DNA of 64,000 nucleotides from Phyllobacterium zundukense (GTDB taxonomy: Bacteria; Pseudomonadota; Alphaproteobacteria; Rhizobiales; Rhizobiaceae), in NCBI RefSeq assembly GCF_025452195.1, contig NZ_CP104969.1, forward strand, positions 142,001-206,000, read 5' to 3'. The first letter of the stretch is position 1. Each line of letters opens with the position of its first letter. The position numbers and the translations under genes were made by a program. Positions 1-64,000 of the stretch are shown here, piece by piece. A model generated the notes under the pieces. That model saw only the letters and a program-made list of their open reading frames with translations. It was not told where the DNA came from and did not search any database.

Positions 1-292
1 TGGAACAAGGTTCGTGGGTCGACAAGAAAATCAGTTCGCGCGGATCTGGACGGGTAACTTCCGCCATCTCGAAGAAGCGCTTCAATGTATGAACCTCGCC
101 ATGCCATAGCGGGTTTTCCGTCTCATTGTTGGTCTCCGCCAAGACGAGCGACAAATCCGATTTGCGCAGCAGCGCCGCGCCGAAGATCTTGTTCCCGGCG
201 GCTACACCGCTCTCGGTTTTTGGAATAATCCAGCGCTCGATCGTATCAAGCAGTACCTCAACAAGGTTGTTCGTCGCGGTTTTCTGCTCCAT
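1..292 (-). CDS. Nucleoside/purine deaminase, partial (C-terminus beyond window)
   Basis: The visible 97 residues show the two halves of the zinc site of the cytidine/deoxycytidylate-deaminase fold: a His-Gly-Glu motif about residue 65 and Thr-His-Glu-Pro-Cys at the window edge, the start of a PCxxC motif. Family knowledge: these enzymes hydrolytically deaminate a base or nucleoside in the cytosol. The gene lies downstream of a purine-type permease in the same direction, so a purine salvage role is likely, but the substrate cannot be read from the sequence. The start is the ATG complementary to 290-292; the ribosome site is weak. A strong hairpin separates it from the permease, so it may have its own promoter. 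It is cut by the window edge, not visibly broken. Confidence 0.75.
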   Translation of the reverse strand, partial: MEQKTATNNLVEVLLDTIERWIIPKTESGVAAGNKIFGAALLRKSDLSLVLAETNNETENPLWHGEVHTLKRFFEMAEVTRPDPRELIFLSTHEPCS

Positions 293-336
293 CGGTGGCT
301 TTCTGATCAGGGATTGTTTGATATTCAAAATAGCAA

Positions 337-372
337 TGGCGCGGATGCGACGCAATCGCCGCATCCGCGCCA
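337..372 (-). terminator. Hairpin terminator after the permease gene
   Basis: A perfect 13-bp inverted repeat (337-349 with 360-372, loop of 10) lies just past the permease stop codon. Read on the minus strand, the stem is followed by a short T-rich stretch (ctatttt). This fits an intrinsic terminator or attenuator between the permease and the downstream deaminase. Confidence 0.6.
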
Positions 373-382
373 GATCGTGAGG

Positions 383-1675
383 TCAGCCCGGAAACAGCGC
401 GAACTTTATAACAAAGAGCGCAGCCACAAGCCATGTCGCCGGGTGCACAACACTCGCCTTGCCTGTGAATGTCTTCAGCACGACATAGCTGATGAACCCG
501 AAGGCGAGACCATTCGCTATCGAATATGTGAACGGGATCATCAAAGCGGTTATCGCAGCCGGTGTCGATTCCGTAACATCGTGCCACTCGATGTCGACGA
601 GTTCATGCATCATGAGTCCCGCCACATAGAGCAACGCTGGAGCGGTTGCATAACCCGGCACGGAAGCCGCGAGCGGCGAGATGAACAGTGCTGCCAGAAA
701 GAGCAGGGCGATGGTCAACGCGGTCAAACCTGTACGACCGCCAGCTTGAACGCCCGAGGCACTTTCGACATAGGCGGTTGTGCTGCTCGTCCCGAGCAAT
801 GAGCCGGCCACGATTGCCGTACTGTCGGCAAACAATGCGCGGCCAAGATTATTCGGCTTTCCCTCTTCGATCAGCCCGGCACGCTTGCTGACGCCGATCA
901 AGGTTCCGGTCGCATCAAATACTTCGACAAGAACGAAAACGAGGATGACCTGAAGAAGCCCGGTGTGCAGAGCACCCATGATATCAAGCTGGAGGAAGGT
1001 TGGTGCCAGACTTGGTGGCGCTGAAAACACGCCCTTGAACTCGCTCACGCCAAGGATCATCGACAGGACTGTCACAACAAGAATGCCGATCAGAATTGCC
1101 CCGCGAACTTTGAGCGCATCGAGCGCGGCGATGACGAAGAAGCCCAGGATCGCGAGCAACGCACCTGTACTTCCAAGATGACCCAAACCAACGAATGTCG
1201 CGGGATTTGCGACAACAATGCCAGAATTTTTCAACGCTATGAATGCGAGGAAGAGGCCGATACCTGCCGCGATCGCGCTCCGCAATGATTTGGGAATGCC
1301 CGCGACGAGCCAGCGACGTATTCCCGTTACCGTAAGTAGTAGAAAGATGCAGCCCGAGATGAACACTGCTCCGAGCGCCTGCTGCCAGGAAAAGCCCATG
1401 GCAGCCACGACAGTAAACGCGAAGAAGGCATTGAGGCCCATGCCAGGCGCCATGCCGATCGGCCAATTGGCAACCAGCGCCATCACGCCGGAACCGAGTG
1501 CGGCGGCGATACAGGTCGCGACAAACACAGCATTGCGATCCATCCCCGTCGAGGACAAGATCTCTGGATTGACGAAAATGATATACGACATCGTCAGGAA
1601 CGTCGTCAGTCCTGCCAACACTTCCGTGCGTACCGATGTGTCGTGGTCGTTAAGCTTGAAAAGCTTTTCGAGCAT
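383..1675 (-). CDS. NCS2 family purine permease (AzgA-like)
   Basis: A 430-residue polytopic membrane protein. The N-terminus has the typical signature of the AzgA/guanine-hypoxanthine branch of the nucleobase-cation symporter-2 family (TEVLAGLTTFLTMSYIIFVNP, then GPGMGLNAFFAF-like sequence near residue 85). Known members import hypoxanthine, guanine or adenine with protons across the inner membrane. The start at 1675 is preceded by a strong ggggagga site; an in-frame extension upstream lacks one. Together with the deaminase downstream it suggests purine uptake and breakdown. Substrate specificity is inferred only. Confidence 0.85.
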   Translation of the reverse strand: MLEKLFKLNDHDTSVRTEVLAGLTTFLTMSYIIFVNPEILSSTGMDRNAVFVATCIAAALGSGVMALVANWPIGMAPGMGLNAFFAFTVVAAMGFSWQQALGAVFISGCIFLLLTVTGIRRWLVAGIPKSLRSAIAAGIGLFLAFIALKNSGIVVANPATFVGLGHLGSTGALLAILGFFVIAALDALKVRGAILIGILVVTVLSMILGVSEFKGVFSAPPSLAPTFLQLDIMGALHTGLLQVILVFVLVEVFDATGTLIGVSKRAGLIEEGKPNNLGRALFADSTAIVAGSLLGTSSTTAYVESASGVQAGGRTGLTALTIALLFLAALFISPLAASVPGYATAPALLYVAGLMMHELVDIEWHDVTESTPAAITALMIPFTYSIANGLAFGFISYVVLKTFTGKASVVHPATWLVAALFVIKFALFPG

Positions 1676-1931
1676 AGTTCCTCCCCTTGGCAAAAGCCTA
1701 AGTCTCCGGTTGCCTGGCAAGCGCGCTACGCGTCAATGCAGGCTGCCTCTTTTGAGTTTTCGATAATTCTCCTATCAGGAGATGGCAGGCATACACTCCT
1801 CCGCATACCGCCGCTCCTCAGTGTCGCCACTGCAAACGGGATTGTGCGATTTTCGTCGCGGCGATGCTAGGCACCTATTCCGCATTCATTTGCGAAACAC
1901 CTTCAATATTTTCTTGAGCTTTATGATGGAT

Positions 1932-2708
1932 TTACCGCGTCGCAACGATGAACATGCGAGGGAATGGCAATAGCACTATCCCGTCATCCATCGGCTTGTA
2001 GGATTGAGCCAAACGTCGCCTGTACTTGTCAAGAAAATCTGCTCGTTCATCGCTATTTAGCAGAGAAAGATACGGGCGTAGCGCTGAGCCCTTGAACCAT
2101 TCGATGATGCCATCCAGCCCTTGCAACGTATGATGATAGGTCGTGCGCCAAATGTCGACGCGCTGGCAATGGGGCCGCAGCAATTGATAGTAGAATGACG
2201 CGGTGCCTATCTCGCCGCGAGTGGCATCCGCCTGTGTCACCCTTGCCGCCCAGCGCGCGTCAGCCGCCACTTCCCGCATAGCCACATGTGTCGCCTCCTG
2301 CAGATTATCTGGCATCTGTATCGCCAGGGAGCCTCCAGCACTGAGAAAACCCGTCAGCCGCGGGAAAAGCCGGTCATGGTCAGGAAGCCACTGCATGACG
2401 GCATTGGCGTAGAGAAGATCGGCATTCCTTTGAGGCTGCCACACATCAATGTCGGCAACCGCGAATTCGCAGTCCGGCAGTCGCTCCTTGGCCTTGGCGG
2501 TCATATCCGCAGAAGAATCGATCCCATGGACTTCAGCATGTGGATACCGCTTCACAAGCAGTTCGGTGGAGTTGCCCGGGCCACAGCCGAGATCCACCGC
2601 AAATTGTACATCCTGATTGGGAACAGCAGAAAGCAGGTCATTTGCCGGGCGGGTTCGTTCGTCTTCGAACTTGAGATACTGGTCAGGCGACCAATCCGCT
2701 TTTCTCAT
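1932..2708 (-). CDS. tam: Trans-aconitate 2-methyltransferase
   Basis: A 258-residue class I SAM-dependent methyltransferase. The N-terminus (DWSPDQYLKFEDERTRPA) and the glycine-rich SAM site VDLGCGPGN near residue 35 match Tam proteins, as does the overall length (about 250). Tam methylates trans-aconitate in the cytosol, removing this inhibitor of the TCA cycle. The start was set at the ATG complementary to 2706-2708 because the conserved N-terminus begins there and a gggag site lies upstream. The gene appears to be monocistronic. Confidence is high for the family and good for the substrate. Confidence 0.85.
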   Translation of the reverse strand: MRKADWSPDQYLKFEDERTRPANDLLSAVPNQDVQFAVDLGCGPGNSTELLVKRYPHAEVHGIDSSADMTAKAKERLPDCEFAVADIDVWQPQRNADLLYANAVMQWLPDHDRLFPRLTGFLSAGGSLAIQMPDNLQEATHVAMREVAADARWAARVTQADATRGEIGTASFYYQLLRPHCQRVDIWRTTYHHTLQGLDGIIEWFKGSALRPYLSLLNSDERADFLDKYRRRLAQSYKPMDDGIVLLPFPRMFIVATR

Positions 2709-2800
2709 CTGCGACTCATGCTCCCTGTCATTTGCGCTAGCCTTAGCATGGCCACGGCAATGAAGCTGAAAGAATGCACCGTTCAATGAGGACACATCGT

Positions 2801-4027
2801 CTATTGAATTCGCCGCATAATGTCCGACGCTATCGTCTTGACGATATTCCCAGGCGTGAGGATGCTGGCCCTGCTTTCCTGGATCTCGTTTTCGGGAGGT
2901 TGGGCAGTAAAATCTGTGGGATTGGTATCATCCGGGAAAAACGCAGGTCCGACAGTCCTCACATTTTGATGGCGTGGCTCGTCTTCATCAATGTCTCCCT
3001 GAGCAGGTTCTTCCGACAGGTTGTCGACATCTGGTTCTCCGGTCTCTTTCACCACTGATATGGTAGGCTTTGATTTGGAAACGGGCGTCCCCGGTGCGGC
3101 CGCCATCATGCCGGCTTGAGCATGGCACGTGCAACCCGGCACGGCTTTGACACCCGCCGTGCGGTAATTGAATGCATTGGGGAGTTCGCTGTAGGGCTTA
3201 TTGTCGGCGACAGAAATCATTGCATCCGATTCCTGTTCGGGCACCGCGTGATAGTACAATTTCGCGTTCCCAACCGGACACATCGCACTGCAGGCATTTT
3301 GATCGCGCGCAAAATATTTCGGCTTGGTCGAAAACGAGATCGGGAAATAATATCCATCGCATGTACGCACACAAATGGTTCGAAAACCCTTTTTGACGAC
3401 GCCGTTAACGCTCGGCTCTGTCCCTTCATACGTCGCTGCAAGCGTCTCCGGCGCCGCAGTCGCCTTGCGATATGCCTCGCGTTCATCCAGTTGCCGTTTG
3501 ACAATTATTTTGGGAGCAGGCTTTTGCTCGTCAGATTGAGTGCCAAACAGAACTTCCAGCAAGGTCTTGCGCCTGACATTGGATGAATCGTTGTTTTTAC
3601 CAGTCGAAGCCACCCTGTCATTGCAGCCTCTAGCTGCCATTGAGGCCAGAATCTGCTGGCGCGAAGGTTGCGCCGAACCGGATCTTTCACCCGGATTTTG
3701 AAGCCTTGCGAGTTTGGCGGACATAGCATCGATTGTTTGGGCATAGCGCTTGCAGAGTGCAGGATTCCCACGAGAAAACAGGAAGCCTCCACAGCCTGCG
3801 TTGCTTGCCTTCGCCCGCATTTGTTGGAGCTGCAGCGCTTGCCGCTGCACCAGAGGGCTGTTCTTCTGCGAAACGCTTCTACCGCTTGACGCGGCCACCA
3901 ACTGCCGCTGCATAGTCGCACATGCCGCAGGGGCGGCGTGGGCGATTTTTAGCGATGTCGGAGCAAGCCCCGATATCAACCCGGTCACAACCAAAAGTTG
4001 AAAGAATGGAAACAGCCGCGTTGCCAT
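2801..4027 (-). CDS. DUF2865 domain protein, exported
   Basis: A 408-residue protein with an N-terminal signal sequence (hydrophobic stretch to about residue 31, ending AHAAPAA). The central part, about residues 200-300, carries the Cys-containing DUF2865 signature: ICVRTCDGYYFPISFS, then a CSAMCP motif and LYYHAVPEQ. This family is largely confined to Hyphomicrobiales and its function is unknown. The C-terminal third is low-complexity and acidic. The start at 4027 has a ggaggg site six bases upstream. Location outside the inner membrane is inferred from the signal peptide. Confidence 0.8.
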   Translation of the reverse strand: MATRLFPFFQLLVVTGLISGLAPTSLKIAHAAPAACATMQRQLVAASSGRSVSQKNSPLVQRQALQLQQMRAKASNAGCGGFLFSRGNPALCKRYAQTIDAMSAKLARLQNPGERSGSAQPSRQQILASMAARGCNDRVASTGKNNDSSNVRRKTLLEVLFGTQSDEQKPAPKIIVKRQLDEREAYRKATAAPETLAATYEGTEPSVNGVVKKGFRTICVRTCDGYYFPISFSTKPKYFARDQNACSAMCPVGNAKLYYHAVPEQESDAMISVADNKPYSELPNAFNYRTAGVKAVPGCTCHAQAGMMAAAPGTPVSKSKPTISVVKETGEPDVDNLSEEPAQGDIDEDEPRHQNVRTVGPAFFPDDTNPTDFTAQPPENEIQESRASILTPGNIVKTIASDIMRRIQ

Positions 4028-4517
4028 TTGCAGCCCTCCGAGACGCACCAACCTGAAGAAAGCTCAATCGCGTTAGATGACAGAAAAAACGAATGCTTGG
4101 CGGAGTTGCCAGATCGCAATACCTCCGATTTCAACGAAACTTTCGACGCGAGAATAACTCATTCTTCCAATTAACGTAATCCCAATTATTTATTTACCGT
4201 GTTAATATTAATGACGATTTCGTGAATTACTGTCCCGAGCAACTCGGCGGAGTATTAACCACTTCTTCGAAGTCGATCAACATGTTTTACTCCGGTACAC
4301 CTCTTCAGTTAGAATCCATTATATAATAGATAGCTGGCTACGATTCATTCCGCCTCTTACATTTGGGTACTACGAGAAATGCTCTCGCGGTTCATTTTTC
4401 GGCGCACAGTAACCTTTACCATTATCTGTGAATCTCCCCTCGACAACACTTAGGGAATCACATTTGCTGCCGCTAATATTGGTAGAGTTTGAATAATGCC
4501 CAGCGGGAGGTGACCCA
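4028..4517. other. AT-rich intergenic region, 490 bp
   Basis: This stretch separates the divergent DUF2865 and SH3 genes. It is markedly richer in A and T than its neighbours and has many stop codons in all frames. It must hold the two divergent promoters, but I could not assign boxes with confidence, and saw no RNA gene or strong dyad. Confidence 0.4.
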
Positions 4518-4916
4518 ATGTCCAGCAATCTGTTATCAGCCATTTGGATTAGTATCGGATTGTTTGCTTGGCCAGCATCGGCCTTGGCGGACGTCGGCTA
4601 TACAACCGGAAATGTCAATTTGCGTACCGGACCGGGAGCCAACTATGCTCGTGTCGGAACCTTGTCGGAAGGGACGCACATCAACATTCTGGGGTGTCAG
4701 CCGAGTTGGTGCCACGTCGCAACACAAGGCCTTCGTGGATGGCTTTCTGCCAACTACGTCCAGCGGACAAGGGTTATCGTACAACGCCCAGTGGTCATTC
4801 GCCCTACTGTCGTTGTAAGACCGCCATATCATTATGGTCATGGTTATCGTCCCCGTCCCAAACCCAACCGCCCGCGGCCAAATTGCAAAATAGCACCCGG
4901 ATTTCCTTGCAGGTAA
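4518..4916 (+). CDS. Secreted bacterial SH3 domain protein
   Basis: A 132-residue protein with a signal peptide (cut about after ASALA, residue 24). One bacterial SH3 domain follows at about residues 27-83, with the usual NLRTGPGANYARVGTL start and GWLSANYV end. The tail, about residues 85-132, is rich in Pro, Arg and His and probably disordered. SH3_3 domains often bind peptidoglycan or mediate protein contacts in the periplasm. The start codon has a gggaggtg site. It stands alone; no partner is evident. Confidence 0.8.
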   Translation: MSSNLLSAIWISIGLFAWPASALADVGYTTGNVNLRTGPGANYARVGTLSEGTHINILGCQPSWCHVATQGLRGWLSANYVQRTRVIVQRPVVIRPTVVVRPPYHYGHGYRPRPKPNRPRPNCKIAPGFPCR

Positions 4917-5054
4917 TTGTCTGACGGGATGGCGGGATAGCCCCTTGGTACTGGTCCCGCCGTGGCGCTGCTATCTTTCGAGAATGCATAATTTTCTAGA
5001 CCCGATGTCGGGATTGGCCATAGTGGATCGTCTTCAAATCAGAAGGAACGATCC

Positions 5055-5429
5055 ATGCTTTACGCCATACTTTGCTATAATCCCGAAGATGTTGTCAGTT
5101 CCTGGACCAAGGAGGAAGATGACGCCGTTATGGCGCGCCTTGCTGTCGTCCAGGAAGAGCTTACCAAGCAGGGACGTCTTGGCCCTGTCGCTAGGCTTCT
5201 ACCGACTACGGCTGCGACCACCCTTCGTAAAGGTCGTGAGGACCCAATTGTCATCGACGGGCCGTTTGCCGAAACAAAAGAGCAGCTTCTCGGGTTCTAC
5301 ATTGTCGATTGTGAATCGCTGGACGAGGCACTGGAAACGGCGCGAGACCTTGCGCGCGCAAACCCGGGCACCGGCTCCTACGAGATAAGGCCGGTGGGCA
5401 TCTTCAGGCGAGGATCGAGTTTTCCATGA
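5055..5429 (+). CDS. YCII-related (DGPF domain) protein
   Basis: A 124-residue protein of the YCII/DGPF family, marked by the motif IDGPFAETKEQLLGFYI at about residues 72-88 and a YAILCY start. The biochemical role of this family is unsettled. Its gene overlaps the next one by four bases (ATGA), and in many bacteria DGPF genes sit beside ECF42-group sigma factors, which fits here. The start at 5055 follows an aaggaacg site. A co-regulated partner of the sigma factor is inferred from context only. Confidence 0.82.
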   Translation: MLYAILCYNPEDVVSSWTKEEDDAVMARLAVVQEELTKQGRLGPVARLLPTTAATTLRKGREDPIVIDGPFAETKEQLLGFYIVDCESLDEALETARDLARANPGTGSYEIRPVGIFRRGSSFP

Positions 5430-6667
5430 ATGACACGAACTGGATAGACGCAGCTCTGGTTGCCGCGCGCCCACAGGCAGTCGGCGCATTGCTTCGCTAC
5501 TTCCGCAACCTCGATACGGCAGAGGAAGCATTTCAAGAGGCCTGCCTTCGCGCGCTGAAAAACTGGGGAAAGAATGGTCCGCCGCGAGATCCCACTGCGT
5601 GGTTGATCTTTGTTGGCCGCAATAGTGCGATCGACGTCGTCCGGCGGCAGGTGAAACAACAGCCTCTACCACCCGAGGAGCTTCTGTCCGACCTGGAAGA
5701 CGCGGAAACCGCTATCGTCGAAAAGATAGACGGTTCCGACTACCGCGACGATATCTTGCGCCTGCTGTTCATTTGCTGTCACCCCGATCTCCCTGCAACC
5801 CAGCAAATTCCCTTGGCTCTCCGGATCGTGTCAGGCCTGTCTGTCCGGCAGATCGCCCGAGCGTTTCTCGTTGGCGAGAGTGCAATGGAGCAGCGGATAA
5901 CACGTGCAAAGAGTCGCATTGGAGCTGGCGAAATACCCTTCGAAACGCCTGGGCCGATCGAACGGGCCGAACGGCTCGCAGCGGTCGCGGCCATGGTCTA
6001 CCTGATCTTCAACGAAGGCTATTCGACCGGTAGTACTGAGGCACAAGCACGATCACCACTATGTGACGAAGCAATCCGCCTGTCGCGATTGCTACTGCGC
6101 ATCTTCCCGACTGAGCCGGAAATTATGGGATTGACCGCACTCCTCCTGCTGCAAAGTGCCCGCTCTGATGCCCGCTTTGATACGGATGGTTCGGTTGTAC
6201 TGCTGGAGAACCAGGATCGCGATCTCTGGAATCGCAGTATGATCAATGAAGGGTTGGCGCTGATCGACAAGGCAATGCGCCATAGAGCGCCCGGTCCCTA
6301 TCAGATTCAGGCGGCAATCGCCGCGTTGCATGCACGGGCCAAGCGCGCGGAGGACACGGATTGGGCCGAGATCGATCTGCTTTACGCAGCACTCGAGAGG
6401 CTGACCCCTTCGCCCGTCATCACGCTCAATCGTGCGGTCGCCGTCGCGAAGGTGCGAGGTCCCGCCGAAGCGCTGGCGCTGATCGAGCCTCTGGAGGACA
6501 GGCTCTCCGGGTATTTTCATTTCTTCGGTGTCAAGGGTGGCCTCCTGATGAAGATAGGCCGTACCGGCGAAGCTCGCGAGGCGTTCAATCGGGCGATCTC
6601 TCTCGCCAGTACGGCCGCAGAAGCCGCCCACATCCGAATGCATCTTGATCGGCTCGCGCGAGACTGA
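5426..6667 (+). CDS. ECF RNA polymerase sigma factor, ECF42-like with long C-terminal extension
   Basis: A 413-residue protein. Sigma region 2 lies at about residues 15-80 (AEEAFQEACLRALKNW and the PTAWLIFVGRN-IDVVRR stretch), and region 4 at about 110-165 (LRIVSGLSVRQIARAFLV). A long helical, TPR-like extension runs from 180 to the end. This length and layout, plus a translationally coupled DGPF gene upstream, match the ECF42 group, which has no classical anti-sigma partner. The last 26 codons fall inside a 387-bp sequence that is repeated downstream, so the 3' end exists twice. Confidence 0.88.
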   Translation: MNDTNWIDAALVAARPQAVGALLRYFRNLDTAEEAFQEACLRALKNWGKNGPPRDPTAWLIFVGRNSAIDVVRRQVKQQPLPPEELLSDLEDAETAIVEKIDGSDYRDDILRLLFICCHPDLPATQQIPLALRIVSGLSVRQIARAFLVGESAMEQRITRAKSRIGAGEIPFETPGPIERAERLAAVAAMVYLIFNEGYSTGSTEAQARSPLCDEAIRLSRLLLRIFPTEPEIMGLTALLLLQSARSDARFDTDGSVVLLENQDRDLWNRSMINEGLALIDKAMRHRAPGPYQIQAAIAALHARAKRAEDTDWAEIDLLYAALERLTPSPVITLNRAVAVAKVRGPAEALALIEPLEDRLSGYFHFFGVKGGLLMKIGRTGEAREAFNRAISLASTAAEAAHIRMHLDRLARD

Positions 6668-7363
6668 TTCCACCAACTGAACTGATTTTCGCAGCCATGT
6701 CGGATCGGCGGTTGTTCATTCGTCCTTGGTTCAGACGTAACGAAGGAGAACAACATGACCACGCACGACGAGAAAACCGCAGTCGCGACTGTAATAGAGG
6801 ACTGGTCGAAAGCAATCAGCAACAAGAATGCCGCGCAAGTCTTGTCTCATCTTGCCGATGATGTTGTACAGTTCACGCTCGCTCCACCACTGCGATATCA
6901 GGGCAAGGAGGCTGAAGACCTGCAAGGCTGGTTCGATACGTGGGAAGGGCCAATCGGCATTGAATCGCGAGACATGCGGGCGATCTCTCTCGCCAGTACG
7001 GCCGCAGAAGCCGCCCACATCCGAATGCATCTTGATCGGCTCGCGCGAGACTGATTCCACCAACTGAACTGATTTTCGCAGCCATGTCGGATCGGCGGTT
7101 GTTCATTCGTCCTTGGTTCAGACGTAACGAAGGAGAACAACATGACCACGCACGACGAGAAAACCGCAGTCGCGACTGTAATAGAGGACTGGTCGAAAGC
7201 AATCAGCAACAAGAATGCCGCGCAAGTCTTGTCTCATCTTGCCGATGATGTTGTACAGTTCACGCTCGCTCCACCACTGCGATATCAGGGCAAGGAGGCT
7301 GAAGACCTGCAAGGCTGGTTCGATACGTGGGAAGGGCCAATCGGCATTGAATCGCGAGACATG
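6590..7363. repeat. Exact tandem duplication, 2 x 387 bp
   Basis: Bases 6590-6976 and 6977-7363 appear identical by direct reading. Each unit contains the last codons and stop of the sigma-factor gene, the 87-bp spacer and the first 74 codons of the SnoaL-like gene. The unit length is a multiple of three. The sequence ggcgatctc occurs both near the start of the unit (6592) and just after the end of the second copy (7363), pointing to slippage or illegitimate recombination at short homology. Perfect identity implies a recent event or an assembly artefact. Confidence 0.95.
6755..7054 (+). pseudogene. Truncated SnoaL-like gene fused to the sigma-factor tail (duplication product)
   Basis: This 99-codon frame starts like the intact SnoaL-like gene at 7142 and is identical to it for 74 codons. 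It then runs, in the same frame, into the last 25 codons of the sigma-factor gene, because the duplication joint falls at 6976/6977. The fold is cut in half, so the product is unlikely to be functional. It keeps a ribosome site (gaaggagaac) and could still be translated. Confidence 0.85.
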
Positions 7364-7573
7364 GCGATCTCAGCCGGCAGTGACGTGGCTTTCGCCACAA
7401 GTCTCGTCCGCATGTCAGGAGCGAAGACCGACGGCGAGAAGCCCGATGTCTGGTTTCGCCAAACACTCGGCTTGATCAAGCAGAATGGCACATGGAAAAT
7501 CGTGCATCAGCACGCCTCCGTACCATTCTACATGGATGGCAGTTTCAGGGCTGCCGTCGATCTGAAGCCATAA
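7142..7573 (+). CDS. SnoaL-like / nuclear transport factor 2-fold protein
   Basis: A 143-residue protein of the SnoaL/ketosteroid-isomerase-like alpha+beta barrel family. The N-terminal helix (TAVATVIEDWSKAISNKNA), the DDVVQFTLAPPL strand and the C-terminal WKIVHQHASVPF motif are typical. Members bind or act on small hydrophobic molecules; the substrate here is unknown. It follows the DGPF and ECF42-like genes in the same direction, and SnoaL-like genes are frequent companions of such sigma factors. The ribosome site is gaaggagaac. Confidence 0.78.
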   Translation: MTTHDEKTAVATVIEDWSKAISNKNAAQVLSHLADDVVQFTLAPPLRYQGKEAEDLQGWFDTWEGPIGIESRDMAISAGSDVAFATSLVRMSGAKTDGEKPDVWFRQTLGLIKQNGTWKIVHQHASVPFYMDGSFRAAVDLKP

Positions 7574-7579
7574 TCCTAC

Positions 7580-7842
7580 CCGGGAGCTCGCGCGATCTGA
7601 CTTCGGATTATGTGCCGCGTTCCATGCTGGATTGCGCGTTTCTGCTGGCAAACCGGCCGGAATTCGACACTGACCTGCCTTCGGCTGTCCGCATGATGAC
7701 CAGTGTTCCGGCGCGGGTCTGCGGTCTCGACGACCGCGGCGAAGTTCTTCCGGGCTTGCGTGCAGACCTTATTCGGGTACATCTGGCGGACAACATCCCC
7801 GTCATCCGCTCCGTGTGGCGGCAAGGGCTGCTCGTCAACTAA
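7580..7842 (+). pseudogene. 3' fragment of a phnM homologue
   Basis: An open stretch of about 85 codons encodes the last quarter of a PhnM-like amidohydrolase. It includes TSDYVPRSML, a GLDDRGEVLPGLRADLIRVH block and a VIRSVWRQG ending. These blocks line up with the C-terminus of the intact PhnM encoded just downstream, but differ at many positions, so it is not a recent duplicate of that gene. The first three quarters, including the metal site, are missing. It begins immediately after the SnoaL-like stop, suggesting the sigma-factor module or a deletion replaced the 5' part. Confidence 0.75.
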
Positions 7843-7854
7843 AATGGAAATATC

Positions 7855-8994
7855 ATGACCGAAATGCTCGTCACCAACGCCCGGCTGGTTCTGGCGGATC
7901 GAACTCTTGACGGGGCCATGAGCGTTCGCGATGGCCTGATCCGGGATATCGGAGAAGGACCGAGCGCCGTTGCTGATGGCGTTGATTTTGAAGGCGATTT
8001 TCTCATTCCTGGCTTCGTCGAACTGCACACCGACAACCTTGAAAAGCATCTGCAGCCGCGGCCCGGGGTCATGTGGCCCTCAAGTGCTGCATCGGTGGTT
8101 GGGCACGATGTGCAGATTGCCGGCGCTGGGATTACCACAGTATTCGATGCTGTCGCGGTTGGCGAGTATTCTTCCGCAAGTGCACGCCGCCAGATGATCA
8201 CAACTACTGTGGAAACTGTTGCTAATCCGCGTGTAAGAGAAGTACTTCGCAGCGAGCATCTCTTGCATCTGCGCTGCGAGCTCGCAGATCCGGCTGTGCT
8301 CGATATTTACGAGCCGATTGCGGACAATCCTTACGTCAAGCTCGTCTCATTGATGGATCATACACCCGGGCAGCGGCAATGGGCAGATCTCGCCAAATGG
8401 CGGCAATTCAATCGCGACAAAAAATGGACGGATCTCGAATTCGATCAGATGGTTGCGGATCGAATTGCGGCACAATCTCAATATGTTAGTCACTATCGTG
8501 CCGCCGTGATCGACCTTGCTCGCGAGCACGGCACCGTGCTGGCCAGTCACGATGACACAACGCCGGAGCACGTCGACGAAGCCATGAACGACGGCATCTC
8601 CATATCGGAGTTTCCGACAAGTATAGATGCCGCAGCCCATGCCCACCGGCGCGGCATGAAAGTCGTGATGGGTGCACCGAATGTGGTCCGTGGCGGGTCG
8701 CATTCAGGCAACGTCTCGGCGATCGATCTGGTGCAGCGGGATCTTCTTGACGGGCTCTCATCCGACTATGTGCCTTCCAGCCTGATGCAATCGGTGTTTT
8801 TGCTCAACCAAAGCGCAGGAATCGATCTTGCCAAGGCTGTATCGTTCGTTTCAGCCAATCCGGCTCGGATGGTCGGCTTGAACGACCGTGGCGTTATTGA
8901 GATAGGCAAGCGGGCCGATTTCAGCAGAGTTCGGCTGATAGATGGCGTTCCGGTCATATTGAGCGTGTGGCGGGAAGGAAGGCGCGTCTCCTGA
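7855..8994 (+). CDS. phnM: Alpha-D-ribose 1-methylphosphonate 5-triphosphate diphosphatase
   Basis: A 379-residue amidohydrolase. The PhnM signature HTDNLEKH is at about residues 58-65, with further family blocks SHDDTTPEHV, GAPNVVRGGSHSGNV and SSDYVPSSLM. In the C-P lyase pathway PhnM removes pyrophosphate from ribose-methylphosphonate triphosphate to give the substrate of PhnJ. No other C-P lyase core genes are in the window, so either they lie elsewhere or this copy works alone. A phosphonate-type hexapeptide transferase gene converges on it, supporting the assignment. The ribosome site is weak. Confidence 0.88.
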   Translation: MTEMLVTNARLVLADRTLDGAMSVRDGLIRDIGEGPSAVADGVDFEGDFLIPGFVELHTDNLEKHLQPRPGVMWPSSAASVVGHDVQIAGAGITTVFDAVAVGEYSSASARRQMITTTVETVANPRVREVLRSEHLLHLRCELADPAVLDIYEPIADNPYVKLVSLMDHTPGQRQWADLAKWRQFNRDKKWTDLEFDQMVADRIAAQSQYVSHYRAAVIDLAREHGTVLASHDDTTPEHVDEAMNDGISISEFPTSIDAAAHAHRRGMKVVMGAPNVVRGGSHSGNVSAIDLVQRDLLDGLSSDYVPSSLMQSVFLLNQSAGIDLAKAVSFVSANPARMVGLNDRGVIEIGKRADFSRVRLIDGVPVILSVWREGRRVS

Positions 8995-9000
8995 CGCGCC
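8981..9000. terminator. Hairpin between convergent phnM and transferase genes
   Basis: A 7-bp GC stem (8981-8987 with 8994-9000, loop of 6) overlaps the phnM stop codon and lies eight bases before the end of the opposing gene. It could serve as a shared terminator; no long T-run follows on either strand. Confidence 0.4.
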
Positions 9001-9007
9001 AGTATCG

Positions 9008-9628
9008 TCAAGTACTATACTTTTCGACGAAGGCCTTGGCACTCAGGGCACGCATATCAGGAAGCGTTTCTCCAAGCTTTTCGTGACTCCAGTCCCACCA
9101 GGCGAGAGAGATCAACTTCTCCGCAAGTATTTCCGGATGGCGGCGCTTGATGAATTTTGCCGGCACGCCAGCAACGATCGTATATGGCTCGACATCCTTG
9201 GTCACCACTGCTGAAGAGCCAACGACAGCGCCGTCCCCGATAGTAATACCCGGCATGATAACGGCGCCATGACCGATCCAGACGTCATTGCCAATGTTTA
9301 CCTTGTGATCACGGCGCCATTGGAAGAATTCGTCGTCGTCGCCAAGATCAAAACCGAACTGGCGTGAGCGATAACTGTAGTGATGCTGACTAGCGCGCCA
9401 CGTTGCATGATTTCCCGGATTGATGCGGGTAAAGGCGGCGATCGAACAAAACTTGCCGATCTTTGCGTAAATAATCGAGCCGTCATGCACGATATAACTG
9501 TAGTCGCCGAACTCTGTTTCGGCGATGGCCGTGCGCGCGCCAACCTCTGTATATTGCCCCAATGTGCTATCCCGCACGGTTGCCGTCGGGTGAATTGTCG
9601 GGGCAATCCCCAGCATCTTTTCGCTCAT
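9008..9628 (-). CDS. Phosphonate-metabolism-type hexapeptide transferase
   Basis: A 206-residue left-handed beta-helix acyltransferase with several hexapeptide repeats (for example VNIGNDVWIGHGAVIMPGIT at about residue 120 and DGAVVGSSAVV after it). Length and the segment NPGNHATWRASQHHYSYRS match the transferase family found with phn genes, related to chloramphenicol/xenobiotic acetyltransferases. The acceptor is not known. The start at 9628 is chosen for its agaggcg site and because upstream residues do not look conserved. It converges with phnM. Confidence 0.8.
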   Translation of the reverse strand: MSEKMLGIAPTIHPTATVRDSTLGQYTEVGARTAIAETEFGDYSYIVHDGSIIYAKIGKFCSIAAFTRINPGNHATWRASQHHYSYRSRQFGFDLGDDDEFFQWRRDHKVNIGNDVWIGHGAVIMPGITIGDGAVVGSSAVVTKDVEPYTIVAGVPAKFIKRRHPEILAEKLISLAWWDWSHEKLGETLPDMRALSAKAFVEKYST

Positions 9629-9720
9629 TTTGGCGCCTCTTGTTGTTGCATGAATCGTTTGGCGGCTTTCTAAGCCCCGCATACGACAACAATATGAATG
9701 TATTGAACAATTCCGCGTTA

Positions 9721-11349
9721 TCAGGACAGATCAATCGGCGTCTTGTGCGCGGCAATATCGTGCGGCAGGATGGTTTGGCGCTCGATCATGCGATGCACGC
9801 GCGGTTCCGACAGACCGCGATGCAACGCGCGAATCCGATCGCCGATGGCGGCGTCAGCCTGGGTTCGCCGCTGATTGTGACGCACATACTCGACCCAGGT
9901 CGGCGTGTGGTAACTTTCGGTCCAGATTTCAGGGTTCTCCAGATCGCGCATCAGCGCCCAATGCCCTGCCCCGTCGCGAATGCGGACCCGCCGCCGCGCC
10001 GCCATAACCTCAAGGAAATCAGGGACATCGTCCTCGGTGATAACATAATCTATCATGATGACGATGGGGCCGCTGCGCGGTTTCAGGTCGAGTTTCAGCA
10101 GCGGCTCGCTGAACCGATTGAGCGGATCGAGATTGAGCGTTTTAAACTCTGGCAAAGCATAGCGCAGGCCAATTGCCGCGCCGAACAACATGACTATACT
10201 TGAAGCGAGCAGTGCCCTGTCTGCGCCATACTCGCCCGCCGCAACACCCCATAACCAGCTGCCGCCGGCGATGCCGCCAAAGGTAGTCGTCTGATAAAGC
10301 GACAATGCGCGGCCGACTACCCAACGCGGTGTCGAGAGCTGTACCGTTACGTTGAAGAGCGAAAGCGCAAGCACCCAGCATGCACCGGAAAGCAGCAATG
10401 CGACATTGGTCGGCCAGACATTGTTGCTGACTGCGGTGAGGCCGGCACTCACTGCGAAGCCAATAAAGGCAATGCGAACAATGGCTTCGCTCGACAAATA
10501 TTCCCGCAGACGCGCGCTGATCAATGCACCGGCGATCGCCCCGATGCCGAAGGAGCCGAGCATGACACCGTAAACCAGCGGGCCGCCATGGACGAGATCG
10601 CGCGCCACCAATGGTAAAAGAGCGAGAACGGCGCTGGCGGAGAGGCCGAAAATGAAGCTGCGAAAAATCACCTTTCCGATGTTCGGGGACATCGCGACGT
10701 AGCGCAAACCGGCGGAAATCGCCCGCCCCAGAGTCTCGCGCGGCAAAGGATTGGCGTCGTATTTTGGCTGCCAGCGGAACAATGCATAAATCAATGGCAA
10801 ATAACTTATAGTATTGACTGCAAACGCCGCCGCCGCGCCTGCTATAGCGACAATCACACCGCCGATGGCCGGGCCAACGCTCCGGGTGATATTGAAGCCC
10901 ATGCTGTTCAATGCGACCGCATTCGGCAAATCATTGCGCGGTACCATATCCCCCACCGACGCTTGCCATGAAGGGTTGTTCAGCGCCGTCCCGCACCCGA
11001 TCAAGAAAGTGAAGCAAAGCAGCAGCCATGGCGTGATCAGGTTGAAGTGAGAAAACAGGGTCAGTAAGACCGATACGCCCAGCATGAAACACTGCGCGAC
11101 AATCATGACCCGGCGGCGGTTGAAATTGTCGGCAAGAGCGCCGGATACCAACGAAAACAACATGATAGGCAATGCCGTCGAAGCCTGCACCAGTGCAACC
11201 ATGTCGACGGAATCGGAGATGGTTGTCATCATCCAGGCCGCGCCGACTGACTGGATCAGGGAACCGAAATTGGAGGAAAGGCTCGCAAGCCAGACGGTCC
11301 TGAAAATATCATGTCTGAATGGCGCGAGTGGCGATGCCCGGTTTTTCAC
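9721..11349 (-). CDS. MFS transporter with C-terminal soluble domain
   Basis: A 542-residue protein. The first about 405 residues are a 12-helix major facilitator of the MFS_3 / transmembrane secretion-effector type (related to enterobactin exporters), with the cytoplasmic motif GALADNFNRRRVM near residue 75. The last about 120 residues form a soluble domain (IVIMIDYVITEDDVPDFLEVM onward) common in this subfamily and resembling a monooxygenase-like fold. It probably exports a small molecule; the substrate is unknown. The gene is transcribed alone toward the hexapeptide transferase gene. Confidence 0.82.
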   Translation of the reverse strand: MKNRASPLAPFRHDIFRTVWLASLSSNFGSLIQSVGAAWMMTTISDSVDMVALVQASTALPIMLFSLVSGALADNFNRRRVMIVAQCFMLGVSVLLTLFSHFNLITPWLLLCFTFLIGCGTALNNPSWQASVGDMVPRNDLPNAVALNSMGFNITRSVGPAIGGVIVAIAGAAAAFAVNTISYLPLIYALFRWQPKYDANPLPRETLGRAISAGLRYVAMSPNIGKVIFRSFIFGLSASAVLALLPLVARDLVHGGPLVYGVMLGSFGIGAIAGALISARLREYLSSEAIVRIAFIGFAVSAGLTAVSNNVWPTNVALLLSGACWVLALSLFNVTVQLSTPRWVVGRALSLYQTTTFGGIAGGSWLWGVAAGEYGADRALLASSIVMLFGAAIGLRYALPEFKTLNLDPLNRFSEPLLKLDLKPRSGPIVIMIDYVITEDDVPDFLEVMAARRRVRIRDGAGHWALMRDLENPEIWTESYHTPTWVEYVRHNQRRTQADAAIGDRIRALHRGLSEPRVHRMIERQTILPHDIAAHKTPIDLS

Positions 11350-11710
11350 CTCGTCAGCTTTCTTCTTTGGAATACATGAGCGTTACTATCCCGTTATAGG
11401 CGAGACTGCACCGATTGCCAGCCGTCGAATTCCGTCCTCCTGCCAAATTGCGGGTTTCTCACAACTTCATACAATCAGATTAAACGCGCCGGTTGAGATT
11501 CTTGCAGCAGATTCGAGGTTTCTTGCATCAGAATCCGGCATTCATGTGTGAGAATCCCGAGAAGATGCGCGATATTTGCACCGGAAACAGCTTCCGAACC
11601 CGCGAAATTGGGCAGATTTCGGCAAATCGGCGGAAAATTAATTGAACGAGCGTTTCTTTAATTTACCTGCACAGGTTTCATCCGGTACGATTCAAGAGGT
11701 AATCGTAATT
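11350..11710. other. Intergenic region upstream of MFS gene
   Basis: About 360 bp separate the MFS start from the repeat region. It should contain the MFS promoter. No convincing gene or RNA was seen; the only long frame here (plus strand) overlaps the MFS gene and has no family resemblance. Confidence 0.4.
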
Positions 11711-12075
11711 TCACCCCCCTCTGTCCTACCGGACATCTCCCCCACAAGAGGGGAGATCAGCCTACAAGAATGTTGGCGCATTATCTCCAATCTTTGTTAG
11801 TGCAGGAAGTTAGTTGTGTCATCTGATCAAAGCAATCGCATATGGTAGAATCACCCCCACCCGCAGCTTCGCTGCGACCCCCCCATCCAGGGGGAGGTGG
11901 ACGATGCCACCACCGCCTTCACCCTCCCTTCGATGGGGAGGGTCGGACCAAAGGTCCGGGGTGGGGTGAGACGTGCCAGCTATCAAGTGTGCAATTTCCG
12001 CGGACACAAAATCAACCAGATGCGATTACCCTGCCCAGAAGGGAGAGATGTCCGCAGAGGGGGTGAGACTCTGTC
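11711..12075. repeat. Mosaic palindromic intergenic repeat, rearranged copy
   Basis: This non-coding stretch contains modules also present at 21503-21679: a left block with ctctgtcc and ggacatctccccc (about 11717-11752), a core with cccacccgcagcttcgctg and a gggggaggtgg hairpin (about 11852-11962), and a right block agatgtccgcagaggggg (about 12046-12064). The modules are spread out and separated by unrelated sequence. This resembles the intergenic mosaic elements (RIME type) of rhizobia. No transposase is present. Confidence 0.7.
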
Positions 12076-12098
12076 CAATCAAATTTGACAGTGGATCG

Positions 12099-12914
12099 TC
12101 ATTTGCCGCGCCGGAACAGAATCTCGCCCTTGCCGGACACGGCGACATCGCCGCCAAATTTGCCCGGTCTTGCACCGAGCAGCGGCTTGTCCATGATTTT
12201 CTCCTGGATAAGAAACCTGTCGAACACGCCCGAAAAGGCGATGTCGGTTTCGCCGCAGTCGACAAAGGTCGGAGCAAGATTTTCCGGGCGGCGGTCGAGG
12301 AACAGGGAGCCGCGTTTCATCAGGTAACCGGGCATCGCGCCAACGCGGCCGGTCACGACAATCGATCCGGCGATCATGCGGTAGCCGGCATAGTCACCGC
12401 AGCCCTTGAGGACGGCAATGATGCCGCGGCGCAATCTCTCGCCTGCATAGTTTCCTGCCTTGCCGCGAACAATCAGCAGGCCGCCTTCCATGCCGGTGAT
12501 TTCACCGGCAAGCGGCCCGCCGAGATCGTCTCCGGCATTGCCCTTGATCTCGAGCCGGCCATCAACCATGCCGGAACCCGCGTGATCGCCGGCGCTGCCG
12601 TCAATTTGCAGAGAGCCGCCGGACATTTTCCTGCCGACCTCAAGGCCGACATTGCCCGTTACCCGGATGGCGCCACTGCTCAAGCCGGTACCGACCTTGT
12701 CGAAGCGCGCACTGCCGCCCTCGAAGATGATGCTCTCCGGATCCTTGCCGGTCACCTTGAAGATATCGCCCACCAAGGCGGGATCGCGGGTGGTTCCAAC
12801 GCGCAGCTTTTCTATCTGCACATCCGTCAGCCCGGCCAGCCCGGCAGGTGTCAGAGCCGACAGGTCGAGACGTTCTTCCGGATCGACACGAAGCGAGAAG
12901 GTCAGCGCTTTCAT
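12099..12914 (-). CDS. fhcC: Formyltransferase/hydrolase complex subunit C
   Basis: A 271-residue protein homologous to formylmethanofuran dehydrogenase subunit C. It is a parallel beta-helix of glycine-rich repeats (GGSLQIDGSAGDHAGSGM, GRLEIKGNAGDDLGG and similar, about residues 60-200). In aerobic methylotrophs it is part of the cytosolic Fhc complex, which transfers the formyl group from formyl-H4MPT to a methanofuran analogue and hydrolyses it to formate. It is last in the fhcBADC order and overlaps fhcD by four bases. The start ATG lies in that overlap. Confidence 0.93.
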   Translation of the reverse strand: MKALTFSLRVDPEERLDLSALTPAGLAGLTDVQIEKLRVGTTRDPALVGDIFKVTGKDPESIIFEGGSARFDKVGTGLSSGAIRVTGNVGLEVGRKMSGGSLQIDGSAGDHAGSGMVDGRLEIKGNAGDDLGGPLAGEITGMEGGLLIVRGKAGNYAGERLRRGIIAVLKGCGDYAGYRMIAGSIVVTGRVGAMPGYLMKRGSLFLDRRPENLAPTFVDCGETDIAFSGVFDRFLIQEKIMDKPLLGARPGKFGGDVAVSGKGEILFRRGK

Positions 12915-13828
12915 GGAAGCAGATCCTTCAGGTGGTAGTGGAACTTGCCGAGCTTGCCGCCGTAGTTACCGGCGCTGATCCGAACCGCACCTCGCTTGGG
13001 GCCAAGTTCGATGACCGCTTTCAGCCCTGCGCGCATGGCAGCCGCCACAGCGTCGTTGGTTTCGCCATCAATGACGATCTCCAGCACCGCATTGACCTCC
13101 GGCGTCAGTGCAGAATTGACCACACCGCGCAGGGTGGGTGCGAAAGCATCATTGGTCGAAGCCATCATGCCCTTATATTTGCCGCCGACTTTCGAGCCCG
13201 ACCGGACGACGCCTCCCGGGAACGGCATGATCGCGCCGGGAACCTTTTCAATGGCGGCCACCGCACGCTCGGCGGCGCGCATGGCCTTGGCGTTATCGGC
13301 GGCGAGAAACAGCAGATTGCCGCCGCCGACGGCAAGCTTGGTCAGCCCCGTTGTCGCTTCGCACAGGAACTCGCCATCCATCACGGGTACACGCCAATAG
13401 TGCTTGCCACCAAACTTCTTCGATATCTGCCAGCCATCGCCGAAGTAACGCAGCGCATTGCCGAGGTCGAGCGGTGCTGTTCCCTCAAGATCGGCAAAGC
13501 AGGCGCTGCCGGGCGATGTCAGCACGCATTGGCCGAGACGGTTCTTCAACTGCTTCTGCAATTCGTCCGTGCCCATAGCGAAAATCATGACACGGCAACC
13601 GGGCTGGCCATCGGGAGTTTTCGATGCCGGCAGATCCCTGTCGATGGCCGCCTCGCAGCCGCAGCCGATGACCGACGTCGCAAAGCCGGTCATGGTGATC
13701 GCTGCCTGCCGTGCCCATTTCAATGTCGGCGCCGTGATGATGATCGCGGTGGCGCGCATACCGAACGCTTCGGCAAAAGTATCGTCGATAAGAACGCCAT
13801 TGCGGGTCAGCTGATGCATCTGGTTCAT
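12911..13828 (-). CDS. fhcD: Formylmethanofuran:H4MPT formyltransferase subunit
   Basis: A 305-residue homologue of archaeal Ftr, catalysing formyl transfer between H4MPT and methanofuran within the Fhc complex. Recognisable blocks are GCGCEAAIDRDLP near residue 55, GKHYWRVPVMDGEF near 145 and PFPGGVVRSGSKVGGKYKG near 210. The start is the ATG complementary to 13826-13828, which overlaps the fhcA stop as ATGA, so the two are translationally coupled. A longer frame upstream is only read-through antisense to the known fhcA frame. All subunit-length features are normal. Confidence 0.93.
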   Translation of the reverse strand: MNQMHQLTRNGVLIDDTFAEAFGMRATAIIITAPTLKWARQAAITMTGFATSVIGCGCEAAIDRDLPASKTPDGQPGCRVMIFAMGTDELQKQLKNRLGQCVLTSPGSACFADLEGTAPLDLGNALRYFGDGWQISKKFGGKHYWRVPVMDGEFLCEATTGLTKLAVGGGNLLFLAADNAKAMRAAERAVAAIEKVPGAIMPFPGGVVRSGSKVGGKYKGMMASTNDAFAPTLRGVVNSALTPEVNAVLEIVIDGETNDAVAAAMRAGLKAVIELGPKRGAVRISAGNYGGKLGKFHYHLKDLLP

Positions 13829-15453
13829 GAAGTCACCTCCGCAAATGGGTCCGGACGCTGGATTGCGGAATCCGGGAAGGTGAACCAGTCGAGCGAAAGA
13901 CCGTAGCGCTCTTCGTGGTAGGCCTGCATGCGCTTGACCATCGCCTTGTCCGGCGGCGGGTTGAGGCGCAGGGTCTTGCCCCAGCGATAGTGGGTTACCT
14001 TGCCGTTCTTGACGACGAGATCGCCATTCTTGAAAACCAGCGCCGCCTCGCGGAACATTTTTGCGATGTCCCTGCCCCTGCGATAGACCGCGACATCGGC
14101 GATGGCCCCTGCCCCGAGATGACCGCGATCCCTGAGGCCAAGCAGCTTCGCCGGTGCTGCACGGGTCATGATGGCGATCTCTTCCAGCGTATATTCGCGG
14201 CGCACCGAAGCGAGCGTCGTCAGCCCGAGCGCGGTTGCATTGAGCTCTGTGGATTTCGCATCGCGGGCATCGCTGCTCATCAAAAGTTCGAAGAGTTCCG
14301 GATAGGCGGTGAAAGGCGCGCCGTTCGGGTGATCGGTGGTGAAATATACGCGCCATGGATCGGTGATGAGCAGGAAAAGCTCGAGGCCGACGGCCCATTG
14401 CAGCGAGCCGTAATAGTCCTGTTTATAGCGATAGGGCACAATGCCGCCGCCGCCATTGCCATCGCCATCCAGAATCACGGTCTTTTTCGGGCTGGCATTG
14501 CCGATTGCGGAAAACTGCCGCATCACGTCCGACGAGATGGTCACCGTCTGGCCGAACATCACCTGGCCGATATCGATGGTGACATCGGGGTTGGCATTGA
14601 CGGCTTCCGCCAGCCGTGCCGCCTCGGACGAAAACTTGCGCTTGCCCTCGGTGCCATAGCCATAGAACTGGAGGTGGGCGAGATGCAGCGGCACCCCTTC
14701 CGTGGCGGCGATCGTTGCGGCGGCCGTATCGACGCTGCCGGCAATGCCGAGATTGTTGGCGTGCACATGCAAGGGATGCGGAACGCCAAGCCGCGTCACC
14801 GATGCCTGCAGCGACTTGACGATCTTGCGCGAACTGACGCCGTATTCCGGCACGGTATCATCCAGCGAGAACGAGCGGACATTCTCCTTGAAGGCCGCCG
14901 CAGCACCGGCATTGATGACCTTTACGCCGAGGGCGCGGGTCGAGCCGATGACCCAAGCGACATAATCGTCGAGCATCGCCGAGGACTTGCCATTGCGGAG
15001 GAGCGACAGGGTGAAATCGTCATTGCCGAGGATCGCGAGCGTCGCCTTGTCGATGATCGGGATGTCGGCGAGTTCGAGATGCGTGTGCAGTGCGGTGTAC
15101 GGCGCCATCGCTGGCTCGACAACGGTTGTGAAGCCCATCTGTGCGTAGAGGGTGCCGGTCTGGAAGGTCGACCAACCGGCATTCGACAGTGGCGTATTAG
15201 CCGGGCGAACCTGATGCGCGCGGTGATGCTCGGGCAAGAGCAAGCGCGCGGTGTTCACATTGCCGCCACCGATATGCGAATGGATATCGATAGCTCCGGC
15301 CATGACGATGCAGCCCGAAACGTCGTGTGTCTCATCCGCCGTCGCGCCCTTCGGCGCATCGACAAGCAGGCCGTCGCTGATCCAGACGTCGCGCTTTTCT
15401 GTCGCGCCGTTGACAGGATCGACGACCTCTCCGCCGGTAAGACGGATCAGCAT
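13825..15453 (-). CDS. fhcA: Formyltransferase/hydrolase complex subunit A
   Basis: A 542-residue amidohydrolase-fold protein homologous to formylmethanofuran dehydrogenase subunit A. It shows the metal motif AIDIHSHIGGGNVN at about residues 55-68 and the long conserved block TPLSNAGWSTFQTGTLYAQMGF. This subunit carries the formyl-hydrolysing site of the Fhc complex, releasing formate. It overlaps the end of the fhcB reading frame by seven bases and fhcD by four. It is intact, so loss of fhcB function, if real, would affect a complex whose other parts remain. Confidence 0.93.
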   Translation of the reverse strand: MLIRLTGGEVVDPVNGATEKRDVWISDGLLVDAPKGATADETHDVSGCIVMAGAIDIHSHIGGGNVNTARLLLPEHHRAHQVRPANTPLSNAGWSTFQTGTLYAQMGFTTVVEPAMAPYTALHTHLELADIPIIDKATLAILGNDDFTLSLLRNGKSSAMLDDYVAWVIGSTRALGVKVINAGAAAAFKENVRSFSLDDTVPEYGVSSRKIVKSLQASVTRLGVPHPLHVHANNLGIAGSVDTAAATIAATEGVPLHLAHLQFYGYGTEGKRKFSSEAARLAEAVNANPDVTIDIGQVMFGQTVTISSDVMRQFSAIGNASPKKTVILDGDGNGGGGIVPYRYKQDYYGSLQWAVGLELFLLITDPWRVYFTTDHPNGAPFTAYPELFELLMSSDARDAKSTELNATALGLTTLASVRREYTLEEIAIMTRAAPAKLLGLRDRGHLGAGAIADVAVYRRGRDIAKMFREAALVFKNGDLVVKNGKVTHYRWGKTLRLNPPPDKAMVKRMQAYHEERYGLSLDWFTFPDSAIQRPDPFAEVTS

Positions 15454-16542
15454 GGCAGCGCCCTTTTGCCCGGAAGAGCCTGCGCGAGTTGACCTATGAT
15501 GCTCGAGACGCTCGGAAGCTCTGAGGGCTGGACGGCCTGCACCGCCCTGAATGTGCCGGTCCGGCTCGAGTAGGAAACGCCATCATGATCGATGCCGGCC
15601 TTGCCGACGCAAATCGTAATTCTGGCGCCCGACGTTGGACTATTGGTTTTGCTCAGCGATATCAGCGGTATCTTCCCCCCCCCGAGGGGGAGTTTCGCCG
15701 CCCCTCGTCGACATCCAGACATGAAGGTCCGCTTCCTTGTCGCGGATCATGCGCTGGATGTCCCATCGCCCGGGGTCATAGCTTGGGAGGCTATTCGAGA
15801 AACCTGTTCGGGGCGGAAAGCCCGTCATCCAAAGTGACGTAAGTGCCGTGCCCCACGCATCGTCATCGGCGGGTAGAAACACGCTGCTGGCGCGGCCGGT
15901 CTTGTTCAGATCGGCAATCAGGCCCTGCAGCATGACGAGGCCTGCTGTTTCGCCCGACGTGCCCGAGAAGACGAAAACGGGGAATTGCGCCGTGGTCAGG
16001 GCCTTCTTGAAGCGGTCGATATTGGTCAAGGAGGCAGCAATGCGCTGGCCCTGCAGCCCGGCGCGAAGCACGCCAAGCGCGGCAGGCAGAGACAGTCCCT
16101 CTCCGCGCAGTGGTACAGCTTTCAACTTGCGGGCGAGCTTGCCAGCCTCAGTCGTTTCGGTTCCATCGATATGGAACCAGCTGCGCTTGTGCTTGTCGCC
16201 GAGATCCGGCTGCGAATCCGCCCAGGCCTGCAGGAGTTCGTGATGGGTCGAAGGGATTTCGCCGACGATGACGATCAGGCTGGAACGGCGGCGCGCTTCT
16301 CCCGGCACCGTGAACATGCCGCCATGATCGGTGAACAGCGCGACCTCTCTGGCAAGCACATCGCCTGCCGCATGATCGTAAGCGCCGCCTAACCTTTCGG
16401 CGAGCGCAATGGCACTGCGCGTACCATGCACATCCGCATCGAGGGTGAAAACTGGACAACGGCTGGACGCCAGAAGCTTTGCAGCATTCCGAACAGCATC
16501 CGTCAAAGGTACCGGCTGGCTGCCAACCCATGCAACCGACAT
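15447..16542 (-). pseudogene. fhcB: Formyltransferase/hydrolase complex subunit B, frameshifted in a G9 tract
   Basis: FhcB is the subunit of the Fhc complex related to molybdopterin formylmethanofuran dehydrogenase B, but without the metal site. Frame one (from 16542) encodes about 290 good residues, from VAWVGSQPVPLTDAV to EADLHVWMS. It then hits a run of nine C on the plus strand (15675-15683), after which the sense continues in another frame through ARITICVGKAGIDHDG to a stop overlapping fhcA. The span is one base more than a multiple of three; removing one base would give 364 codons, a normal length. The start could also be the TTG at 16551. Sequencing error, true mutation or slippage are all possible. 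Confidence 0.82.
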
Positions 16543-16604
16543 ATTCCGCAACTTTCTGGTGCCAGCCTATACTTAGCGACCTTTTTTTCGAATGTGAACC
16601 CTAG

Positions 16605-16750
16605 GATGCGTCGATATTCACGCCATGACGGTCTGCAAACGGTATTTTTCTACGATCCGGTGCTCTCGTACTTCAAGTACGCTCCGCTCCGGTTCTCGAA
16701 AATCACCGTTTTCGCCTCGTCACGATCGCGAATCTCGTCACACCCTATAG
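16605..16750. repeat. Imperfect palindromic intergenic element, copy 1
   Basis: Between fhcB and the pterin dehydratase gene lies a block with aaacggt (about 16637) and accgttt (about 16706) arms. The core reads ccggtgctctcgtacttcaa then gtacgctccgctccggttct. A closely similar core (ccggtgctcacgaacgagaa and cgctgcgctccggctcctcg) occurs inside the inverted repeat at 44928-45068. This shows a dispersed repeat family. No coding potential is evident. Confidence 0.55.
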
Positions 16751-16771
16751 CGGCGTGCAAAAAATTTGAGA

Positions 16772-17161
16772 TCAATCGTCGTACTTAACATAGGCGAAGC
16801 GCTGGTCGGTTTGCGGCGTTCCTTCCAGCGATCCCGCCTCCTTGCCCGGTTGCCAGTGGACAACGCTCTCGATCTTTGTGGCGAGCTCGAAATCCTTGTC
16901 GGTGATGCCCTTGGCGGCATGGTTCTGCAGCAGGACCTCGACCCATGCGTAGGAGGCCTTCAAATCCGGATGATGCCATGCGGCTTCGGCGAGGTGGCCA
17001 ACGGTGTTGATCACCATCAGGGTCGACTTCCAGCCATGGGTCTTGTACTTGCGGCGAATCCAGCCGTTCTCATAGCGCCAGTGCGGCAAATCCGCCTTGA
17101 GCTTTTCAGTAATTTCGCTTTCGGAATATACCTTTTCCTTTGGCTTTTTCTCGTCGGTCAT
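16772..17161 (-). CDS. Pterin-4a-carbinolamine dehydratase-like protein
   Basis: A 129-residue protein of the PCD/DCoH family, with the active-site region GHLAEAAWHHPDLKASYAWV at about residues 56-75 and the ending TDKDFELATKIESVV. Known members dehydrate 4a-hydroxytetrahydropterins or recycle pterins. Placed between fhc genes and the beta-RFAP synthase gene, it probably acts on the pterin part of H4MPT, but this is inference from location. The start at 17161 has an agtggag site; upstream in-frame residues are not family-like. It is divergent from the beta-RFAP synthase gene. Confidence 0.83.
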   Translation of the reverse strand: MTDEKKPKEKVYSESEITEKLKADLPHWRYENGWIRRKYKTHGWKSTLMVINTVGHLAEAAWHHPDLKASYAWVEVLLQNHAAKGITDKDFELATKIESVVHWQPGKEAGSLEGTPQTDQRFAYVKYDD

Positions 17162-17261
17162 CGGCGATACTCCACTTCTTTGTTCATGATGCTTGCACCT
17201 CGGTCGAAAGACGATATCATAGTGCAGGGCCCGATTTTTGAGATTGTGTAAAGAATAGCAA

Positions 17262-18227
17262 ATGTCGGAATCCGTCACCATTAAAGTCCCGGCGCGCCTT
17301 CATCTCGGCTTTCTCGATATACCGCGTTCTGGCAGCGACCGCTTCGGCAGCGTCGGCTTGCCTGTGCAGGACATCGCGACAGTCCTGACGATTTCCCGTT
17401 CGGCCGAGACACAGGTTCATGGTGATGAACAGGCGCGCATCGAACAGCATGCCCTGTCACTCTGCAATCATCTCGGCATCAAGACGCAACACCGGATCAA
17501 TGTGCAGCGAGCGATCCCGCGGCATATCGGCCTCGGCTCCGGCACTCAGATTGCGCTGGCTGTCGCGGCTGCTATCCGCACGCTGCATGGTTTGCCGCTC
17601 GACGCCGTCAACGACGCTGTCCTGCTCGGACGCGGCTCTCGTTCCGGCATCGGTATTGCTGCATTCGAAGAAGGTGGCGTGATCGTCGATGCGGGCAAAG
17701 GCGCCGGCAGCGCGGCGCCCACCGTTATTTCGCGCATCCCTTTTCCTGAAGCCTGGCGCATCATCCTCGTCTTCGATGCCTCGACACAAGGCATCCATGG
17801 CGAGGCCGAGATCGAAGCCTTCCGGACATTACCGCCGTTCCCGGTCGAAACCTCGGCTGCGATCTGCCGCCATGTGCTGATGGGTATCATGCCGGCGCTG
17901 ATCGAACAGGATCTCTCATTGTTCGGCCGGGCTGTGGAAGCGATCCAGGCCGAGATCGGCAACTATTTTGCACCGGCGCAGGGCGGCGTTTTCACCAGCA
18001 AGCACGTCGAAGCCGCTATACGGCAGCTGGCACAGGCGGGTGCTGTGGGTATCGGTCAGAGCTCATGGGGACCGACAGGCTTCGCCTTTGCCGCCTCACA
18101 GACTGAGGCGACGCGCATTGTCGATGCGATCGGCGGGCGGTCGCCCGGCACCACCATCCAGATCGTTGCCGGCAGAAACGCAGGTGCGGATATCACGCAC
18201 ACCGCATTGAACTTCGCAACAGCTTAG
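17262..18227 (+). CDS. Beta-ribofuranosylaminobenzene 5'-phosphate synthase
   Basis: A 321-residue GHMP-kinase-fold protein. The N-terminus VKVPARLHLGFLD-like segment, IGLGSGTQIALAVAAAI at about residues 88-104 and GRGSRSGIGIAAFEEGG near 124-140 match beta-RFAP synthase (archaeal MptG). The enzyme condenses 4-hydroxybenzoate or p-aminobenzoate with PRPP and is the committed step to the arylamine part of H4MPT. It starts a plus-strand run with mtdB. The methylotroph homologue is established for this pathway. Confidence 0.9.
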   Translation: MSESVTIKVPARLHLGFLDIPRSGSDRFGSVGLPVQDIATVLTISRSAETQVHGDEQARIEQHALSLCNHLGIKTQHRINVQRAIPRHIGLGSGTQIALAVAAAIRTLHGLPLDAVNDAVLLGRGSRSGIGIAAFEEGGVIVDAGKGAGSAAPTVISRIPFPEAWRIILVFDASTQGIHGEAEIEAFRTLPPFPVETSAAICRHVLMGIMPALIEQDLSLFGRAVEAIQAEIGNYFAPAQGGVFTSKHVEAAIRQLAQAGAVGIGQSSWGPTGFAFAASQTEATRIVDAIGGRSPGTTIQIVAGRNAGADITHTALNFATA

Positions 18228-18256
18228 GGCGCCACAATTAACAGGGAGCGGAAACA

Positions 18257-19153
18257 GTGAGCCGCAAAACCATCCTTCACATGCTGACACCACTTCGGCA
18301 AATGAGCCCATTCGACGTCAATATGGCGCTCGATGCAGGCTATGACGCCGTGGTTCCCTATACGGATGTCACCCTTGCCGATGTCGGCAATCTCGTCCAG
18401 GACGCGATTTTTTCGCGCCCGCCGGATGCGGGTGTTGCGACAGGCATCTTCCTTGCGGGCAAGGACGCGCCGACGGCGCTCGACATGCTCGATGCGGCGA
18501 AGAAAGCCATGGTGCCACCCTTCGAAATTTCGGTGTTTGCCGATCCGGCAGGCTCCTTCACCACGGCAGCGGCGATGGTCGCCAAGGTCGAAAAGGCGCT
18601 GATCAAGCACCATGACCGCGAATTGAACGGAACCTCGGTGGCGGTCTTCGGCGCGACGGGTGTCGTCGGCTATTGCACGGCGGTCATCGCGGCCGAACAG
18701 GGCGCGCGGGTGACGATCGTGGGTCATGATGGCATTGAGCGCGTGCAGGAGATTGCCGCGTCGATCAAGCAGCGCTTCGGCGTAACAGTCGAGCCTGCCG
18801 ACGGCTCGACTGAAGCCAAAAAGGCTGCAATCGTCGAGGGCACGGAAGTCGTGCTGGCGGCGGCGAAAGCTGGCATTCAGGTGATTTCGCAAGCGCAGCT
18901 CGGTTCTGCGGGCGGGCTGCTGGTCGCTGCCGATGTGAATGCAGTCCCGCCGGCGGGTATCGAGGGCTTGAAAGTCAATGCCAATGGCGAGCCGCTCGAT
19001 GCGACGCGAGCTGTCGGCATTGGTCCACTCTCCATCGGCAACGTCAAATACAAGACTCAAGCCGGTTTGTTCGAACAGATGATCAAGGCGCAAAAGCCGG
19101 TTATCTTTGATTTTCGGGACGCATTCACCCTTGCTCGCGACCTTGCCAAATAG
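18257..19153 (+). CDS. mtdB: NAD(P)-dependent methylene-H4MPT dehydrogenase
   Basis: A 298-residue protein with the methylene-H4MPT dehydrogenase start (KTILHMLTPLRQMSPFDVNMA), the substrate stretch AGYDAVVPYTDVTLADV and the nucleotide-binding loop VFGATGVVGYC at about residues 131-141. In methylotrophs MtdB oxidises methylene-H4MPT to methenyl-H4MPT in the cytosol. MtdA would act on both H4F and H4MPT; neighbourhood with mch and fae favours MtdB. The ribosome site is acagggagcgg. Immediately after the stop lies a terminal-inverted-repeat element. Confidence 0.92.
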   Translation: MSRKTILHMLTPLRQMSPFDVNMALDAGYDAVVPYTDVTLADVGNLVQDAIFSRPPDAGVATGIFLAGKDAPTALDMLDAAKKAMVPPFEISVFADPAGSFTTAAAMVAKVEKALIKHHDRELNGTSVAVFGATGVVGYCTAVIAAEQGARVTIVGHDGIERVQEIAASIKQRFGVTVEPADGSTEAKKAAIVEGTEVVLAAAKAGIQVISQAQLGSAGGLLVAADVNAVPPAGIEGLKVNANGEPLDATRAVGIGPLSIGNVKYKTQAGLFEQMIKAQKPVIFDFRDAFTLARDLAK

Positions 19154-19415
19154 GTCAGGACCCATTGATATGATCGAAATGGCGCCTGAAACGGCAAGAA
19201 GATGCGAGGAGAGGTGCGAAGGGCGGGGTCTTCCCCCCGGCCGAGCGGTTCGACACTGCAGCTTGCGGCCGTTTCGGCGTCCGCAGGATAGGGTCCATTT
19301 GCCCGGCAACTTCGTCGCAAAGGCTCGACAATGGATAGACATTGCCATCGCCTTTGCTCCTCGTATCCGAACAAATGGCCTCCTACCATTTGGATCAGAT
19401 CAATGAGTCCTGACC
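19153..19415. mobile_element. Candidate MITE-like element with 30-bp terminal inverted repeats
   Basis: Bases 19153-19182 and 19386-19415 are inverted copies of each other with 27 of 30 matches, starting ggtcagga and ending tcctgacc. The 263-bp unit lies exactly between the mtdB stop codon and the first codons of the ATP-grasp gene, whose ATG (19403) is inside the right repeat. It has no intact transposase frame. Size and ends suit a non-autonomous element moved by a transposase elsewhere; this is inference. Confidence 0.6.
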
Positions 19416-20524
19416 CTAATCCCGCGATCCTGATCGCCGCGATTTCCGGACGCTCTCTCGCAGCGGCGGCGCGGCGTGCCGGTTTCCGGCCACTGGTAGC
19501 CGACCTTTTCAACGACGCCGATACGCTGGCACTGGCGGAGCGCGCGTTGAAGCTTTCCGGCAGCCTGCAGGGCGGGATCGATGAGGAACGGATCACCCGG
19601 ACGCTGGCTGAACTTGCTGGCAACGACCAGCCGGTGGCCGTGATCTACGGCTCGGGTTTCGAGCGCAGGCCGGAGATGATCGAGGCGATTTCACGCCAGT
19701 TCCAGATCGCCGGCAACACCGCGAAAACGGTCCGCCTGGTGAAGGATCCGGCCCGTCTGGCACAGCTGTGTTCCGAGCTCTCGATACCGCATCCCGATAT
19801 TCGCTTCGATGCGCCGGAACATCCGCAAGACTGGCTGACCAAGCTCGCCGGCGGTGCAGGTGGGTCGCATGTAAAGCCCGCCAATGGCAATGGGTCGGGA
19901 CACGAGCATTATTTCCAGCGCTTCATTCCGGGCAGGAACCTTTCCGCGCTGTTTCTCGCCGACAGGCAGGAGGCGCACATTGTGGGCTTCAGCCGGCAAT
20001 GGTCGTCGCCTTCGAAGCACACGCCATTTCGCTATGGCGGCGCGGTACGACTGCGGCGCTATGACAAGAACAAGGCAGCGCAGATCGAGGAATGGCTGAC
20101 GGCGTTGACCAAGCGCACCGGCCTTGCCGGGCTCAACAGCGCCGATTTCATCGATGGCGATGCCGGCCTCAATCTGATCGAGATCAATCCGCGCCCCGGC
20201 GCGACGCTCGACATTTTTGATAGCGATAAAACACCGCTTCTGCGCCAACACTTACGCGCCGTCATAGGATCCAACATAACCTTGCCCGCCTACAAGGGCT
20301 CGACCGCTTCGGCGATCGCCTATACGGCGAAAGCAATCAGCGCCTTTCCGAAAATCGACTGGCCGGCGCTGACGGCGGATCATCAGATGTCAGGAACGAC
20401 ACTTGAAGCAGGCGACCCTGTCTGCACGGTTTTTGCCACGGCTCCCTCCGCTGCAGCAGCGATGCGCGCCGTGAAGAGCCGCGTCAAGGAGCTCGCGGTT
20501 AACTGGAGGGGGGATTTTCCATGA
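19403..20524 (+). CDS. ATP-grasp domain protein of the H4MPT cluster
   Basis: A 373-residue protein with an N-terminal Rossmann-like part (ILIAAISGRSLAAAARRAGF) and an ATP-grasp region from about residue 110: the GGAGGSHVKPANGNGSGHEH loop near 150-170 and the metal-binding end LNLIEINPRPGATLDIFD at about 255-272. ATP-grasp enzymes ligate a carboxylate to an amine or thiol. A homologue beside mch is a constant member of methylotroph H4MPT clusters, where it is thought to serve cofactor synthesis; the reaction is unknown. It overlaps mch by four bases. Its start lies within an inverted repeat, so the ribosome site (ggatcag) may be acquired. Confidence 0.8.
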   Translation: MSPDPNPAILIAAISGRSLAAAARRAGFRPLVADLFNDADTLALAERALKLSGSLQGGIDEERITRTLAELAGNDQPVAVIYGSGFERRPEMIEAISRQFQIAGNTAKTVRLVKDPARLAQLCSELSIPHPDIRFDAPEHPQDWLTKLAGGAGGSHVKPANGNGSGHEHYFQRFIPGRNLSALFLADRQEAHIVGFSRQWSSPSKHTPFRYGGAVRLRRYDKNKAAQIEEWLTALTKRTGLAGLNSADFIDGDAGLNLIEINPRPGATLDIFDSDKTPLLRQHLRAVIGSNITLPAYKGSTASAIAYTAKAISAFPKIDWPALTADHQMSGTTLEAGDPVCTVFATAPSAAAAMRAVKSRVKELAVNWRGDFP

Positions 20525-21474
20525 GGGACGGTCATGCCTATCTGAACAGAAACGCGCAACGCATAGCCGACAGCATGATCGAGGATGCGGACCGGCTCGG
20601 CGTCAGTCACAGTCGCGGAAGCCTTGGCGAGCATTTGATCGATGCGGGCGCGGACAGTCCGGGCGGCATTGAAGCTGCTCTGCGTATCGTCGAAATCTGC
20701 CTCGGCGGGCTCGGAACCGTGTCGGCAGGGCTGAGCTCGGGCAAGTGGCCCTATTCGGTCGATGTCCGCTCGTCGCAACCGGTTCTCGCCTGCCTCGCCA
20801 GCCAGTATGCCGGATGGAATCTCTCGCACGAAAAGTACTTCGCCATGGGTTCCGGTCCGGTGCGCGCTCTGGCAAGGGTGGAGCCGCTTTTCGAGGAAAT
20901 CGCCTATCGCGAACCGGAGGCTGAATCATCGGTGATCGTGCTTGAAACCTCAACCCCGCCGCCCGGTGCAATCATCGAGAAGGTGTCGAAGGCGACAGGG
21001 CTCGCGCCTGACAAGCTGACCTTCATCTATGCTCCAACACAAAGCCTGACGGGCGCCGTGCAGATTGTCGGGCGCGTGCTCGAAGTCGCGCTGCACAAGG
21101 CGCACGACCTCAAATTCCCGCTGGGTGATATTGTCGATGGTGCGGGCCGCGCGCCGATCCCCGCGCCGCATCCTGACTTCCTGCAAGCCATGGGACGGAC
21201 CAACGATGCCATCATCTATGGCGGAACCGTCCAGCTTTTCGTCAAGGGCAGCGCTGAAGCGGCGCGCAACCTGGCGGAGCAACTGCCGAGCCACACGTCT
21301 CGCGACCATGGCCAGCCGTTTGCCGATATTTTCAAGAAGTTCAAAGGGGATTTCTATGCCATCGATCCGCGCTTGTTCAGCCCCGCCGAGGTGATCGTTA
21401 CAGCGATCGAAACCGGTGATACGTTCCGCCACGGCGGAATTCACAATGCAATGCTGGAACAATCCCTGGGCTGA
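20521..21474 (+). CDS. mch: Methenyl-H4MPT cyclohydrolase
   Basis: A 317-residue protein matching Mch over its full length: LNRNAQRIADSMIEDADRLGV at the start, then AGLSSGKWPYSVDVRSSQPVLACLASQYAGW-type sequence at about residues 65-100, and GRTNDAIIYGGTVQLFV near 230. Mch hydrolyses methenyl-H4MPT to formyl-H4MPT in the cytosol, the step between MtdB and Fhc. Start is the ATGA overlap with the ATP-grasp gene. It is followed by a palindromic repeat that separates it from the next gene. Confidence 0.94.
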   Translation: MRDGHAYLNRNAQRIADSMIEDADRLGVSHSRGSLGEHLIDAGADSPGGIEAALRIVEICLGGLGTVSAGLSSGKWPYSVDVRSSQPVLACLASQYAGWNLSHEKYFAMGSGPVRALARVEPLFEEIAYREPEAESSVIVLETSTPPPGAIIEKVSKATGLAPDKLTFIYAPTQSLTGAVQIVGRVLEVALHKAHDLKFPLGDIVDGAGRAPIPAPHPDFLQAMGRTNDAIIYGGTVQLFVKGSAEAARNLAEQLPSHTSRDHGQPFADIFKKFKGDFYAIDPRLFSPAEVIVTAIETGDTFRHGGIHNAMLEQSLG

Positions 21475-21502
21475 GAATGTCGTATATGGATAGTGTAGAT
21501 CA

Positions 21503-21679
21503 CCCCCCTCTGTCCTGCCGGACATCTCCCCCTTGGTGGCAGGGGTATCGCAGATGCACCCCCACCCGCAGCTTCGCTGCGACCTCCCCCATCAAGGGGG
21601 AGGTGGGAGATGCCACGCGCCTCTTTACCCTCCCCTTGATGGGGAGGGTGGGGGAGATGTCCGGCAGGACAGAGGGGGG
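21503..21679. repeat. Palindromic intergenic element with perfect 30-bp inverted ends
   Basis: Bases 21503-21532 (starting ccccccctc-like, ending atctccccc) and 21650-21679 are perfect inverted copies. Inside are two further small hairpins (tcccccatcaaggggga and tccccttgatgggga). The same modules occur scattered at 11711-12075. The element sits between mch and the glutamate-ligase-like gene. Its right end, gaggggggtt, lies 7 bases before the next start codon and could act as ribosome binding site. Confidence 0.8.
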
Positions 21680-21685
21680 TTGGAA

Positions 21686-22600
21686 ATGACCGATACGATA
21701 CTGATCCTTTCTGACCGGCCCGACCGCCAGGTGAAACAGTTGCGCGCCTCGTTGCGAAAGCTCGGGTTCAACGTCCTGGCGCTGCCGCTGGTGGATATCG
21801 GCTTCGACAGCCGCTATCTCTCCGGCATTGCGATCCCGCGCATGAACGGCGCCCTGCCCGCAGCAGTGATCGTGCGCTCGATTTCCTCGGGTACATTCGA
21901 GGCGATCACCCGCCGTCTCGGCATCCTGCACGCTTTTGCCCATCTTGGTGTTCCGGTGTGGAACTCGGCCAAGGCCATCGAGCGCTGCGTCGATAAATCC
22001 ACCACCACATTCCTGCTGGCACAGGCAGGACTGCCAACGCCGGAAACCTTTGCGGTGGAAAGCGTTGCCAATGCCCGCCTGGTCGCGACTCGCGAGCTTG
22101 TGCACGGTCCACTGGTACTGAAGCCGCTGTTCGGCTCTCAAGGCAAAGGCATTCGCCTGATCCGCAGCATCGAGGACCTGCCGGAGCCGGAAGAAGTCGA
22201 TGATGTCTATTATCTGCAGCGCTTCGTGGCACGCCCTGGACCGCCTTACTGCGACTATCGCGTTTTCACCTGCGATGGCGAAGTGTTGGGCATGATGGCG
22301 CGGCGGGCCGAAGGATGGATCACCAATATCGCCAAAGGAGCGAAGGCGGAGGCTGTCGAAGGGCCGTTGCGCGCCAAGCTCGAAAGCCTCGCGCTCGCGG
22401 CTTCCGCAGCCATCGGCACCGATTTCGCCGGTATAGACATTATTCCGGCGGCGGATGGCAAATTGCTTGTCCTTGAGGTCAACAGCATGCCCGCCTGGAC
22501 AGGGCTGCAATCCGTCGTTCCCGTGCGCATTGCCGATTGCATCGCCAATGCGCTGGCGGCTTGGATCGAGGACGAACTCGACGAAAGACCGGCGGCGTGA
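21686..22600 (+). CDS. RimK/MptN-type ATP-grasp ligase
   Basis: A 304-residue ATP-grasp protein of the RimK alpha-L-glutamate ligase group: substrate-binding N-terminus, WNSAKAIERCVDKSTTTFLLA near residue 95, GPLVLKPLFGSQGKGIRLI near 140-158, and the metal-binding ending LLVLEVNSMPAWTGLQ near 268. In archaea MptN adds glutamate to tetrahydromethanopterin; the methylotroph homologue, known as an H4MPT-cluster gene, probably modifies the cofactor in a related way. The start at 21686 is chosen because homology begins there. It overlaps the CitG-like gene by four bases (GTGA). Confidence 0.82.
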   Translation: MTDTILILSDRPDRQVKQLRASLRKLGFNVLALPLVDIGFDSRYLSGIAIPRMNGALPAAVIVRSISSGTFEAITRRLGILHAFAHLGVPVWNSAKAIERCVDKSTTTFLLAQAGLPTPETFAVESVANARLVATRELVHGPLVLKPLFGSQGKGIRLIRSIEDLPEPEEVDDVYYLQRFVARPGPPYCDYRVFTCDGEVLGMMARRAEGWITNIAKGAKAEAVEGPLRAKLESLALAASAAIGTDFAGIDIIPAADGKLLVLEVNSMPAWTGLQSVVPVRIADCIANALAAWIEDELDERPAA

Positions 22601-23460
22601 CCGCGACGCGCGAACAGATAAGGCGCGCCTATATCGACGCCTGCTATCAGGAGATCGACGCACTGAAACCCGGCAATGTGCACCGTTTTGCCGATGGTCA
22701 CCGCATGAGCGCCGAGCAATTTTTCGAAAGCGCGCAGGCTTCATCGCAGGCCGTGACGGACCCTGCCCTTTCCACCGGACAACGCATTCTTGCCGCGGTC
22801 AGGGAGACGCGTCGCAAGGTCGGAACCAACACCAATCTCGGCATCCTGCTTTTATGCGTTCCCCTGGCCAAGGCGGCGGCAAATGGTGGGGAGGACCTGC
22901 AAGGCGGCCTTGCTACGGTCCTTGAAAAACTGGACGTCGACGATGCGCGCGATGTCTTTTCGGCGATCATGCTGGCGCAGCCCGGTGGCCTCGGCTCCGC
23001 ACCCAGACATGATGTCTCGACTGTCCCGCAAGTGTCACTGCTGGAAGCGATGGGCGAAGCGGCGGACCGCGACATGATCGCCCGGCAATATGTCACCGGA
23101 TTTGCCGATATCTTTGACGGAGGGCTGAAGGCTTACAATGCTGCTGCAGATCGGGGCGAGCGCGAGATGTGGCCGGTCGTTTTCACCTATCTGTTTTTCC
23201 TTTCGGCCTTTCCCGACAGCCATATTGTCCGGAAACACGGCGGTGCAATTGCCGGAAAAACACAAAAGCAAGCGCAACAAATTCTGACGCGGGTCGAAGG
23301 CCTCAACGATGGAAAAGAGCGCGAAAAATTGCTTCTTGCTTTCGACGCCCAATTGAAAGCCGACAACATCAATCCCGGAACCTCCGCAGACCTGACAGTC
23401 GCCACGCTTTTTACGTTCTATCTCAACTTGGCCTTGCATAATGACGAGGTAAATGCTTGA
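22597..23460 (+). CDS. Triphosphoribosyl-dephospho-CoA synthase (CitG/MdcB)-like protein
   Basis: A 287-residue all-helical protein related to CitG/MdcB, with the family blocks ALKPGNVHRFADGHRMS at about residues 18-34, GTNTNLGILLLCVPLAKA near 74-91 and DSHIVRKHGG near 206. CitG joins ATP and dephospho-CoA to make a prosthetic-group precursor. In methylotroph H4MPT clusters the homologue is needed for C1 metabolism, but its reaction is not known; transfer of a ribosyl-phosphate unit during cofactor synthesis is a fair guess. The start is a GTG in a GTGA overlap with the ATP-grasp gene. Confidence 0.8.
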   Translation: MTATREQIRRAYIDACYQEIDALKPGNVHRFADGHRMSAEQFFESAQASSQAVTDPALSTGQRILAAVRETRRKVGTNTNLGILLLCVPLAKAAANGGEDLQGGLATVLEKLDVDDARDVFSAIMLAQPGGLGSAPRHDVSTVPQVSLLEAMGEAADRDMIARQYVTGFADIFDGGLKAYNAAADRGEREMWPVVFTYLFFLSAFPDSHIVRKHGGAIAGKTQKQAQQILTRVEGLNDGKEREKLLLAFDAQLKADNINPGTSADLTVATLFTFYLNLALHNDEVNA

Positions 23461-23613
23461 ATTTCCCCAGCGGATTTCGTCCGCTGCTATCTGGCCAACC
23501 GACCCCGCTCGAAGGGTGCTGTGAACAAGGATAGCTGTCCATCGAGAGTCGTGTCTCGAGGTACGGCGTCTTTGGACAAACCATTGGGAAAACGGTTTAG
23601 GAGGAAATTGGCC

Positions 23614-24120
23614 GTGGCAAAAATCAATAAGGTTATGGTTGGCGAATCGCTCATCGGCGATGGAAATGAAGTCGCGCATATCGATCTTCTGATCGGACCG
23701 CGTGGCAGTGCTGTCGAGACGGCATTCTGCAATGCATTGACGAACAACAAGGACGGGTTCACCTCCCTTCTTGCGGTTATTGCGCCGAATATGGCGTGCA
23801 AGCCGAATACGATTTTGTTCAACAAGGTTACGATCAAGGGCGCCAAACAGGCGGTCCAGATGTTCGGACCTGCGCAGCATGCAGTGGCTAAAGCAGTTCA
23901 GGACAGTGTTGCCGATGGCACCATTCCAGCGGACGAAGCCGACGATCTGTTCATCTGCGTCGGCGTCTTCATCCATTGGGAAGCAGAAGACGATGCGAAG
24001 ATCCAGGATTTCAACTATCGTGCGACCAAGGAAGCGCTTCAGCGCGCAGTGACGGGCAAGCCGACTGCCGCCGAAGCAACCGCACAGCGCGATTCAGTCA
24101 AGCATCCATTCAGCGCTTAG
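23614..24120 (+). CDS. fae: Formaldehyde-activating enzyme
   Basis: A 168-residue protein matching Fae throughout: [20 protein letters not shown] at the N-terminus (with the catalytic His), [19 protein letters not shown] near residue 50 and [15 protein letters not shown] near 108. Fae condenses free formaldehyde with H4MPT in the cytosol, the entry step of the pathway. The start is a GTG at 23614, nine bases after a perfect aggagg; the upstream in-frame extension has no family likeness. A strong hairpin follows. Confidence 0.94.
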
Positions 24121-24208
24121 ACACGAGACAACCCCGCACAGAGCACACCCTCTGTGGAACCGGAGGGTCTGTTGCGCCGGTTGGCAAAAAGTCTGGGCTT
24201 CTAGACAT

Positions 24209-24233
24209 GAAGAAGGGGGACACCCCCTTCTTC
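24209..24233. terminator. Strong hairpin between convergent fae and HisA-like genes
   Basis: A perfect 11-bp stem (24209-24219 with 24223-24233) with a 3-base loop lies between the fae stop and the stop of the opposing gene. It can end transcription from both sides. No T-run of note follows on the plus strand. Confidence 0.65.
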
Positions 24234-24240
24234 CACTGCT

Positions 24241-24948
24241 TCATCCCCGATATTCATTCTGCATCAGAGACGCGACCGCCTCGGGTGTCAGCGCACCGCT
24301 ATGCAGCGCCGTTGCGACGAGTGCAGCCGAGATGCCGATAGCTTGCAACCGCTCGAGATCGTGCACACCGCGAACCCCGCCGGCGGCTATTACCACACGG
24401 TCGCCAGCGCGACGCTTGATCTCTGTCAGCCGTTCGAAATCCGGACCGGAATTGGCCCCGATGCGGCCAAGCGTCATGACGATAATGCGCGATGGCCAGT
24501 TGCTTGCGTTTTCAAGAATGGATGGGGGACCAAGGAACGCATCGCCCCGAAAATCCAGCGAGAGAACGAGACGCGGGTTGGAGTGGCAGGCCTCCAGCAA
24601 CGATGGATCAATTTGGGATTCGGAGCCAAGCACGGGCCAGATGCCATCTGTCGCAAGAGCGGTTTCCAGTTGCTCCCGATCGTTGAAACCGGCGTCGAGC
24701 CAGATATCGGCGTTCGATAATAATGGCTGCAATCGGTCCAGAGAACTTGCCCGGCGGCGCTCTATCGCATCGAGATCAGCGATATAAAATGTGGAGAACG
24801 GATAGAGCGAACGAAGGCCCGCAGCGACATCGAGTATATCGGCGGTTGGGCTAAGCGGTGTTTCGATGGGGCGGTAGGAATCGCGATCGCCCAGGCGCGC
24901 GCGGACCACGAGACCATCTTTTATGTCGAGTACCGGAATGATATGCAC
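24241..24948 (-). CDS. HisA/HisF-family TIM-barrel protein of the H4MPT cluster
   Basis: A 235-residue protein beginning HIIPVLDIKDGLVVRARLGDRDSYRP, typical of HisA-like barrels, with the phosphate-binding AAGGVRGVHDLERL block near residue 183. It is not the histidine-pathway enzyme by context: it lies among H4MPT genes, as its homologues do in other methylotrophs and methanogens. Its role is probably in cofactor synthesis; the reaction is unknown. The likely start is GTG (24946-24948), since homology begins there; the frame stays open further upstream. The start is only 27 bases from that of the divergent gene, so promoters must overlap coding sequence. Confidence 0.78.
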   Translation of the reverse strand: MHIIPVLDIKDGLVVRARLGDRDSYRPIETPLSPTADILDVAAGLRSLYPFSTFYIADLDAIERRRASSLDRLQPLLSNADIWLDAGFNDREQLETALATDGIWPVLGSESQIDPSLLEACHSNPRLVLSLDFRGDAFLGPPSILENASNWPSRIIVMTLGRIGANSGPDFERLTEIKRRAGDRVVIAAGGVRGVHDLERLQAIGISAALVATALHSGALTPEAVASLMQNEYRG

Positions 24949-24975
24949 GGGTATGATCCAAGGAACGATGCGCCC

Positions 24976-26046
24976 ATGAAATCCCGATTTGCCAACGAAG
25001 GAAAGACACTTATTACCGGCTGGGATATCGGCGGCGCTCATCTCAAGATGGCGCAGTGCCGGGATGGCGAGATCATCTCGGCGAAAATCTTCAAGACGCC
25101 GCTCTGGCTCGGGCTGGAACAGACGCGTGAGGCATTACGGGAGATCGATGAGCTGCGGGGCGAAGGCAACACCAATGTCTTCACCATGACCGGCGAATTG
25201 TCCGATACATTCACCTCGCGCGAGGCGGGAATTGCCGGCCTGCTGGACTTCATCGAGATGGAATTCGGAGCCGGTAATACGCTGATATATGCGGGCCGGT
25301 CGGGCTTTTGCGACCTCAGCACGGCGCGCAGCCTTGGCAGCGATATCGCTTCCGCCAATTGGCACGCCACCGCAAGCCTGAGCGCAAAGCTGGCGGGCAC
25401 CGGTCTATTCGTCGACATGGGCTCAACGACCACCGACATTCTTGCGTTCAAGGATAGCGTGCTGGTCAATGACGGATATTCCGATGCGGAGCGGCTTTTG
25501 ACCGGCGAGCTGGTCTATACGGGGTTTGCCCGTTCCGCGCTGATCGGCATCGCCGCGCTGGTTCCGGTGCGCGGGCACATGACGCCGTTGATGAACGAAT
25601 ATTTCGCCAATACCGCCGATCTCGGCCGCGTTCTCGGCACGCTGGACGAGGCGGATGACAAATATCCTTCAGCGGACCGCCTGCCAAAGACCGTCGCGGG
25701 TTCAATTCAGCGCTTGGCGCGCATGGTCGGGCGCGACAGCGGCGATCTTGAAGAGGATGAATGGATCGATATTGCGCGCTGGTTCAGCGAACAGCAGCTG
25801 CGTATGATCCACGACGGCGCGTTCCGGGTGGCCCGCAAGCTGGATCAGGCTGCGCCGGTCATCGGAGCAGGTATCGGGCGGCCGCAAATCAGGCAGTTGG
25901 CGAAACGCATGGATCGCCCTTACGTGGATTTCGGTTCGTTGGTTCCTGCCACCGACGACGCTCGCGACGATGCCAGCAAGGCAGCGCCGGCGGCGGCCGT
26001 CGCGTTGTTGGGGTCAATTTACTTAGATCACCAAACTGCCGCCTAG
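24976..26046 (+). CDS. H4MPT-linked C1 transfer pathway protein (hydantoinase/ASKHA-like)
   Basis: A 356-residue protein with an actin-like ATPase signature: ITGWDIGGAHLKMAQ at about residues 13-27 and GLFVDMGSTTTDILAF near 138-153. It is the family annotated as H4MPT-linked C1 transfer pathway protein, related to hydantoinase/oxoprolinase A. It occurs only with H4MPT genes; the reaction is unknown, possibly an ATP-dependent step in methanofuran or H4MPT synthesis. The start at 24976 has an aagga site; an ATG at 24943 is an alternative. The downstream toxin-antitoxin pair is unrelated. Confidence 0.82.
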   Translation: MKSRFANEGKTLITGWDIGGAHLKMAQCRDGEIISAKIFKTPLWLGLEQTREALREIDELRGEGNTNVFTMTGELSDTFTSREAGIAGLLDFIEMEFGAGNTLIYAGRSGFCDLSTARSLGSDIASANWHATASLSAKLAGTGLFVDMGSTTTDILAFKDSVLVNDGYSDAERLLTGELVYTGFARSALIGIAALVPVRGHMTPLMNEYFANTADLGRVLGTLDEADDKYPSADRLPKTVAGSIQRLARMVGRDSGDLEEDEWIDIARWFSEQQLRMIHDGAFRVARKLDQAAPVIGAGIGRPQIRQLAKRMDRPYVDFGSLVPATDDARDDASKAAPAAAVALLGSIYLDHQTAA

Positions 26047-26084
26047 ACCTGCGGGACCCTTGTCACGGCCCATTTTTCCTTTAT

Positions 26085-26105
26085 ATATGACCACTAGGGT
26101 CATAT
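26085..26105. promoter_or_regulatory. Perfect 8-5-8 palindrome, probable antitoxin operator
   Basis: The arms atatgacc and ggtcatat flank actag. The palindrome lies 14 bases upstream of the antitoxin start and overlaps the likely promoter (ttatatat). Phd-type antitoxins bind such palindromes to repress their own operon. Confidence 0.65.
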
Positions 26106-26118
26106 GGAGCATATCCCG

Positions 26119-26364
26119 ATGAAAGAGATTCAGTTGAAGGATGCCAAGGCAACGTTCTCACATGTCATCGACGACGCTGTTGCCGGGGAAACCGCCGTCA
26201 TTACACGTCACGGCAAGCGCGAGGCTGTGATCATCAGCTATAGCGAATATGAACGGTTGAGCCGAGTCCCTTCGCTTGGCTGGCTGCTTACCAATTCACC
26301 TTTGGAGGATGGCGATCTGCCCGAACGCAAGCCTGCGAAGGCTTTGCACCGCTCAGCATTCTGA
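26119..26364 (+). CDS. Phd/YefM-type antitoxin
   Basis: An 81-residue protein with the Phd fold signature: IQLKDAKATFSHVIDDAVAGE at the start, then AVITRHGKREAVIISYSEYERL near residues 30-51. It neutralises the adjacent PIN toxin by its C-terminal tail and represses the operon by its N-terminus. The start at 26119 is preferred over the ATG at 26104 because the latter lies inside the operator palindrome; a tggag site precedes 26119. Three bases separate it from the toxin gene. Confidence 0.85.
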   Translation: MKEIQLKDAKATFSHVIDDAVAGETAVITRHGKREAVIISYSEYERLSRVPSLGWLLTNSPLEDGDLPERKPAKALHRSAF

Positions 26365-26366
26365 TC

Positions 26367-26810
26367 GTGTATCTCCTCGACACGAATGTTGTCAGCTTGC
26401 TTGCACCGGCAGTGCGCAGGACAGAAGCTGACGAGAAAGTCGTTGAGTGGGTTCTTCGCAGATCGGCGGATCTGTGGCTGTCAGTCATCACGGCCGCGGA
26501 AATAGAAGATGGAATAGCGAATGCCGCCCGCAAAGGCGCCACACGAAAATCGCGCCACCTTGAAGAGTGGTGGGGAGAGATCCGTCATTATTACGGGAAC
26601 CGTATTCTGCCGCTGGACCTCGATACCGCAAGAATCACCGGGCATCTGATGACAATAGCGCGTGCGGCAGGTGTCAGCCCAGGCTTTGAGGATATTGCGA
26701 TCGCGGCAACCGGACAGAGAAATGATCTGACCGTGCTAACGGTCAACGAAAGGGACTTCAGACCGCTCGGCGTCAAGTATCAGAATCCGTTCAGTACGTT
26801 GCCCAGTTAG
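26367..26810 (+). CDS. VapC-type PIN domain toxin
   Basis: A 147-residue PIN-domain ribonuclease. Acidic active-site positions are visible: YLLDTNVVS (Asp5), TAAEIEDGI (Glu about 44) and PGFEDIAIAATG (Asp about 113), with NERDF at about 127. Such toxins cleave RNA when the antitoxin is degraded. The start is GTG. The pair sits in the gap between convergent H4MPT genes, the usual place for a horizontally moved module, next to a palindromic repeat. Confidence 0.87.
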   Translation: MYLLDTNVVSLLAPAVRRTEADEKVVEWVLRRSADLWLSVITAAEIEDGIANAARKGATRKSRHLEEWWGEIRHYYGNRILPLDLDTARITGHLMTIARAAGVSPGFEDIAIAATGQRNDLTVLTVNERDFRPLGVKYQNPFSTLPS

Positions 26811-26829
26811 CAGGGTTCAGCTTTTGACG

Positions 26830-26968
26830 GAAACATCCCCCTCACCCGACCTCGCTCCGCTCGGCCACCCTCTCCCCGTTGGGTAGAGGAAAGAAGCCAA
26901 GCCTGGCACTGTTTTTTCTTCTCCCCTGCGGGGAGAAGGTGGCCCGAAGGGCCGGATGAGGGGGTGCG
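26830..26968. repeat. Palindromic intergenic repeat, third type
   Basis: The left half (cccctcacccgacctcgctc, then ggccaccctctcccc) pairs roughly with the right half (ggggagaaggtggcccgaag, then ggccggatgaggggg) around a central caagcctggcactg segment. This pattern is common between genes of rhizobia and relatives. It lies between the convergent toxin and DUF447 genes and may also terminate transcription (it has a tttttt run). Confidence 0.6.
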
Positions 26969-26982
26969 TTTACCGAAACGTG

Positions 26983-27591
26983 CTAAATCTGACCGCCATG
27001 ATGATGCACGGCGTCCTTGCCTTTCGCGTCGGCAGCGTCGCGATGATCCTTGACCTTCTCCATCAACCAGGACCATGCCTGATGTTCATCCGGTCCTGCG
27101 GTCTTCTCGATAGCAATTGCGAGGTAGGCGATCTCCGCCTCGATCTTTTCCGGTGGCAACATGGAAAGACGGCTGACGAGGATTGCGAGTTCGAGTACGG
27201 CAGCCTTGGCGCGGTTAAGCCCGGTGAACGGTGCGTGCGTGGCTTCGGAAACCACTTTGCAATAATGGCGCGGGCGTATGGCATCCTCGTCGATGGAGAC
27301 GACCTTGAGCACCGAATGGCTGAGCGCTGCCTCCAATCGTGGCACCGGGCAGTTTTTCACCGCAACAGTCGGCCAGTCCTTGCGGCCGGTCAGGCAGCCG
27401 GCGAAGATCAGCATGTCATCGGTATAATTAGCGATCGCGAACGGAATGGCGGAGAGATTTTCAAGCGTTTTCGAAGGGCGGAATGGCGCGATCACCCAGC
27501 CATCCTCGTGCTGGATGATACCGAGCGGCGCAATGTGCGCGACGCCCTTGGTGTCGACCGTAGTAACAATGGTCTCCCTAATATAGGTCAC
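26983..27591 (-). CDS. DUF447 family protein of the H4MPT cluster
   Basis: A 202-residue protein of the DUF447 family, found in methanogens and H4MPT-using methylotrophs. The N-terminus (IRETIVTTVDTKGVAHIAPLGI) resembles flavin-reductase-like split barrels, and CPVPRLEAALSHSVLKVV lies near residue 80. The C-terminus is His-rich (GKDAVHHHGG). Function is unknown; a redox or binding role in cofactor synthesis is a guess. The GTG start overlaps the stop of the DHPS-like gene (GTGA), making it last in a five-gene overlapping operon. Confidence 0.78.
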   Translation of the reverse strand: MTYIRETIVTTVDTKGVAHIAPLGIIQHEDGWVIAPFRPSKTLENLSAIPFAIANYTDDMLIFAGCLTGRKDWPTVAVKNCPVPRLEAALSHSVLKVVSIDEDAIRPRHYCKVVSEATHAPFTGLNRAKAAVLELAILVSRLSMLPPEKIEAEIAYLAIAIEKTAGPDEHQAWSWLMEKVKDHRDAADAKGKDAVHHHGGQI

Positions 27592-28988
27592 CGCGTCTTG
27601 TCCTTCTTCGCTTTCAAAGTGTGCCCCGCTTCCGCCAACCGCAATCGGTCCTGTTGTTTGCCGGGAGCAGCCACGCCCCAGGAAAGCGGCTCATCCTGCG
27701 TGTAGCGCTTGCCGAGCCTCCAGGCGATCTCCGCCTTGGTGAGCTCCGCACCGAGATAGAAGGCGTGCGCGCCGTCATTCTCAACGCCGAGGCCCGGGAA
27801 AAGTTCAAACGCATCCTGAGCGATCCTGTGGCCCTGGCCGTTGAAGATGTGCACGCCATCCGGAGCGGTCATGATGCGGAAATTGGCATCGCGCACCTCA
27901 GCGGCAAGCGCGGCAATATCCTCGACGCTGTTCGGGTAGGGCTTGCGGTCGTGCACCTGTAGCAGAGCGGCATCGTAGCCGCGCGGCAGGGCATGATCCT
28001 CCCTGGCCGCAAACATGGTGCGGCGCGCGCTGTCGTGCTCCTCGACCGTGCGGATCGTATGCGGGCTGACATTGACGACAAGCACATTGCCGATCGACAG
28101 CTCTGAGCAGATGCCCGCAAGCAGGGCGGTGACACCGGAACTGTCGGCGTCGGTGAGTTCGGTGAGATTGCCGGTGCCCATCATCATCGGGATATCCGGC
28201 CAGCGGCGGCGCGCTTCAAGAAAGCGCCCTAACGAGACGGAAAAGCCGAAATGGATCGGGTCGAGCACCGGATCGGCGATGAAGGCGATATCCGCGGCTT
28301 GAGCGGCAGCGATCGCGCGGCCAAGCGAATCCAGATCGCCCGGGTTCGAAGGAATGAGAACAGGCGTGACACCATATTTGATGGCAAGGCCGATGGTATG
28401 TTCGGTGAGGCTCAGGAGATAGTCCGCACCGGCCGCAGCACTCGTTTCGAGCTCTTCGAGATTGGCTGAATCGACACTGACCTTGAGCCCCTGATCTTTC
28501 AAGGCGCGAACGGCATCGGCCAGATGCGGAAACGGGGTTTCCGGCAAGCAGCCAAGATCGATGACATCGGCACCGGCAGCGGCAAGATGCGTTGCACGCT
28601 GCATGAGCGCATCGAGCGACAGCGCCGAAGCATCGACGATTTCGGCAAAGATTCGCATGTCATGCCTTGAAAGATCGATGGGCTTGCCGACACGGCCGAG
28701 AAAGACCGGGAGATCGGCGACCTCATCGGGACCGCGAACGAATGGAATACCGAAACGCTGGCTCAAACTGTCGAGATCTCCGCGGTAGCGGCCGGGCAGG
28801 ATGATGCGATCGGCCGATATCGGCGGCTTCAGACGGCGCGCGATGATGTCCTCGGTCATCAGCGCCGCGACCTTCACGCCAATATCGACGATCTCGTAGG
28901 TAAACGCTGTCTTACCGAGATCGGCGAGGATCCGTTCCAGCCGTGCACGGGCAAGATGCCCGGTCAGGAACAGTAACCGCTCAGCCAT
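27588..28988 (-). CDS. Dihydropteroate synthase-like pterin-binding protein (DUF6513 N-terminus)
   Basis: A 466-residue protein. Residues 1 to about 115 form a distinct N-terminal domain (LLFLTGHLARARLERILADL). The rest is a dihydropteroate-synthase-like TIM barrel (AGADVIDLGCLPETP near 148, KVSVDSANLEELE near 180, MMMGTGNLTELTDAD near 281). The family is restricted to H4MPT-containing organisms and is thought to join the pterin to the ribofuranosylaminobenzene unit, the step replacing folate-type DHPS; this is inference from homology and context. It overlaps its neighbours by 8 and 4 bases. Confidence 0.83.
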   Translation of the reverse strand: MAERLLFLTGHLARARLERILADLGKTAFTYEIVDIGVKVAALMTEDIIARRLKPPISADRIILPGRYRGDLDSLSQRFGIPFVRGPDEVADLPVFLGRVGKPIDLSRHDMRIFAEIVDASALSLDALMQRATHLAAAGADVIDLGCLPETPFPHLADAVRALKDQGLKVSVDSANLEELETSAAAGADYLLSLTEHTIGLAIKYGVTPVLIPSNPGDLDSLGRAIAAAQAADIAFIADPVLDPIHFGFSVSLGRFLEARRRWPDIPMMMGTGNLTELTDADSSGVTALLAGICSELSIGNVLVVNVSPHTIRTVEEHDSARRTMFAAREDHALPRGYDAALLQVHDRKPYPNSVEDIAALAAEVRDANFRIMTAPDGVHIFNGQGHRIAQDAFELFPGLGVENDGAHAFYLGAELTKAEIAWRLGKRYTQDEPLSWGVAAPGKQQDRLRLAEAGHTLKAKKDKTR

Positions 28989-29532
28989 CGCCGGAAATCA
29001 CCTTCTGGCGGGCGCTGATGGTTTCTATGAGTTCGGCCAGCGACTCGACGACCTTCGTCCGTTCATAGGTCTTGAGCTTTGCAGTATTTTCCAGATCGAT
29101 CGGGCGCGGATAGACCTTGACCATGCCGCTCGGCGCCATGGTCTCAAGTTCGGGCGCCGTATCGCAGGCAAAAACGATGGACGGCACGAGACACTTCCCC
29201 GCCTGTGCATAGACGTTGGTGGGCAGCGAATCCGAAATACCGGCGACGCATTTTGCCACCGTGTTGGATGTGGCCGGCGCGATCACGGCCGTGTGGTAGA
29301 CGCCGGTGTAAAACCCGCCAATGGGCACGGAACTTGCCGTCTTGTCATGCAGCACGCGCGTCGTATCGAGAAAGTCGAGCTTTAGCCCGTACATGCGCAG
29401 CACTTCGTTTGCTGCCTTCGATACGAAGACATCGCAATGCTCGAGCGTGCGGATCAGTTCGAAGCTTTCAATGAAGAAATGGCCCGAACCGGTCAATGCC
29501 CAGGCCCAGCGCGGCGTATGCAGTCTCGTCAT
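28981..29532 (-). CDS. Archaeoflavoprotein-type dihydromethanopterin reductase (DmrX-like)
   Basis: A 183-residue flavoprotein of the flavodoxin-like/PPC-decarboxylase fold: AWALTGSGHFFIESFELI at the start, PIGGFYTGVYHTAVIAPATSN near residue 72-92 with the FMN-binding APATSNTVAK motif, and CDTAPELETMAPSGM near 123. Archaeal-type flavoproteins of this group (DmrX in some beta-proteobacteria, DmrB in methanogens) reduce dihydromethanopterin to H4MPT. DmrA, the other bacterial type, is a different fold, so this organism appears to use the archaeal-like enzyme. It overlaps both neighbours. Confidence 0.75.
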   Translation of the reverse strand: MTRLHTPRWAWALTGSGHFFIESFELIRTLEHCDVFVSKAANEVLRMYGLKLDFLDTTRVLHDKTASSVPIGGFYTGVYHTAVIAPATSNTVAKCVAGISDSLPTNVYAQAGKCLVPSIVFACDTAPELETMAPSGMVKVYPRPIDLENTAKLKTYERTKVVESLAELIETISARQKVISGDG

Positions 29533-30164
29533 TGCGCACCCATGGCTTCGGTCTGTCTGTGCCGCATGATCCTGCGTCCGGGGATGGATGCCAAGGGCAA
29601 ATCGAGCCTATCCAGCATCCCGGGACCGGCGACATAGAGGTTCGCGCCCTCGCCCAGCATATCCGGCAGCATGTTGTCGACAATGCCCGCAGCGGCAAGT
29701 TCCCGCACGGTTGCGTAGTGGGCGTATTCGTCGGTCTGCTTGACCAGCAGCAAGTCGCCGGCAGGTAATACTCTGGCCAACCAGGCGCTGAGGCTGTCCG
29801 ATGTGATATGCCAGGAACACGGTATATCCACCGCGCCCAAGGTCATCGATGACGGAAGCCAGACGGGTGTTGCGCCGGCTTCCAGCACCTCGCCGATGTG
29901 CGATAGTGACCGCGCCACCCGCAATTGCGGATGCCGCTCGGCAATGGCGATGCCGAACTGGTCCATGGCGAGGATGGCCATCGCATGTGCTGCCTCGTCG
30001 GAATATCCGAGACGCTTCTGCGAAGTCCGCACCTGATCGGCGAAAGGCCCGCCGCCCGGCACGATGACCAGCGGAAAGGTTGCGCTTGCAAGAAGGTCGA
30101 TCCAGCGCTGCATTTCGGCTTGGCCCGCCGTGCTGCCTCCAAGCTTGACAACGAGCGGTTTCAT
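29529..30164 (-). CDS. Amino acid kinase family protein, MfnE-like
   Basis: A 211-residue protein of the aspartate/glutamate/uridylate kinase fold: VVKLGGSTA at residues 5-13, VIVPGGGPFADQVR near 34-47 and DLLLVKQTDEYAHY near 136. Archaeal MfnE phosphorylates aminomethylfuran phosphate during methanofuran synthesis, and the methylotroph homologue lies next to MfnB-like genes as here, so the same role is likely. It overlaps the flavoprotein gene and the MfnB-FolB gene by four bases on each side. Confidence 0.78.
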   Translation of the reverse strand: MKPLVVKLGGSTAGQAEMQRWIDLLASATFPLVIVPGGGPFADQVRTSQKRLGYSDEAAHAMAILAMDQFGIAIAERHPQLRVARSLSHIGEVLEAGATPVWLPSSMTLGAVDIPCSWHITSDSLSAWLARVLPAGDLLLVKQTDEYAHYATVRELAAAGIVDNMLPDMLGEGANLYVAGPGMLDRLDLPLASIPGRRIMRHRQTEAMGAQ

Positions 30165-31339
30165 GAAGACTTCCGGCCCCCGTGGGCGTGGATCGGCCGG
30201 GGCTTGGCCGATGAATTCTTCACATCGTTTTTCCGCTCGATCTCGACACCGACACCGCCGGGTCCAAGCTCCAGCTTTTCGGCCCGCACGACAACGCGGG
30301 TCACACGCGGATTTTCCAGAACAAAAGCTGCGACCTGCTCTGCCAGCGTTTCGGCAAGCTCGATATGGCCGCGCGCGACGATGGCACGAATGCCGTCCAT
30401 GATGAGATCGTAGGAAACGACGTGGCGCATGTCTTCCGGGTTGCGCGTCACCCGCAAGACATCGGCCGACACATCGAAACGCACCTTCTGCGCCTTGCCA
30501 TGCTCGAAACTATAGGCGCCGATGTGGACGGGCAGAACGAAATCGCGAACGAAGATCTTGTCGGTACCAAGCCCCGCCTCGGCAGGATCGGGGAAGTAGC
30601 CGCGCGCGGCGAGCAACTTGTAGTCGACGCCCGGGGGTGCGCTTGCCTCGAGAGCCTCGGGGATCAGGCCGCGAATTTTCGCCGTTGCCTGTGCATCGAT
30701 TGGCGCGGTGCGATCGAGACCCGAACACAGCGCACCGCGGAAACCGAGAAAATCCGGGGCATAGGCCAACAGACGCGGGATATCCGGCGCTTCAAGCGAT
30801 CCGGCAACGCCAACCTTCAATCCGCGCGACTGGCCATCCTTGATGAAGGTGCCGATCTGGTCAGGAGTCATGTGATTGAGCAACCGCCCTTTCGACTTGT
30901 CGGCCGTATCGATCATCACGCCGTGGAATCCGACGGACGAGAGCTCCGCAAACAGATTTTCGCTGTATGTATCGCGGTAGTCGGCGAAAAGCACTGCAAT
31001 CAATTTTTTGTGCGACGCTAGCGGCTTTAGTGCTTCCAAACAGCCGGCTAAGTTCCCTGACGCGAAGAGCCCGATCTTGATATAGTCCACACCAGTTGCA
31101 GCAAATTCCTCAACCTTTGTGCGAACGACTTCAGGTTGCATGGGAAGATCGCCGCAGGCGGCACTGACAGACCGCCTTCCCGCGATAAAAGCTATAACTT
31201 CCAGAAGCTTGGACGGTGCAACCGCGCCAAGTGCACCATTGGCCGGGTCCTTCAGATCGATGATATCCGCACCGTTCTGGAAGACGATTTCCGCTTCCTG
31301 CACGTCCTGAACGCTTGCCAGCATTTGTGTCATCAGCAT
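30161..31339 (-). CDS. Bifunctional MfnB (furan phosphate synthase)-FolB (dihydroneopterin aldolase) fusion
   Basis: A 392-residue two-domain protein. Residues about 1-235 match (5-formylfuran-3-yl)methyl phosphate synthase, MfnB/DUF556: GADIIDLKDPANGALGAV near 24-41, VDYIKIGLFASGNL near 84, and DFLGFRGALCSGLDR near 192. Residues about 262-370 match the dihydroneopterin aldolase FolB fold (KIFVRDFVLPVHIGAYSFEH, then SYDLIMDGIRAIV). So one chain would supply the furan of methanofuran and a pterin step of H4MPT. It heads a five-gene overlapping operon. The start may instead be the ATG at 31333, which is better spaced from gggggc. Confidence 0.83.
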   Translation of the reverse strand: MLMTQMLASVQDVQEAEIVFQNGADIIDLKDPANGALGAVAPSKLLEVIAFIAGRRSVSAACGDLPMQPEVVRTKVEEFAATGVDYIKIGLFASGNLAGCLEALKPLASHKKLIAVLFADYRDTYSENLFAELSSVGFHGVMIDTADKSKGRLLNHMTPDQIGTFIKDGQSRGLKVGVAGSLEAPDIPRLLAYAPDFLGFRGALCSGLDRTAPIDAQATAKIRGLIPEALEASAPPGVDYKLLAARGYFPDPAEAGLGTDKIFVRDFVLPVHIGAYSFEHGKAQKVRFDVSADVLRVTRNPEDMRHVVSYDLIMDGIRAIVARGHIELAETLAEQVAAFVLENPRVTRVVVRAEKLELGPGGVGVEIERKNDVKNSSAKPRPIHAHGGRKSS

Positions 31340-31369
31340 AGCCCCCGAAACAGATTGGAAATCTTGCCT

Positions 31370-31392
31370 GGTGTCAAAGAAAAGTTGACACC
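31370..31392. promoter_or_regulatory. 8-7-8 inverted repeat in divergent promoter region
   Basis: Arms ggtgtcaa and ttgacacc flank agaaaag, between the divergent mfnB-folB and PQQ-ABC operons. The right arm contains a ttgaca hexamer. This could be an operator controlling one or both operons, or part of a transcript leader. Binding factor unknown. Confidence 0.45.
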
Positions 31393-31453
31393 TAGGGTTG
31401 AGATTATGGCGGGGTTGTTTAAAAACACTATGGGCACCTCTGTTCTTAAGCGA

Positions 31454-31474
31454 CCGCCATTACGTGAATGGCGG
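31454..31474. promoter_or_regulatory. 8-5-8 inverted repeat before the PQQ-ABC operon
   Basis: Arms ccgccatt and aatggcgg flank acgtg, 20 bases before the first gene of the plus-strand operon. It may be an operator or a leader hairpin that affects translation. Confidence 0.4.
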
Positions 31475-31494
31475 CTAGTCTGAATGGTATGATC

Positions 31495-32727
31495 ATGAAG
31501 AGTACGGTGCCAAACACTCTCTCAGTTTTATTCGGCTTTTTTTTGCTGTTCGTCAACGTGTCGGCGGTACCGGCGCAGCAGGCTGCGACGAATAAGCCTG
31601 CAAAACCGGTGGTTGAAACGCGCATCGGCTATCTTCGCGCCTACGAACCGCAACTGGCACTATCCGTACTCGATATTCCGCCGCGCGACGAAGGTGTGGC
31701 GGGCGCCAATGTCGCCATCAACGACAACAATACGACCGGCAAATTTCTTGGCCAGAGCTTTGTCCTGGACGTAACCGAAACCAAGTTCGACGCCGACGTG
31801 GTGCCTGTGTTCAAGGAAATGCTCGCCCGCGGCGATCGTTTCATTCTCACCGACATTTCCGCCAGGCAATTGCTGTCGATCGCCGATCTCGCCAAGGATA
31901 GCGACGTCCTCTTGTTCAATGTAGGCGCCACGGATGACAGCCTTCGCGAGGAGGAATGCCGCGCGAACATCTTCCACACGGCGCCGACACGAAGCATGCT
32001 CGCCGACGGACTGGCGCAATACCTCGTCTGGAAACAATGGCGCAAATGGGTGCTGCTCTATGGCTCGCACGACCGCGACAAGCTCTATGCCGATGCGATC
32101 CGCCGCGCCGCGACACGCTTCGGCGCAACGATCGTGGAAGAGCGGCTTTACGAGGACAAGGGTACTGCGCGCAGGACCGACACCGGCGTTATCCAGGTGC
32201 AAAAGCAGATGCCGGTATTCACCCAGAACCTGCCGGAACACGATGTGGTCATCGTCGCCGACGAGAGCGAGGTTTTCGGCAGCTACGTCCCTTACCGGAC
32301 CTGGACGCCGCGGCCGGTAGCGGGAACGGCCGGACTGGTTCCCTCGAGCTGGCACCCCGCCAGCGAACAATGGGGCGGATCACAGATTCAGAATCGTTTC
32401 GACAAGGCAACGGGGCGGCGAATGCTCTCGAAGGACATGCAGGCATGGACCGCAGTGCGCATATTGGGAGAGGCGGTCACGCGGTCAAAGGGGAATGATC
32501 CCAAACAGGTCGAAACCTTCATCAAGGCGGATGACTTTTCCATAGCCGCCTTCAAGGGGCAAAAACTCAGTTTCCGCAACTGGAACTGGCAGCTGCGCCA
32601 GCCGATCCTGATCGGCGACGGCCATGGCGTCGTTTCCACTTCGCCGCAGGAAGGTTTCCTGCATCAGTTCTCGGAACTCGACACGTTGGGCGTGGATAAA
32701 CCCGAAACCAAGTGCAAGCTCGATTAA
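31495..32727 (+). CDS. PQQ-associated ABC transporter substrate-binding protein
   Basis: A 410-residue exported protein: signal sequence to about residue 29, then a periplasmic binding protein of the branched-chain amino acid/urea type (IGYLRAYEPQLALSVLDIPP, GKFLGQSFVLDV). This subfamily is found next to PQQ-dependent dehydrogenase genes and is named for that. Its ligand is unknown. It is the first of six plus-strand genes that include beta-propeller, ABC ATPase and permease. ATG codons at 31468 and 31489 are alternative starts; none has a clear ribosome site. Confidence 0.78.
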   Translation: MKSTVPNTLSVLFGFFLLFVNVSAVPAQQAATNKPAKPVVETRIGYLRAYEPQLALSVLDIPPRDEGVAGANVAINDNNTTGKFLGQSFVLDVTETKFDADVVPVFKEMLARGDRFILTDISARQLLSIADLAKDSDVLLFNVGATDDSLREEECRANIFHTAPTRSMLADGLAQYLVWKQWRKWVLLYGSHDRDKLYADAIRRAATRFGATIVEERLYEDKGTARRTDTGVIQVQKQMPVFTQNLPEHDVVIVADESEVFGSYVPYRTWTPRPVAGTAGLVPSSWHPASEQWGGSQIQNRFDKATGRRMLSKDMQAWTAVRILGEAVTRSKGNDPKQVETFIKADDFSIAAFKGQKLSFRNWNWQLRQPILIGDGHGVVSTSPQEGFLHQFSELDTLGVDKPETKCKLD

Positions 32728-32754
32728 AACATGAACATAAATGGGAGGACAAAG

Positions 32755-33729
32755 ATGCGACGACATAGGTGCCTGCTCGCTGCGACCGTAGCGCTGCCAT
32801 TTCTTGCACAGCCCGCCTGGGCAAATCTGGTCTATGTCTCGAACGAGAAGGACAACACGGTAACGGTGGTCGATTCGAAGACCATGGAGGTGGTCAAGAC
32901 GATTAACGTCGGGCAACGGCCGCGCGGTATCACCATCTCGCCGGACGGCAAAATCATCTATGTCTGCGCCAGCGATGACGACACGGTCGAGATGATCGAT
33001 GCCGCGACGAACGAGGTCATCGGATCGCTGCCGTCAGGGCCAGACCCAGAGCTTTTCGTCCTGTCACCCGACGGGCAGACTCTCTATGTCGCCAATGAGG
33101 ACGACAATCTCGTCACGGTGATCGACGTCAATACGAAAGGCGTGGTTGCCGAGATACCGGTGGGTGTCGAGCCGGAAGGCATGGGTGTGAGCCCCGACGG
33201 CAAGACCATTGTGAATACCTCGGAAACGACAAGCATGGCGCATTTCATCGATACGTCGACCCATGAAATCACCGACAATGTGCTCGTGGATTCGCGCCCG
33301 CGCTTTGCCGAGTTCAAGCCCGATGGTTCCGAAGTCTGGGTTTCCGCTGAAATCGGCGGCACGGTATCGGTCATCGATAACAAGACCCGCGCGGTGACCC
33401 ACAAGATCACCTTCGAAATCCAGGGATTGCGCTCCGAACAGATCCAGCCTGTGGGTGTCCGCATCACCGCCGATGGCAAAAAGGCCTATGTGGCGCTCGG
33501 CCCGGCGAACCGTGTTGCCGTGGTCAACACGGAAACCTACGAGGTCGAAAAATATGTGCTTGTCGGCCAGCGGGTCTGGCAGCTCGCATTCATGCCGGAT
33601 GGCAAGCAGATCATCAGCACGAACGGGCTGTCGAACGACATCACATTTATCGACACGGAAACCGATGAGCCAATCAAATCGGTTACGGTAGGGCAATTGC
33701 CCTGGGGCGTTGCGATATCGCCGAATTGA
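32755..33729 (+). CDS. YVTN-type beta-propeller protein, PQQ-ABC system associated
   Basis: A 324-residue secreted protein: signal peptide ending QPAWA (residue about 22), then about seven repeats of roughly 42 residues with YVSNEKDNTVTVVDSKT- and ISPDGK-type cores, a seven-bladed propeller. Such proteins bind ligands or partners in the periplasm; this branch accompanies PQQ-linked ABC systems. The start at 32755 follows gggagga. The gene lies 27 bases after the binding-protein gene and is clearly in its operon. Its role is not known. Confidence 0.83.
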   Translation: MRRHRCLLAATVALPFLAQPAWANLVYVSNEKDNTVTVVDSKTMEVVKTINVGQRPRGITISPDGKIIYVCASDDDTVEMIDAATNEVIGSLPSGPDPELFVLSPDGQTLYVANEDDNLVTVIDVNTKGVVAEIPVGVEPEGMGVSPDGKTIVNTSETTSMAHFIDTSTHEITDNVLVDSRPRFAEFKPDGSEVWVSAEIGGTVSVIDNKTRAVTHKITFEIQGLRSEQIQPVGVRITADGKKAYVALGPANRVAVVNTETYEVEKYVLVGQRVWQLAFMPDGKQIISTNGLSNDITFIDTETDEPIKSVTVGQLPWGVAISPN

Positions 33730-33761
33730 AAGCATTTCTGAAGACCAAAGGGAGGAATTAC

Positions 33762-34259
33762 ATGACAACATATAAAACCCTCGCACTGGCTGCGGTTCTC
33801 AGCATCGGGCTGGCTCAATCCTTTGCCTTTGCCCAAGCTGACGACGATGACGACGCCAAGGCGGCTCCCGAGCCGAAGGCGGCAATGCAGGCAAAACCGC
33901 CGGCGATCACGCGCGGCAGCAAGAATGTGCCGGAGCTTATTCTCGGTTCGAAAGAGGATGAATTCACGGTCAACCAGAAGGATTTCGAACTGGTTGCCGG
34001 ACAGGGCTATCGCTGGAAGATCACGTCCGCAGCAGGACTTGAATACAAATTCGTCACCGATCTTTTCCGAAATGTCTGGATGAACCAGATCGTCATCAAC
34101 GATCTTGAAGTGCATATGGATGGCGGGCCGGCCTGGCTCGAATTCGACTCGCCAGGGACGATCAATGTACAGTTCACGGCGGTGCGGCCCGGCAAATACA
34201 CATGGTCCGTGCCAGACCTTGCAGACAAGGGAATGAAGGGTACGATTACCATCAAATAG
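33762..34259 (+). CDS. Small exported cupredoxin-like protein, function unknown
   Basis: A 165-residue protein: signal peptide ending FAFAQA, a short acidic stretch (ADDDDDAKAAPEP), then a beta-rich domain of about 115 residues with LVAGQGYRWKITSAAG and the closing GKYTWSVPDLADKGMKGTITIK-like strand, resembling a cupredoxin sandwich. There is no cysteine, so a type 1 copper site of the usual kind is absent. Start at 33762 follows gggagga. It is third in the PQQ-ABC operon; a partner or metal-handling role is a guess. Confidence 0.65.
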   Translation: MTTYKTLALAAVLSIGLAQSFAFAQADDDDDAKAAPEPKAAMQAKPPAITRGSKNVPELILGSKEDEFTVNQKDFELVAGQGYRWKITSAAGLEYKFVTDLFRNVWMNQIVINDLEVHMDGGPAWLEFDSPGTINVQFTAVRPGKYTWSVPDLADKGMKGTITIK

Positions 34260-34310
34260 CCGTCAGTTTGCGGCAAGGTCGTCGTCGCAAAGTACCAAGG
34301 GTGGAGCTTG

Positions 34311-35117
34311 ATGGGTACAAATGCCGGACTGAGGAACATCAATGACAAGTCAATGCCGGAAGCGAATCTTCCGGCGCTTGATCTCGCATCCGTGAGTTAC
34401 GCCTATGGCAAACGCCAGGCGCTGGAAAACATCACGTTTTCCATAGCGCCCGGACGCTTTGCCGTGCTGCTCGGCCTGAACGGAGCGGGCAAGACGACGC
34501 TGTTCTCCCTGATCAGTCATCTGTTCGCAACAAGGCACGGCCGCATCCATGTGTTCGGCCATGACATCGACCGGCGGCCGGGTGATGCGTTGCGGCGGCT
34601 CGGCATCGTTTTCCAGGCGCGCACGCTCGATCTCGATCTTTCGGTGCATCAGAACCTCTCCTACCATGCATCGCTGCATGGTATCCGCGCGCGCGAAGCC
34701 AACCAGCGCATTCACGATCTGATGCAGTCCATCGACATGAGCGACCGGCTGCACGAGAAAGCCCGCAGTCTCTCCGGCGGGCAGATCCGGCGCGTGGAGA
34801 TTGTCCGCGCGCTGTTGCACGAACCCTCGCTGCTGCTGCTCGATGAAGCGACGGTCGGCCTCGATATCAAATCGCGTGCCACCATCCTTTCCGATATCCG
34901 CAAGCTGGTGGAGGAGAAGGGGATCAGCGTCTTATGGGCGACACATCTGATCGACGAGGTCAGTCATGCGGATCAGGTCATCGTGCTCAACCAGGGCAAG
35001 CTCGTCGCCAATGGTCCGGTGCATGACGTGGTCAAGAACGCCGGGGCGGAGACGATCAACGAGGCGTTCTCGCGGCTTACCGGGATATATGCACTGAATG
35101 CGGGGAACCGGCTATGA
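34311..35117 (+). CDS. ABC transporter ATP-binding protein, PQQ-system type
   Basis: A 268-residue ABC ATPase of the ABC-2/drug-export class. Walker A LLGLNGAGKTTLF is at about residues 50-62, the signature SLSGGQIRRVEIVRALLHEPS at about 147-167, and Walker B LLLLDEATVGLD follows. With the next gene it forms an export-type transporter, in contrast to the import-type binding protein encoded upstream. The start is ATG 34311 after gtggag. It overlaps the permease gene by four bases. Confidence 0.87.
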   Translation: MGTNAGLRNINDKSMPEANLPALDLASVSYAYGKRQALENITFSIAPGRFAVLLGLNGAGKTTLFSLISHLFATRHGRIHVFGHDIDRRPGDALRRLGIVFQARTLDLDLSVHQNLSYHASLHGIRAREANQRIHDLMQSIDMSDRLHEKARSLSGGQIRRVEIVRALLHEPSLLLLDEATVGLDIKSRATILSDIRKLVEEKGISVLWATHLIDEVSHADQVIVLNQGKLVANGPVHDVVKNAGAETINEAFSRLTGIYALNAGNRL

Positions 35118-35968
35118 CGGACATTGCCAGCCGCGTCCCCATCGGACGCAGCCGCTTCGGCGTGATGAACTATCTGGTTTGCCTCAAGGGTATTCTCATC
35201 CGTGAGGGCCTGCGCTATCTCAACCAGCGCGAACGTTTCATCTCGTCGCTGGTGCGGCCACTGCTGTGGCTGTTCATCTTTGCGGCAGGCTTCCGCCAGG
35301 TGCTCGGCGTTTCGATTATCCCGCCCTATCAGACCTATGTGCTGTACGAAGTCTATATCACGCCCGGCCTGTGCGGCATGATCCTTTTGTTCAGCGGCAT
35401 GCAATCATCTCTCTCCATGGTCTACGACCGGGAAATGGGCAATATGCGCACGCTTCTCGTCAGCCCGTTTCCACGCTGGTTCCTGCTGGTGTCGAAGCTT
35501 TTGGCCGGCGTCGCGGTGTCCATTATTCAGGTCTACGCCTTCTTGTTCATCGCCTGGTTCTGGGGCGTAAAGGCGCCGGCGTCCGGATATCTGCTGACGC
35601 TGCCGGCGCTGTTCCTGTCGGGCATGATGCTGGGTGCGCTTGGGATGCTATTGTCATCCCTGATCAAGCAGCTGGAAAACTTCGCCGGCATCATGAACTT
35701 CGTGATCTTCCCGATGTATTTTGCCTCATCTGCACTTTACCCGTTGTGGCGCGTGCAGGAGGCAAGTCCGCTGCTTTACAAGATCTGCCTGCTCAATCCG
35801 TTTACCTACGCGGTCGAACTGGTGCGCTTCGCTTTTTACGGACAGATCGAGTGGACCTCGCTGGCCGTCGTCTGCGGGTTCACCATCGTTTTCATTGCGG
35901 GCGCGATCATCGCCTACGACCCCTCGCGCGGTCTCGTCATCAAGAAACAAGAGGGAGGCAATAATTGA
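35114..35968 (+). CDS. ABC-2 type transporter permease, PQQ-system type
   Basis: A 284-residue inner-membrane protein with about six membrane segments and the ABC-2 core EMGNMRTLLVSPFPRWFLLVSK near residue 108. It pairs with the ATPase upstream (ATGA overlap). ABC-2 permeases export lipids, sugars or small molecules, or act in complex assembly. The cargo here is unknown; placement between PQQ genes suggests a link to periplasmic quinoprotein function. Confidence 0.85.
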   Translation: MTDIASRVPIGRSRFGVMNYLVCLKGILIREGLRYLNQRERFISSLVRPLLWLFIFAAGFRQVLGVSIIPPYQTYVLYEVYITPGLCGMILLFSGMQSSLSMVYDREMGNMRTLLVSPFPRWFLLVSKLLAGVAVSIIQVYAFLFIAWFWGVKAPASGYLLTLPALFLSGMMLGALGMLLSSLIKQLENFAGIMNFVIFPMYFASSALYPLWRVQEASPLLYKICLLNPFTYAVELVRFAFYGQIEWTSLAVVCGFTIVFIAGAIIAYDPSRGLVIKKQEGGNN

Positions 35969-36597
35969 AACGGTCAGAGGTATTCTTCGCGGCGTCGGCT
36001 GGTCTTCTCCTGTTATGTTCCGGCGGTGCTGCTCTTGCCGCGGCGAACAATGATCCGAGCTGGCCTTGCGTCCAGCGCAAGGTACCGGAACTTTCGATCG
36101 GTCAGGTGTGGAACGGCCCGGACATTCCGGAGGCGGCGAAAAACTGGGATAGCGATCCAAAAATCGATGATCTCGTTAGCGAAGTCGCGGCGCGGCGCAA
36201 CCCGCTCGACGCCGCACAAAAGCAGGTCGTAGAGTTTGCCGGGAGTCTGCCCAAGGAGCAGCTTAACGACAAGATGTTCATGCTGTTCCAGGGTGTATTC
36301 GACACCTTGAACCGCGAGCGTGAGCAGGTGATTTCTGGTATCTCACGCTACGCCGACAAGCAACGCGACATGGCGGCGGATCTGCGCAAGGAAGCCTCGA
36401 CGGTAGACGCGATGCGAGCCAAACCTGATCACGATCCGGAAGAACTGGACAGGTTGAATGAAAGGCTGACCTGGGAAACCCGCATATTCGAGGAGCGGGT
36501 CCAATCGCTGACCTATGTCTGCGAAGTGCCGACGATTATCGAGCAACGCCTGTACGGCCTGTCGAAGACAATCGAGCAAACGATCATCAAACCTTGA
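35965..36597 (+). CDS. Exported hypothetical protein, last gene of the PQQ-ABC operon
   Basis: A 210-residue protein with a signal peptide (to about residue 25), an N-terminal segment with WPCVQRKVPELSIGQVWNGP, and a long helical part (about residues 85-190) with coiled-coil character (EELDRLNERLTWETRIFEERV). Two cysteines (about 34 and 188) could form a disulfide. I do not recognise a named family. The start is TTG at 35965, six bases after gggagg and overlapping the permease stop, which argues for true co-translation. Confidence 0.65.
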   Translation: MKRSEVFFAASAGLLLLCSGGAALAAANNDPSWPCVQRKVPELSIGQVWNGPDIPEAAKNWDSDPKIDDLVSEVAARRNPLDAAQKQVVEFAGSLPKEQLNDKMFMLFQGVFDTLNREREQVISGISRYADKQRDMAADLRKEASTVDAMRAKPDHDPEELDRLNERLTWETRIFEERVQSLTYVCEVPTIIEQRLYGLSKTIEQTIIKP

Positions 36598-36619
36598 TTG
36601 CAGCCGCCGCAGAAGGGAT

Positions 36620-36767
36620 TGTGCGTGGTTCGACAAGCTCACCATGAGGGAGGTGGTGGATTGCAGTATAATCACCACCGGTACAGATCTGGATAATACC
36701 GATAGTACGGATCTAGGCTCCCTGCATCATCAGCATCCCTCATGGTGAGCTTGTCGAACCACGCACA
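36620..36767. repeat. Inverted repeat, perfect 32-bp arms
   Basis: Arms 36620-36651 and 36736-36767 are perfect inverted copies (core gttcgacaagctcaccatga). The 84-bp spacer has weaker internal symmetry. Similar gttcgacaagctcaccatga palindromes are known as dispersed repeats between genes of many alphaproteobacteria. It lies between convergent operons and probably ends transcription of both. No transposase. Confidence 0.75.
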
Positions 36768-36771
36768 GCAC

Positions 36772-37905
36772 CTATGCTGAAGTTGGGTCGAGTTCGACGG
36801 ATTTTCCAATCCTTCGATAGGTGAAGGCGTCTGGCGTCGTGTCGGCCGTCTTCGTGCTGATGGCCTCGTTGATGAGCGCGCCCATACGGGCATGCAGCGG
36901 GGATTTGATGCAGGCCGGGTCCGTAGCAGCCGCGTCGCCGGCGATTGCCATGGCCTGACAGCGGCAACCACCCCAATCGATCTCCTGACGCTCGCAGCTG
37001 CGGCATGGCTCCTGCATCCAGCTTGTTCCGCGAAACGCATTGAATGCGGACGATTCATGCCAGATTCGGCTGAGGCTCCAGTCGCCGAAACGCTCGAAAT
37101 GCAAAGACTTGATCGTGCCGGCCGCATGGCATGGAAGCACGGTACCATCGGGCGCTACCATGAAGGCATCGCGAGCCCAGCCGCCCATGCAGGGCTTCGG
37201 ATAGATGGCGAAATAATCAGGCGTGACGAAGTCTATCGTCATGATACCGCGCAGACGCTCCTGCGCTTCTTCGACAATCTGCACCTGCCGCTCGACCGCT
37301 TCGCGCTCCGGCATGAGCGCCTTGCGATTGAGCAGAGCCCAGCCCGCATATTGCACATTGGCGATTTCGAGCCGCTCGGCGCCAAGGGAGAGCGCGAGTT
37401 CGATGAAATCCGGTACTTCTTCCATGTTGTGGCGATGGATCGGCGCATTGATCGTCAAGGGCAGGCCCGCCGCGCGAACGCGGCGTGCCGTTTCGAGCTT
37501 CTTTTCATGGGCGCCGCGCGAATTGCCGATCTTCTCGGTGGTGGCAGCAAACGCACCCTGGAAACTCAGCTGGATATGATCAAGCCCGGCCTCGGCCCAG
37601 GCTTCAATTCGGCCATCAGCGATGCCAACGCCCGCCGTGATGAGATTGGTATAGACGCCCCGCCGCGCGAGACAGGCAATAAGCTCCCCGAGATCGGTAC
37701 GAAGCGTCGGTTCGCCGCCGGAAAGATGTACCTGCAGAACGCCGAGGTCCGCCGCCTGTTCGAACAGCGAAAGCCAGCCTGCCGTATCCATTTCCCGGTT
37801 GGCTTTCAACAGCTCGACCGGATTGGAGCAATAGGCACACTGCAACGGGCAGCGATGCGTCAATTCCGCCAGCATGCCGATCGGGGGTAGGACAGGTTCG
37901 TTCAT
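36772..37905 (-). CDS. pqqE: PqqA peptide cyclase (radical SAM)
   Basis: A 377-residue radical SAM enzyme with the cluster motif RCPLQCAYC (Cys19, 23, 26) and the C-terminal SPASM-type cysteines (CMGG near 245, then CRSCERQEIDWGGCRCQA near 305-322). It links the Glu and Tyr of PqqA, the first step of PQQ synthesis, with PqqD presenting the peptide. The start at 37905 is set by the ATGA overlap with pqqD. It is the last gene of the xox-pqq run. Confidence 0.94.
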   Translation of the reverse strand: MNEPVLPPIGMLAELTHRCPLQCAYCSNPVELLKANREMDTAGWLSLFEQAADLGVLQVHLSGGEPTLRTDLGELIACLARRGVYTNLITAGVGIADGRIEAWAEAGLDHIQLSFQGAFAATTEKIGNSRGAHEKKLETARRVRAAGLPLTINAPIHRHNMEEVPDFIELALSLGAERLEIANVQYAGWALLNRKALMPEREAVERQVQIVEEAQERLRGIMTIDFVTPDYFAIYPKPCMGGWARDAFMVAPDGTVLPCHAAGTIKSLHFERFGDWSLSRIWHESSAFNAFRGTSWMQEPCRSCERQEIDWGGCRCQAMAIAGDAAATDPACIKSPLHARMGALINEAISTKTADTTPDAFTYRRIGKSVELDPTSA

Positions 37906-38201
37906 AACGTCACCAGAAACTTGTCGGACCATTCCTGCAGAAAGCCGGTTACATCCGGCGCGATCTCGGCTTCATCCGCTGCATACTGGTCCGCCAGCAA
38001 TGCAATCATTTGCGCGACGCTGTGGCGCCCGTCACACAGCCTCAAAATATCGAGGCTCACTTCATTCGGCCAGAACACCCGTTCCGGCGACAGCAGCGCC
38101 CATGCCTCGCGCACCGTATCATACTGCAGCCGTGCATGAGACTTTAATATGGGTCGCGATTGCATGGAAACAACCGCACGGACACGGCTTGCCCCAGTCA
38201 T
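37902..38201 (-). CDS. pqqD: PQQ synthesis peptide chaperone
   Basis: A 99-residue protein of the PqqD winged-helix family: YDTVREAWALLSPERVFWPNE near residues 27-47, ILRLCDGRHSVAQMIALLADQY near 51-73. It binds PqqA and hands it to PqqE. It overlaps pqqE and pqqC by four bases each. The true start may be internal, since the first about 12 residues are not conserved in the family. Confidence 0.92.
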   Translation of the reverse strand: MTGASRVRAVVSMQSRPILKSHARLQYDTVREAWALLSPERVFWPNEVSLDILRLCDGRHSVAQMIALLADQYAADEAEIAPDVTGFLQEWSDKFLVTL

Positions 38202-38953
38202 GCCGCCTCCGGATCGAAAGCGCCGGGCGGGATATTGCCCTTTTCACCGTAAGCATGAGCTAACGCATCGAGCATTGCCCAGAGGATATCGCATTTGAAA
38301 ATGAGCGCGTCGATGACCGCCTGCTGTTTTTCCGGCGTATCGGCATGTTTCATCACATAGGCCAAGGCGAAATCGGAATCGCGTGACGCCTGTGTCGGCC
38401 GCTTGTCGAAATAGGCCAGGATATCCGGCGTCACATAATCATATTTCGCCAGCATGGCCGGAACGCGCTCGCCGATGATGACAGGCGAGAAAAGCTCTGT
38501 CAGAGATGAGGCCACGGCCTCAAGCAGCGTGCGGTTGGTGCAGAAGGAAAGGTAGGCGCCAACGGCAAATCGCGTGCCCGGCAGTGCCAGCTTTTCGCTT
38601 TTGACATCATCTGCATCGAGACCAAGACCCGTAGCAAGCTTCAACCAGCGCGCAATGCCACCGCTCCAGCCGTCGTCGCCATCGTGATCTTCGATCCGCT
38701 TGCGCCATTCGGCACGAAATTCGGGATCTTCGGCCCGGGCAATGATCATCGCGTCCTTGCGCGGAATGACCGACTGATAGCAATAGCGATTGAGCGCCCA
38801 AGCCTGCATCTGCCCCTTGGTCAGGGCCCCGCTGACCATCTGGTGATGATAGGGGTGGCGATTGTGATAGCGCTCCGCACCGACCTCGCGCAGAACTCTT
38901 TCCAGATCAGCTGGCGACAATCCGTCTCGCGCCGCATTGCCGAATTTGCTCAA
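38198..38953 (-). CDS. pqqC: Pyrroloquinoline-quinone synthase
   Basis: A 251-residue all-helical oxidase with blocks RYHNRHPYHHQMVSGALTKGQ near 29-49 and NRYCYQSVIPRKDA near 56, which include the substrate-binding His and Arg residues of PqqC. It catalyses the last ring closure and oxidation to PQQ with O2. It overlaps pqqB and pqqD by four bases. Confidence 0.95.
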   Translation of the reverse strand: MSKFGNAARDGLSPADLERVLREVGAERYHNRHPYHHQMVSGALTKGQMQAWALNRYCYQSVIPRKDAMIIARAEDPEFRAEWRKRIEDHDGDDGWSGGIARWLKLATGLGLDADDVKSEKLALPGTRFAVGAYLSFCTNRTLLEAVASSLTELFSPVIIGERVPAMLAKYDYVTPDILAYFDKRPTQASRDSDFALAYVMKHADTPEKQQAVIDALIFKCDILWAMLDALAHAYGEKGNIPPGAFDPEAA

Positions 38954-39888
38954 AGCCTGACCTCCATGCCATCAAATGCTATTTTCCAGCCCGCGGCGAC
39001 AACGGCCGCATGTTCAGGCGATGCCGCGTCGAGAATGGGGTTGGTATTGTTGATGTGCACATAGATCCGCTTCCTGATGCCAAGATCCGCCAGGGCCGCC
39101 AGCGAACCACCCTCGCCCGAAATGTACATATGACCCATGCGCGCGCCGGTTTTTGTGCCCACTCCTGCCGCGATCATCTCGTCATCGGTATAGACGGTGC
39201 CATCGAAGAACAGGCATTCGGCAGCTGACAGCCGCTCTCGAAGGGGGGCGTCGATACCGGCGCAGCCCGGAATGTAAAAGGCCGTCGTCGCACCATCACC
39301 CGATGCGATGCGCAGGCCGATCGTATCGCCTGTCATCGTGCCAAACCCCTCACTCGCCTTGGATTTATCTTCGAGGAACAGCGCAACCTTACCCGGCACA
39401 GCAAAAGTTTCGACGGTTATGCCGACGCGATTTCCTTGGGCATCAAGAATATCCGTGCTCTCGCCCAAGGGGAGTTCGCGCCTTTCGACGATTTCCCGAT
39501 CAAGGACGTTGAAAATCGAATTGGATTCGAGCACGTCGAGAACCCGCCCTGTCGCATAAATCGCGAAGGGTTCGCGCTCACGCAGGCTGAGCAGCCCGGC
39601 GATATGATCGACATCGGCATTGGTCAGGATGACGGCGCGGATGGGCGTCGAGCGCAACGGTCCATCGGCCCGCGGCTGCAATTCAGGTGTGACGGCAATC
39701 TGCTGGCGAATGTCAGGCGACGCGTTGAACAAAACCCAATCACGCCCGTTCGCGCTGGCGGCGAGACTCGATTGGGTTCTCGCACGGAAATTGGCTTCGC
39801 CATTCCGTGCTCCACGGCTCAATCGATAATTGCAATTCCACTGGGGAAACCCGCCTCCTGCTGCGGAGCCGATGACTGTCAATCGCAT
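38950..39888 (-). CDS. pqqB: PQQ synthesis metallo-hydroxylase/lactamase-fold protein
   Basis: A 312-residue metallo-beta-lactamase-fold protein. It begins LTVIGSAAGGGFPQWNC and has the metal motif LTNADVDHIAGLL near residues 90-102, as in PqqB, which hydroxylates the peptide-derived intermediate. The start at 39888 is where homology begins. A 100-bp gap with a hairpin separates it from pqqA, as is usual for differential expression. Confidence 0.93.
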   Translation of the reverse strand: MRLTVIGSAAGGGFPQWNCNYRLSRGARNGEANFRARTQSSLAASANGRDWVLFNASPDIRQQIAVTPELQPRADGPLRSTPIRAVILTNADVDHIAGLLSLREREPFAIYATGRVLDVLESNSIFNVLDREIVERRELPLGESTDILDAQGNRVGITVETFAVPGKVALFLEDKSKASEGFGTMTGDTIGLRIASGDGATTAFYIPGCAGIDAPLRERLSAAECLFFDGTVYTDDEMIAAGVGTKTGARMGHMYISGEGGSLAALADLGIRKRIYVHINNTNPILDAASPEHAAVVAAGWKIAFDGMEVRL

Positions 39889-39947
39889 GCGGGCACAAAC
39901 CCTCTCCTTCCGGAAACCAGGTTCCGGCCGAACAACCACAAGGTGCC

Positions 39948-39974
39948 GCCCTACGCGATCAGATCGCGCAGGGC
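39948..39974 (-). terminator. Intercistronic hairpin between pqqA and pqqB
   Basis: Stem gccct-cgcgat (one mismatch) pairs with atcgcg-agggc around a 3-base loop, 13 bases after the pqqA stop. No U-run follows, so it more likely stabilises the pqqA message or partly attenuates pqqB-E than stops transcription fully. Confidence 0.5.
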
Positions 39975-39987
39975 GATGGGTCAGATC

Positions 39988-40083
39988 TTACTTTTTTGCC
40001 TTGAGTTCTGCAGGCAGGTAACGTGAAAGTTCCATACCGGCAGCAACCTGACACATGGTAGGTTTTGTCCATGTTTTCTTCAT
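39988..40083 (-). CDS. pqqA: PQQ precursor peptide PqqA
   Basis: A 31-residue peptide, start complementary to 40081-40083 after a perfect aaggagg. It reads MKKTWTKPTMCQVAAGMELS and then RYLPAELKAKK. The Glu18-x-x-x-Tyr22 pair is the conserved PQQ backbone source, cross-linked by PqqE. It lies between the rhodanese gene and pqqB in the same direction. Confidence 0.95.
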   Translation of the reverse strand: MKKTWTKPTMCQVAAGMELSRYLPAELKAKK

Positions 40084-40101
40084 GCTTTCCTCCTTCTGCT
40101 T

Positions 40102-40122
40102 AAAGATCAAAGATTGATCTTT
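40102..40122. promoter_or_regulatory. 9-3-9 palindrome upstream of pqqA
   Basis: Arms aaagatcaa and ttgatcttt flank aga, just upstream of the pqqA ribosome site and after the rhodanese gene. It may be an operator or a leader/terminator hairpin giving pqqA its own expression level. Confidence 0.45.
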
Positions 40123-40158
40123 CTCCTTATCATACGCCTTTATGGCGCAAGATTGAAA

Positions 40159-40722
40159 TTAAAAGGGCTCATTTTTCTGTGTTGGCTGCTTCGCCGCGGT
40201 CCAGCCATCCGTGCCGAGAGGATACCAAAGTACCGATTTGTATCCCCACTCGACAGCTCGTTTGGCTGCATTCCATGACATCCAGCAGTTCGCCATACAG
40301 TAAAAAAGCACCTTTCGTTTCGTGTCGTCGCCCAACCGAGATTTCAGCCCCTTGCGAAAATAGGCTTCCGTCTCCTTGTTTATGATTCCGTAGCCCACAT
40401 TTGCGAGCCATATGCTCCCGGGAATATCTTCCCGGACTTTTTCCCTCCAGATGGTCCCGGCCGGAAGATTTGCCGGCTTGGGATCACGAGGAAGGACATC
40501 GACGAACACCGCCGATTTGTCTTTCCACAGGGCGATGGTTTCCTCGGTGGTGACCACCTTTGCCCCCTTCAAAGTGGCGGGAACCGGCGCCCTGTAATTT
40601 TCGGTCCTGTAGTCCGTCGGCTCCGGCGCCGTTTCACCCGCGAAAGCCGTCGTCACCAGTACGGTAAGTAAAACGGCCAACGCGCAGGAACAGTTCCGCA
40701 CCGGTTTTTCACCTCGCTTCAT
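40159..40722 (-). CDS. PQQ-linked exported rhodanese-like protein with CxxxCW motif
   Basis: A 187-residue exported protein: signal peptide to about residue 28, then a rhodanese-like domain with the active loop FYCMANCWMSWNAAKRA near residues 140-156. The Cys-x3-Cys-Trp motif replaces the usual rhodanese loop and marks a family tied to PQQ-dependent catabolism. It may carry persulfide or handle disulfides in the periplasm; the substrate is unknown. It lies in the xox-pqq run, 12 bases after xoxJ. Confidence 0.83.
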   Translation of the reverse strand: MKRGEKPVRNCSCALAVLLTVLVTTAFAGETAPEPTDYRTENYRAPVPATLKGAKVVTTEETIALWKDKSAVFVDVLPRDPKPANLPAGTIWREKVREDIPGSIWLANVGYGIINKETEAYFRKGLKSRLGDDTKRKVLFYCMANCWMSWNAAKRAVEWGYKSVLWYPLGTDGWTAAKQPTQKNEPF

Positions 40723-40734
40723 CCACCCACCACG

Positions 40735-41598
40735 CTACTGCGTGATCAGCTTGTTATTCTCGTCGACCAACGGCACCTGGAAATTGAGCAGGATCTTGTT
40801 GATCTCGCTCTGGTTCTCCCGGATCACCTTGTTCAATGTGCGCTTCCACTCCTGATCGGATGGGCGCACACCCATCGTGATCCGGTATGCCATATGCCCG
40901 GTCTTTTCCTTGACCAGGGGAATCACCGTCAGGTTGGGATCGATCTCCTTGGCATAATAACCTGCCATCGGCCCCCAAAGGATCGCAACGTCGATCACAC
41001 CACTTTCGAGTTCCTTGATCATGACCTCCGCCATCGAAGGCGCGAGCCTTGTATCGACCATCAGGGGATAGGGATGAACGTTTTTCATATAGCCGACCTT
41101 GGCGAGATTGGCAGACGGCGGGGTTCCGGCAACAACGCCTATTTTCTTGTTCGCCAATTTGCTGTCCTCGATTGTATCCACACCATCGAGGCCGCTGTCC
41201 TTCTTGTAGATCATCACATAGGTCGAGCGATAATAGGCATTGGTATTCTGGACGAGTTCGTCGCCCTGCGCGTATCCCATGATGATGTCGCAGCGATTGG
41301 CCCGCAGCGTGCTGCGGACGAAGCCTGTCGCCATCGGGAACCACGTATATGCCACCGATTTACGCCCGGTCTTCGCAGCCACGAGCTCAGCCAGCTTGTT
41401 TTCGAACCCCTTGCCGCTCTCATCGGAGAACGGCATGTTGGATGGATCCGAGCAAACACGCAGGACGTCAGGATCGACCAGTTCGCCCGAGGCTCCAAGA
41501 CCCGCACCTTGGGCCAGGACCCCGGACGGCACGGCAAGTGCCGCCGCCATGACGCCGCCGGCAATCCATCTCGTCAGGGGTATCGCATATCGCATCAT
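40735..41598 (-). CDS. xoxJ: XoxJ: periplasmic binding protein-like partner of XoxF
   Basis: A 287-residue exported protein of the extracellular solute-binding family 3 fold: signal peptide ending VLAQG, then DVLRVCSDPSNMPFSDESGKG, typical of XoxJ/MxaJ. These proteins have a large cleft but are thought to activate or mature the dehydrogenase rather than carry solutes. The ATG directly follows the xoxG stop codon (an ATG three bases on is an alternative), so the genes are coupled. Confidence 0.9.
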   Translation of the reverse strand: MMRYAIPLTRWIAGGVMAAALAVPSGVLAQGAGLGASGELVDPDVLRVCSDPSNMPFSDESGKGFENKLAELVAAKTGRKSVAYTWFPMATGFVRSTLRANRCDIIMGYAQGDELVQNTNAYYRSTYVMIYKKDSGLDGVDTIEDSKLANKKIGVVAGTPPSANLAKVGYMKNVHPYPLMVDTRLAPSMAEVMIKELESGVIDVAILWGPMAGYYAKEIDPNLTVIPLVKEKTGHMAYRITMGVRPSDQEWKRTLNKVIRENQSEINKILLNFQVPLVDENNKLITQ

Positions 41599-42123
41599 TT
41601 ACCCACCCATACAGGAGGCTTCCGCCTCTTTGGCTGCAGGCGGTTTGTCCGCATGCTTTGCAGGACGCCCGCGAGGCAGATCGCCGACGGCCCGGGCACG
41701 CAGATAAACGTAGAGGTCGTCCATATAGCAGTAGACGTTCTTGTTGTTGCCAAAAGCCGGCATGACGTTTTCCTTGCCAGCGCTGAGGTTTTTGCGCCCT
41801 TCGGCAACTATCGACAGGAACTCCGCATAGGGCATCGTCTTCAGCGAGTTTGCCAAAGCCGGCGCGAAGGAAGAACCTGCACCATCCGCGCCGTGGCAGA
41901 CAAAACAATCTGAATTGAACCGGCGAAACCCGCTATAGGTGTACCAGTCGACCGTACCATCCTCGTCAATCTTGAAGGTGGGATTCCCGTCCTTATCGGC
42001 ATATTTGCCGTTTTCGTCGGAGGCAACAGCTGCTGCGGCTTTGTCATCGGCGTAAGCGCTGCCGGGGCCCGCTACAAGCGCAAGACCGGCAGTGACGGCA
42101 AGCAATGTCATTCGAATAGGCAT
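41599..42123 (-). CDS. xoxG: XoxG: cytochrome c electron acceptor of XoxF
   Basis: A 174-residue exported c-type cytochrome: signal peptide ending GSAYA, one haem motif CFVCH at about residues 77-81, and axial-ligand region NVMPAFGNN with Met near 120. The tail is Pro/Lys/Ala-rich and has a Cys near the end. It takes electrons from lanthanide methanol dehydrogenase in the periplasm. Start at 42123 follows gcgagg. A hairpin separates it from xoxF. Confidence 0.92.
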   Translation of the reverse strand: MPIRMTLLAVTAGLALVAGPGSAYADDKAAAAVASDENGKYADKDGNPTFKIDEDGTVDWYTYSGFRRFNSDCFVCHGADGAGSSFAPALANSLKTMPYAEFLSIVAEGRKNLSAGKENVMPAFGNNKNVYCYMDDLYVYLRARAVGDLPRGRPAKHADKPPAAKEAEASCMGG

Positions 42124-42217
42124 ACAAGAACCTCGCATTCAACTCGTCAATTCGGCTCGGCACCTTGCGGCGCCGCCTGGACGGTTGTTTGATCATCGAT
42201 ATGGGTCAGGTGACACG

Positions 42218-42248
42218 GGGGGCCCGGCCTGGTTGAAACCGGGCTCCC
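42218..42248 (-). terminator. Intercistronic hairpin between xoxF and xoxG
   Basis: A stem of about 10 bp (42218-42227 with 42239-42248, one wobble) with an 11-base loop, 50 bases after the xoxF stop. It lacks a U-run. It may stabilise the xoxF message or reduce read-through into xoxGJ, matching the much higher need for XoxF. Confidence 0.5.
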
Positions 42249-42298
42249 ATTATTCAAAGCCTGCATCCGCGGGCTCACTGTGTCAGCTTCGTTCCCGA

Positions 42299-44128
42299 TT
42301 ACTCAGGAACAGCGAAAACGGTCAACTGACCGCCCAAGGCCGTGTAGTCGGAGAGCGCAGCATAACCGCCCACCGCACCGAGGCCTTCATTCGGCTTCGT
42401 CAAGCCGGCGGCAAGACCGATACCAGCCCATCCGCCAACACCGGACAGAACGGCAACATATTGTTTGCCCTTATGTTCGTATGTGGTGACGTTACCGATG
42501 ATGCCGGACGGAGTCTTGAACTTGTAAAGTTCCTTGCCGTCCTTATCGACCGCCTTCAGATAGCCTTCAAGCGTTCCGTAGAAGACGACATCGCCATCGG
42601 TGGCCAAAGCGCCTGACCAGACCGAGAACTGCTCGGGTTTGGACCAGACGATCTCACCCTTTGCCGCATCCCATGCGATGAAGTTACCCATGCCGCCATG
42701 GCTGTTCGGAGCTGGATACATGGACAGTGTCGCGCCGACGTAAGGCTGACCGGCGGTGTAACTGACCTTATAGGGCTCGTAGTCCATGCAGACGTGGTTT
42801 GTTGGAACATAGAAGAGCTTGGTCTTTGGCGAATAAGCGGCCGGCTGCTGATCTTTCGTACCAAGAGCTGCCGGGCAGATACCCGTGGTGTTGACGTCTT
42901 CGCCTTGTACCTGCGTCGAGTATTTGTCCACGACCTTCGGGCGGCCGTAGGTCTTGCTATCCTTGTCCATGTCGACTTCCGTCGCCCAGTTCACTGCCGG
43001 ATCGTATTTCTTTGCGACCAGAAGTTCACCGGTTGCACGATCCATCGTATAGGCAAAGCCGTTGCGATCGAAGTGCACGAGGACATCACGCGGCTTGCCA
43101 TCGACCTCGATGCCATCCGCAAGGATCATTTCGTTGATACCGTCATAATCCCACTCGTCATGCGGGGTCATCTGGTAGAGCCATTTCGCCATGCCTGTAT
43201 CGGCATCGCGGGCCATGATGGTCATGGACCACTTGTTGTCACCGGGACGCTGACTTGGGTTCCAGGTGGATGGATTGCCGGTACCGTAGTAGATCAGGTT
43301 CAGCTTGGGATCGTACGAATACCAACCCCACGTCGTTCCACCACCGGTTTTCCACTGGTCACCTTCCCAGGTGTTGGTGCCCGAGTCTTTTCCGACTGGC
43401 TTGCCGAGCTGGGTGGTCTTTTCCGGATCGATCAAGGTTTCCTTGTCGGAACCCATCGACCAGGCACGCCAGGCCTGCTTGCCATCCTTCATGTCATAAG
43501 CCGTCAACGCACCGCGAACACCAAATTCACCACCGGAAATACCGACGATGACCTTGTCTTTCACGACCATTGGCGCGGATGTTCCGGATTCGCCCTTGCT
43601 GCCATCTGACGCCTCGGCGTTTTTCACGGACCAGACCGGTTTACCTGTCTTTGCATCGAGGGCAACGAGCGTTGTATCGGCCTGATAGAGGAATATCTTG
43701 CCGTCGCCATAAGCTACGCCGCGATTAACGGTGTCGCAGCACATGATAGGAATGACGTTTGCGTCCTGCTTGGGTTCATACTTCCAGAGGATTTTGCCAT
43801 CATTGTTCAGGTCAAGCGCAAAGACGGTGTTCGGAAAAGGCGCATGAACATACATCACATCGCCGACGATGAGCGGGCCTCCTTCATGGCCGCGCAGCAC
43901 ACCGGTCGAAAACGTCCAGGCGACCTGAAGGTTTTTGACATTGTCCGCAGTGATTTTATTGAGTTTTGAGTATCGCGTATTAGCGTAATCGCCGGTCTGG
44001 ATAGCCCAGTTCTTCGAATCAGAAATCAGACCCTGAAGATCGTCATTGGCCAGAGCACCCCCCGCCAATGAGAACGTCATGGCCGTTGTAGCCAATGCAA
44101 TTCCAATTAAATTTCTGTGTACACGCAT
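42299..44128 (-). CDS. xoxF: Lanthanide-dependent PQQ methanol dehydrogenase
   Basis: A 609-residue eight-bladed quinoprotein with signal peptide (ending GGALA). Key residues are visible: the vicinal disulfide Cys130-Cys131 over PQQ, metal ligands Glu201 (ISGGEFG) and Asn285 ([10 protein letters not shown]), the catalytic Asp327 and the extra Asp329 (WDYDG). Asp329 marks lanthanide enzymes; calcium MxaF has Ala there. It oxidises methanol to formaldehyde (or further) in the periplasm, passing electrons to XoxG. It heads the long run to pqqE. No mxaF is in the window. Confidence 0.96.
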
Positions 44129-44395
44129 TTTGAGTCCTCCCTAAGTTCACATTTATGAACCATCGGACGAAGCCGTTTTTCAGTGCGGGTTCGCTCCATT
44201 AGCTCACGCAAATGGGGAAGTATTTCCGGCAGCGTGTCACGACAAAGCCAGGCGCGCAGAGGGCACCGTTACTGCCCACCTCGCTTGGCCTACGAAGACT
44301 GTCACCACTCCCTTGACGGCAACGTCCTTGAAGCCGGAAACAAGTTGACGATAGGAGAAAGAATTGCATTAGGCAAGCGGGATTATCAAATTATA

Positions 44396-44432
44396 TTTGC
44401 TGCGTTGCAGTATACTTTGCTGCATCGCAGTA
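44396..44432. promoter_or_regulatory. Two direct repeats of a CTGC-N3-GCAG dyad, 20-bp period, in the xoxF promoter region
   Basis: tttgctgcgttgcagta (44396-44412) and tttgctgcatcgcagta (44416-44432) differ at only two bases and start exactly 20 bp apart, two helical turns. Each is itself a dyad (ctgc-gcag). They lie 268 bp upstream of xoxF and 147 bp upstream of the divergent secreted-protein gene, a good place for a regulator controlling both. Upstream, ttgcattaggcaa is a weaker relative. The factor is unknown. Confidence 0.6.
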
Positions 44433-44578
44433 AGTATCCGATTTAGTTATTATATTCTGGCAGCCCGTCCTGTCACATAATTTGATACTTATGGAACGGA
44501 TTCTGTTTGCAGTTTGTTATTGTTGTTTGCTATCTATCTGGAAAATGTATATTTACCGTCCGCAAATGCGAGGATGCC

Positions 44579-44929
44579 ATGATCACATCGAAAATCACGC
44601 AAATTACCGTGTTAGCAGGTGCAGCAATTGTCCTTTCCTTGCCGGCTAATGCTGCGTCAGATTACCCCACTTCGACCCTCGCCGAATATGTCTACGGCTG
44701 CATGAAAGCCAATGGTGAGAACCGCGATGTACTTCAGCGCTGTTCGTGCTCGATCGACGTGATCGCGTCCGTCGTGACCTACCCTCACTACGAAGCCGCC
44801 GAGACCTACAAACAGATGGGTTTGCTGTCCGGAGAGAATGGTGTCCTGTTTCGTGAAAGTGCTCCCGCGAAAGCTTCGATCACCGAATTGAAGCGGGCTC
44901 AGGCGGAAGCCGACGTCCGCTGCTTCTGA
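44579..44929 (+). CDS. Small exported Cys-rich protein divergent from xoxF
   Basis: A 116-residue protein: signal peptide (residues 1 to about 23, ending LPANA), then a compact helical domain with four cysteines: YGCMKANGENRDVLQRCSCSIDV region (Cys at about 41, 54 and 56) and the final CF. No family name is certain, but I recall similar small proteins beside xoxF in other alphaproteobacteria; this needs a search. Start at 44579 follows gagg. It shares its promoter region with xoxF, so an accessory role in methanol oxidation is plausible. Confidence 0.7.
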   Translation: MITSKITQITVLAGAAIVLSLPANAASDYPTSTLAEYVYGCMKANGENRDVLQRCSCSIDVIASVVTYPHYEAAETYKQMGLLSGENGVLFRESAPAKASITELKRAQAEADVRCF

Positions 44930-45068
44930 AGACCTCGATAATTCATCTTGATGGCCATCTAGGGCAGCTTTCTCGACTTCCGGTGCTCACGAACGAGAAA
45001 GTTCGCTGCGCTCCGGCTCCTCGAAAACCACCCTAGATGGCCATCAAGATGAATTCTGGAAGGTCTTC
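44928..45068. repeat. Long inverted repeat, copy 2 of a dispersed element
   Basis: Perfect 25-bp arms (44940-44964 and 45031-45055, core cttgatggccatctaggg), extended by outer 8-bp arms gaagacct and aggtcttc. The core resembles the element at 16605-16750. It overlaps the stop codon of the secreted-protein gene and ends 18 bases before the stop of the convergent SoxYZ-like gene, so it likely terminates both. Confidence 0.72.
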
Positions 45069-45085
45069 ATGGCCGTGTTTTTCGA

Positions 45086-45940
45086 TCACAGGCTGGAGGA
45101 TTCCAGCGGCCACTCGTCCTGGAATTTCTTGCCTTCGGTATCGGCAGCCTCGACCTTCACATCCTCGCCGGGTTTCGCATCGAATTCGAAGCGGAAATTC
45201 GGGTCTTCCGAAATTGAAATCCCGCCTTCCATCGACATGATAAGCCTGTCACCCTGCGACACGGTCAGGCCCTGGATGAAGTGCGCGGGGATATAATAGC
45301 GCGTGACCTGATCCATCTGCAGCCCGGAATTGTTGGGGTGGCGAATCATCAACTGCATTTCAGTTGCGCGGGTCATCGGCTCGTTGCCAGGCGTCTTGGC
45401 TGTAAAGACGCGCAGCTTCATCTTGCCGAGCGAAGCCAGGGCTTCATCCTGATTTTTCATCGCCGGTGCGGAGCAGCCGCCGGATGCCTTGACGAAAGTC
45501 TGCGTCATATGAAGTTTTCCATCTTCGGTTTCGGCAATGGCGCGAACATAGGAATAGGCATTGACCCGAAGGCGCGTCGCCAGATGGGTGACGCCCGCAT
45601 CCTTGCCGAACTGGAACACTGCAGCGACGGGTGACGGATTTTCATCGACGATGAGGGTGACAGCCTTGATCCGGCCAGTTGCCGCATCGGTTTTGAAATG
45701 CAGATCGATGGGTACGATTGCCGCATCCTCGGCGCGTTTCGGTGCATCGATCGTGATGATGCCGCCAGCATCTCCGATCGGCTTTTGGCCGAAGACATCG
45801 CCCTTCAAACCATCCCAGGTTTTGGTATCCGGAACGCTCGCGCTTTGCGCGTTGGCGGCAAACGGTATCGCCGCTCCAACGAGCGCGAGAAGGACGAGCG
45901 CAACCATCCGGCTACCCAGTCGTATCGGCTTTATCGTCAT
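45086..45940 (-). CDS. Quinoprotein-associated SoxYZ-like carrier fusion
   Basis: A 284-residue exported protein: signal peptide ending FAANA, a SoxY-like domain (about residues 40-165) and a SoxZ-like domain (about 170-284, with MQLMIRHPNNSGLQMDQVT). Its only cysteine is Cys156 in KASGGCSAP, matching the carrier cysteine of SoxY. SoxYZ carries sulfur intermediates on that Cys in thiosulfate oxidation; this fusion is found with quinoprotein dehydrogenases, and its cargo is unknown. Start at 45940 follows ggtggagg. Confidence 0.85.
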   Translation of the reverse strand: MTIKPIRLGSRMVALVLLALVGAAIPFAANAQSASVPDTKTWDGLKGDVFGQKPIGDAGGIITIDAPKRAEDAAIVPIDLHFKTDAATGRIKAVTLIVDENPSPVAAVFQFGKDAGVTHLATRLRVNAYSYVRAIAETEDGKLHMTQTFVKASGGCSAPAMKNQDEALASLGKMKLRVFTAKTPGNEPMTRATEMQLMIRHPNNSGLQMDQVTRYYIPAHFIQGLTVSQGDRLIMSMEGGISISEDPNFRFEFDAKPGEDVKVEAADTEGKKFQDEWPLESSSL

Positions 45941-46020
45941 ATTCTGCCTCCACCAAGAAGATTGGCGGTGCCCGGCCATGCATGAGTATACCACCTCGGC
46001 TGGCGTAGTTGCAAACGGGT

Positions 46021-46980
46021 TCATTCCCATTCGAGTTCGGCAAAGGCGGCCGTGGCGTTGCGCAGATTGTAGTCGTCAAAGAGACGCCAGTTGTTCCGCT
46101 CACTTTCCGCCGCTGTCTTGACCGCCTCCGCCATTGGCACGCCATCGGCGATGGCCTTGCGAATGTCGCGGGCGAGCGCATCGAAGTAGCGCTGCTCCTG
46201 TTCAAGCGCCTGCGGCCAGGCTGACGGAACGGGACCATGTCCCGGTACCGCAAATTTTGCCTTGATCCCTTTGAGTTCCCCCAGCTGTGCGATCCAGCCA
46301 AGCAACGATCCATCCATCGTCGGAAGATGCTCGATGAAACACAGATCGCCGGTGAAGAAGGTACCGGACTGTTCGTCGAAAACTGTAAGATCGTTGTCCG
46401 TATGAGCTGGCTTCCAGGCCTTCAAAGTAAGCTTCCGATTACCGAGATCGAGCTGCTCCTCGCCGGTCACAAGCTGCGTGGGCGGTATGATCTTTATGTC
46501 GGCCATCAGCGCACTGCCCATGGCGTCGCGATAGCTCTGCAAATAATAGTCGCCGCGGCTGGCAAGCGCGCGCGGCAGATTGTGATGCCCGACAACAATC
46601 GCTCCTGTATCTCCGAACGCGGCGTTTCCGAAAATATGATCGGGGTGCATATGCGTGTTGATCAGGTAGCGGATCGGCTTATCCGTCCTGGCGCGAATGG
46701 CGGCGACGAGTTCCCTGCCCTCGGCAACACTGCCGCCGCTGTCGATCACGGCGACCGCTTCGTCGCCTATGATGAAGCTGACATTGCAGATCTCGCCCTC
46801 GTTGTTCGCGGTCATCATCTCGGGCCTGCCCGCAAAGGCGAAGACCCCGCCGGCAATCTCCTTGACAGGCAAAGGCTCGATCGGGCTCGACTGCGCCCGC
46901 GCCAGACGGACATGCGAAATGCCGCAACAGGCGAAAAAGACACCAGTTTTAAGAACGCTGCGCCGGGTCGGCTGACTCAT
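46021..46980 (-). CDS. Quinoprotein relay system zinc metallohydrolase
   Basis: A 319-residue metallo-beta-lactamase-fold protein with a Tat-like leader (TRRSVLKTGVFFACCG). The metal motif HMHPDH is at residues 110-115, with GHHNLP, PAHTDNDLTVFD and a final PGHGPV His. It belongs to the relay-system hydrolases found with SoxYZ-like carriers and PQQ enzymes. By analogy with glyoxalase II and persulfide dioxygenase it may release a group from the carrier cysteine. It overlaps the ABC ATPase gene by four bases. Confidence 0.82.
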   Translation of the reverse strand: MSQPTRRSVLKTGVFFACCGISHVRLARAQSSPIEPLPVKEIAGGVFAFAGRPEMMTANNEGEICNVSFIIGDEAVAVIDSGGSVAEGRELVAAIRARTDKPIRYLINTHMHPDHIFGNAAFGDTGAIVVGHHNLPRALASRGDYYLQSYRDAMGSALMADIKIIPPTQLVTGEEQLDLGNRKLTLKAWKPAHTDNDLTVFDEQSGTFFTGDLCFIEHLPTMDGSLLGWIAQLGELKGIKAKFAVPGHGPVPSAWPQALEQEQRYFDALARDIRKAIADGVPMAEAVKTAAESERNNWRLFDDYNLRNATAAFAELEWE

Positions 46981-47735
46981 GGCGCGTTCCTCACCCCGGC
47001 GAATTTTTCATTGAACGAACGCAACAGATCCGCCTTCACCTGCTCATTGCGATAGTTGCGTGGCAGACGGATATCGAACGTACCGATCACTTGGGCGGGA
47101 CGCTCGGAAAGCACGATGATACGGTCGGCGAGCATGATTGCCTCCTGCAGATTATGCGTCACCATCAACGCGATCGTCGGGCGCTCGGACCACACGGAGA
47201 GCAGCATATGGCGTAGCTGCTGCGCTGTGGACTCATCCAGCGAGACAAATGGTTCATCAAGCAAAAATATATCCGGCTCGATCGCCAGTGCGCGCGCTAT
47301 CGCCGCGCGGCGTGCCAGCCCCAGCGACAGCTCTGCCGGATAGAAATTGCGCATCTTCGACAGGCCGAGCGTGCTGAACAAGCCATCGAGATTGGTCTCG
47401 CGCTTGGGCTGCGGCATGGCGAGCCGCACATTCTGCTCAACTGTACGCCAGGGCAGAAGCATCGGCTCCTGAAACACCGCCCCGATACGCGCGTCCGCCA
47501 ATCCGGGCAACTGGATCGACCCGCGATAGTCGCTGTCGAGACCAAGCAAAATGCGTAAAGTAGTGGTCTTCCCGCAACCCGACGGTCCAAGGATACAGGC
47601 GAACTCGTTCTGCTCGACCTCGAAGCGCAGATCGCGCAGGACCGCAATCGTTCCACCGTTGGACGAGCGGAACGTTTTCTCTTCTATGTTGACCTTAAGC
47701 CGCGCTGCGACGCCAGCGAGTTGATGTGTGTTCAA
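46977..47735 (-). CDS. ABC transporter ATP-binding protein, NitT/TauT type
   Basis: A 252-residue ATPase: Walker A LGPSGCGKTTTLRILLG near residue 48, Q-loop VFQEPMLLPWRTVEQN, signature-like region LSLGLARRAAIARALAIEP (the usual LSGG reads LSLG), Walker B IFLLDEPFVSLD. Family members energise import of nitrate, sulfonates or pyrimidine precursors. The start is uncertain; TTG at 47735 gives a full N-terminal strand and overlaps the permease end by 41 bases. Confidence 0.85.
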   Translation of the reverse strand: MNTHQLAGVAARLKVNIEEKTFRSSNGGTIAVLRDLRFEVEQNEFACILGPSGCGKTTTLRILLGLDSDYRGSIQLPGLADARIGAVFQEPMLLPWRTVEQNVRLAMPQPKRETNLDGLFSTLGLSKMRNFYPAELSLGLARRAAIARALAIEPDIFLLDEPFVSLDESTAQQLRHMLLSVWSERPTIALMVTHNLQEAIMLADRIIVLSERPAQVIGTFDIRLPRNYRNEQVKADLLRSFNEKFAGVRNAP

Positions 47736-48513
47736 GCGGTTGCACCACGACGAGTTCGATGAAGAGCATGACGGCAACAAAGGCCAGGGTATAGGCCAGT
47801 ATCGCCGCGACATCGAAGAGTTGAAAAAACAGGTTGATCTGAAAACCGACACCATTGGAGCGGCCGAGCAACTCGACCACGAGCACAATTTTCCAGATCA
47901 GCGAAATACCGGAACGCGATGCGGCGGCTATGTAGGGCTGCAGCTGCGGTATCAGTATATGCCGCAATCGATCCAATGCATTGAAGCGGTACACCTGCGC
48001 CATTTCCGCGTAGCGCGGATCGAGCGCCCTCGTTCCTTCGCGCAAGGTGACGACCACATTCGGGATCTTGTTGAGCGCTACAGCGCCGATCGCTGCGGCT
48101 TCATTGAGCCCGAACCAGATATAGGCGAGGACGATGATGACCAGCGCGGGTATATTGAGGAAGAGAATGACCCACGGATTGAAGAACTCGTCTGCGCGCC
48201 GGTAACTGCCAAGCAGGACACCGATCACCGAACCTATCAGCATCGCCAGCACAAAAGAGGCAGCGACGCGGCACAAGGTGATGCCGAGATTGTAGGGCAG
48301 ATCGCCGCTCGCCGTTTCGCTGAGGAATGTTTGCAGAACCAGCAAAGGCGCCGGAAACGAGCGGCTGGGCCAGATCGTCGCTCCGGCATGCCATGCAACG
48401 ACCAATACGCCAAACGACAGCAACACCATCAGCGGCGAGCTCCACTGCCACTTCGAAGCCGCGGTGGAAACAAGCTTGCCCGTTTGCTGCTGTTCGCGCG
48501 ATGCAAGGGCCAA
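47695..48513 (-). CDS. ABC transporter permease, NitT/TauT type
   Basis: A 272-residue membrane protein with about six helices and the binding-protein-dependent transport loop (EGTRALDPRYAEMAQVYRFNALDRLRHI region near 155-182). It pairs with the ATPase and binding protein around it. Start is a TTG immediately after the stop of the binding-protein gene, with ggaggg upstream. Confidence 0.85.
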   Translation of the reverse strand: MALASREQQQTGKLVSTAASKWQWSSPLMVLLSFGVLVVAWHAGATIWPSRSFPAPLLVLQTFLSETASGDLPYNLGITLCRVAASFVLAMLIGSVIGVLLGSYRRADEFFNPWVILFLNIPALVIIVLAYIWFGLNEAAAIGAVALNKIPNVVVTLREGTRALDPRYAEMAQVYRFNALDRLRHILIPQLQPYIAAASRSGISLIWKIVLVVELLGRSNGVGFQINLFFQLFDVAAILAYTLAFVAVMLFIELVVVQPLEHTSTRWRRSAA

Positions 48514-49497
48514 TTAGTCTGCCCTCCAGAAGGTGCCCGGCGCCAATGTTTTTCCGGGGCCGACGAGCCGTTCGCCGCCAAGATCGGCGAGGATAGCATA
48601 GAGCTTGGTCGCGTCGGCCTGTTCGTCCTCGATTGGCCGGTCGGGAATACCCTCGCGATAGCGGTCACGCAGCGCATCCAGCTCATGGCCTTCGGCTTTC
48701 ACCACCGGCGCCAGACGTTGCCATTCCTCATCGGAACTGCCGAGCAGGGCCTTAGCATCTCTGCTGGCCTTGACGAACCCTGCAATTGCGTCCGGATGGG
48801 CGTCGGCCCATTTGTCGTGAAAGATGTAGCCGATGGCCGAAACGTCACCTGTAGCGCCGAGCGCCTTTGCAGCATCGCTGGTACTGACGAGGCGGTGAAA
48901 CCCATTGGCTTCAAGCCTTGCGCAAAAATTCCAGAAGTTCAGCACGGCATCCAGTTCACCTTGCTGCGCCTTTTCGGCAAGCAGCGGCGGCGTGCCGTAG
49001 ACAATTTCGCTTTGCGCCGGCAGATCGAGTGAGAACTGGTGCTTGGCATAGCCCTGCATAAGCAGCCAGCTCTTGTCCAGCGGCCCACCTGCCACACCGA
49101 TCTTCTTGCCCTTCAGATCCGCCAGACTTTTGATCGGCGAGCCATCAGGAACCATCAAGGCGCCGACCGAACTCGAATAGGGCACGAAGGTCAGGTCTTC
49201 GCCCGACGCGCGCTGCCGCGACACCCAGAGCCAGTCCGTGACGATGATATCAACATCCCCGGCCATCATGGCGACATTGGTTGCATCTTCACTCGCGAAG
49301 AAGCGGACATCGACATTCACGCCATATTTTTCGTCGAGCTTATGTTGCTTGATCGTATCCAGCTCCCAATTGACAGTCCCGAATTTCAGGACGCCAACAC
49401 GAACGGTCTCAGCAGCCAGGCCGGCCTGCGTGTCAAACCCAAGGGCGAGCACAAACAAGATACAGAAGCGGAAAAGGCGTTGATATAGTCCTGTCAC
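48514..49497 (-). CDS. ABC transporter substrate-binding protein, NitT/TauT type
   Basis: A 327-residue exported protein: signal peptide ending QAGLAAE, then VRVGVLKFGTVNWELDTIKQH and a family core (FFASEDATNVAMMAGDVDIIVTDWLWV) like aliphatic sulfonate or nitrate binding proteins. The ligand is unknown; linkage to the SoxYZ-like carrier suggests a sulfur compound or a PQQ-system solute. The start is GTG at 49497 after ggagg; an in-frame ATG upstream lacks a site. Confidence 0.83.
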   Translation of the reverse strand: MTGLYQRLFRFCILFVLALGFDTQAGLAAETVRVGVLKFGTVNWELDTIKQHKLDEKYGVNVDVRFFASEDATNVAMMAGDVDIIVTDWLWVSRQRASGEDLTFVPYSSSVGALMVPDGSPIKSLADLKGKKIGVAGGPLDKSWLLMQGYAKHQFSLDLPAQSEIVYGTPPLLAEKAQQGELDAVLNFWNFCARLEANGFHRLVSTSDAAKALGATGDVSAIGYIFHDKWADAHPDAIAGFVKASRDAKALLGSSDEEWQRLAPVVKAEGHELDALRDRYREGIPDRPIEDEQADATKLYAILADLGGERLVGPGKTLAPGTFWRAD

Positions 49498-49523
49498 GAT
49501 GTCCTCCCAGACAAGTCGCTTTT

Positions 49524-49736
49524 CTAGAGCTCTATATCCTTTGATGGATAGTCGCATTTCCAACGAATGACCTTAACGTTGGGATGGTCGCCGGACCATT
49601 TTGCAATTTCCGTCGGCGCGAGGAGCATGCAATTGTTCAGACCGCCGCCCCTGTTTTCAAAATGCAGGCGCTCCTCCCGGCAACTCGCCGGGTTGGATAT
49701 GAGACAGATGGTCAAAACGAGGTCAACAACATCCAT
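49524..49736 (-). CDS. Conserved small protein with four cysteines
   Basis: A 70-residue protein starting MDVVDLVLTICLISNPASC and ending RWKCDYPSKDIEL, with Cys at about 11, 19, 36 and 61 and a motif IAKWSGDHPN. The pattern (hydrophobic start, NPASC, C-terminal IRWKC) is one I know from short hypothetical proteins of alphaproteobacteria; no function is established. Start ATG follows gggaggtg. It is the first gene upstream of the NitT/TauT-type operon and may be co-transcribed. Confidence 0.65.
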   Translation of the reverse strand: MDVVDLVLTICLISNPASCREERLHFENRGGGLNNCMLLAPTEIAKWSGDHPNVKVIRWKCDYPSKDIEL

Positions 49737-50066
49737 ACAAGCACCTCCCAATCCTCTGACACGTCCCACCTTCATAGCGCCGAAATCTCAGGATTCCTGA
49801 CTGGCAAGAAGATTGTAGTGCGGATTTCCCAAGGTGCCCGATGAGAAATGTTCGTCACAAATTACGGGTGTCACCTCTTGGCGTCAATCGCCACCGGCCG
49901 AGAAAACGCGATCGTGAAGCTGCGGCGTTATATCCTTTTCAAACAATTGACTTATCAGGCGCTGAAGGTACCTTCTGGAAGTGTTCTAAAAATTGGTGGC
50001 GCCAATGCATGGAAAATTGGCGCCGGTCTTCGTCCAGGGCACCCTTGGCGAAAATGAGGAGATGCC
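49737..50066. other. Intergenic region, 330 bp
   Basis: Separates the divergent small-protein operon and cytochrome c gene and should carry both promoters. No gene-like frame with family resemblance and no strong dyad was seen. Confidence 0.4.
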
Positions 50067-50453
50067 ATGCGTTATTCTACCGTTCTGATTGGACTATCAG
50101 TTGCGATTCTGTCTGTTGCCGGAGCCCGGGCCCAAGACGCCGGCGACGCAACGGCAGGAGCGACAGTTTTCAAGAAATGTGCAGTCTGTCACGTGGCGGA
50201 TACCGACAAGAACAAGGTCGGACCTTCTTTGTTTAAAGTGATGGGCAGAACCGCGGGAACCCATCCAGGCTTCAGCTATTCACCCGCGATGAAGGCCGCA
50301 GGCGCGGCCGGACTTGTCTGGGATACTGCCAGCCTCCGCGATTATCTGCACGATCCGAAGGCCAAGGTGAAAGGCACGAAAATGGCCTTTCCCGGTCTGA
50401 AGGACGACAAGGAAATTACTGATCTTGAAGCCTATCTGAATCAATATAAATAG
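50067..50453 (+). CDS. Soluble class I cytochrome c
   Basis: A 128-residue exported cytochrome: signal peptide ending GARAQ, haem motif CAVCH at residues 38-42, and the late Met ligand region KGTKMAFPGL near 110. It resembles cytochrome c550/c2 of Hyphomicrobiales. It may carry electrons from XoxG to a terminal oxidase, in line with the oxidase subunit gene at the window end; this link is inferred. Start follows gaggag. Confidence 0.88.
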   Translation: MRYSTVLIGLSVAILSVAGARAQDAGDATAGATVFKKCAVCHVADTDKNKVGPSLFKVMGRTAGTHPGFSYSPAMKAAGAAGLVWDTASLRDYLHDPKAKVKGTKMAFPGLKDDKEITDLEAYLNQYK

Positions 50454-50461
50454 CCGGATCG

Positions 50462-50484
50462 CCGCCGGTCGATCCGGCCGGCGG
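50462..50484. terminator. Hairpin between convergent cytochrome c and thioredoxin-like genes
   Basis: Stem ccgccgg with ccggcgg, 9-base loop, between two convergent stop codons. It can serve both directions; no clear U-run. Confidence 0.5.
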
Positions 50485-50491
50485 CACCCAG

Positions 50492-51049
50492 TCAGACAAT
50501 CTCACGCCATTTGATCGAACAGCCGACCGATGCGATCTGCTCGCGCGGCCCCTGCCCTGTATTGGCAATTTCCTTCATCGCTTCGAACAGATCGCGGCGG
50601 ATCTCTGGCGCTGCCGCTTCCTTGCGTGATGCGTCGAGGCGTCCCCGATACTGTAGTTCACCCGCGCCATTGAACCCGAAGAAATCAGGCGTGCAGACGG
50701 CCCCGTATGTACGCGCCACGCTCTGATCAGCGTCATGCAGGTAGTGAAACGGAAACGCGTTCTCGCGGGCAAAAACCTTCATGTTTTCAAACAAATCGGC
50801 GGGATAGGCACTTGCGTCATTGGCATTGATGGCGACAAAGCCGATGCCGAGTTCCTCAAGATCCCGGGCGTCGCGGACGATGCGCTGGATAACTGCTTTC
50901 ACATAAGGACAATGGTTGCAGATGAAAGCAACAACCAGCCCCTTGTCGCCTGCCTGCGCCAGAATGGAATGCTGCCGGCCATCGGTACCAATCAGGTTCG
51001 CATCAACGGCCTTCCAGCCAAAATCACAAAGGGGTGGTATCGCCGCCAT
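50492..51049 (-). CDS. Thioredoxin-like AhpC/TSA-family protein at the end of the cbb operon
   Basis: A 185-residue redoxin with the active motif FICNHCPYV (Cys-Asn-His-Cys) at about residues 43-51 and partner segment AVCTPDFFGF near 118. Such proteins are peroxidases or thiol reductases. The gene lies 16 bases after cbbE in the same direction, so it is probably co-transcribed with the Calvin-cycle genes and might tune their thiol state. Start at 51049 follows ggagga. Confidence 0.85.
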   Translation of the reverse strand: MAAIPPLCDFGWKAVDANLIGTDGRQHSILAQAGDKGLVVAFICNHCPYVKAVIQRIVRDARDLEELGIGFVAINANDASAYPADLFENMKVFARENAFPFHYLHDADQSVARTYGAVCTPDFFGFNGAGELQYRGRLDASRKEAAAPEIRRDLFEAMKEIANTGQGPREQIASVGCSIKWREIV

Positions 51050-51065
51050 TGTCTTTCTCCTCCGC

Positions 51066-51755
51066 TCAAGCTGCCGCCCGATGCCTCGCATGATCGGCAG
51101 CATGACGGATTGCAGCGATATTGTCAGCATAGGCCGCCTTGCCGGTGCCCTTGAAGACCGCTGATCCCGCGACAAGCACATTCGCGCCTGCCGCCGCAAC
51201 GAGGGGCGCGGTTTCAGGCGTCACGCCGCCGTCGATTTCAATATGAATCGGGCGGTTGCCGATCAACGCCTTCACACGCCGCACTTTATCCACGACGGAA
51301 GGGATGAACGCCTGCCCGCCGAAACCCGGATTGACTGTCATCAGGAGCACGAGATCAAGCCGGTCCAGCACATATTCGATGACGCTTTCCGGAGTCGAAG
51401 GGTTGAGTGAAACACCCGCCTTCTTGCCGAGACTGCGGATAGCCTGCAGCGAGCGATCGAGATGCGGGCCGGCTTCCGCATGCACGGTGATGTAATCGCA
51501 ACCGGCATCGGCAAAAGCGCCGAGATAGGTATCCGTCGGGGCGATCATGAGATGACAATCGAATATTGCGGACGTCCGGTTGCGGATGGATTTTATGATC
51601 TGCGGCCCGAACGTGATGTTCGGGACGAAATGCCCATCCATCACGTCGAGATGCACCCAGTCGGCACCCGCCGCCATGACGTCTTCGACTTCCTGGCCGA
51701 GCCGGGAAAAATCCGCCGAAAGCACGGACGGCGCGATGAGTACGTTCCTGTTCAT
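51066..51755 (-). CDS. cbbE: Ribulose-phosphate 3-epimerase
   Basis: A 229-residue TIM barrel with [16 protein letters not shown], the metal motif [17 protein letters not shown] near residues 35-51, and [12 protein letters not shown] near 140. It interconverts ribulose- and xylulose-5-phosphate. Located inside the cbb operon, overlapping cbbX by four bases, it serves the Calvin cycle. Confidence 0.94.
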
Positions 51756-52675
51756 GGCGTTTGCTCCTCTCTTGACGATGCGGAAAACACACGGCTGACC
51801 CTGATATCGTCCGCGGTAATCGTTGACAACGCCGCCGCATCTGTCGGCCCGTTGGACGCCTCGAACAGCCGGTTTGCGTGGCGCAGTCTCGCCCTGTCCA
51901 GCGCGTTGCGAATGGAACGGGCATTGGCAAAATGCGGCTGCTGGCGGCGCCGTTCGATATAGTCGGCCATGATGGCGCGGCCTTCCGCATCGAACGTATA
52001 ATTCTGCTTCGACAGCATCGTCTCGGAAATACTCAGCAACTCGTCAGAGCTATAGTCCGGGAAATCGATGTGATGGGCGATGCGCGACCGAAAACCCGGA
52101 TTGCTCTCGAAGAATTTATCCATGCGATCGGCATAGCCCGCGAGAATCACCACGAGATCGTCCCGCTGGTTTTCCATCACCTGCAACAATATCTCGATCG
52201 CTTCCTGTCCGTAGTCGCGTTCGTTCTCCTGGCGGTGCAGATAATAGGCCTCGTCAATGAACAAGACGCCGCCCATGGCTTTCTTCAGGATCTCCTTGGT
52301 CTTCGGGGCGGTATGCCCGATATATTGCCCGACCAGATCGTCACGGGTGACAGAGACGAGATGGCCCTTGCGGATATAGCCGAGGCGATGCAACAGGTCC
52401 GCCATGCGCATTGCAACGGTGGTCTTGCCGGTGCCAGGATTGCCGCTGAAACTCATGTGCAACGTCGGCGTTTCATGCGCGAGACCCATGCGCCGGCGTG
52501 CCCGCTCGACCAGCAGCAATGCTGCGGTCTCCTTGATCCGCTGCTTGACCGGCTTCAGGCCGATCAAGTCGCGGTCGAGTTCGTCCAGCACCTCCTTGAC
52601 GCCGGATTCGACATATTCAGCGCGCAGGTCGATGGCAGACGGAACCTCGAGCTGGGTGATGCTGGCGTCAGCCAT
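51752..52675 (-). CDS. cbbX: Red-type RuBisCO activase
   Basis: A 307-residue AAA+ ATPase: Walker [10 protein letters not shown] near residue 80, Walker [13 protein letters not shown] near 137, and the pore loop/sensor segments typical of CbbX. It removes inhibitory sugar phosphates from red-type RuBisCO by pulling on the large-subunit tail, and is itself activated by RuBP. The start is within an 8-base overlap with the cbbS end. Confidence 0.95.
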
Positions 52676-53087
52676 AGCGTTGCCCCGCTGGCTTGTCCGT
52701 TGCGTAGGACCTCGTCGTGTAACGAACCACGCGGCCCTCGCCTTCCTGGCGGGCAAGGTGGAAGCCTGGCTCTTCCGGCGGGCGGTTGACGAGGAACGAC
52801 AGCTTGACCGATTCCCAGCCGTGGGTGTTGTCGAAGGCGACAAGGCGAATGTAGTAGTCGCCATAGACCTTGCGGCATTCCTTCAGCTCCATCATGAGGG
52901 CGGCTGCATCCGGGTTGTCGAACATCGGATGTCCCCACATGTCCCAGTAGGTGTTGCGCGGGTGCGGGTCATCGGTAAATTCGAGACTGACAGCCCAGCC
53001 ATTGTCGATGCAATATTGCACCTGCCTGGCGATCTGCTCGTCGGTCAGGTCAGGCAGGAACGAGAATGCTCCTTGAGTGATACGCAT
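52668..53087 (-). CDS. cbbS: RuBisCO small subunit, form IC
   Basis: A 139-residue small subunit beginning [19 protein letters not shown] with the C-terminal extension of red-type enzymes ([21 protein letters not shown]). It caps the L8S8 enzyme. Start at 53087 follows ggaga. It is 10 bases after cbbL. Confidence 0.96.
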
Positions 53088-53097
53088 GTCGTTTCTC

Positions 53098-54588
<1,491 letters not shown>

Positions 54589-55668
54589 TCAAGCAGCCTT
54601 GGCTGCAGCGATTTGCGGATCGAGTTTGCCGGCGGCATAGCGTTTGGCCATTTCATCGAGCCCGATAACCTTGATCCGCGATGCGTTGCCCGCCGTGCCG
54701 AACCGCTCGAAGCGGTCACGGCAAAGATCGCGCATGGCATCCATGGCCGGTTTGAGGAACTTGCGTGGATCGAACTCCGCCGGGTTTTCCGTGGCAATCC
54801 GGCGGAACTGGCCGCTCATGGCCATGCGGCAGTCCGTATCGATATTGACCTTGCGCACACCGTGGCGGATGCCGCGCTCGATCTCCTCGACCGGGACCCC
54901 GTAGGTTTGCGGCATCTCGCCGCCGAAGCGGTTGATGATGTCCTGCAAGGGCTGTGGCACCGACGACGAGCCATGCATCACGAGATGCGTGTTCGGCAGC
55001 TTGCGGTGGATTTCCTCGATGACTCCCATCGCCAGGATGTCGCCATCGGGGGCGCGGGTGAACTTGTAGGCGCCGTGCGACGTGCCGCACGCGATAGCCA
55101 GTGCATCGACCTTGGTGCGCAGCACGAAGTCCACTGCCTGATCCGGATCGGTCAAGAGCTGGTCATGACTGAGTACGCCGCTCGCACCATGACCGTCTTC
55201 AGCCTCGGCTTCGCCGCTTTCGAGCGAACCAAGCACGCCGAGCTCACCTTCGACCGAAACGCCGACCCAATGGGCGATCGTGGTGACCCGCTTCGTGATC
55301 TCGACGTTGTACTCGTATGAGGCTGGCGTTGCCGCATCGGCTTCGAGCGAACCGTCCATCATGACCGATGTGAAGCCATGACGGATCGCGGTCAGACAAG
55401 TCGCCTCGTCATTGCCGTGATCCTGATGCATGCAGATCGGAATGGATGGATAGATATCGACGAGGGCATCGATCATCCGCGCCAGCATCAAATCCTTGGC
55501 ATAGGAGCGCGCACCGCGCGACGCCTGCAGAATAACCGGCGCATCGCAGGCTGCCGCAGCTTCCATCACGGCCAGGCCCTGCTCCATATTATTGATGTTG
55601 AAGGCGGGCACGCCGTAACCATACTCGGCAGCATGATCGAGCAATTGTCGCAAGGTAATCCGGGCCAT
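54589..55668 (-). CDS. cbbA: Class II fructose/sedoheptulose bisphosphate aldolase, Calvin type
   Basis: A 359-residue zinc aldolase: [29 protein letters not shown] start, metal His in CMHQDHGND near residue 83, and [11 protein letters not shown] near 230. It forms fructose- and sedoheptulose-bisphosphate for RuBP regeneration. The start at 55668 follows aaggag; two codons upstream are a TTG alternative. Confidence 0.94.
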
Positions 55669-55686
55669 GATCAATACTCCTTCAGT

Positions 55687-57699
55687 TCAGTTGATAAGCT
55701 TGCGCGCTGTGGCGACGATGTTTTCAGGGGTGATGCCGAAGTGACGGTAGAGATCCGGCGCCGGGGCGCTGGCGCCAAAGCCCTGCATGCCGATGAAGGC
55801 ACCCTTTTCACCGATCCAGCGATCCCAACCCAAGCGGGCTGCGGCTTCGATACCGATGCGGGGCGCCGCGGCCAGTACCGAGCGGCGATAGGCCGGGGTT
55901 TGAGCTTCGAACAACTCCCAGGACGGCATCGAGACAACGGCTGCCGGGATCTTGTACTGACCGCGCAGCATGTCGGCGGCAGTACAGGCGATTTCGACTT
56001 CCGAGCCTGTCGCCATCAGCGTAATCGCACGTGGTTCCGCTGTTTCGCGCAGGACATAGGCGCCGCGGCTGGACCGGTTTTCCTCCACATGAGCGTGACG
56101 CAGCATCGCGAGATTCTGGCGTGACAGGACGATGACACTCGGCCGGTCAGTGTACTTGAGTGCAAGCTCCCAGCACTCGGCGGTTTCGATGATATCGGCG
56201 GGGCGGAACACGTTTATACCGGGTGTTGCACGCAGCATCGCCAGATGTTCGATCGGCTGATGGGTCGGACCATCCTCGCCGAGACCAATCGAGTCATGGG
56301 TCATGACGTAGATGACCTGCTGACCCATCAGCGCCGAGAGACGCATCGCACCACGCGCATAATCGGCAAAAGCCAGGAATGTGCCGCCATAGGGAATGAA
56401 GCCGCCATGCAGGGCAAGGCCGTTCATCGCCGCCGCCATGCCATGTTCGCGGATGCCATAATGGATATAGCGGCCGGAAAAGCTTTGCGGTGTAACATCC
56501 CGCATGCCCGGCGTAACGGTCAGGTTCGAATGGGTAAGGTCAGCCGAACCGCCAATCGTCAGATCGGTGGCATTGTTGACGACACCAAGCACCATTTCCG
56601 AAGCCTTGCGCGTCGCGACCTTGGTTGCCTTCTCGACATGCTCGCGGCGGAATGCACCAAGCTCTTCAAACAGGCTCGCCGGCAATTGCTTCAGAACCGC
56701 TTGCCTGAGATCTTCGCCATGCGGTGATGCCGCCATCCGTACGCACCATTCGCGCCGTTCGTCGGCTCCACGACGCGCCACGTCGCGCCAGGTCTCGATG
56801 ATGTCTTCGGGAACCTCGAATGGCTGATGCGGCCAGTCGATTGCCTGACGCGCTGCCGCGATTTCGTTGTCGCCCAGCGGCGCACCATGGGTCTTCTCGG
56901 TTCCCTGCAGATTCGGCGCGCCCTTGCCGATGATGGTGCGGCACGAGATCATTGACGGCCGGTCGGAAGACCTTGCGCGGGCGATGGCATCGGCGATTTC
57001 TTCGTAGTCGTGACCGTCGATCTCCTGGACATCGAAACCTGCCGCCTCGAACCGCATCAACTGATCCATGGATGTCGAGAGGGACGTAGGCCCGTCGATC
57101 GAGATGGAATTGTTGTCCCAGAAGACGATGAGCTTCGACAGTCTCAGATGACCGGCGAGATCGATCGCTTCGTGACTTATGCCCTCCTGCAGGCAGCCAT
57201 CTCCTGCGATCACATAAGTATGGTGATCGACAATATCCTCGCCGAACCGCTGCACCAGCAAACGCTCGGCCAAAGCCATGCCGACGGCTGTGGCAATACC
57301 CTGCCCGAGCGGGCCGGTGGTCATCTCGATGCCCTGCGCATGACCATATTCCGGATGGCCTGCCGTCTTCGCGCCAAGCTGACGGAAACGCTGCAACTCC
57401 TCGATCGGCATGTCGGGATAGCCGATCAGATAATGCAGTGCGTATTGCAGCATCGAGCCGTGCCCGGCCGACAAAACGAACCTGTCGCGATCCGGCCACT
57501 GCGGATGCAATGGATCGAGCTTGATGAAGCGGTTGAAGAGAACCGTTGCGACGTCGGCCATGCCCATCGGCATGCCGGGATGCCCAGAATTTGCCTTCTG
57601 AACGCTATCCATAACCAGCGCCCGGATTGCATTAGCCATATCCCGTTCCGAAACGGTTTCGGTTTCCGGCGTTTCTTGAAGCAAAGCTTGCGTATTCAT
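55687..57699 (-). CDS. cbbT: Transketolase
   Basis: A 670-residue transketolase: [15 protein letters not shown] near residue 37, thiamine-diphosphate motif [13 protein letters not shown] near 160, and the transketolase signature in the second half ([19 protein letters not shown]). It moves two-carbon units in RuBP regeneration. Start at 57699 follows gaaggag; longer upstream frames lack homology. Confidence 0.95.
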
Positions 57700-57710
57700 C
57701 GCTATCTCCT

Positions 57711-58583
57711 TCACGAGGCGCGGTTTTTGCGTTCGATCAACTGCATGATCAGCGGCGTCAGGATAAGTTGCATGGCGAGATCCAGCTTGTTGCCGGGGAC
57801 GACGATCGAATTGGCCCGCGACATGAAGGAATCGTGGATCATCGACAGCAGATAGGGGAAATCGATCCCGCGGGGCCGGGCAAAACGGATCACCAGCATC
57901 GACTCGTCCGGCGTCGGTATCCACCGTGCAATGAACGGGTTTGACGTATCGACAATCGGTACGCGCTGGAAATTGATGTCGGTCAGCGTGAATTGCGGCG
58001 TGATGTAGCGCACATAATCCGGCATGCGGCGCAGGATCACATCCATGACCGCCTCGGTGGAATAACCGCGGGTCGAACGATCCCGGTGGATCTTCTGGAT
58101 CCATTCAAGATTGATCACGGGAACGACGCCGATCTTCAGATCCGCATGGCGGGCAAGGTTGACGCCCTCCGCTACAGCGCAGCCATGCAAGCCCTCATAG
58201 AACAGCAAGGTGCTCGGCGGAAAATCGCGCCATTCGGTAAACGTGCCCGCCGGAGTGGCGTATTGCGCGGCTTCTTCTTCGTCGTGGATATAGGTACGCG
58301 TCTGGCCAGTACCCCGGCGGCCATATTCCTCGAACACCTCATCGAGCTTGTGCAACTCGTTGGCATCGACGTGGAAATGCGTGAAGTTGGGGTTACCCTT
58401 GGCTTCCTCCTCCGCAACCTTTGCCTTCATGGCATTGCGATCATAGCGGTGGAATGCGTCGCCCTCGATGAAAGCGGCCTCGATATGCTCGCGGCGGAAA
58501 ATCTGCTCGAAAATGCGCTTCACGGAGGTCGTTCCCGCGCCTGACGAGCCAGTGATCGATATGATTGGATGCTTTGCCGACAT
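57711..58583 (-). CDS. cbbP: Phosphoribulokinase
   Basis: A 290-residue bacterial-type PRK: P-loop [14 protein letters not shown] near residues 11-24 and [12 protein letters not shown] near 39. It makes RuBP from ribulose-5-phosphate, unique to the Calvin cycle. The start at 58583 follows ggaggagg. Confidence 0.96.
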
Positions 58584-58598
58584 GATTTCCTCCTCCAC

Positions 58599-59648
58599 TC
58601 AAACCCTGAACAGGCCACGCTTGCTAAACAGCGGCGCGCGTTCGCCGATGTTGCTGGGCTCGGTGTGATACCGGCTGATACGGGCGACTTCCCTCGCCGA
58701 ACCGAAGATGAACGGCACACGCTGATGCATGGTCTTCGGTGTCAGATCGAGTATGCGGCTTGCCGTGTTGGTCGCGGCGCCGCCCGCCTGCTCGATGAGA
58801 AAGGCAATGGGATTGGCTTCGTAGACGAGACGAATACGACCATCGCCATAGCCCTTGCGCCTGTCTCCCGGATAGAGAAACACGCCGCTGCGCATGAGGA
58901 TCCGGTACGTTTCCGCGACCAGGGATGCGATCCAGCGCATGTTGAAATCACGCTCGCGCGGTCCTTCGCTACCCTTCAGACAGTCATCGACATAGAGCTG
59001 CACCGCCTCGTCCCAATGCCGGTAATTGGCGGCATTGATGGCGAATTCATAAGCACGTTCAGGAATAACGATACTCGCATAGGCCTGAACGAAGGTCCCG
59101 AGCCGTGCCGAAAACACGAATACATGCGTACCGCTGCCAAGCGTAAGCACCAAGGCAAGTTGCGGCCCGTAAATGAAGAAACCGGCAGCGAGCTGGCGAT
59201 CGCCTTTTTGGAAAAACGATGCGCCAGGCTCGCTGTCCGGCTGGCCTGCCACCGGGAGGATGGAGAAGATTGTCCCTATCGAGACATTGGTGTCGATGTT
59301 GGACGAGCCATCCAGCGGATCGATCGCCAACGCCAACGGCGCGCTTGCATCGAGCAAGGCTGGATGGGCGAGTTCCTCGGAGCCATAAAGTGCAACAGGA
59401 GCCTGACGCATGGCCTCGAGAAACATGTCGTCTGCAAAGATATCGAGGTCCTTCTGGGAATCGCCATCGGCATTCTTGCTGCCCTGACTGCTGGCGAAGG
59501 CCTTGCCGAGCGCGCCCTGATTGATCGTGTTGCGGATCTTGACCGCAGTCAGGGACAGCTGGCGCACGACCAGCGAGACGGAAGCGCGCAGCGTATCGCC
59601 GCTCTCCGCATAGGATCCAAGAAAGGCATCTAGTGTTGCCGTGGTCAT
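58599..59648 (-). CDS. cbbF: Class I fructose-1,6-bisphosphatase
   Basis: A 349-residue protein with the metal-site block [23 protein letters not shown] split around residues 103-125 and ATLVEQ-like end ([26 protein letters not shown] type). It dephosphorylates fructose- and sedoheptulose-bisphosphate. It is first in the cbb operon, divergent from cbbR; ribosome site aggga. Confidence 0.94.
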   Translation of the reverse strand: [349 protein letters not shown]

Positions 59649-59765
59649 GGTAGTCCTCCCTGTCCGATTATCTCCGCATCAGACTTCGGGTATGGAACCA
59701 CGCGGACCACACTTAGTAAAATTTATTATATTTACGTACTCGATAAATTCTATTAACTGCTAGGC
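59649..59765. promoter_or_regulatory. cbbF-cbbR divergent promoter region
   Basis: This 117-bp AT-rich gap carries the divergent starts of cbbF and cbbR. It contains overlapping TNA-type half sites (ttagtaaaa, ttatatttacgta, ataaattctattaact) of the sort LysR-type CbbR proteins bind. Exact operators cannot be fixed by eye. Confidence 0.55.
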
Positions 59766-60704
59766 ATGCGCAATCTGAATTTGAAACAACTGCGGGCGAT
59801 TCAGGCGATCATGCAGCACGGCACGATCGCAGCAGCGGCTAATTCGCTGGGCCTGACTCCCCCGGCGGTAACGATCCAGCTCAAACTTCTGGAAGAAGAC
59901 GCCAACATCATCCTGTTCGACCGGACGAACGAGGGCCTGCGGCCGACTGCCGCCGGGCTGGCCTTCCTCGACGCTGCGCAAATGGTCGACGAACGGCTGC
60001 GCCTGCTCGAAGACGAGATCGATGCGATAAAGGGGTTGCGCATCGGCAGTCTGACACTGGGAGTCGTATCGACGGCGAAATACTTCGCACCGCAACTGAT
60101 GGCGATTTTTCGCAAGGAACACCCGGATATCGCCATAAAGCTCGCTATCGGCAACCGCGCCGAGACGATTGCCGGGCTGAAAAGCCATGCGGTTGATCTC
60201 GCCTTGATGGGCCGACCGCCGAAGGACGTGCCCTTGCGTTCGGCGGTTTTCGGCGATCATCCGCTGGTGATGATCGCGGCTCCCGACCACCCGCTCGCCA
60301 GGTGCCGCGATATCACCAAGGAACGTATCGCGCAGGAGCATTTCCTTATCCGCGAACCGGGATCGGGTACGCGCATATCGCTGGAGATTTTCCTGAGCGA
60401 ACTGCCGGGCCGGCTTGATGATCTCGGCACGGAAATGTCGTCAAACGAGACGATCAAGCAGGCGGTGATGGCCGGGCTCGGCATCGCCTTTATCTCCGCA
60501 CACACGATCGCACTGGAGCTCGATGTCGGCAGGCTTGTGATGCTCGACGTGATCGGCATGCCAATCCGCCGCCAGTGGTTTTCCGTCGTGCGCACCGACC
60601 GGACAATGTCGCCGGCCATGCGCGCATTCCAGGATTTCCTCAGCCGTAAAGGCGCGCAATGCCTGCCGGCAATCGACCGGCTATACCCGGCAACGGAGAA
60701 TTAA
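59766..60704 (+). CDS. cbbR: LysR-type Calvin-cycle regulator
   Basis: A 312-residue LTTR: winged helix at residues 1-60 (LNLKQLRAIQAIMQHGTIAAAANSLGLTPPAVT), then an effector domain of the CbbR type (LTLGVVSTAKYFAPQLMAIF near residue 95-114). It activates the cbb operon in response to metabolites. It is divergent from cbbF, the standard arrangement. Confidence 0.93.
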   Translation: MRNLNLKQLRAIQAIMQHGTIAAAANSLGLTPPAVTIQLKLLEEDANIILFDRTNEGLRPTAAGLAFLDAAQMVDERLRLLEDEIDAIKGLRIGSLTLGVVSTAKYFAPQLMAIFRKEHPDIAIKLAIGNRAETIAGLKSHAVDLALMGRPPKDVPLRSAVFGDHPLVMIAAPDHPLARCRDITKERIAQEHFLIREPGSGTRISLEIFLSELPGRLDDLGTEMSSNETIKQAVMAGLGIAFISAHTIALELDVGRLVMLDVIGMPIRRQWFSVVRTDRTMSPAMRAFQDFLSRKGAQCLPAIDRLYPATEN

Positions 60705-60827
60705 CCCGATTTAGTGAAGCCGATACCGAAGAGAAAAGCTTATCAGCGCTTTGAAATGCCCTCCTGAGGTTCTATATTGCAGGTGAAACCGCGCCTGGTC
60801 TGGTGCCGGTGAACGGGGGCAATTTCC

Positions 60828-61358
60828 ATGGACTCAATAGCGGGAATTTTTCGCGCGGCAGTGGCCTTTGCCTTCGTTTTTATGCTCGGCGCAGAAGGCG
60901 CGTCGGCACAATCCGCCAATTCCGGATGCGCGCTGACGCAGGTCGGCGGGACCGGAAGGCAGATATTGAAGTGCCGCGGCGGCCTCACCATTACCGCTGA
61001 GCGCGGCGCGCGGTACACATTGTTGGACCGCAGCCGTGACGGCATCGTCGATGCAGTTCGGGCGCGGAGCAAGGCGATATTGCTCGATGCCCCGAAATCA
61101 CCATCCGGATTCGTGGTCGACACGCCGCAGGCTATCGCAGCGGTCAGGGGTACGAAATGGGCTGTGGATGTCAGCGCGGGCAAGACGGCAGTTTTCGTTG
61201 TCAGGGGCGCAGTCAGCGTCAGGCGGCAGGCTGCGCCGGCGGCTGTGGTGCTCGGACCCGGTGAAGGCGTTGATGTCGACGAAAGCACCAGCGCTCTTGT
61301 TGTGAAGCGGTGGCCCCAACCTCGCGTCAACGCATTGATGGCGCGTCTCGGTCAATAA
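60828..61358 (+). CDS. Exported FecR-domain protein
   Basis: A 176-residue protein: signal peptide ending GASAQ, then a FecR-like beta domain (GFVVDTPQAIAAVRGTKWAVDVSAGKTAVFVV-type segment near 95-125). FecR domains usually sense or bind at the cell surface. It lies six bases before a CHASE2-cyclase gene; such pairs are recurrent, so it probably senses with, or modulates, the cyclase. Start has a weak ggggg site. Confidence 0.75.
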   Translation: MDSIAGIFRAAVAFAFVFMLGAEGASAQSANSGCALTQVGGTGRQILKCRGGLTITAERGARYTLLDRSRDGIVDAVRARSKAILLDAPKSPSGFVVDTPQAIAAVRGTKWAVDVSAGKTAVFVVRGAVSVRRQAAPAAVVLGPGEGVDVDESTSALVVKRWPQPRVNALMARLGQ

Positions 61359-61364
61359 TCACCC

Positions 61365-63230
61365 ATGTCCAGTCGTGCACGGCAGATACTGGTCGCCCTG
61401 ATCCTTGCGGGCATGTGGGGCACCGGGCTCGGCCTGATGCACATCAGGGGAAACACCTGGTTTCTGGAACGGGTCGAGGCTACCTTCGCCGATCTGCGCA
61501 CCAATATCCGTGGCAAAAAGCCGGCACCGGATGCTGTCACAATCATAGCCATCGACGACCCGACAGTGACGCTGGTCGGAAGTTATCCTGTTCCCCGCTC
61601 GACGCTCGCTACCCTCGTCGACGCAATTGCCGAGCTCAAACCGAAAGTCATTGCGCTGGATTTGCTTCTGGTGGATCGCGGCCAGGAAGATGGCGACCGC
61701 AAGCTCGCATCATCGCTCGGGAAAGTCACGACACTTTTGGCGGGAGCGGCCGTGTTCGCGAGTGGCAAGCAACTGATAAAGCCTGCACACGACGACGCAC
61801 TTGACCGCATTCCGGATGCCGCCAGCTTGTTGCTCCCGCAGCAGCAATTTGCCGATATCTCGCCGGTGGGTATCGTGAACGTCGCAACCGATCAATCCGG
61901 AACGCCGCGATTTATCCCGATGCTGTTCAAGAAGGGTGACGAGGTCCAGCCTTCTTTTCCACTGCGTGCAGTTGCGCTTGCCGCCGGAGTCGACCCTGTA
62001 TTCGAACCCGGCGGCATCGCGCTGGGTGAACGCCACATCCGCACCGATATCGGCCAATCATTTCCCCTGACCTTCTATGGCCCGAGGGGTACGATAAAAA
62101 CGGTCAGCGCCGCTGCGGTGCTGGATGGCAAGCTTGAGGCCAAGGACGTTACCGGCAAGATCGTCGTTCTGGGAACGACGGTAACCGGCGGCGGCGACGT
62201 TTTCCCGACACCATTTGATCAAGTACTTCCCGGCGTGGAGGTCATTTCAACGGCGATAGCTCAACTTGTAGCTGGCGATGCCACGATCCGCGATCGTCAT
62301 ATCCGGCTTATCGATGCAGGCTTTGCTGTCGGTCTGCCGCTCGTTCTCGTGGGACTGCTCGCGTGGCGGCGCAGTATCATTGGCCTTGCCGCAATAGTCG
62401 CCGTCGTCTGCGCATGGCTCGTCATCAACATGGTCGCGTTTGCAAATGGCATCTGGCTCAGCGCCGCAATTCCTATCACGGCTGCAGTTCCCCCACTGCT
62501 CCTATTCGGAGCGAGCCAGCTCTTGCTAGATCGGCGCCGTGCGCAGCATTTTGCTCGGCAAAGCGCGATGCTGCAAAGCGTGCAGGCGCCGGGACTTGGA
62601 AAATGGCTGGCAAGAAACCCCGATTTTCTGGCCGAGCCCGTTCGCCAGGACGCCGCCGTGGTTTTCATCGACCTTTCCGGATTTACCGGCCTCAGCGAGG
62701 TCCTTGGACCAAACGCCACGCGCGAATTATTGAACGGCTTTTACGAGCTGGTAGACGAGGAAGTCGCGGCCTGCAACGGAACCATTACGAGTTTCATGGG
62801 TGACGGCGCGATGATCCTTTTCGGCCTGCCGGAACCTGATCCGCAAGACGCGGCCAATGCCACGCTCTGCTGCATCAAGTTGTGCAACAGAACGAAACTA
62901 TGGCTCGCCTCGCTTCCCGCGTCGACCGCTTCGCGCATCGGGTTCAAACTCGGTGCACATTTCGGCACAGTGGTTGCTTCGCGGCTCGGCGGCGGTGATC
63001 GCCAGCAGATCACCGCGACCGGAGATACGGTCAACGTCGCCAGCCGGCTCATGGAAGTGGCCAAGAAGAACCACGCGGAACTCGCGCTTACGACCGATAT
63101 CCTGCACATTGCAGGCCCGGACAGCGCGCCGTACAAGACTGGCGTTCTGAGCGGACCGCTCGAAACGGAAATACGCGGACGCTCCGGCTCGGTCACGATC
63201 TGGCTGTGGCGCAGCGACGACAAAATTTGA
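61365..63230 (+). CDS. CHASE2-domain adenylate/guanylate cyclase
   Basis: A 621-residue membrane protein: N-terminal membrane helix, periplasmic CHASE2 sensor (about residues 35-300), three membrane helices (about 315-395), then a class III nucleotide cyclase (about 425-605) with FIDLSGFTGLSEVLGP, MGDGAMILFGLP and TATGDTVNVASRLMEVAK, including the metal Asp residues. It would make cAMP or cGMP in response to an outside signal. It is coupled with the FecR-domain gene. Confidence 0.88.
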   Translation: MSSRARQILVALILAGMWGTGLGLMHIRGNTWFLERVEATFADLRTNIRGKKPAPDAVTIIAIDDPTVTLVGSYPVPRSTLATLVDAIAELKPKVIALDLLLVDRGQEDGDRKLASSLGKVTTLLAGAAVFASGKQLIKPAHDDALDRIPDAASLLLPQQQFADISPVGIVNVATDQSGTPRFIPMLFKKGDEVQPSFPLRAVALAAGVDPVFEPGGIALGERHIRTDIGQSFPLTFYGPRGTIKTVSAAAVLDGKLEAKDVTGKIVVLGTTVTGGGDVFPTPFDQVLPGVEVISTAIAQLVAGDATIRDRHIRLIDAGFAVGLPLVLVGLLAWRRSIIGLAAIVAVVCAWLVINMVAFANGIWLSAAIPITAAVPPLLLFGASQLLLDRRRAQHFARQSAMLQSVQAPGLGKWLARNPDFLAEPVRQDAAVVFIDLSGFTGLSEVLGPNATRELLNGFYELVDEEVAACNGTITSFMGDGAMILFGLPEPDPQDAANATLCCIKLCNRTKLWLASLPASTASRIGFKLGAHFGTVVASRLGGGDRQQITATGDTVNVASRLMEVAKKNHAELALTTDILHIAGPDSAPYKTGVLSGPLETEIRGRSGSVTIWLWRSDDKI

Positions 63231-63296
63231 AAGATGGTGTAGGATTTCCGCTTGCGCCAACGTCCTTTGGTCGTGTCAATCAAATGGAGGTTTTCT

Positions 63297-63650
63297 ATGT
63301 CCTACGTCGATGGTTTCTTACTTGCCGTTCCTAAAGCGAAACTGGAAGCCTACAAGGAACTCGCCAGTTTGGCGGGAGAGGTCTGGAAAGAGCACGGCGC
63401 GCTCGCCTTTGTCGAGTGCGTCGCCGATGACGTACCCTATGGTGAACTTACTTCCTTCCCGCGGGCTGTACACGCAAAAGACGACGAGACCGTCGTCTTT
63501 TCCTGGATCGTTTACGAATCCCGCGAAAAGCGTGATGCCATCAATGCGAAGGTGATGGCGGACCCTCGCCTGAAAGGCGACATGGCCAGCATGCCGTTCG
63601 ACGGCAAGCGCATGATCTTTGGCGGATTTTCACCTATCGTGGAGCTATAA
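63297..63650 (+). CDS. DUF1428 family protein
   Basis: A 117-residue ferredoxin-like-fold protein of DUF1428 (MSYVDGFLLAVPKAKLEAYK at the start, VVFSWIVYESREKRDAINAK near 71-90). Function is unknown. The start at 63297 follows ggagg. It stands alone and is followed by a hairpin. Confidence 0.85.
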   Translation: MSYVDGFLLAVPKAKLEAYKELASLAGEVWKEHGALAFVECVADDVPYGELTSFPRAVHAKDDETVVFSWIVYESREKRDAINAKVMADPRLKGDMASMPFDGKRMIFGGFSPIVEL

Positions 63651-63673
63651 CCGGGCCAATATTCCGCTCAGGC

Positions 63674-63698
63674 GCCGCGCCGGCAATGACGGCGCGGC
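63674..63698 (+). terminator. Hairpin after DUF1428 gene
   Basis: A 9-bp GC-rich stem (63674-63682 with 63690-63698, loop of 7) lies 24 bases after the stop. The following sequence (gatgaaacg) has no U-run, so it may be a Rho-assisted or weak terminator. Confidence 0.5.
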
Positions 63699-63860
63699 GA
63701 TGAAACGACAGTAAATTCCAGCGACGTTTCCGATATTCTGTGCACCGATACTTTCGATGAGACGACTACCTGTATTTCTCGTTTATGAAATGCTAGGGTG
63801 AGGTTCTACGGATTGCGAGTTCATGTCCACAGCCGATTCCGGCAGGGAGGGGACAATAGA

Positions 63861-64000
63861 ATGGCTGTAGTCTTAATTCTTGCTTTTGTTGCAGTTGCGT
63901 CAGTCTTGTTTCATCTTTTGAGTCCCTGGTGGTGGACGCCGATCGCGTCCAATTGGCAATACATCGATAATACAATCATCATTACTTTCTGGATCACCGG
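63861..64000 (+). CDS. Cytochrome c oxidase subunit II, partial (N-terminus)
   Basis: The first 46 codons are visible, starting after aggga-gggg. They encode a membrane helix (VVLILAFVAVASVLFHLL) and the motif SPWWWTPIASNWQYID, then a second hydrophobic stretch. This fits the N-terminus of an alternative haem-copper oxidase subunit II. The rest lies beyond the window, so the copper site is not seen. It could be the terminal oxidase for the methanol-derived electrons; this is only a suggestion. Confidence 0.7.
   Translation, partial: MAVVLILAFVAVASVLFHLLSPWWWTPIASNWQYIDNTIIITFWIT

Follow-up and report, generated by a model that had tools for sequence, protein, structure and literature searches.

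The window analysed here, a stretch of 64,000 nucleotides from Phyllobacterium zundukense (contig NZ_CP104969.1, positions 142,001 to 206,000), contains a gene for a lanthanide methanol dehydrogenase among genes for PQQ synthesis, a putative thiol carrier with two companion proteins, and a transporter (Table 1). Every gene that an earlier sequence-only reading had placed in this interval was recovered there as a minus-strand open reading frame. A further gene, on the plus strand between xoxF and the carrier gene, encodes a conserved cysteine protein and was absent from that reading's list. The dehydrogenase has the motif WDYDG, that is, the second aspartate of WDxD, falls in the XoxF clade (25 rows, SH-aLRT 99), and is 92% identical to a RefSeq protein named XoxF5. 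The short frame next to the pqq genes is presumably pqqA, judging by its motif.

Table 1. Features of the XoxF5 locus, in positions of the window; scores are given with the cut-off of the family model where there is one.
Feature	Position	Strand	Basis
pqqB, pqqC, pqqD, pqqE	36772..39939	-	ORFs; order matches annotated Phyllobacterium genes
pqqA precursor peptide (presumed)	39988..40083	-	frame translation; position of annotated pqqA in Phyllobacterium
Exported rhodanese-fold protein, CxxxCW (TIGR03865)	40159..40722	-	218 bits, cut-off 128
XoxJ-type periplasmic binding protein (TIGR03871)	40735..41598	-	294 bits, cut-off 212
XoxG-type cytochrome c (TIGR03874)	41599..42138	-	229 bits, cut-off 162
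XoxF5 lanthanide methanol dehydrogenase (TIGR03075)	42299..44128	-	758 bits, cut-off 480
Unnamed exported four-cysteine protein, XoxF-associated	44579..44929	+	19-sequence alignment; genome distribution
SoxYZ-like fused carrier (TIGR04557), Cys156 on GGC arm	45086..45940 (longest ORF to 46030)	-	289 bits, cut-off 140
Metallo-beta-lactamase-fold hydrolase (TIGR04559), twin-arginine-like N-terminus	46021..46980	-	413 bits, cut-off 280
ABC ATPase of PqqT-like transporter	46977..47888 (longest ORF)	-	PF00005
ABC permease of PqqT-like transporter	47695..48513	-	PF00528
PqqT-like periplasmic PQQ-binding protein (predicted)	48514..49563 (longest ORF)	-	252 bits to PDB 9B1U/9B1V

Read from M31 of its longest open reading frame, the carrier has a signal-like N-terminus and one cysteine only, Cys156, within SGGCSAP. 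Both the SoxY and the SoxZ domains of Pfam were matched, and a profile match to the SoxY protein 4uwq_B reached 82 bits, in keeping with the SoxYZ-like fusion with a single cysteine in a GGC motif that had been read from the sequence. Its score, its two domains, Cys156 and its position adjoining XoxF all place it in TIGR04557. The cysteine was kept in 98 of 98 relatives, taken from 100 loci of which 80 were picked by carrier similarity. The carrier thus shares its two domains and its GGC arm with the SoxYZ of thiosulfate oxidation, but it is fused, it carries its cysteine inside the chain (GGCSAP) and lacks a terminal GGCGG arm, and it scores below the cut-offs for true SoxY (72 against 125) and SoxZ (66 against 76). 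Its host genome also differs, as a search at E 1e-80 found no SoxB there.

The two companion proteins were likewise assigned to curated families. The exported rhodanese with a CxxxCW motif is recognized as a TIGR03865 (PQQ_CXXCW) member carrying C142-x3-C146-W147, with both cysteines kept in 75 of 75 relatives from the same 100 loci. The hydrolase, with the motif THMHPDH, is predicted from its score and conserved metal ligands to be a quinoprotein relay zinc metallohydrolase 2; seven ligands were kept in 98-100% of 92 relatives from those loci. The earlier description of a metallo-hydrolase with HMHPDH therefore stands, although the proposed resemblance to glyoxalase II or persulfide dioxygenase does so only in part. 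The enzyme has HxHxDH in common with these proteins, together with three additional ligands (His, Asp, His), and gives a weak sequence match to the hydroxyacylglutathione hydrolase 2xf4 (E 7e-4); the GloB model gave 24 bits against a cut-off of 201. The list of the 50 nearest solved folds for the hydrolase (model mean pLDDT 92.7) included neither enzyme; its nearest entries with a reaction in their names were hydrolases, namely chlorothalonil dehalogenase, beta-lactamases and alkylsulfatases. On these 50 folds neither glyoxalase II nor persulfide dioxygenase is the nearest fold, though either may still be the function.

The transporter had been read as a NitT/TauT-type system whose gene overlaps that of the hydrolase, and the overlap of the two open reading frames was confirmed (4 nt, 46977-46980). 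The true ATPase start probably lies inside the longest frame; its syntenic counterpart in Phyllobacterium measures 759 nt. Membership of the transporter in the proposed cycle did not hold, since its binding protein is close to PqqT: it gave 252 bits over 296 residues to PDB 9B1U, and likewise to 9B1V, whereas its match to 2x26, a sulfonate-binding protein, reached 30 bits. A sulfur importer is thus rejected, and the PqqT assignment takes away a misleading sulfur clue. These two structures represent PqqT with PQQ and Gd, according to the available text of PMC12828617. The binding protein and PqqT share the motif LDK[NS]W, the lysine of which was kept in 98% of 54 relatives; it may be the K142 named in that same text. 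By this sequence relationship the transporter most likely imports PQQ.

Carrier (TIGR04557), hydrolase (TIGR04558/TIGR04559) and CXXCW protein (TIGR03865) form a trio that a 2026 review treats as conserved and unexplained (PMC12997753, section 15). Its members include P. putida PP_2677, PP_2678 and PP_2666 and M. extorquens META1p1703-1705, and small transposon phenotypes were described on short-chain alcohols without rare earths (PMC12997753). No description of a joint reaction was found in the literature searched, as the sequence-only reading had supposed, but the set itself has been remarked upon. The locus resembles the known trio in its families, all over curated cut-offs, and in its PQQ alcohol dehydrogenase company, and is set apart by XoxF5, by the type 2 hydrolase, by the four-cysteine gene and by a PqqT-like transporter that abuts the gene of the hydrolase. 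It is very probably the known quinoprotein-associated thiol-carrier module at XoxF5, beside a PQQ importer and an unrecognized four-cysteine partner of XoxF, as far as architecture and association go.

The distribution of the module was followed in two samples. Among 199 Pseudomonadota genomes, 39 exceeded the carrier cut-off; 28 were kept and 11 dropped (G034, G010, G093, G109, G089, G065, G045, G061, G073, G101, and G077), as their match spans a stop, as with separate soxY and soxZ genes. A PQQ alcohol dehydrogenase occurred in 28/28 carrier genomes; the rhodanese family was present in 26/28 of them and in 0/171 others. The families thus track quinoprotein alcohol dehydrogenases as one module, with their cysteines and metal ligands conserved, and the random scatter relative to xoxF that had been named as grounds for abandoning the proposal was not seen. 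Lanthanide-type enzymes were present in 27/28 carrier genomes and in 10/22 quinoprotein genomes without the carrier, the latter possibly an undercount because 101 of 110 dehydrogenase matches were typed (100 fetched plus the window's own) and six of the nine untyped ones lie in the module-free genomes G125, G146, G171, and G128. A tie to methanol alone was not sustained, as 10 of the 28 carrier genomes lack an XoxF-clade enzyme. The distribution narrows the purpose of the module to quinoprotein alcohol dehydrogenases, mostly lanthanide-type, and points away both from methanol as the sole substrate and from growth on thiosulfate. In a sample of the class Gammaproteobacteria, where 35 genomes exceeded the cut-off and 25 were kept (ten matches spanned a stop; G206 entered through a partial open match), the carrier was found in 19/23 genomes with an XoxF-like enzyme and in 6/209 others. 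The carrier would thus be dispensable for XoxF as such, since four of these 23 do without it.

The four-cysteine protein follows XoxF itself. No Pfam or NCBIfam model matched it up to E=1, and C41, C55, C57, and C115 are invariant in an alignment of 19 sequences. Its gene was present in 19/19 XoxF genomes and 0/180 others of the first sample, and in 22/23 genomes with an XoxF-like enzyme and 3/209 others of the second, where 9 of the 22 enzymes were placed on the tree and the other 13 recognized by identity alone. When 21 genomes of that sample were compared, 13 had it within 5 kb upstream of xoxF on the same strand. As it accompanies XoxF also where the carrier is missing, the protein would act on behalf of XoxF itself, its likeliest task being folding or the handling of disulfides or metal, and is probably a dedicated partner of XoxF5. 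The family offers a concrete unannotated gene that may bear on XoxF maturation.

Taken as a whole, the locus is best explained by an aldehyde relay on the carrier, a PQQ importer and a four-cysteine partner of XoxF, a combination to which we assign a probability of roughly 0.4. In such a relay the SoxYZ-like fusion, judged by its family and invariant cysteine, would act as a covalent carrier through Cys156 on the GGC arm. The arm would trap the quinoprotein's aldehyde as a hemithioacetal, which the quinoprotein could oxidize to a thioester, and the exported metallo-beta-lactamase-fold enzyme, with its predicted fold and conserved ligands, would hydrolyze this to acid and free thiol. The exported CxxxCW protein may strip sulfur or a disulfide and so keep the carrier thiol usable, while the transporter would recover PQQ and take no part in the cycle. 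Aldehydes in general would fit because the module also accompanies quinoproteins outside the XoxF clade. The hydrolase-type nearest named folds (among the 50 listed) and the lack of SoxB, here and in 18/28 carrier genomes, lean the same way, and an aldehyde adduct freed by hydrolysis is tentatively, and weakly, favoured as the Cys156 cargo over sulfur scavenging or enzyme maturation. That the full sequence occurs, with a thioester formed on the arm, acid freed by a zinc hydrolase, and XoxF5 maturation or thiol state dependent on the four-cysteine partner, is doubtful. If true, the relay would amount to a protein-bound equivalent, in the periplasm, of the glutathione-dependent oxidation of formaldehyde, and would follow the Sox scheme with its carrier, dehydrogenase and hydrolase. 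The locus may bear both on XoxF maturation and on the fate of the aldehyde that XoxF makes.

Against the aldehyde relay, the rhodanese-fold protein is left without a necessary role, carrier and rhodanese otherwise belong to sulfur families, and SoxB was commoner in carrier genomes (10/28 against 2/22 other quinoprotein genomes, p=0.045, with genome kinship not removed). The four genomes of the second sample that have an XoxF-like enzyme but no carrier, and the small transposon phenotypes of the trio, count against it as well. A somewhat unlikely alternative, named in PMC12997753, is that carrier and rhodanese take up periplasmic sulfite, thiosulfate or sulfane sulfur, which the hydrolase would release, for example from Cys-S-sulfonate, and so shield the PQQ of the dehydrogenase from sulfur nucleophiles. 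SoxB is missing from most carrier genomes, however, and 22/50 quinoprotein genomes of the first sample do without the carrier. Since H. denitrificans has pmpAB beside a Sox(YZ) fusion, PF04143 sulfur transporters were also sought: across 50 genomes no carrier had one inside 10 kb, and the closest, in G160, was separated from the carrier by about 18 kb and stood next to sox genes. On this count YeeE-like sulfur transporters are rejected as general companions of the carrier, and pmpAB itself did not respond to thiosulfate in the available text of PMC11582611.

Still less likely is the first hypothesis of PMC12997753, maturation, by which the three proteins would make or repair disulfides, or else stabilize the cofactor, in lanthanide quinoproteins and the proteins that work with them. 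The lanthanide-type bias, the CxxxC of the rhodanese-fold protein and further conserved cysteines in XoxG (C137 and C176) and XoxJ (C49 and C103) agree with it. Yet all dehydrogenases typed from the 22 module-free quinoprotein genomes have the adjacent cysteine pair too (six matches untyped), the module of G054 is accompanied by just two enzymes, both calcium-type, and a zinc-type hydrolase would have no clear role in disulfide formation. A thiosulfate-oxidizing Sox system for energy is extremely improbable and is rejected on the SoxY and SoxZ scores and the SoxB search, despite the two Sox domains of the carrier.

The genes around xoxF are listed in the table below. Phyllobacterium sp. T1293 has an annotated cluster with identical gene order; its annotation calls the dehydrogenase XoxF5, gives the carrier and hydrolase their quinoprotein names, and lists the small protein as "hypothetical protein".

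Features in and beside the xoxF cluster (window positions)
Feature	Position	Strand	Remarks
Pterin/methanofuran biosynthesis-like genes	27588-31339	-	profile matches
pedA1A2BC-like set	31468-35968	+	TIGR03863, TIGR03866, TIGR03864, TIGR03861, each over cut-off
Exported 210-aa protein	35965-36597	+	conserved DWPC and CEVP stretches; after pedC-like gene
pqqA to pqqE		-	downstream end, after rhodanese-fold gene
CxxxCW rhodanese-fold protein	40722-40159	-	after XoxJ
XoxG, XoxJ		-	between XoxF and rhodanese-fold gene
XoxF	44128-42299	-	after SoxYZ-like fusion
Four-cysteine protein, 116 residues	44579-44929	+	between xoxF and fusion; signal-like N-terminus
SoxYZ-like fusion (carrier)	45940-45086	-	after metallohydrolase
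Metallohydrolase	46980-46021	-	after transporter genes
PqqT-like binding protein, permease, ATPase	49563-46977	-	first in transcription order
Second small four-cysteine family, 70 aa	49527-49736	-	invariant C11, C19, C36, C61
AhpC/TSA thioredoxin-like protein with CNHC, and Calvin-cycle genes	50492-59648		beside cluster

The carrier, the hydrolase and the rhodanese, here termed the module, all scored over the NCBIfam cut-off of their families (TIGR04557, TIGR04559 and TIGR03865, respectively). Relatives for comparison were drawn from 100 retrieved loci, of which 80 had been picked by similarity to the carrier. The carrier's sole cysteine (Cys156, numbering from M31) was retained in 98/98 relatives and the two cysteines of the rhodanese in 75/75; for the hydrolase, with 92 relatives, retention of the seven expected metal ligands was 98% or higher. 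The active sites described in the sequence-only reading were correct. The same three proteins have been described in P. putida and M. extorquens in a review that regards them as conserved alongside alcohol dehydrogenases of the lanthanide and PQQ kinds (PMC12997753). As possible functions it puts forward disulfide formation, stabilisation of the cofactor or shielding of PQQ from sulfur species, and it notes that transposon phenotypes on short-chain alcohols, in the absence of rare earths, were minimal.

An even set of 199 Pseudomonadota genomes contained 28 with the true fusion (score over the cut-off, without internal stop), spanning 15 genera and 8 families; 11 more genomes over the cut-off were left out because the match crosses a stop. 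A PQQ alcohol dehydrogenase occurred in 50/199 genomes, including 28/28 with the carrier. The rhodanese was found in 26/28 carrier genomes versus 0/171 others, and TIGR04559 over cut-off in 19/28 versus 0/171, the remaining nine having a weaker hydrolase match, below cut-off, near the fusion by coordinates. Dehydrogenase typing, covering 101/110 matches, placed a lanthanide-type enzyme (WDxD motif) in 27/28 carrier genomes versus 10/22 quinoprotein genomes lacking the fusion (p=5e-5; p values here ignore kinship). Genome G054 has the module and, as dehydrogenases, two calcium-type enzymes only. Ten of the 28 carrier genomes have no XoxF-clade enzyme, and in a second sample, of 232 Gammaproteobacteria-class genomes, the fusion was present in 19/23 genomes encoding a XoxF-like enzyme (56% identity or more) versus 6/209 others. 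The module therefore goes with quinoprotein alcohol dehydrogenases, mostly of lanthanide type; it is not specific to methanol, and XoxF can do without it. The attachment proposed earlier is supported in this broader form, and a link to methanol alone is not. At one locus (L224, genome G168), carrier, hydrolase and rhodanese adjoin; this genome gave a single dehydrogenase match, a WDYDG enzyme with 43% identity to XoxF.

The four-cysteine protein, missing from the earlier list of proteins, gave nothing up to E=1 in Pfam and NCBIfam. It has at least 7999 relatives, and among the 120 listed, each name given is either "hypothetical protein" or that of a depolymerase, with no Pfam domain recorded. 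C41, C55, C57 and C115 are invariant in 19 aligned sequences, as are residues including Y37, G46, D60, Y71, G85, R92 and Q108. Its structure model consists of helices throughout, is well defined from roughly residue 31 onwards, and gave no convincing match in a fold search.

This protein was present in 19/199 Pseudomonadota genomes (10 genera), precisely those with a XoxF-clade member (clade of 25 rows, SH-aLRT 99). G070, a genome common to both samples, has XoxF and the four-cysteine protein without the carrier, and the protein occurred in 0/10 carrier genomes without XoxF. In the second sample it was found in 22/23 genomes with a XoxF-like enzyme, which span 16 families, versus 3/209 others. 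G400 is the only genome with a XoxF-like enzyme that is without it; a tree put G400 beyond the XoxF5 clade and the nine others of this sample that were placed within it. The three extras (G294, G333, G395) have other WDxD enzymes and the carrier. The four-cysteine gene and xoxF share a contig in 18/21 genomes compared in the second sample, the former lying upstream on the same strand within 5 kb in 13/21, ten of these within 1 kb. In the first sample, where 17 genomes were compared, the genes are at most 25 kb apart in 11, 335 and 817 kb apart in two, and on different contigs in four, so neighbourhood alone does not account for their co-occurrence. From this distribution we infer that the four-cysteine protein directly serves XoxF5, a partnership that did not come up among the matches listed in searches of open-licence full texts. 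At the loci of the three extras (L262-L265, L275-L277), no dehydrogenase found exceeds 49% identity to XoxF, and each genome has one WDxD enzyme; G294 additionally has a WDYAG enzyme.

The transporter's binding protein matched PDB 9B1U/9B1V, which PMC12828617 describes as PqqT bearing PQQ and Gd, with 252 bits across 296 residues, versus 30 bits for the sulfonate-binding protein 2x26. PqqT binds PQQ with an affinity of 50 nM, and retains and recaptures it, according to PMC12124388. A PqqT relative occurs in 55/91 XoxF-type loci, many of them cut by contig ends. Import of PQQ is therefore the transporter's most likely function.

Given the observed parts, retained residues and distribution of the module, the carrier would hold its cargo covalently, the hydrolase would release it by hydrolysis, and the rhodanese-fold protein may serve in upkeep of the carrier. 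The Sox plan consists of carrier, dehydrogenase and hydrolase. An aldehyde-derived adduct is weakly preferred as the cargo, because the module tracks several kinds of aldehyde-forming quinoproteins and not sulfur pathways, and because the Sox plan recurs here with a different dehydrogenase; an aldehyde on a SoxYZ-like thiol did not come up among the matches listed in searches of open-licence full texts. Sulfur protection is nearly as likely a role. SoxB is commoner in carrier genomes (10/28) than in other quinoprotein genomes (2/22; p=0.045, uncorrected for kinship); at E 1e-80 it was not found in the P. zundukense genome or in 18/28 carrier genomes. Across 50 genomes, PF04143 (sulfur transporter) gave no match less than 10 kb from a carrier, the nearest, about 18 kb off, being beside the sox genes of G160. 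In H. denitrificans, where pmpAB adjoin the Sox(YZ) fusion, thiosulfate is without effect on pmpAB expression according to PMC11582611.

Among the neighbouring genes, the 70-aa family has two tryptophans and four cysteines invariant in 10 aligned sequences, and no Pfam or NCBIfam match. It was found in 17/50 quinoprotein genomes (only these 50 were searched), all XoxF genomes and often in multiple copies, and not in XoxF genomes G155 and G070; its G160 match, within the open frame of the hydrolase, is doubtful. The exported 210-aa protein, with no convincing match in Pfam or NCBIfam, has relatives in 13/44 loci and 53/91 XoxF-type loci. For the pterin/methanofuran-like genes, the TIGR00284, TIGR02700, MfnE and formylfuran phosphate synthase models all fell below cut-off and a FolB domain was over it; by these matches the genes would fit tetrahydromethanopterin-linked C1 metabolism. 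On the other side, rpe, cbbX and RuBisCO were assigned by gene order matching Phyllobacterium annotation, and the adjoining of Calvin-cycle genes to the xoxF cluster suggests autotrophic use of methanol.
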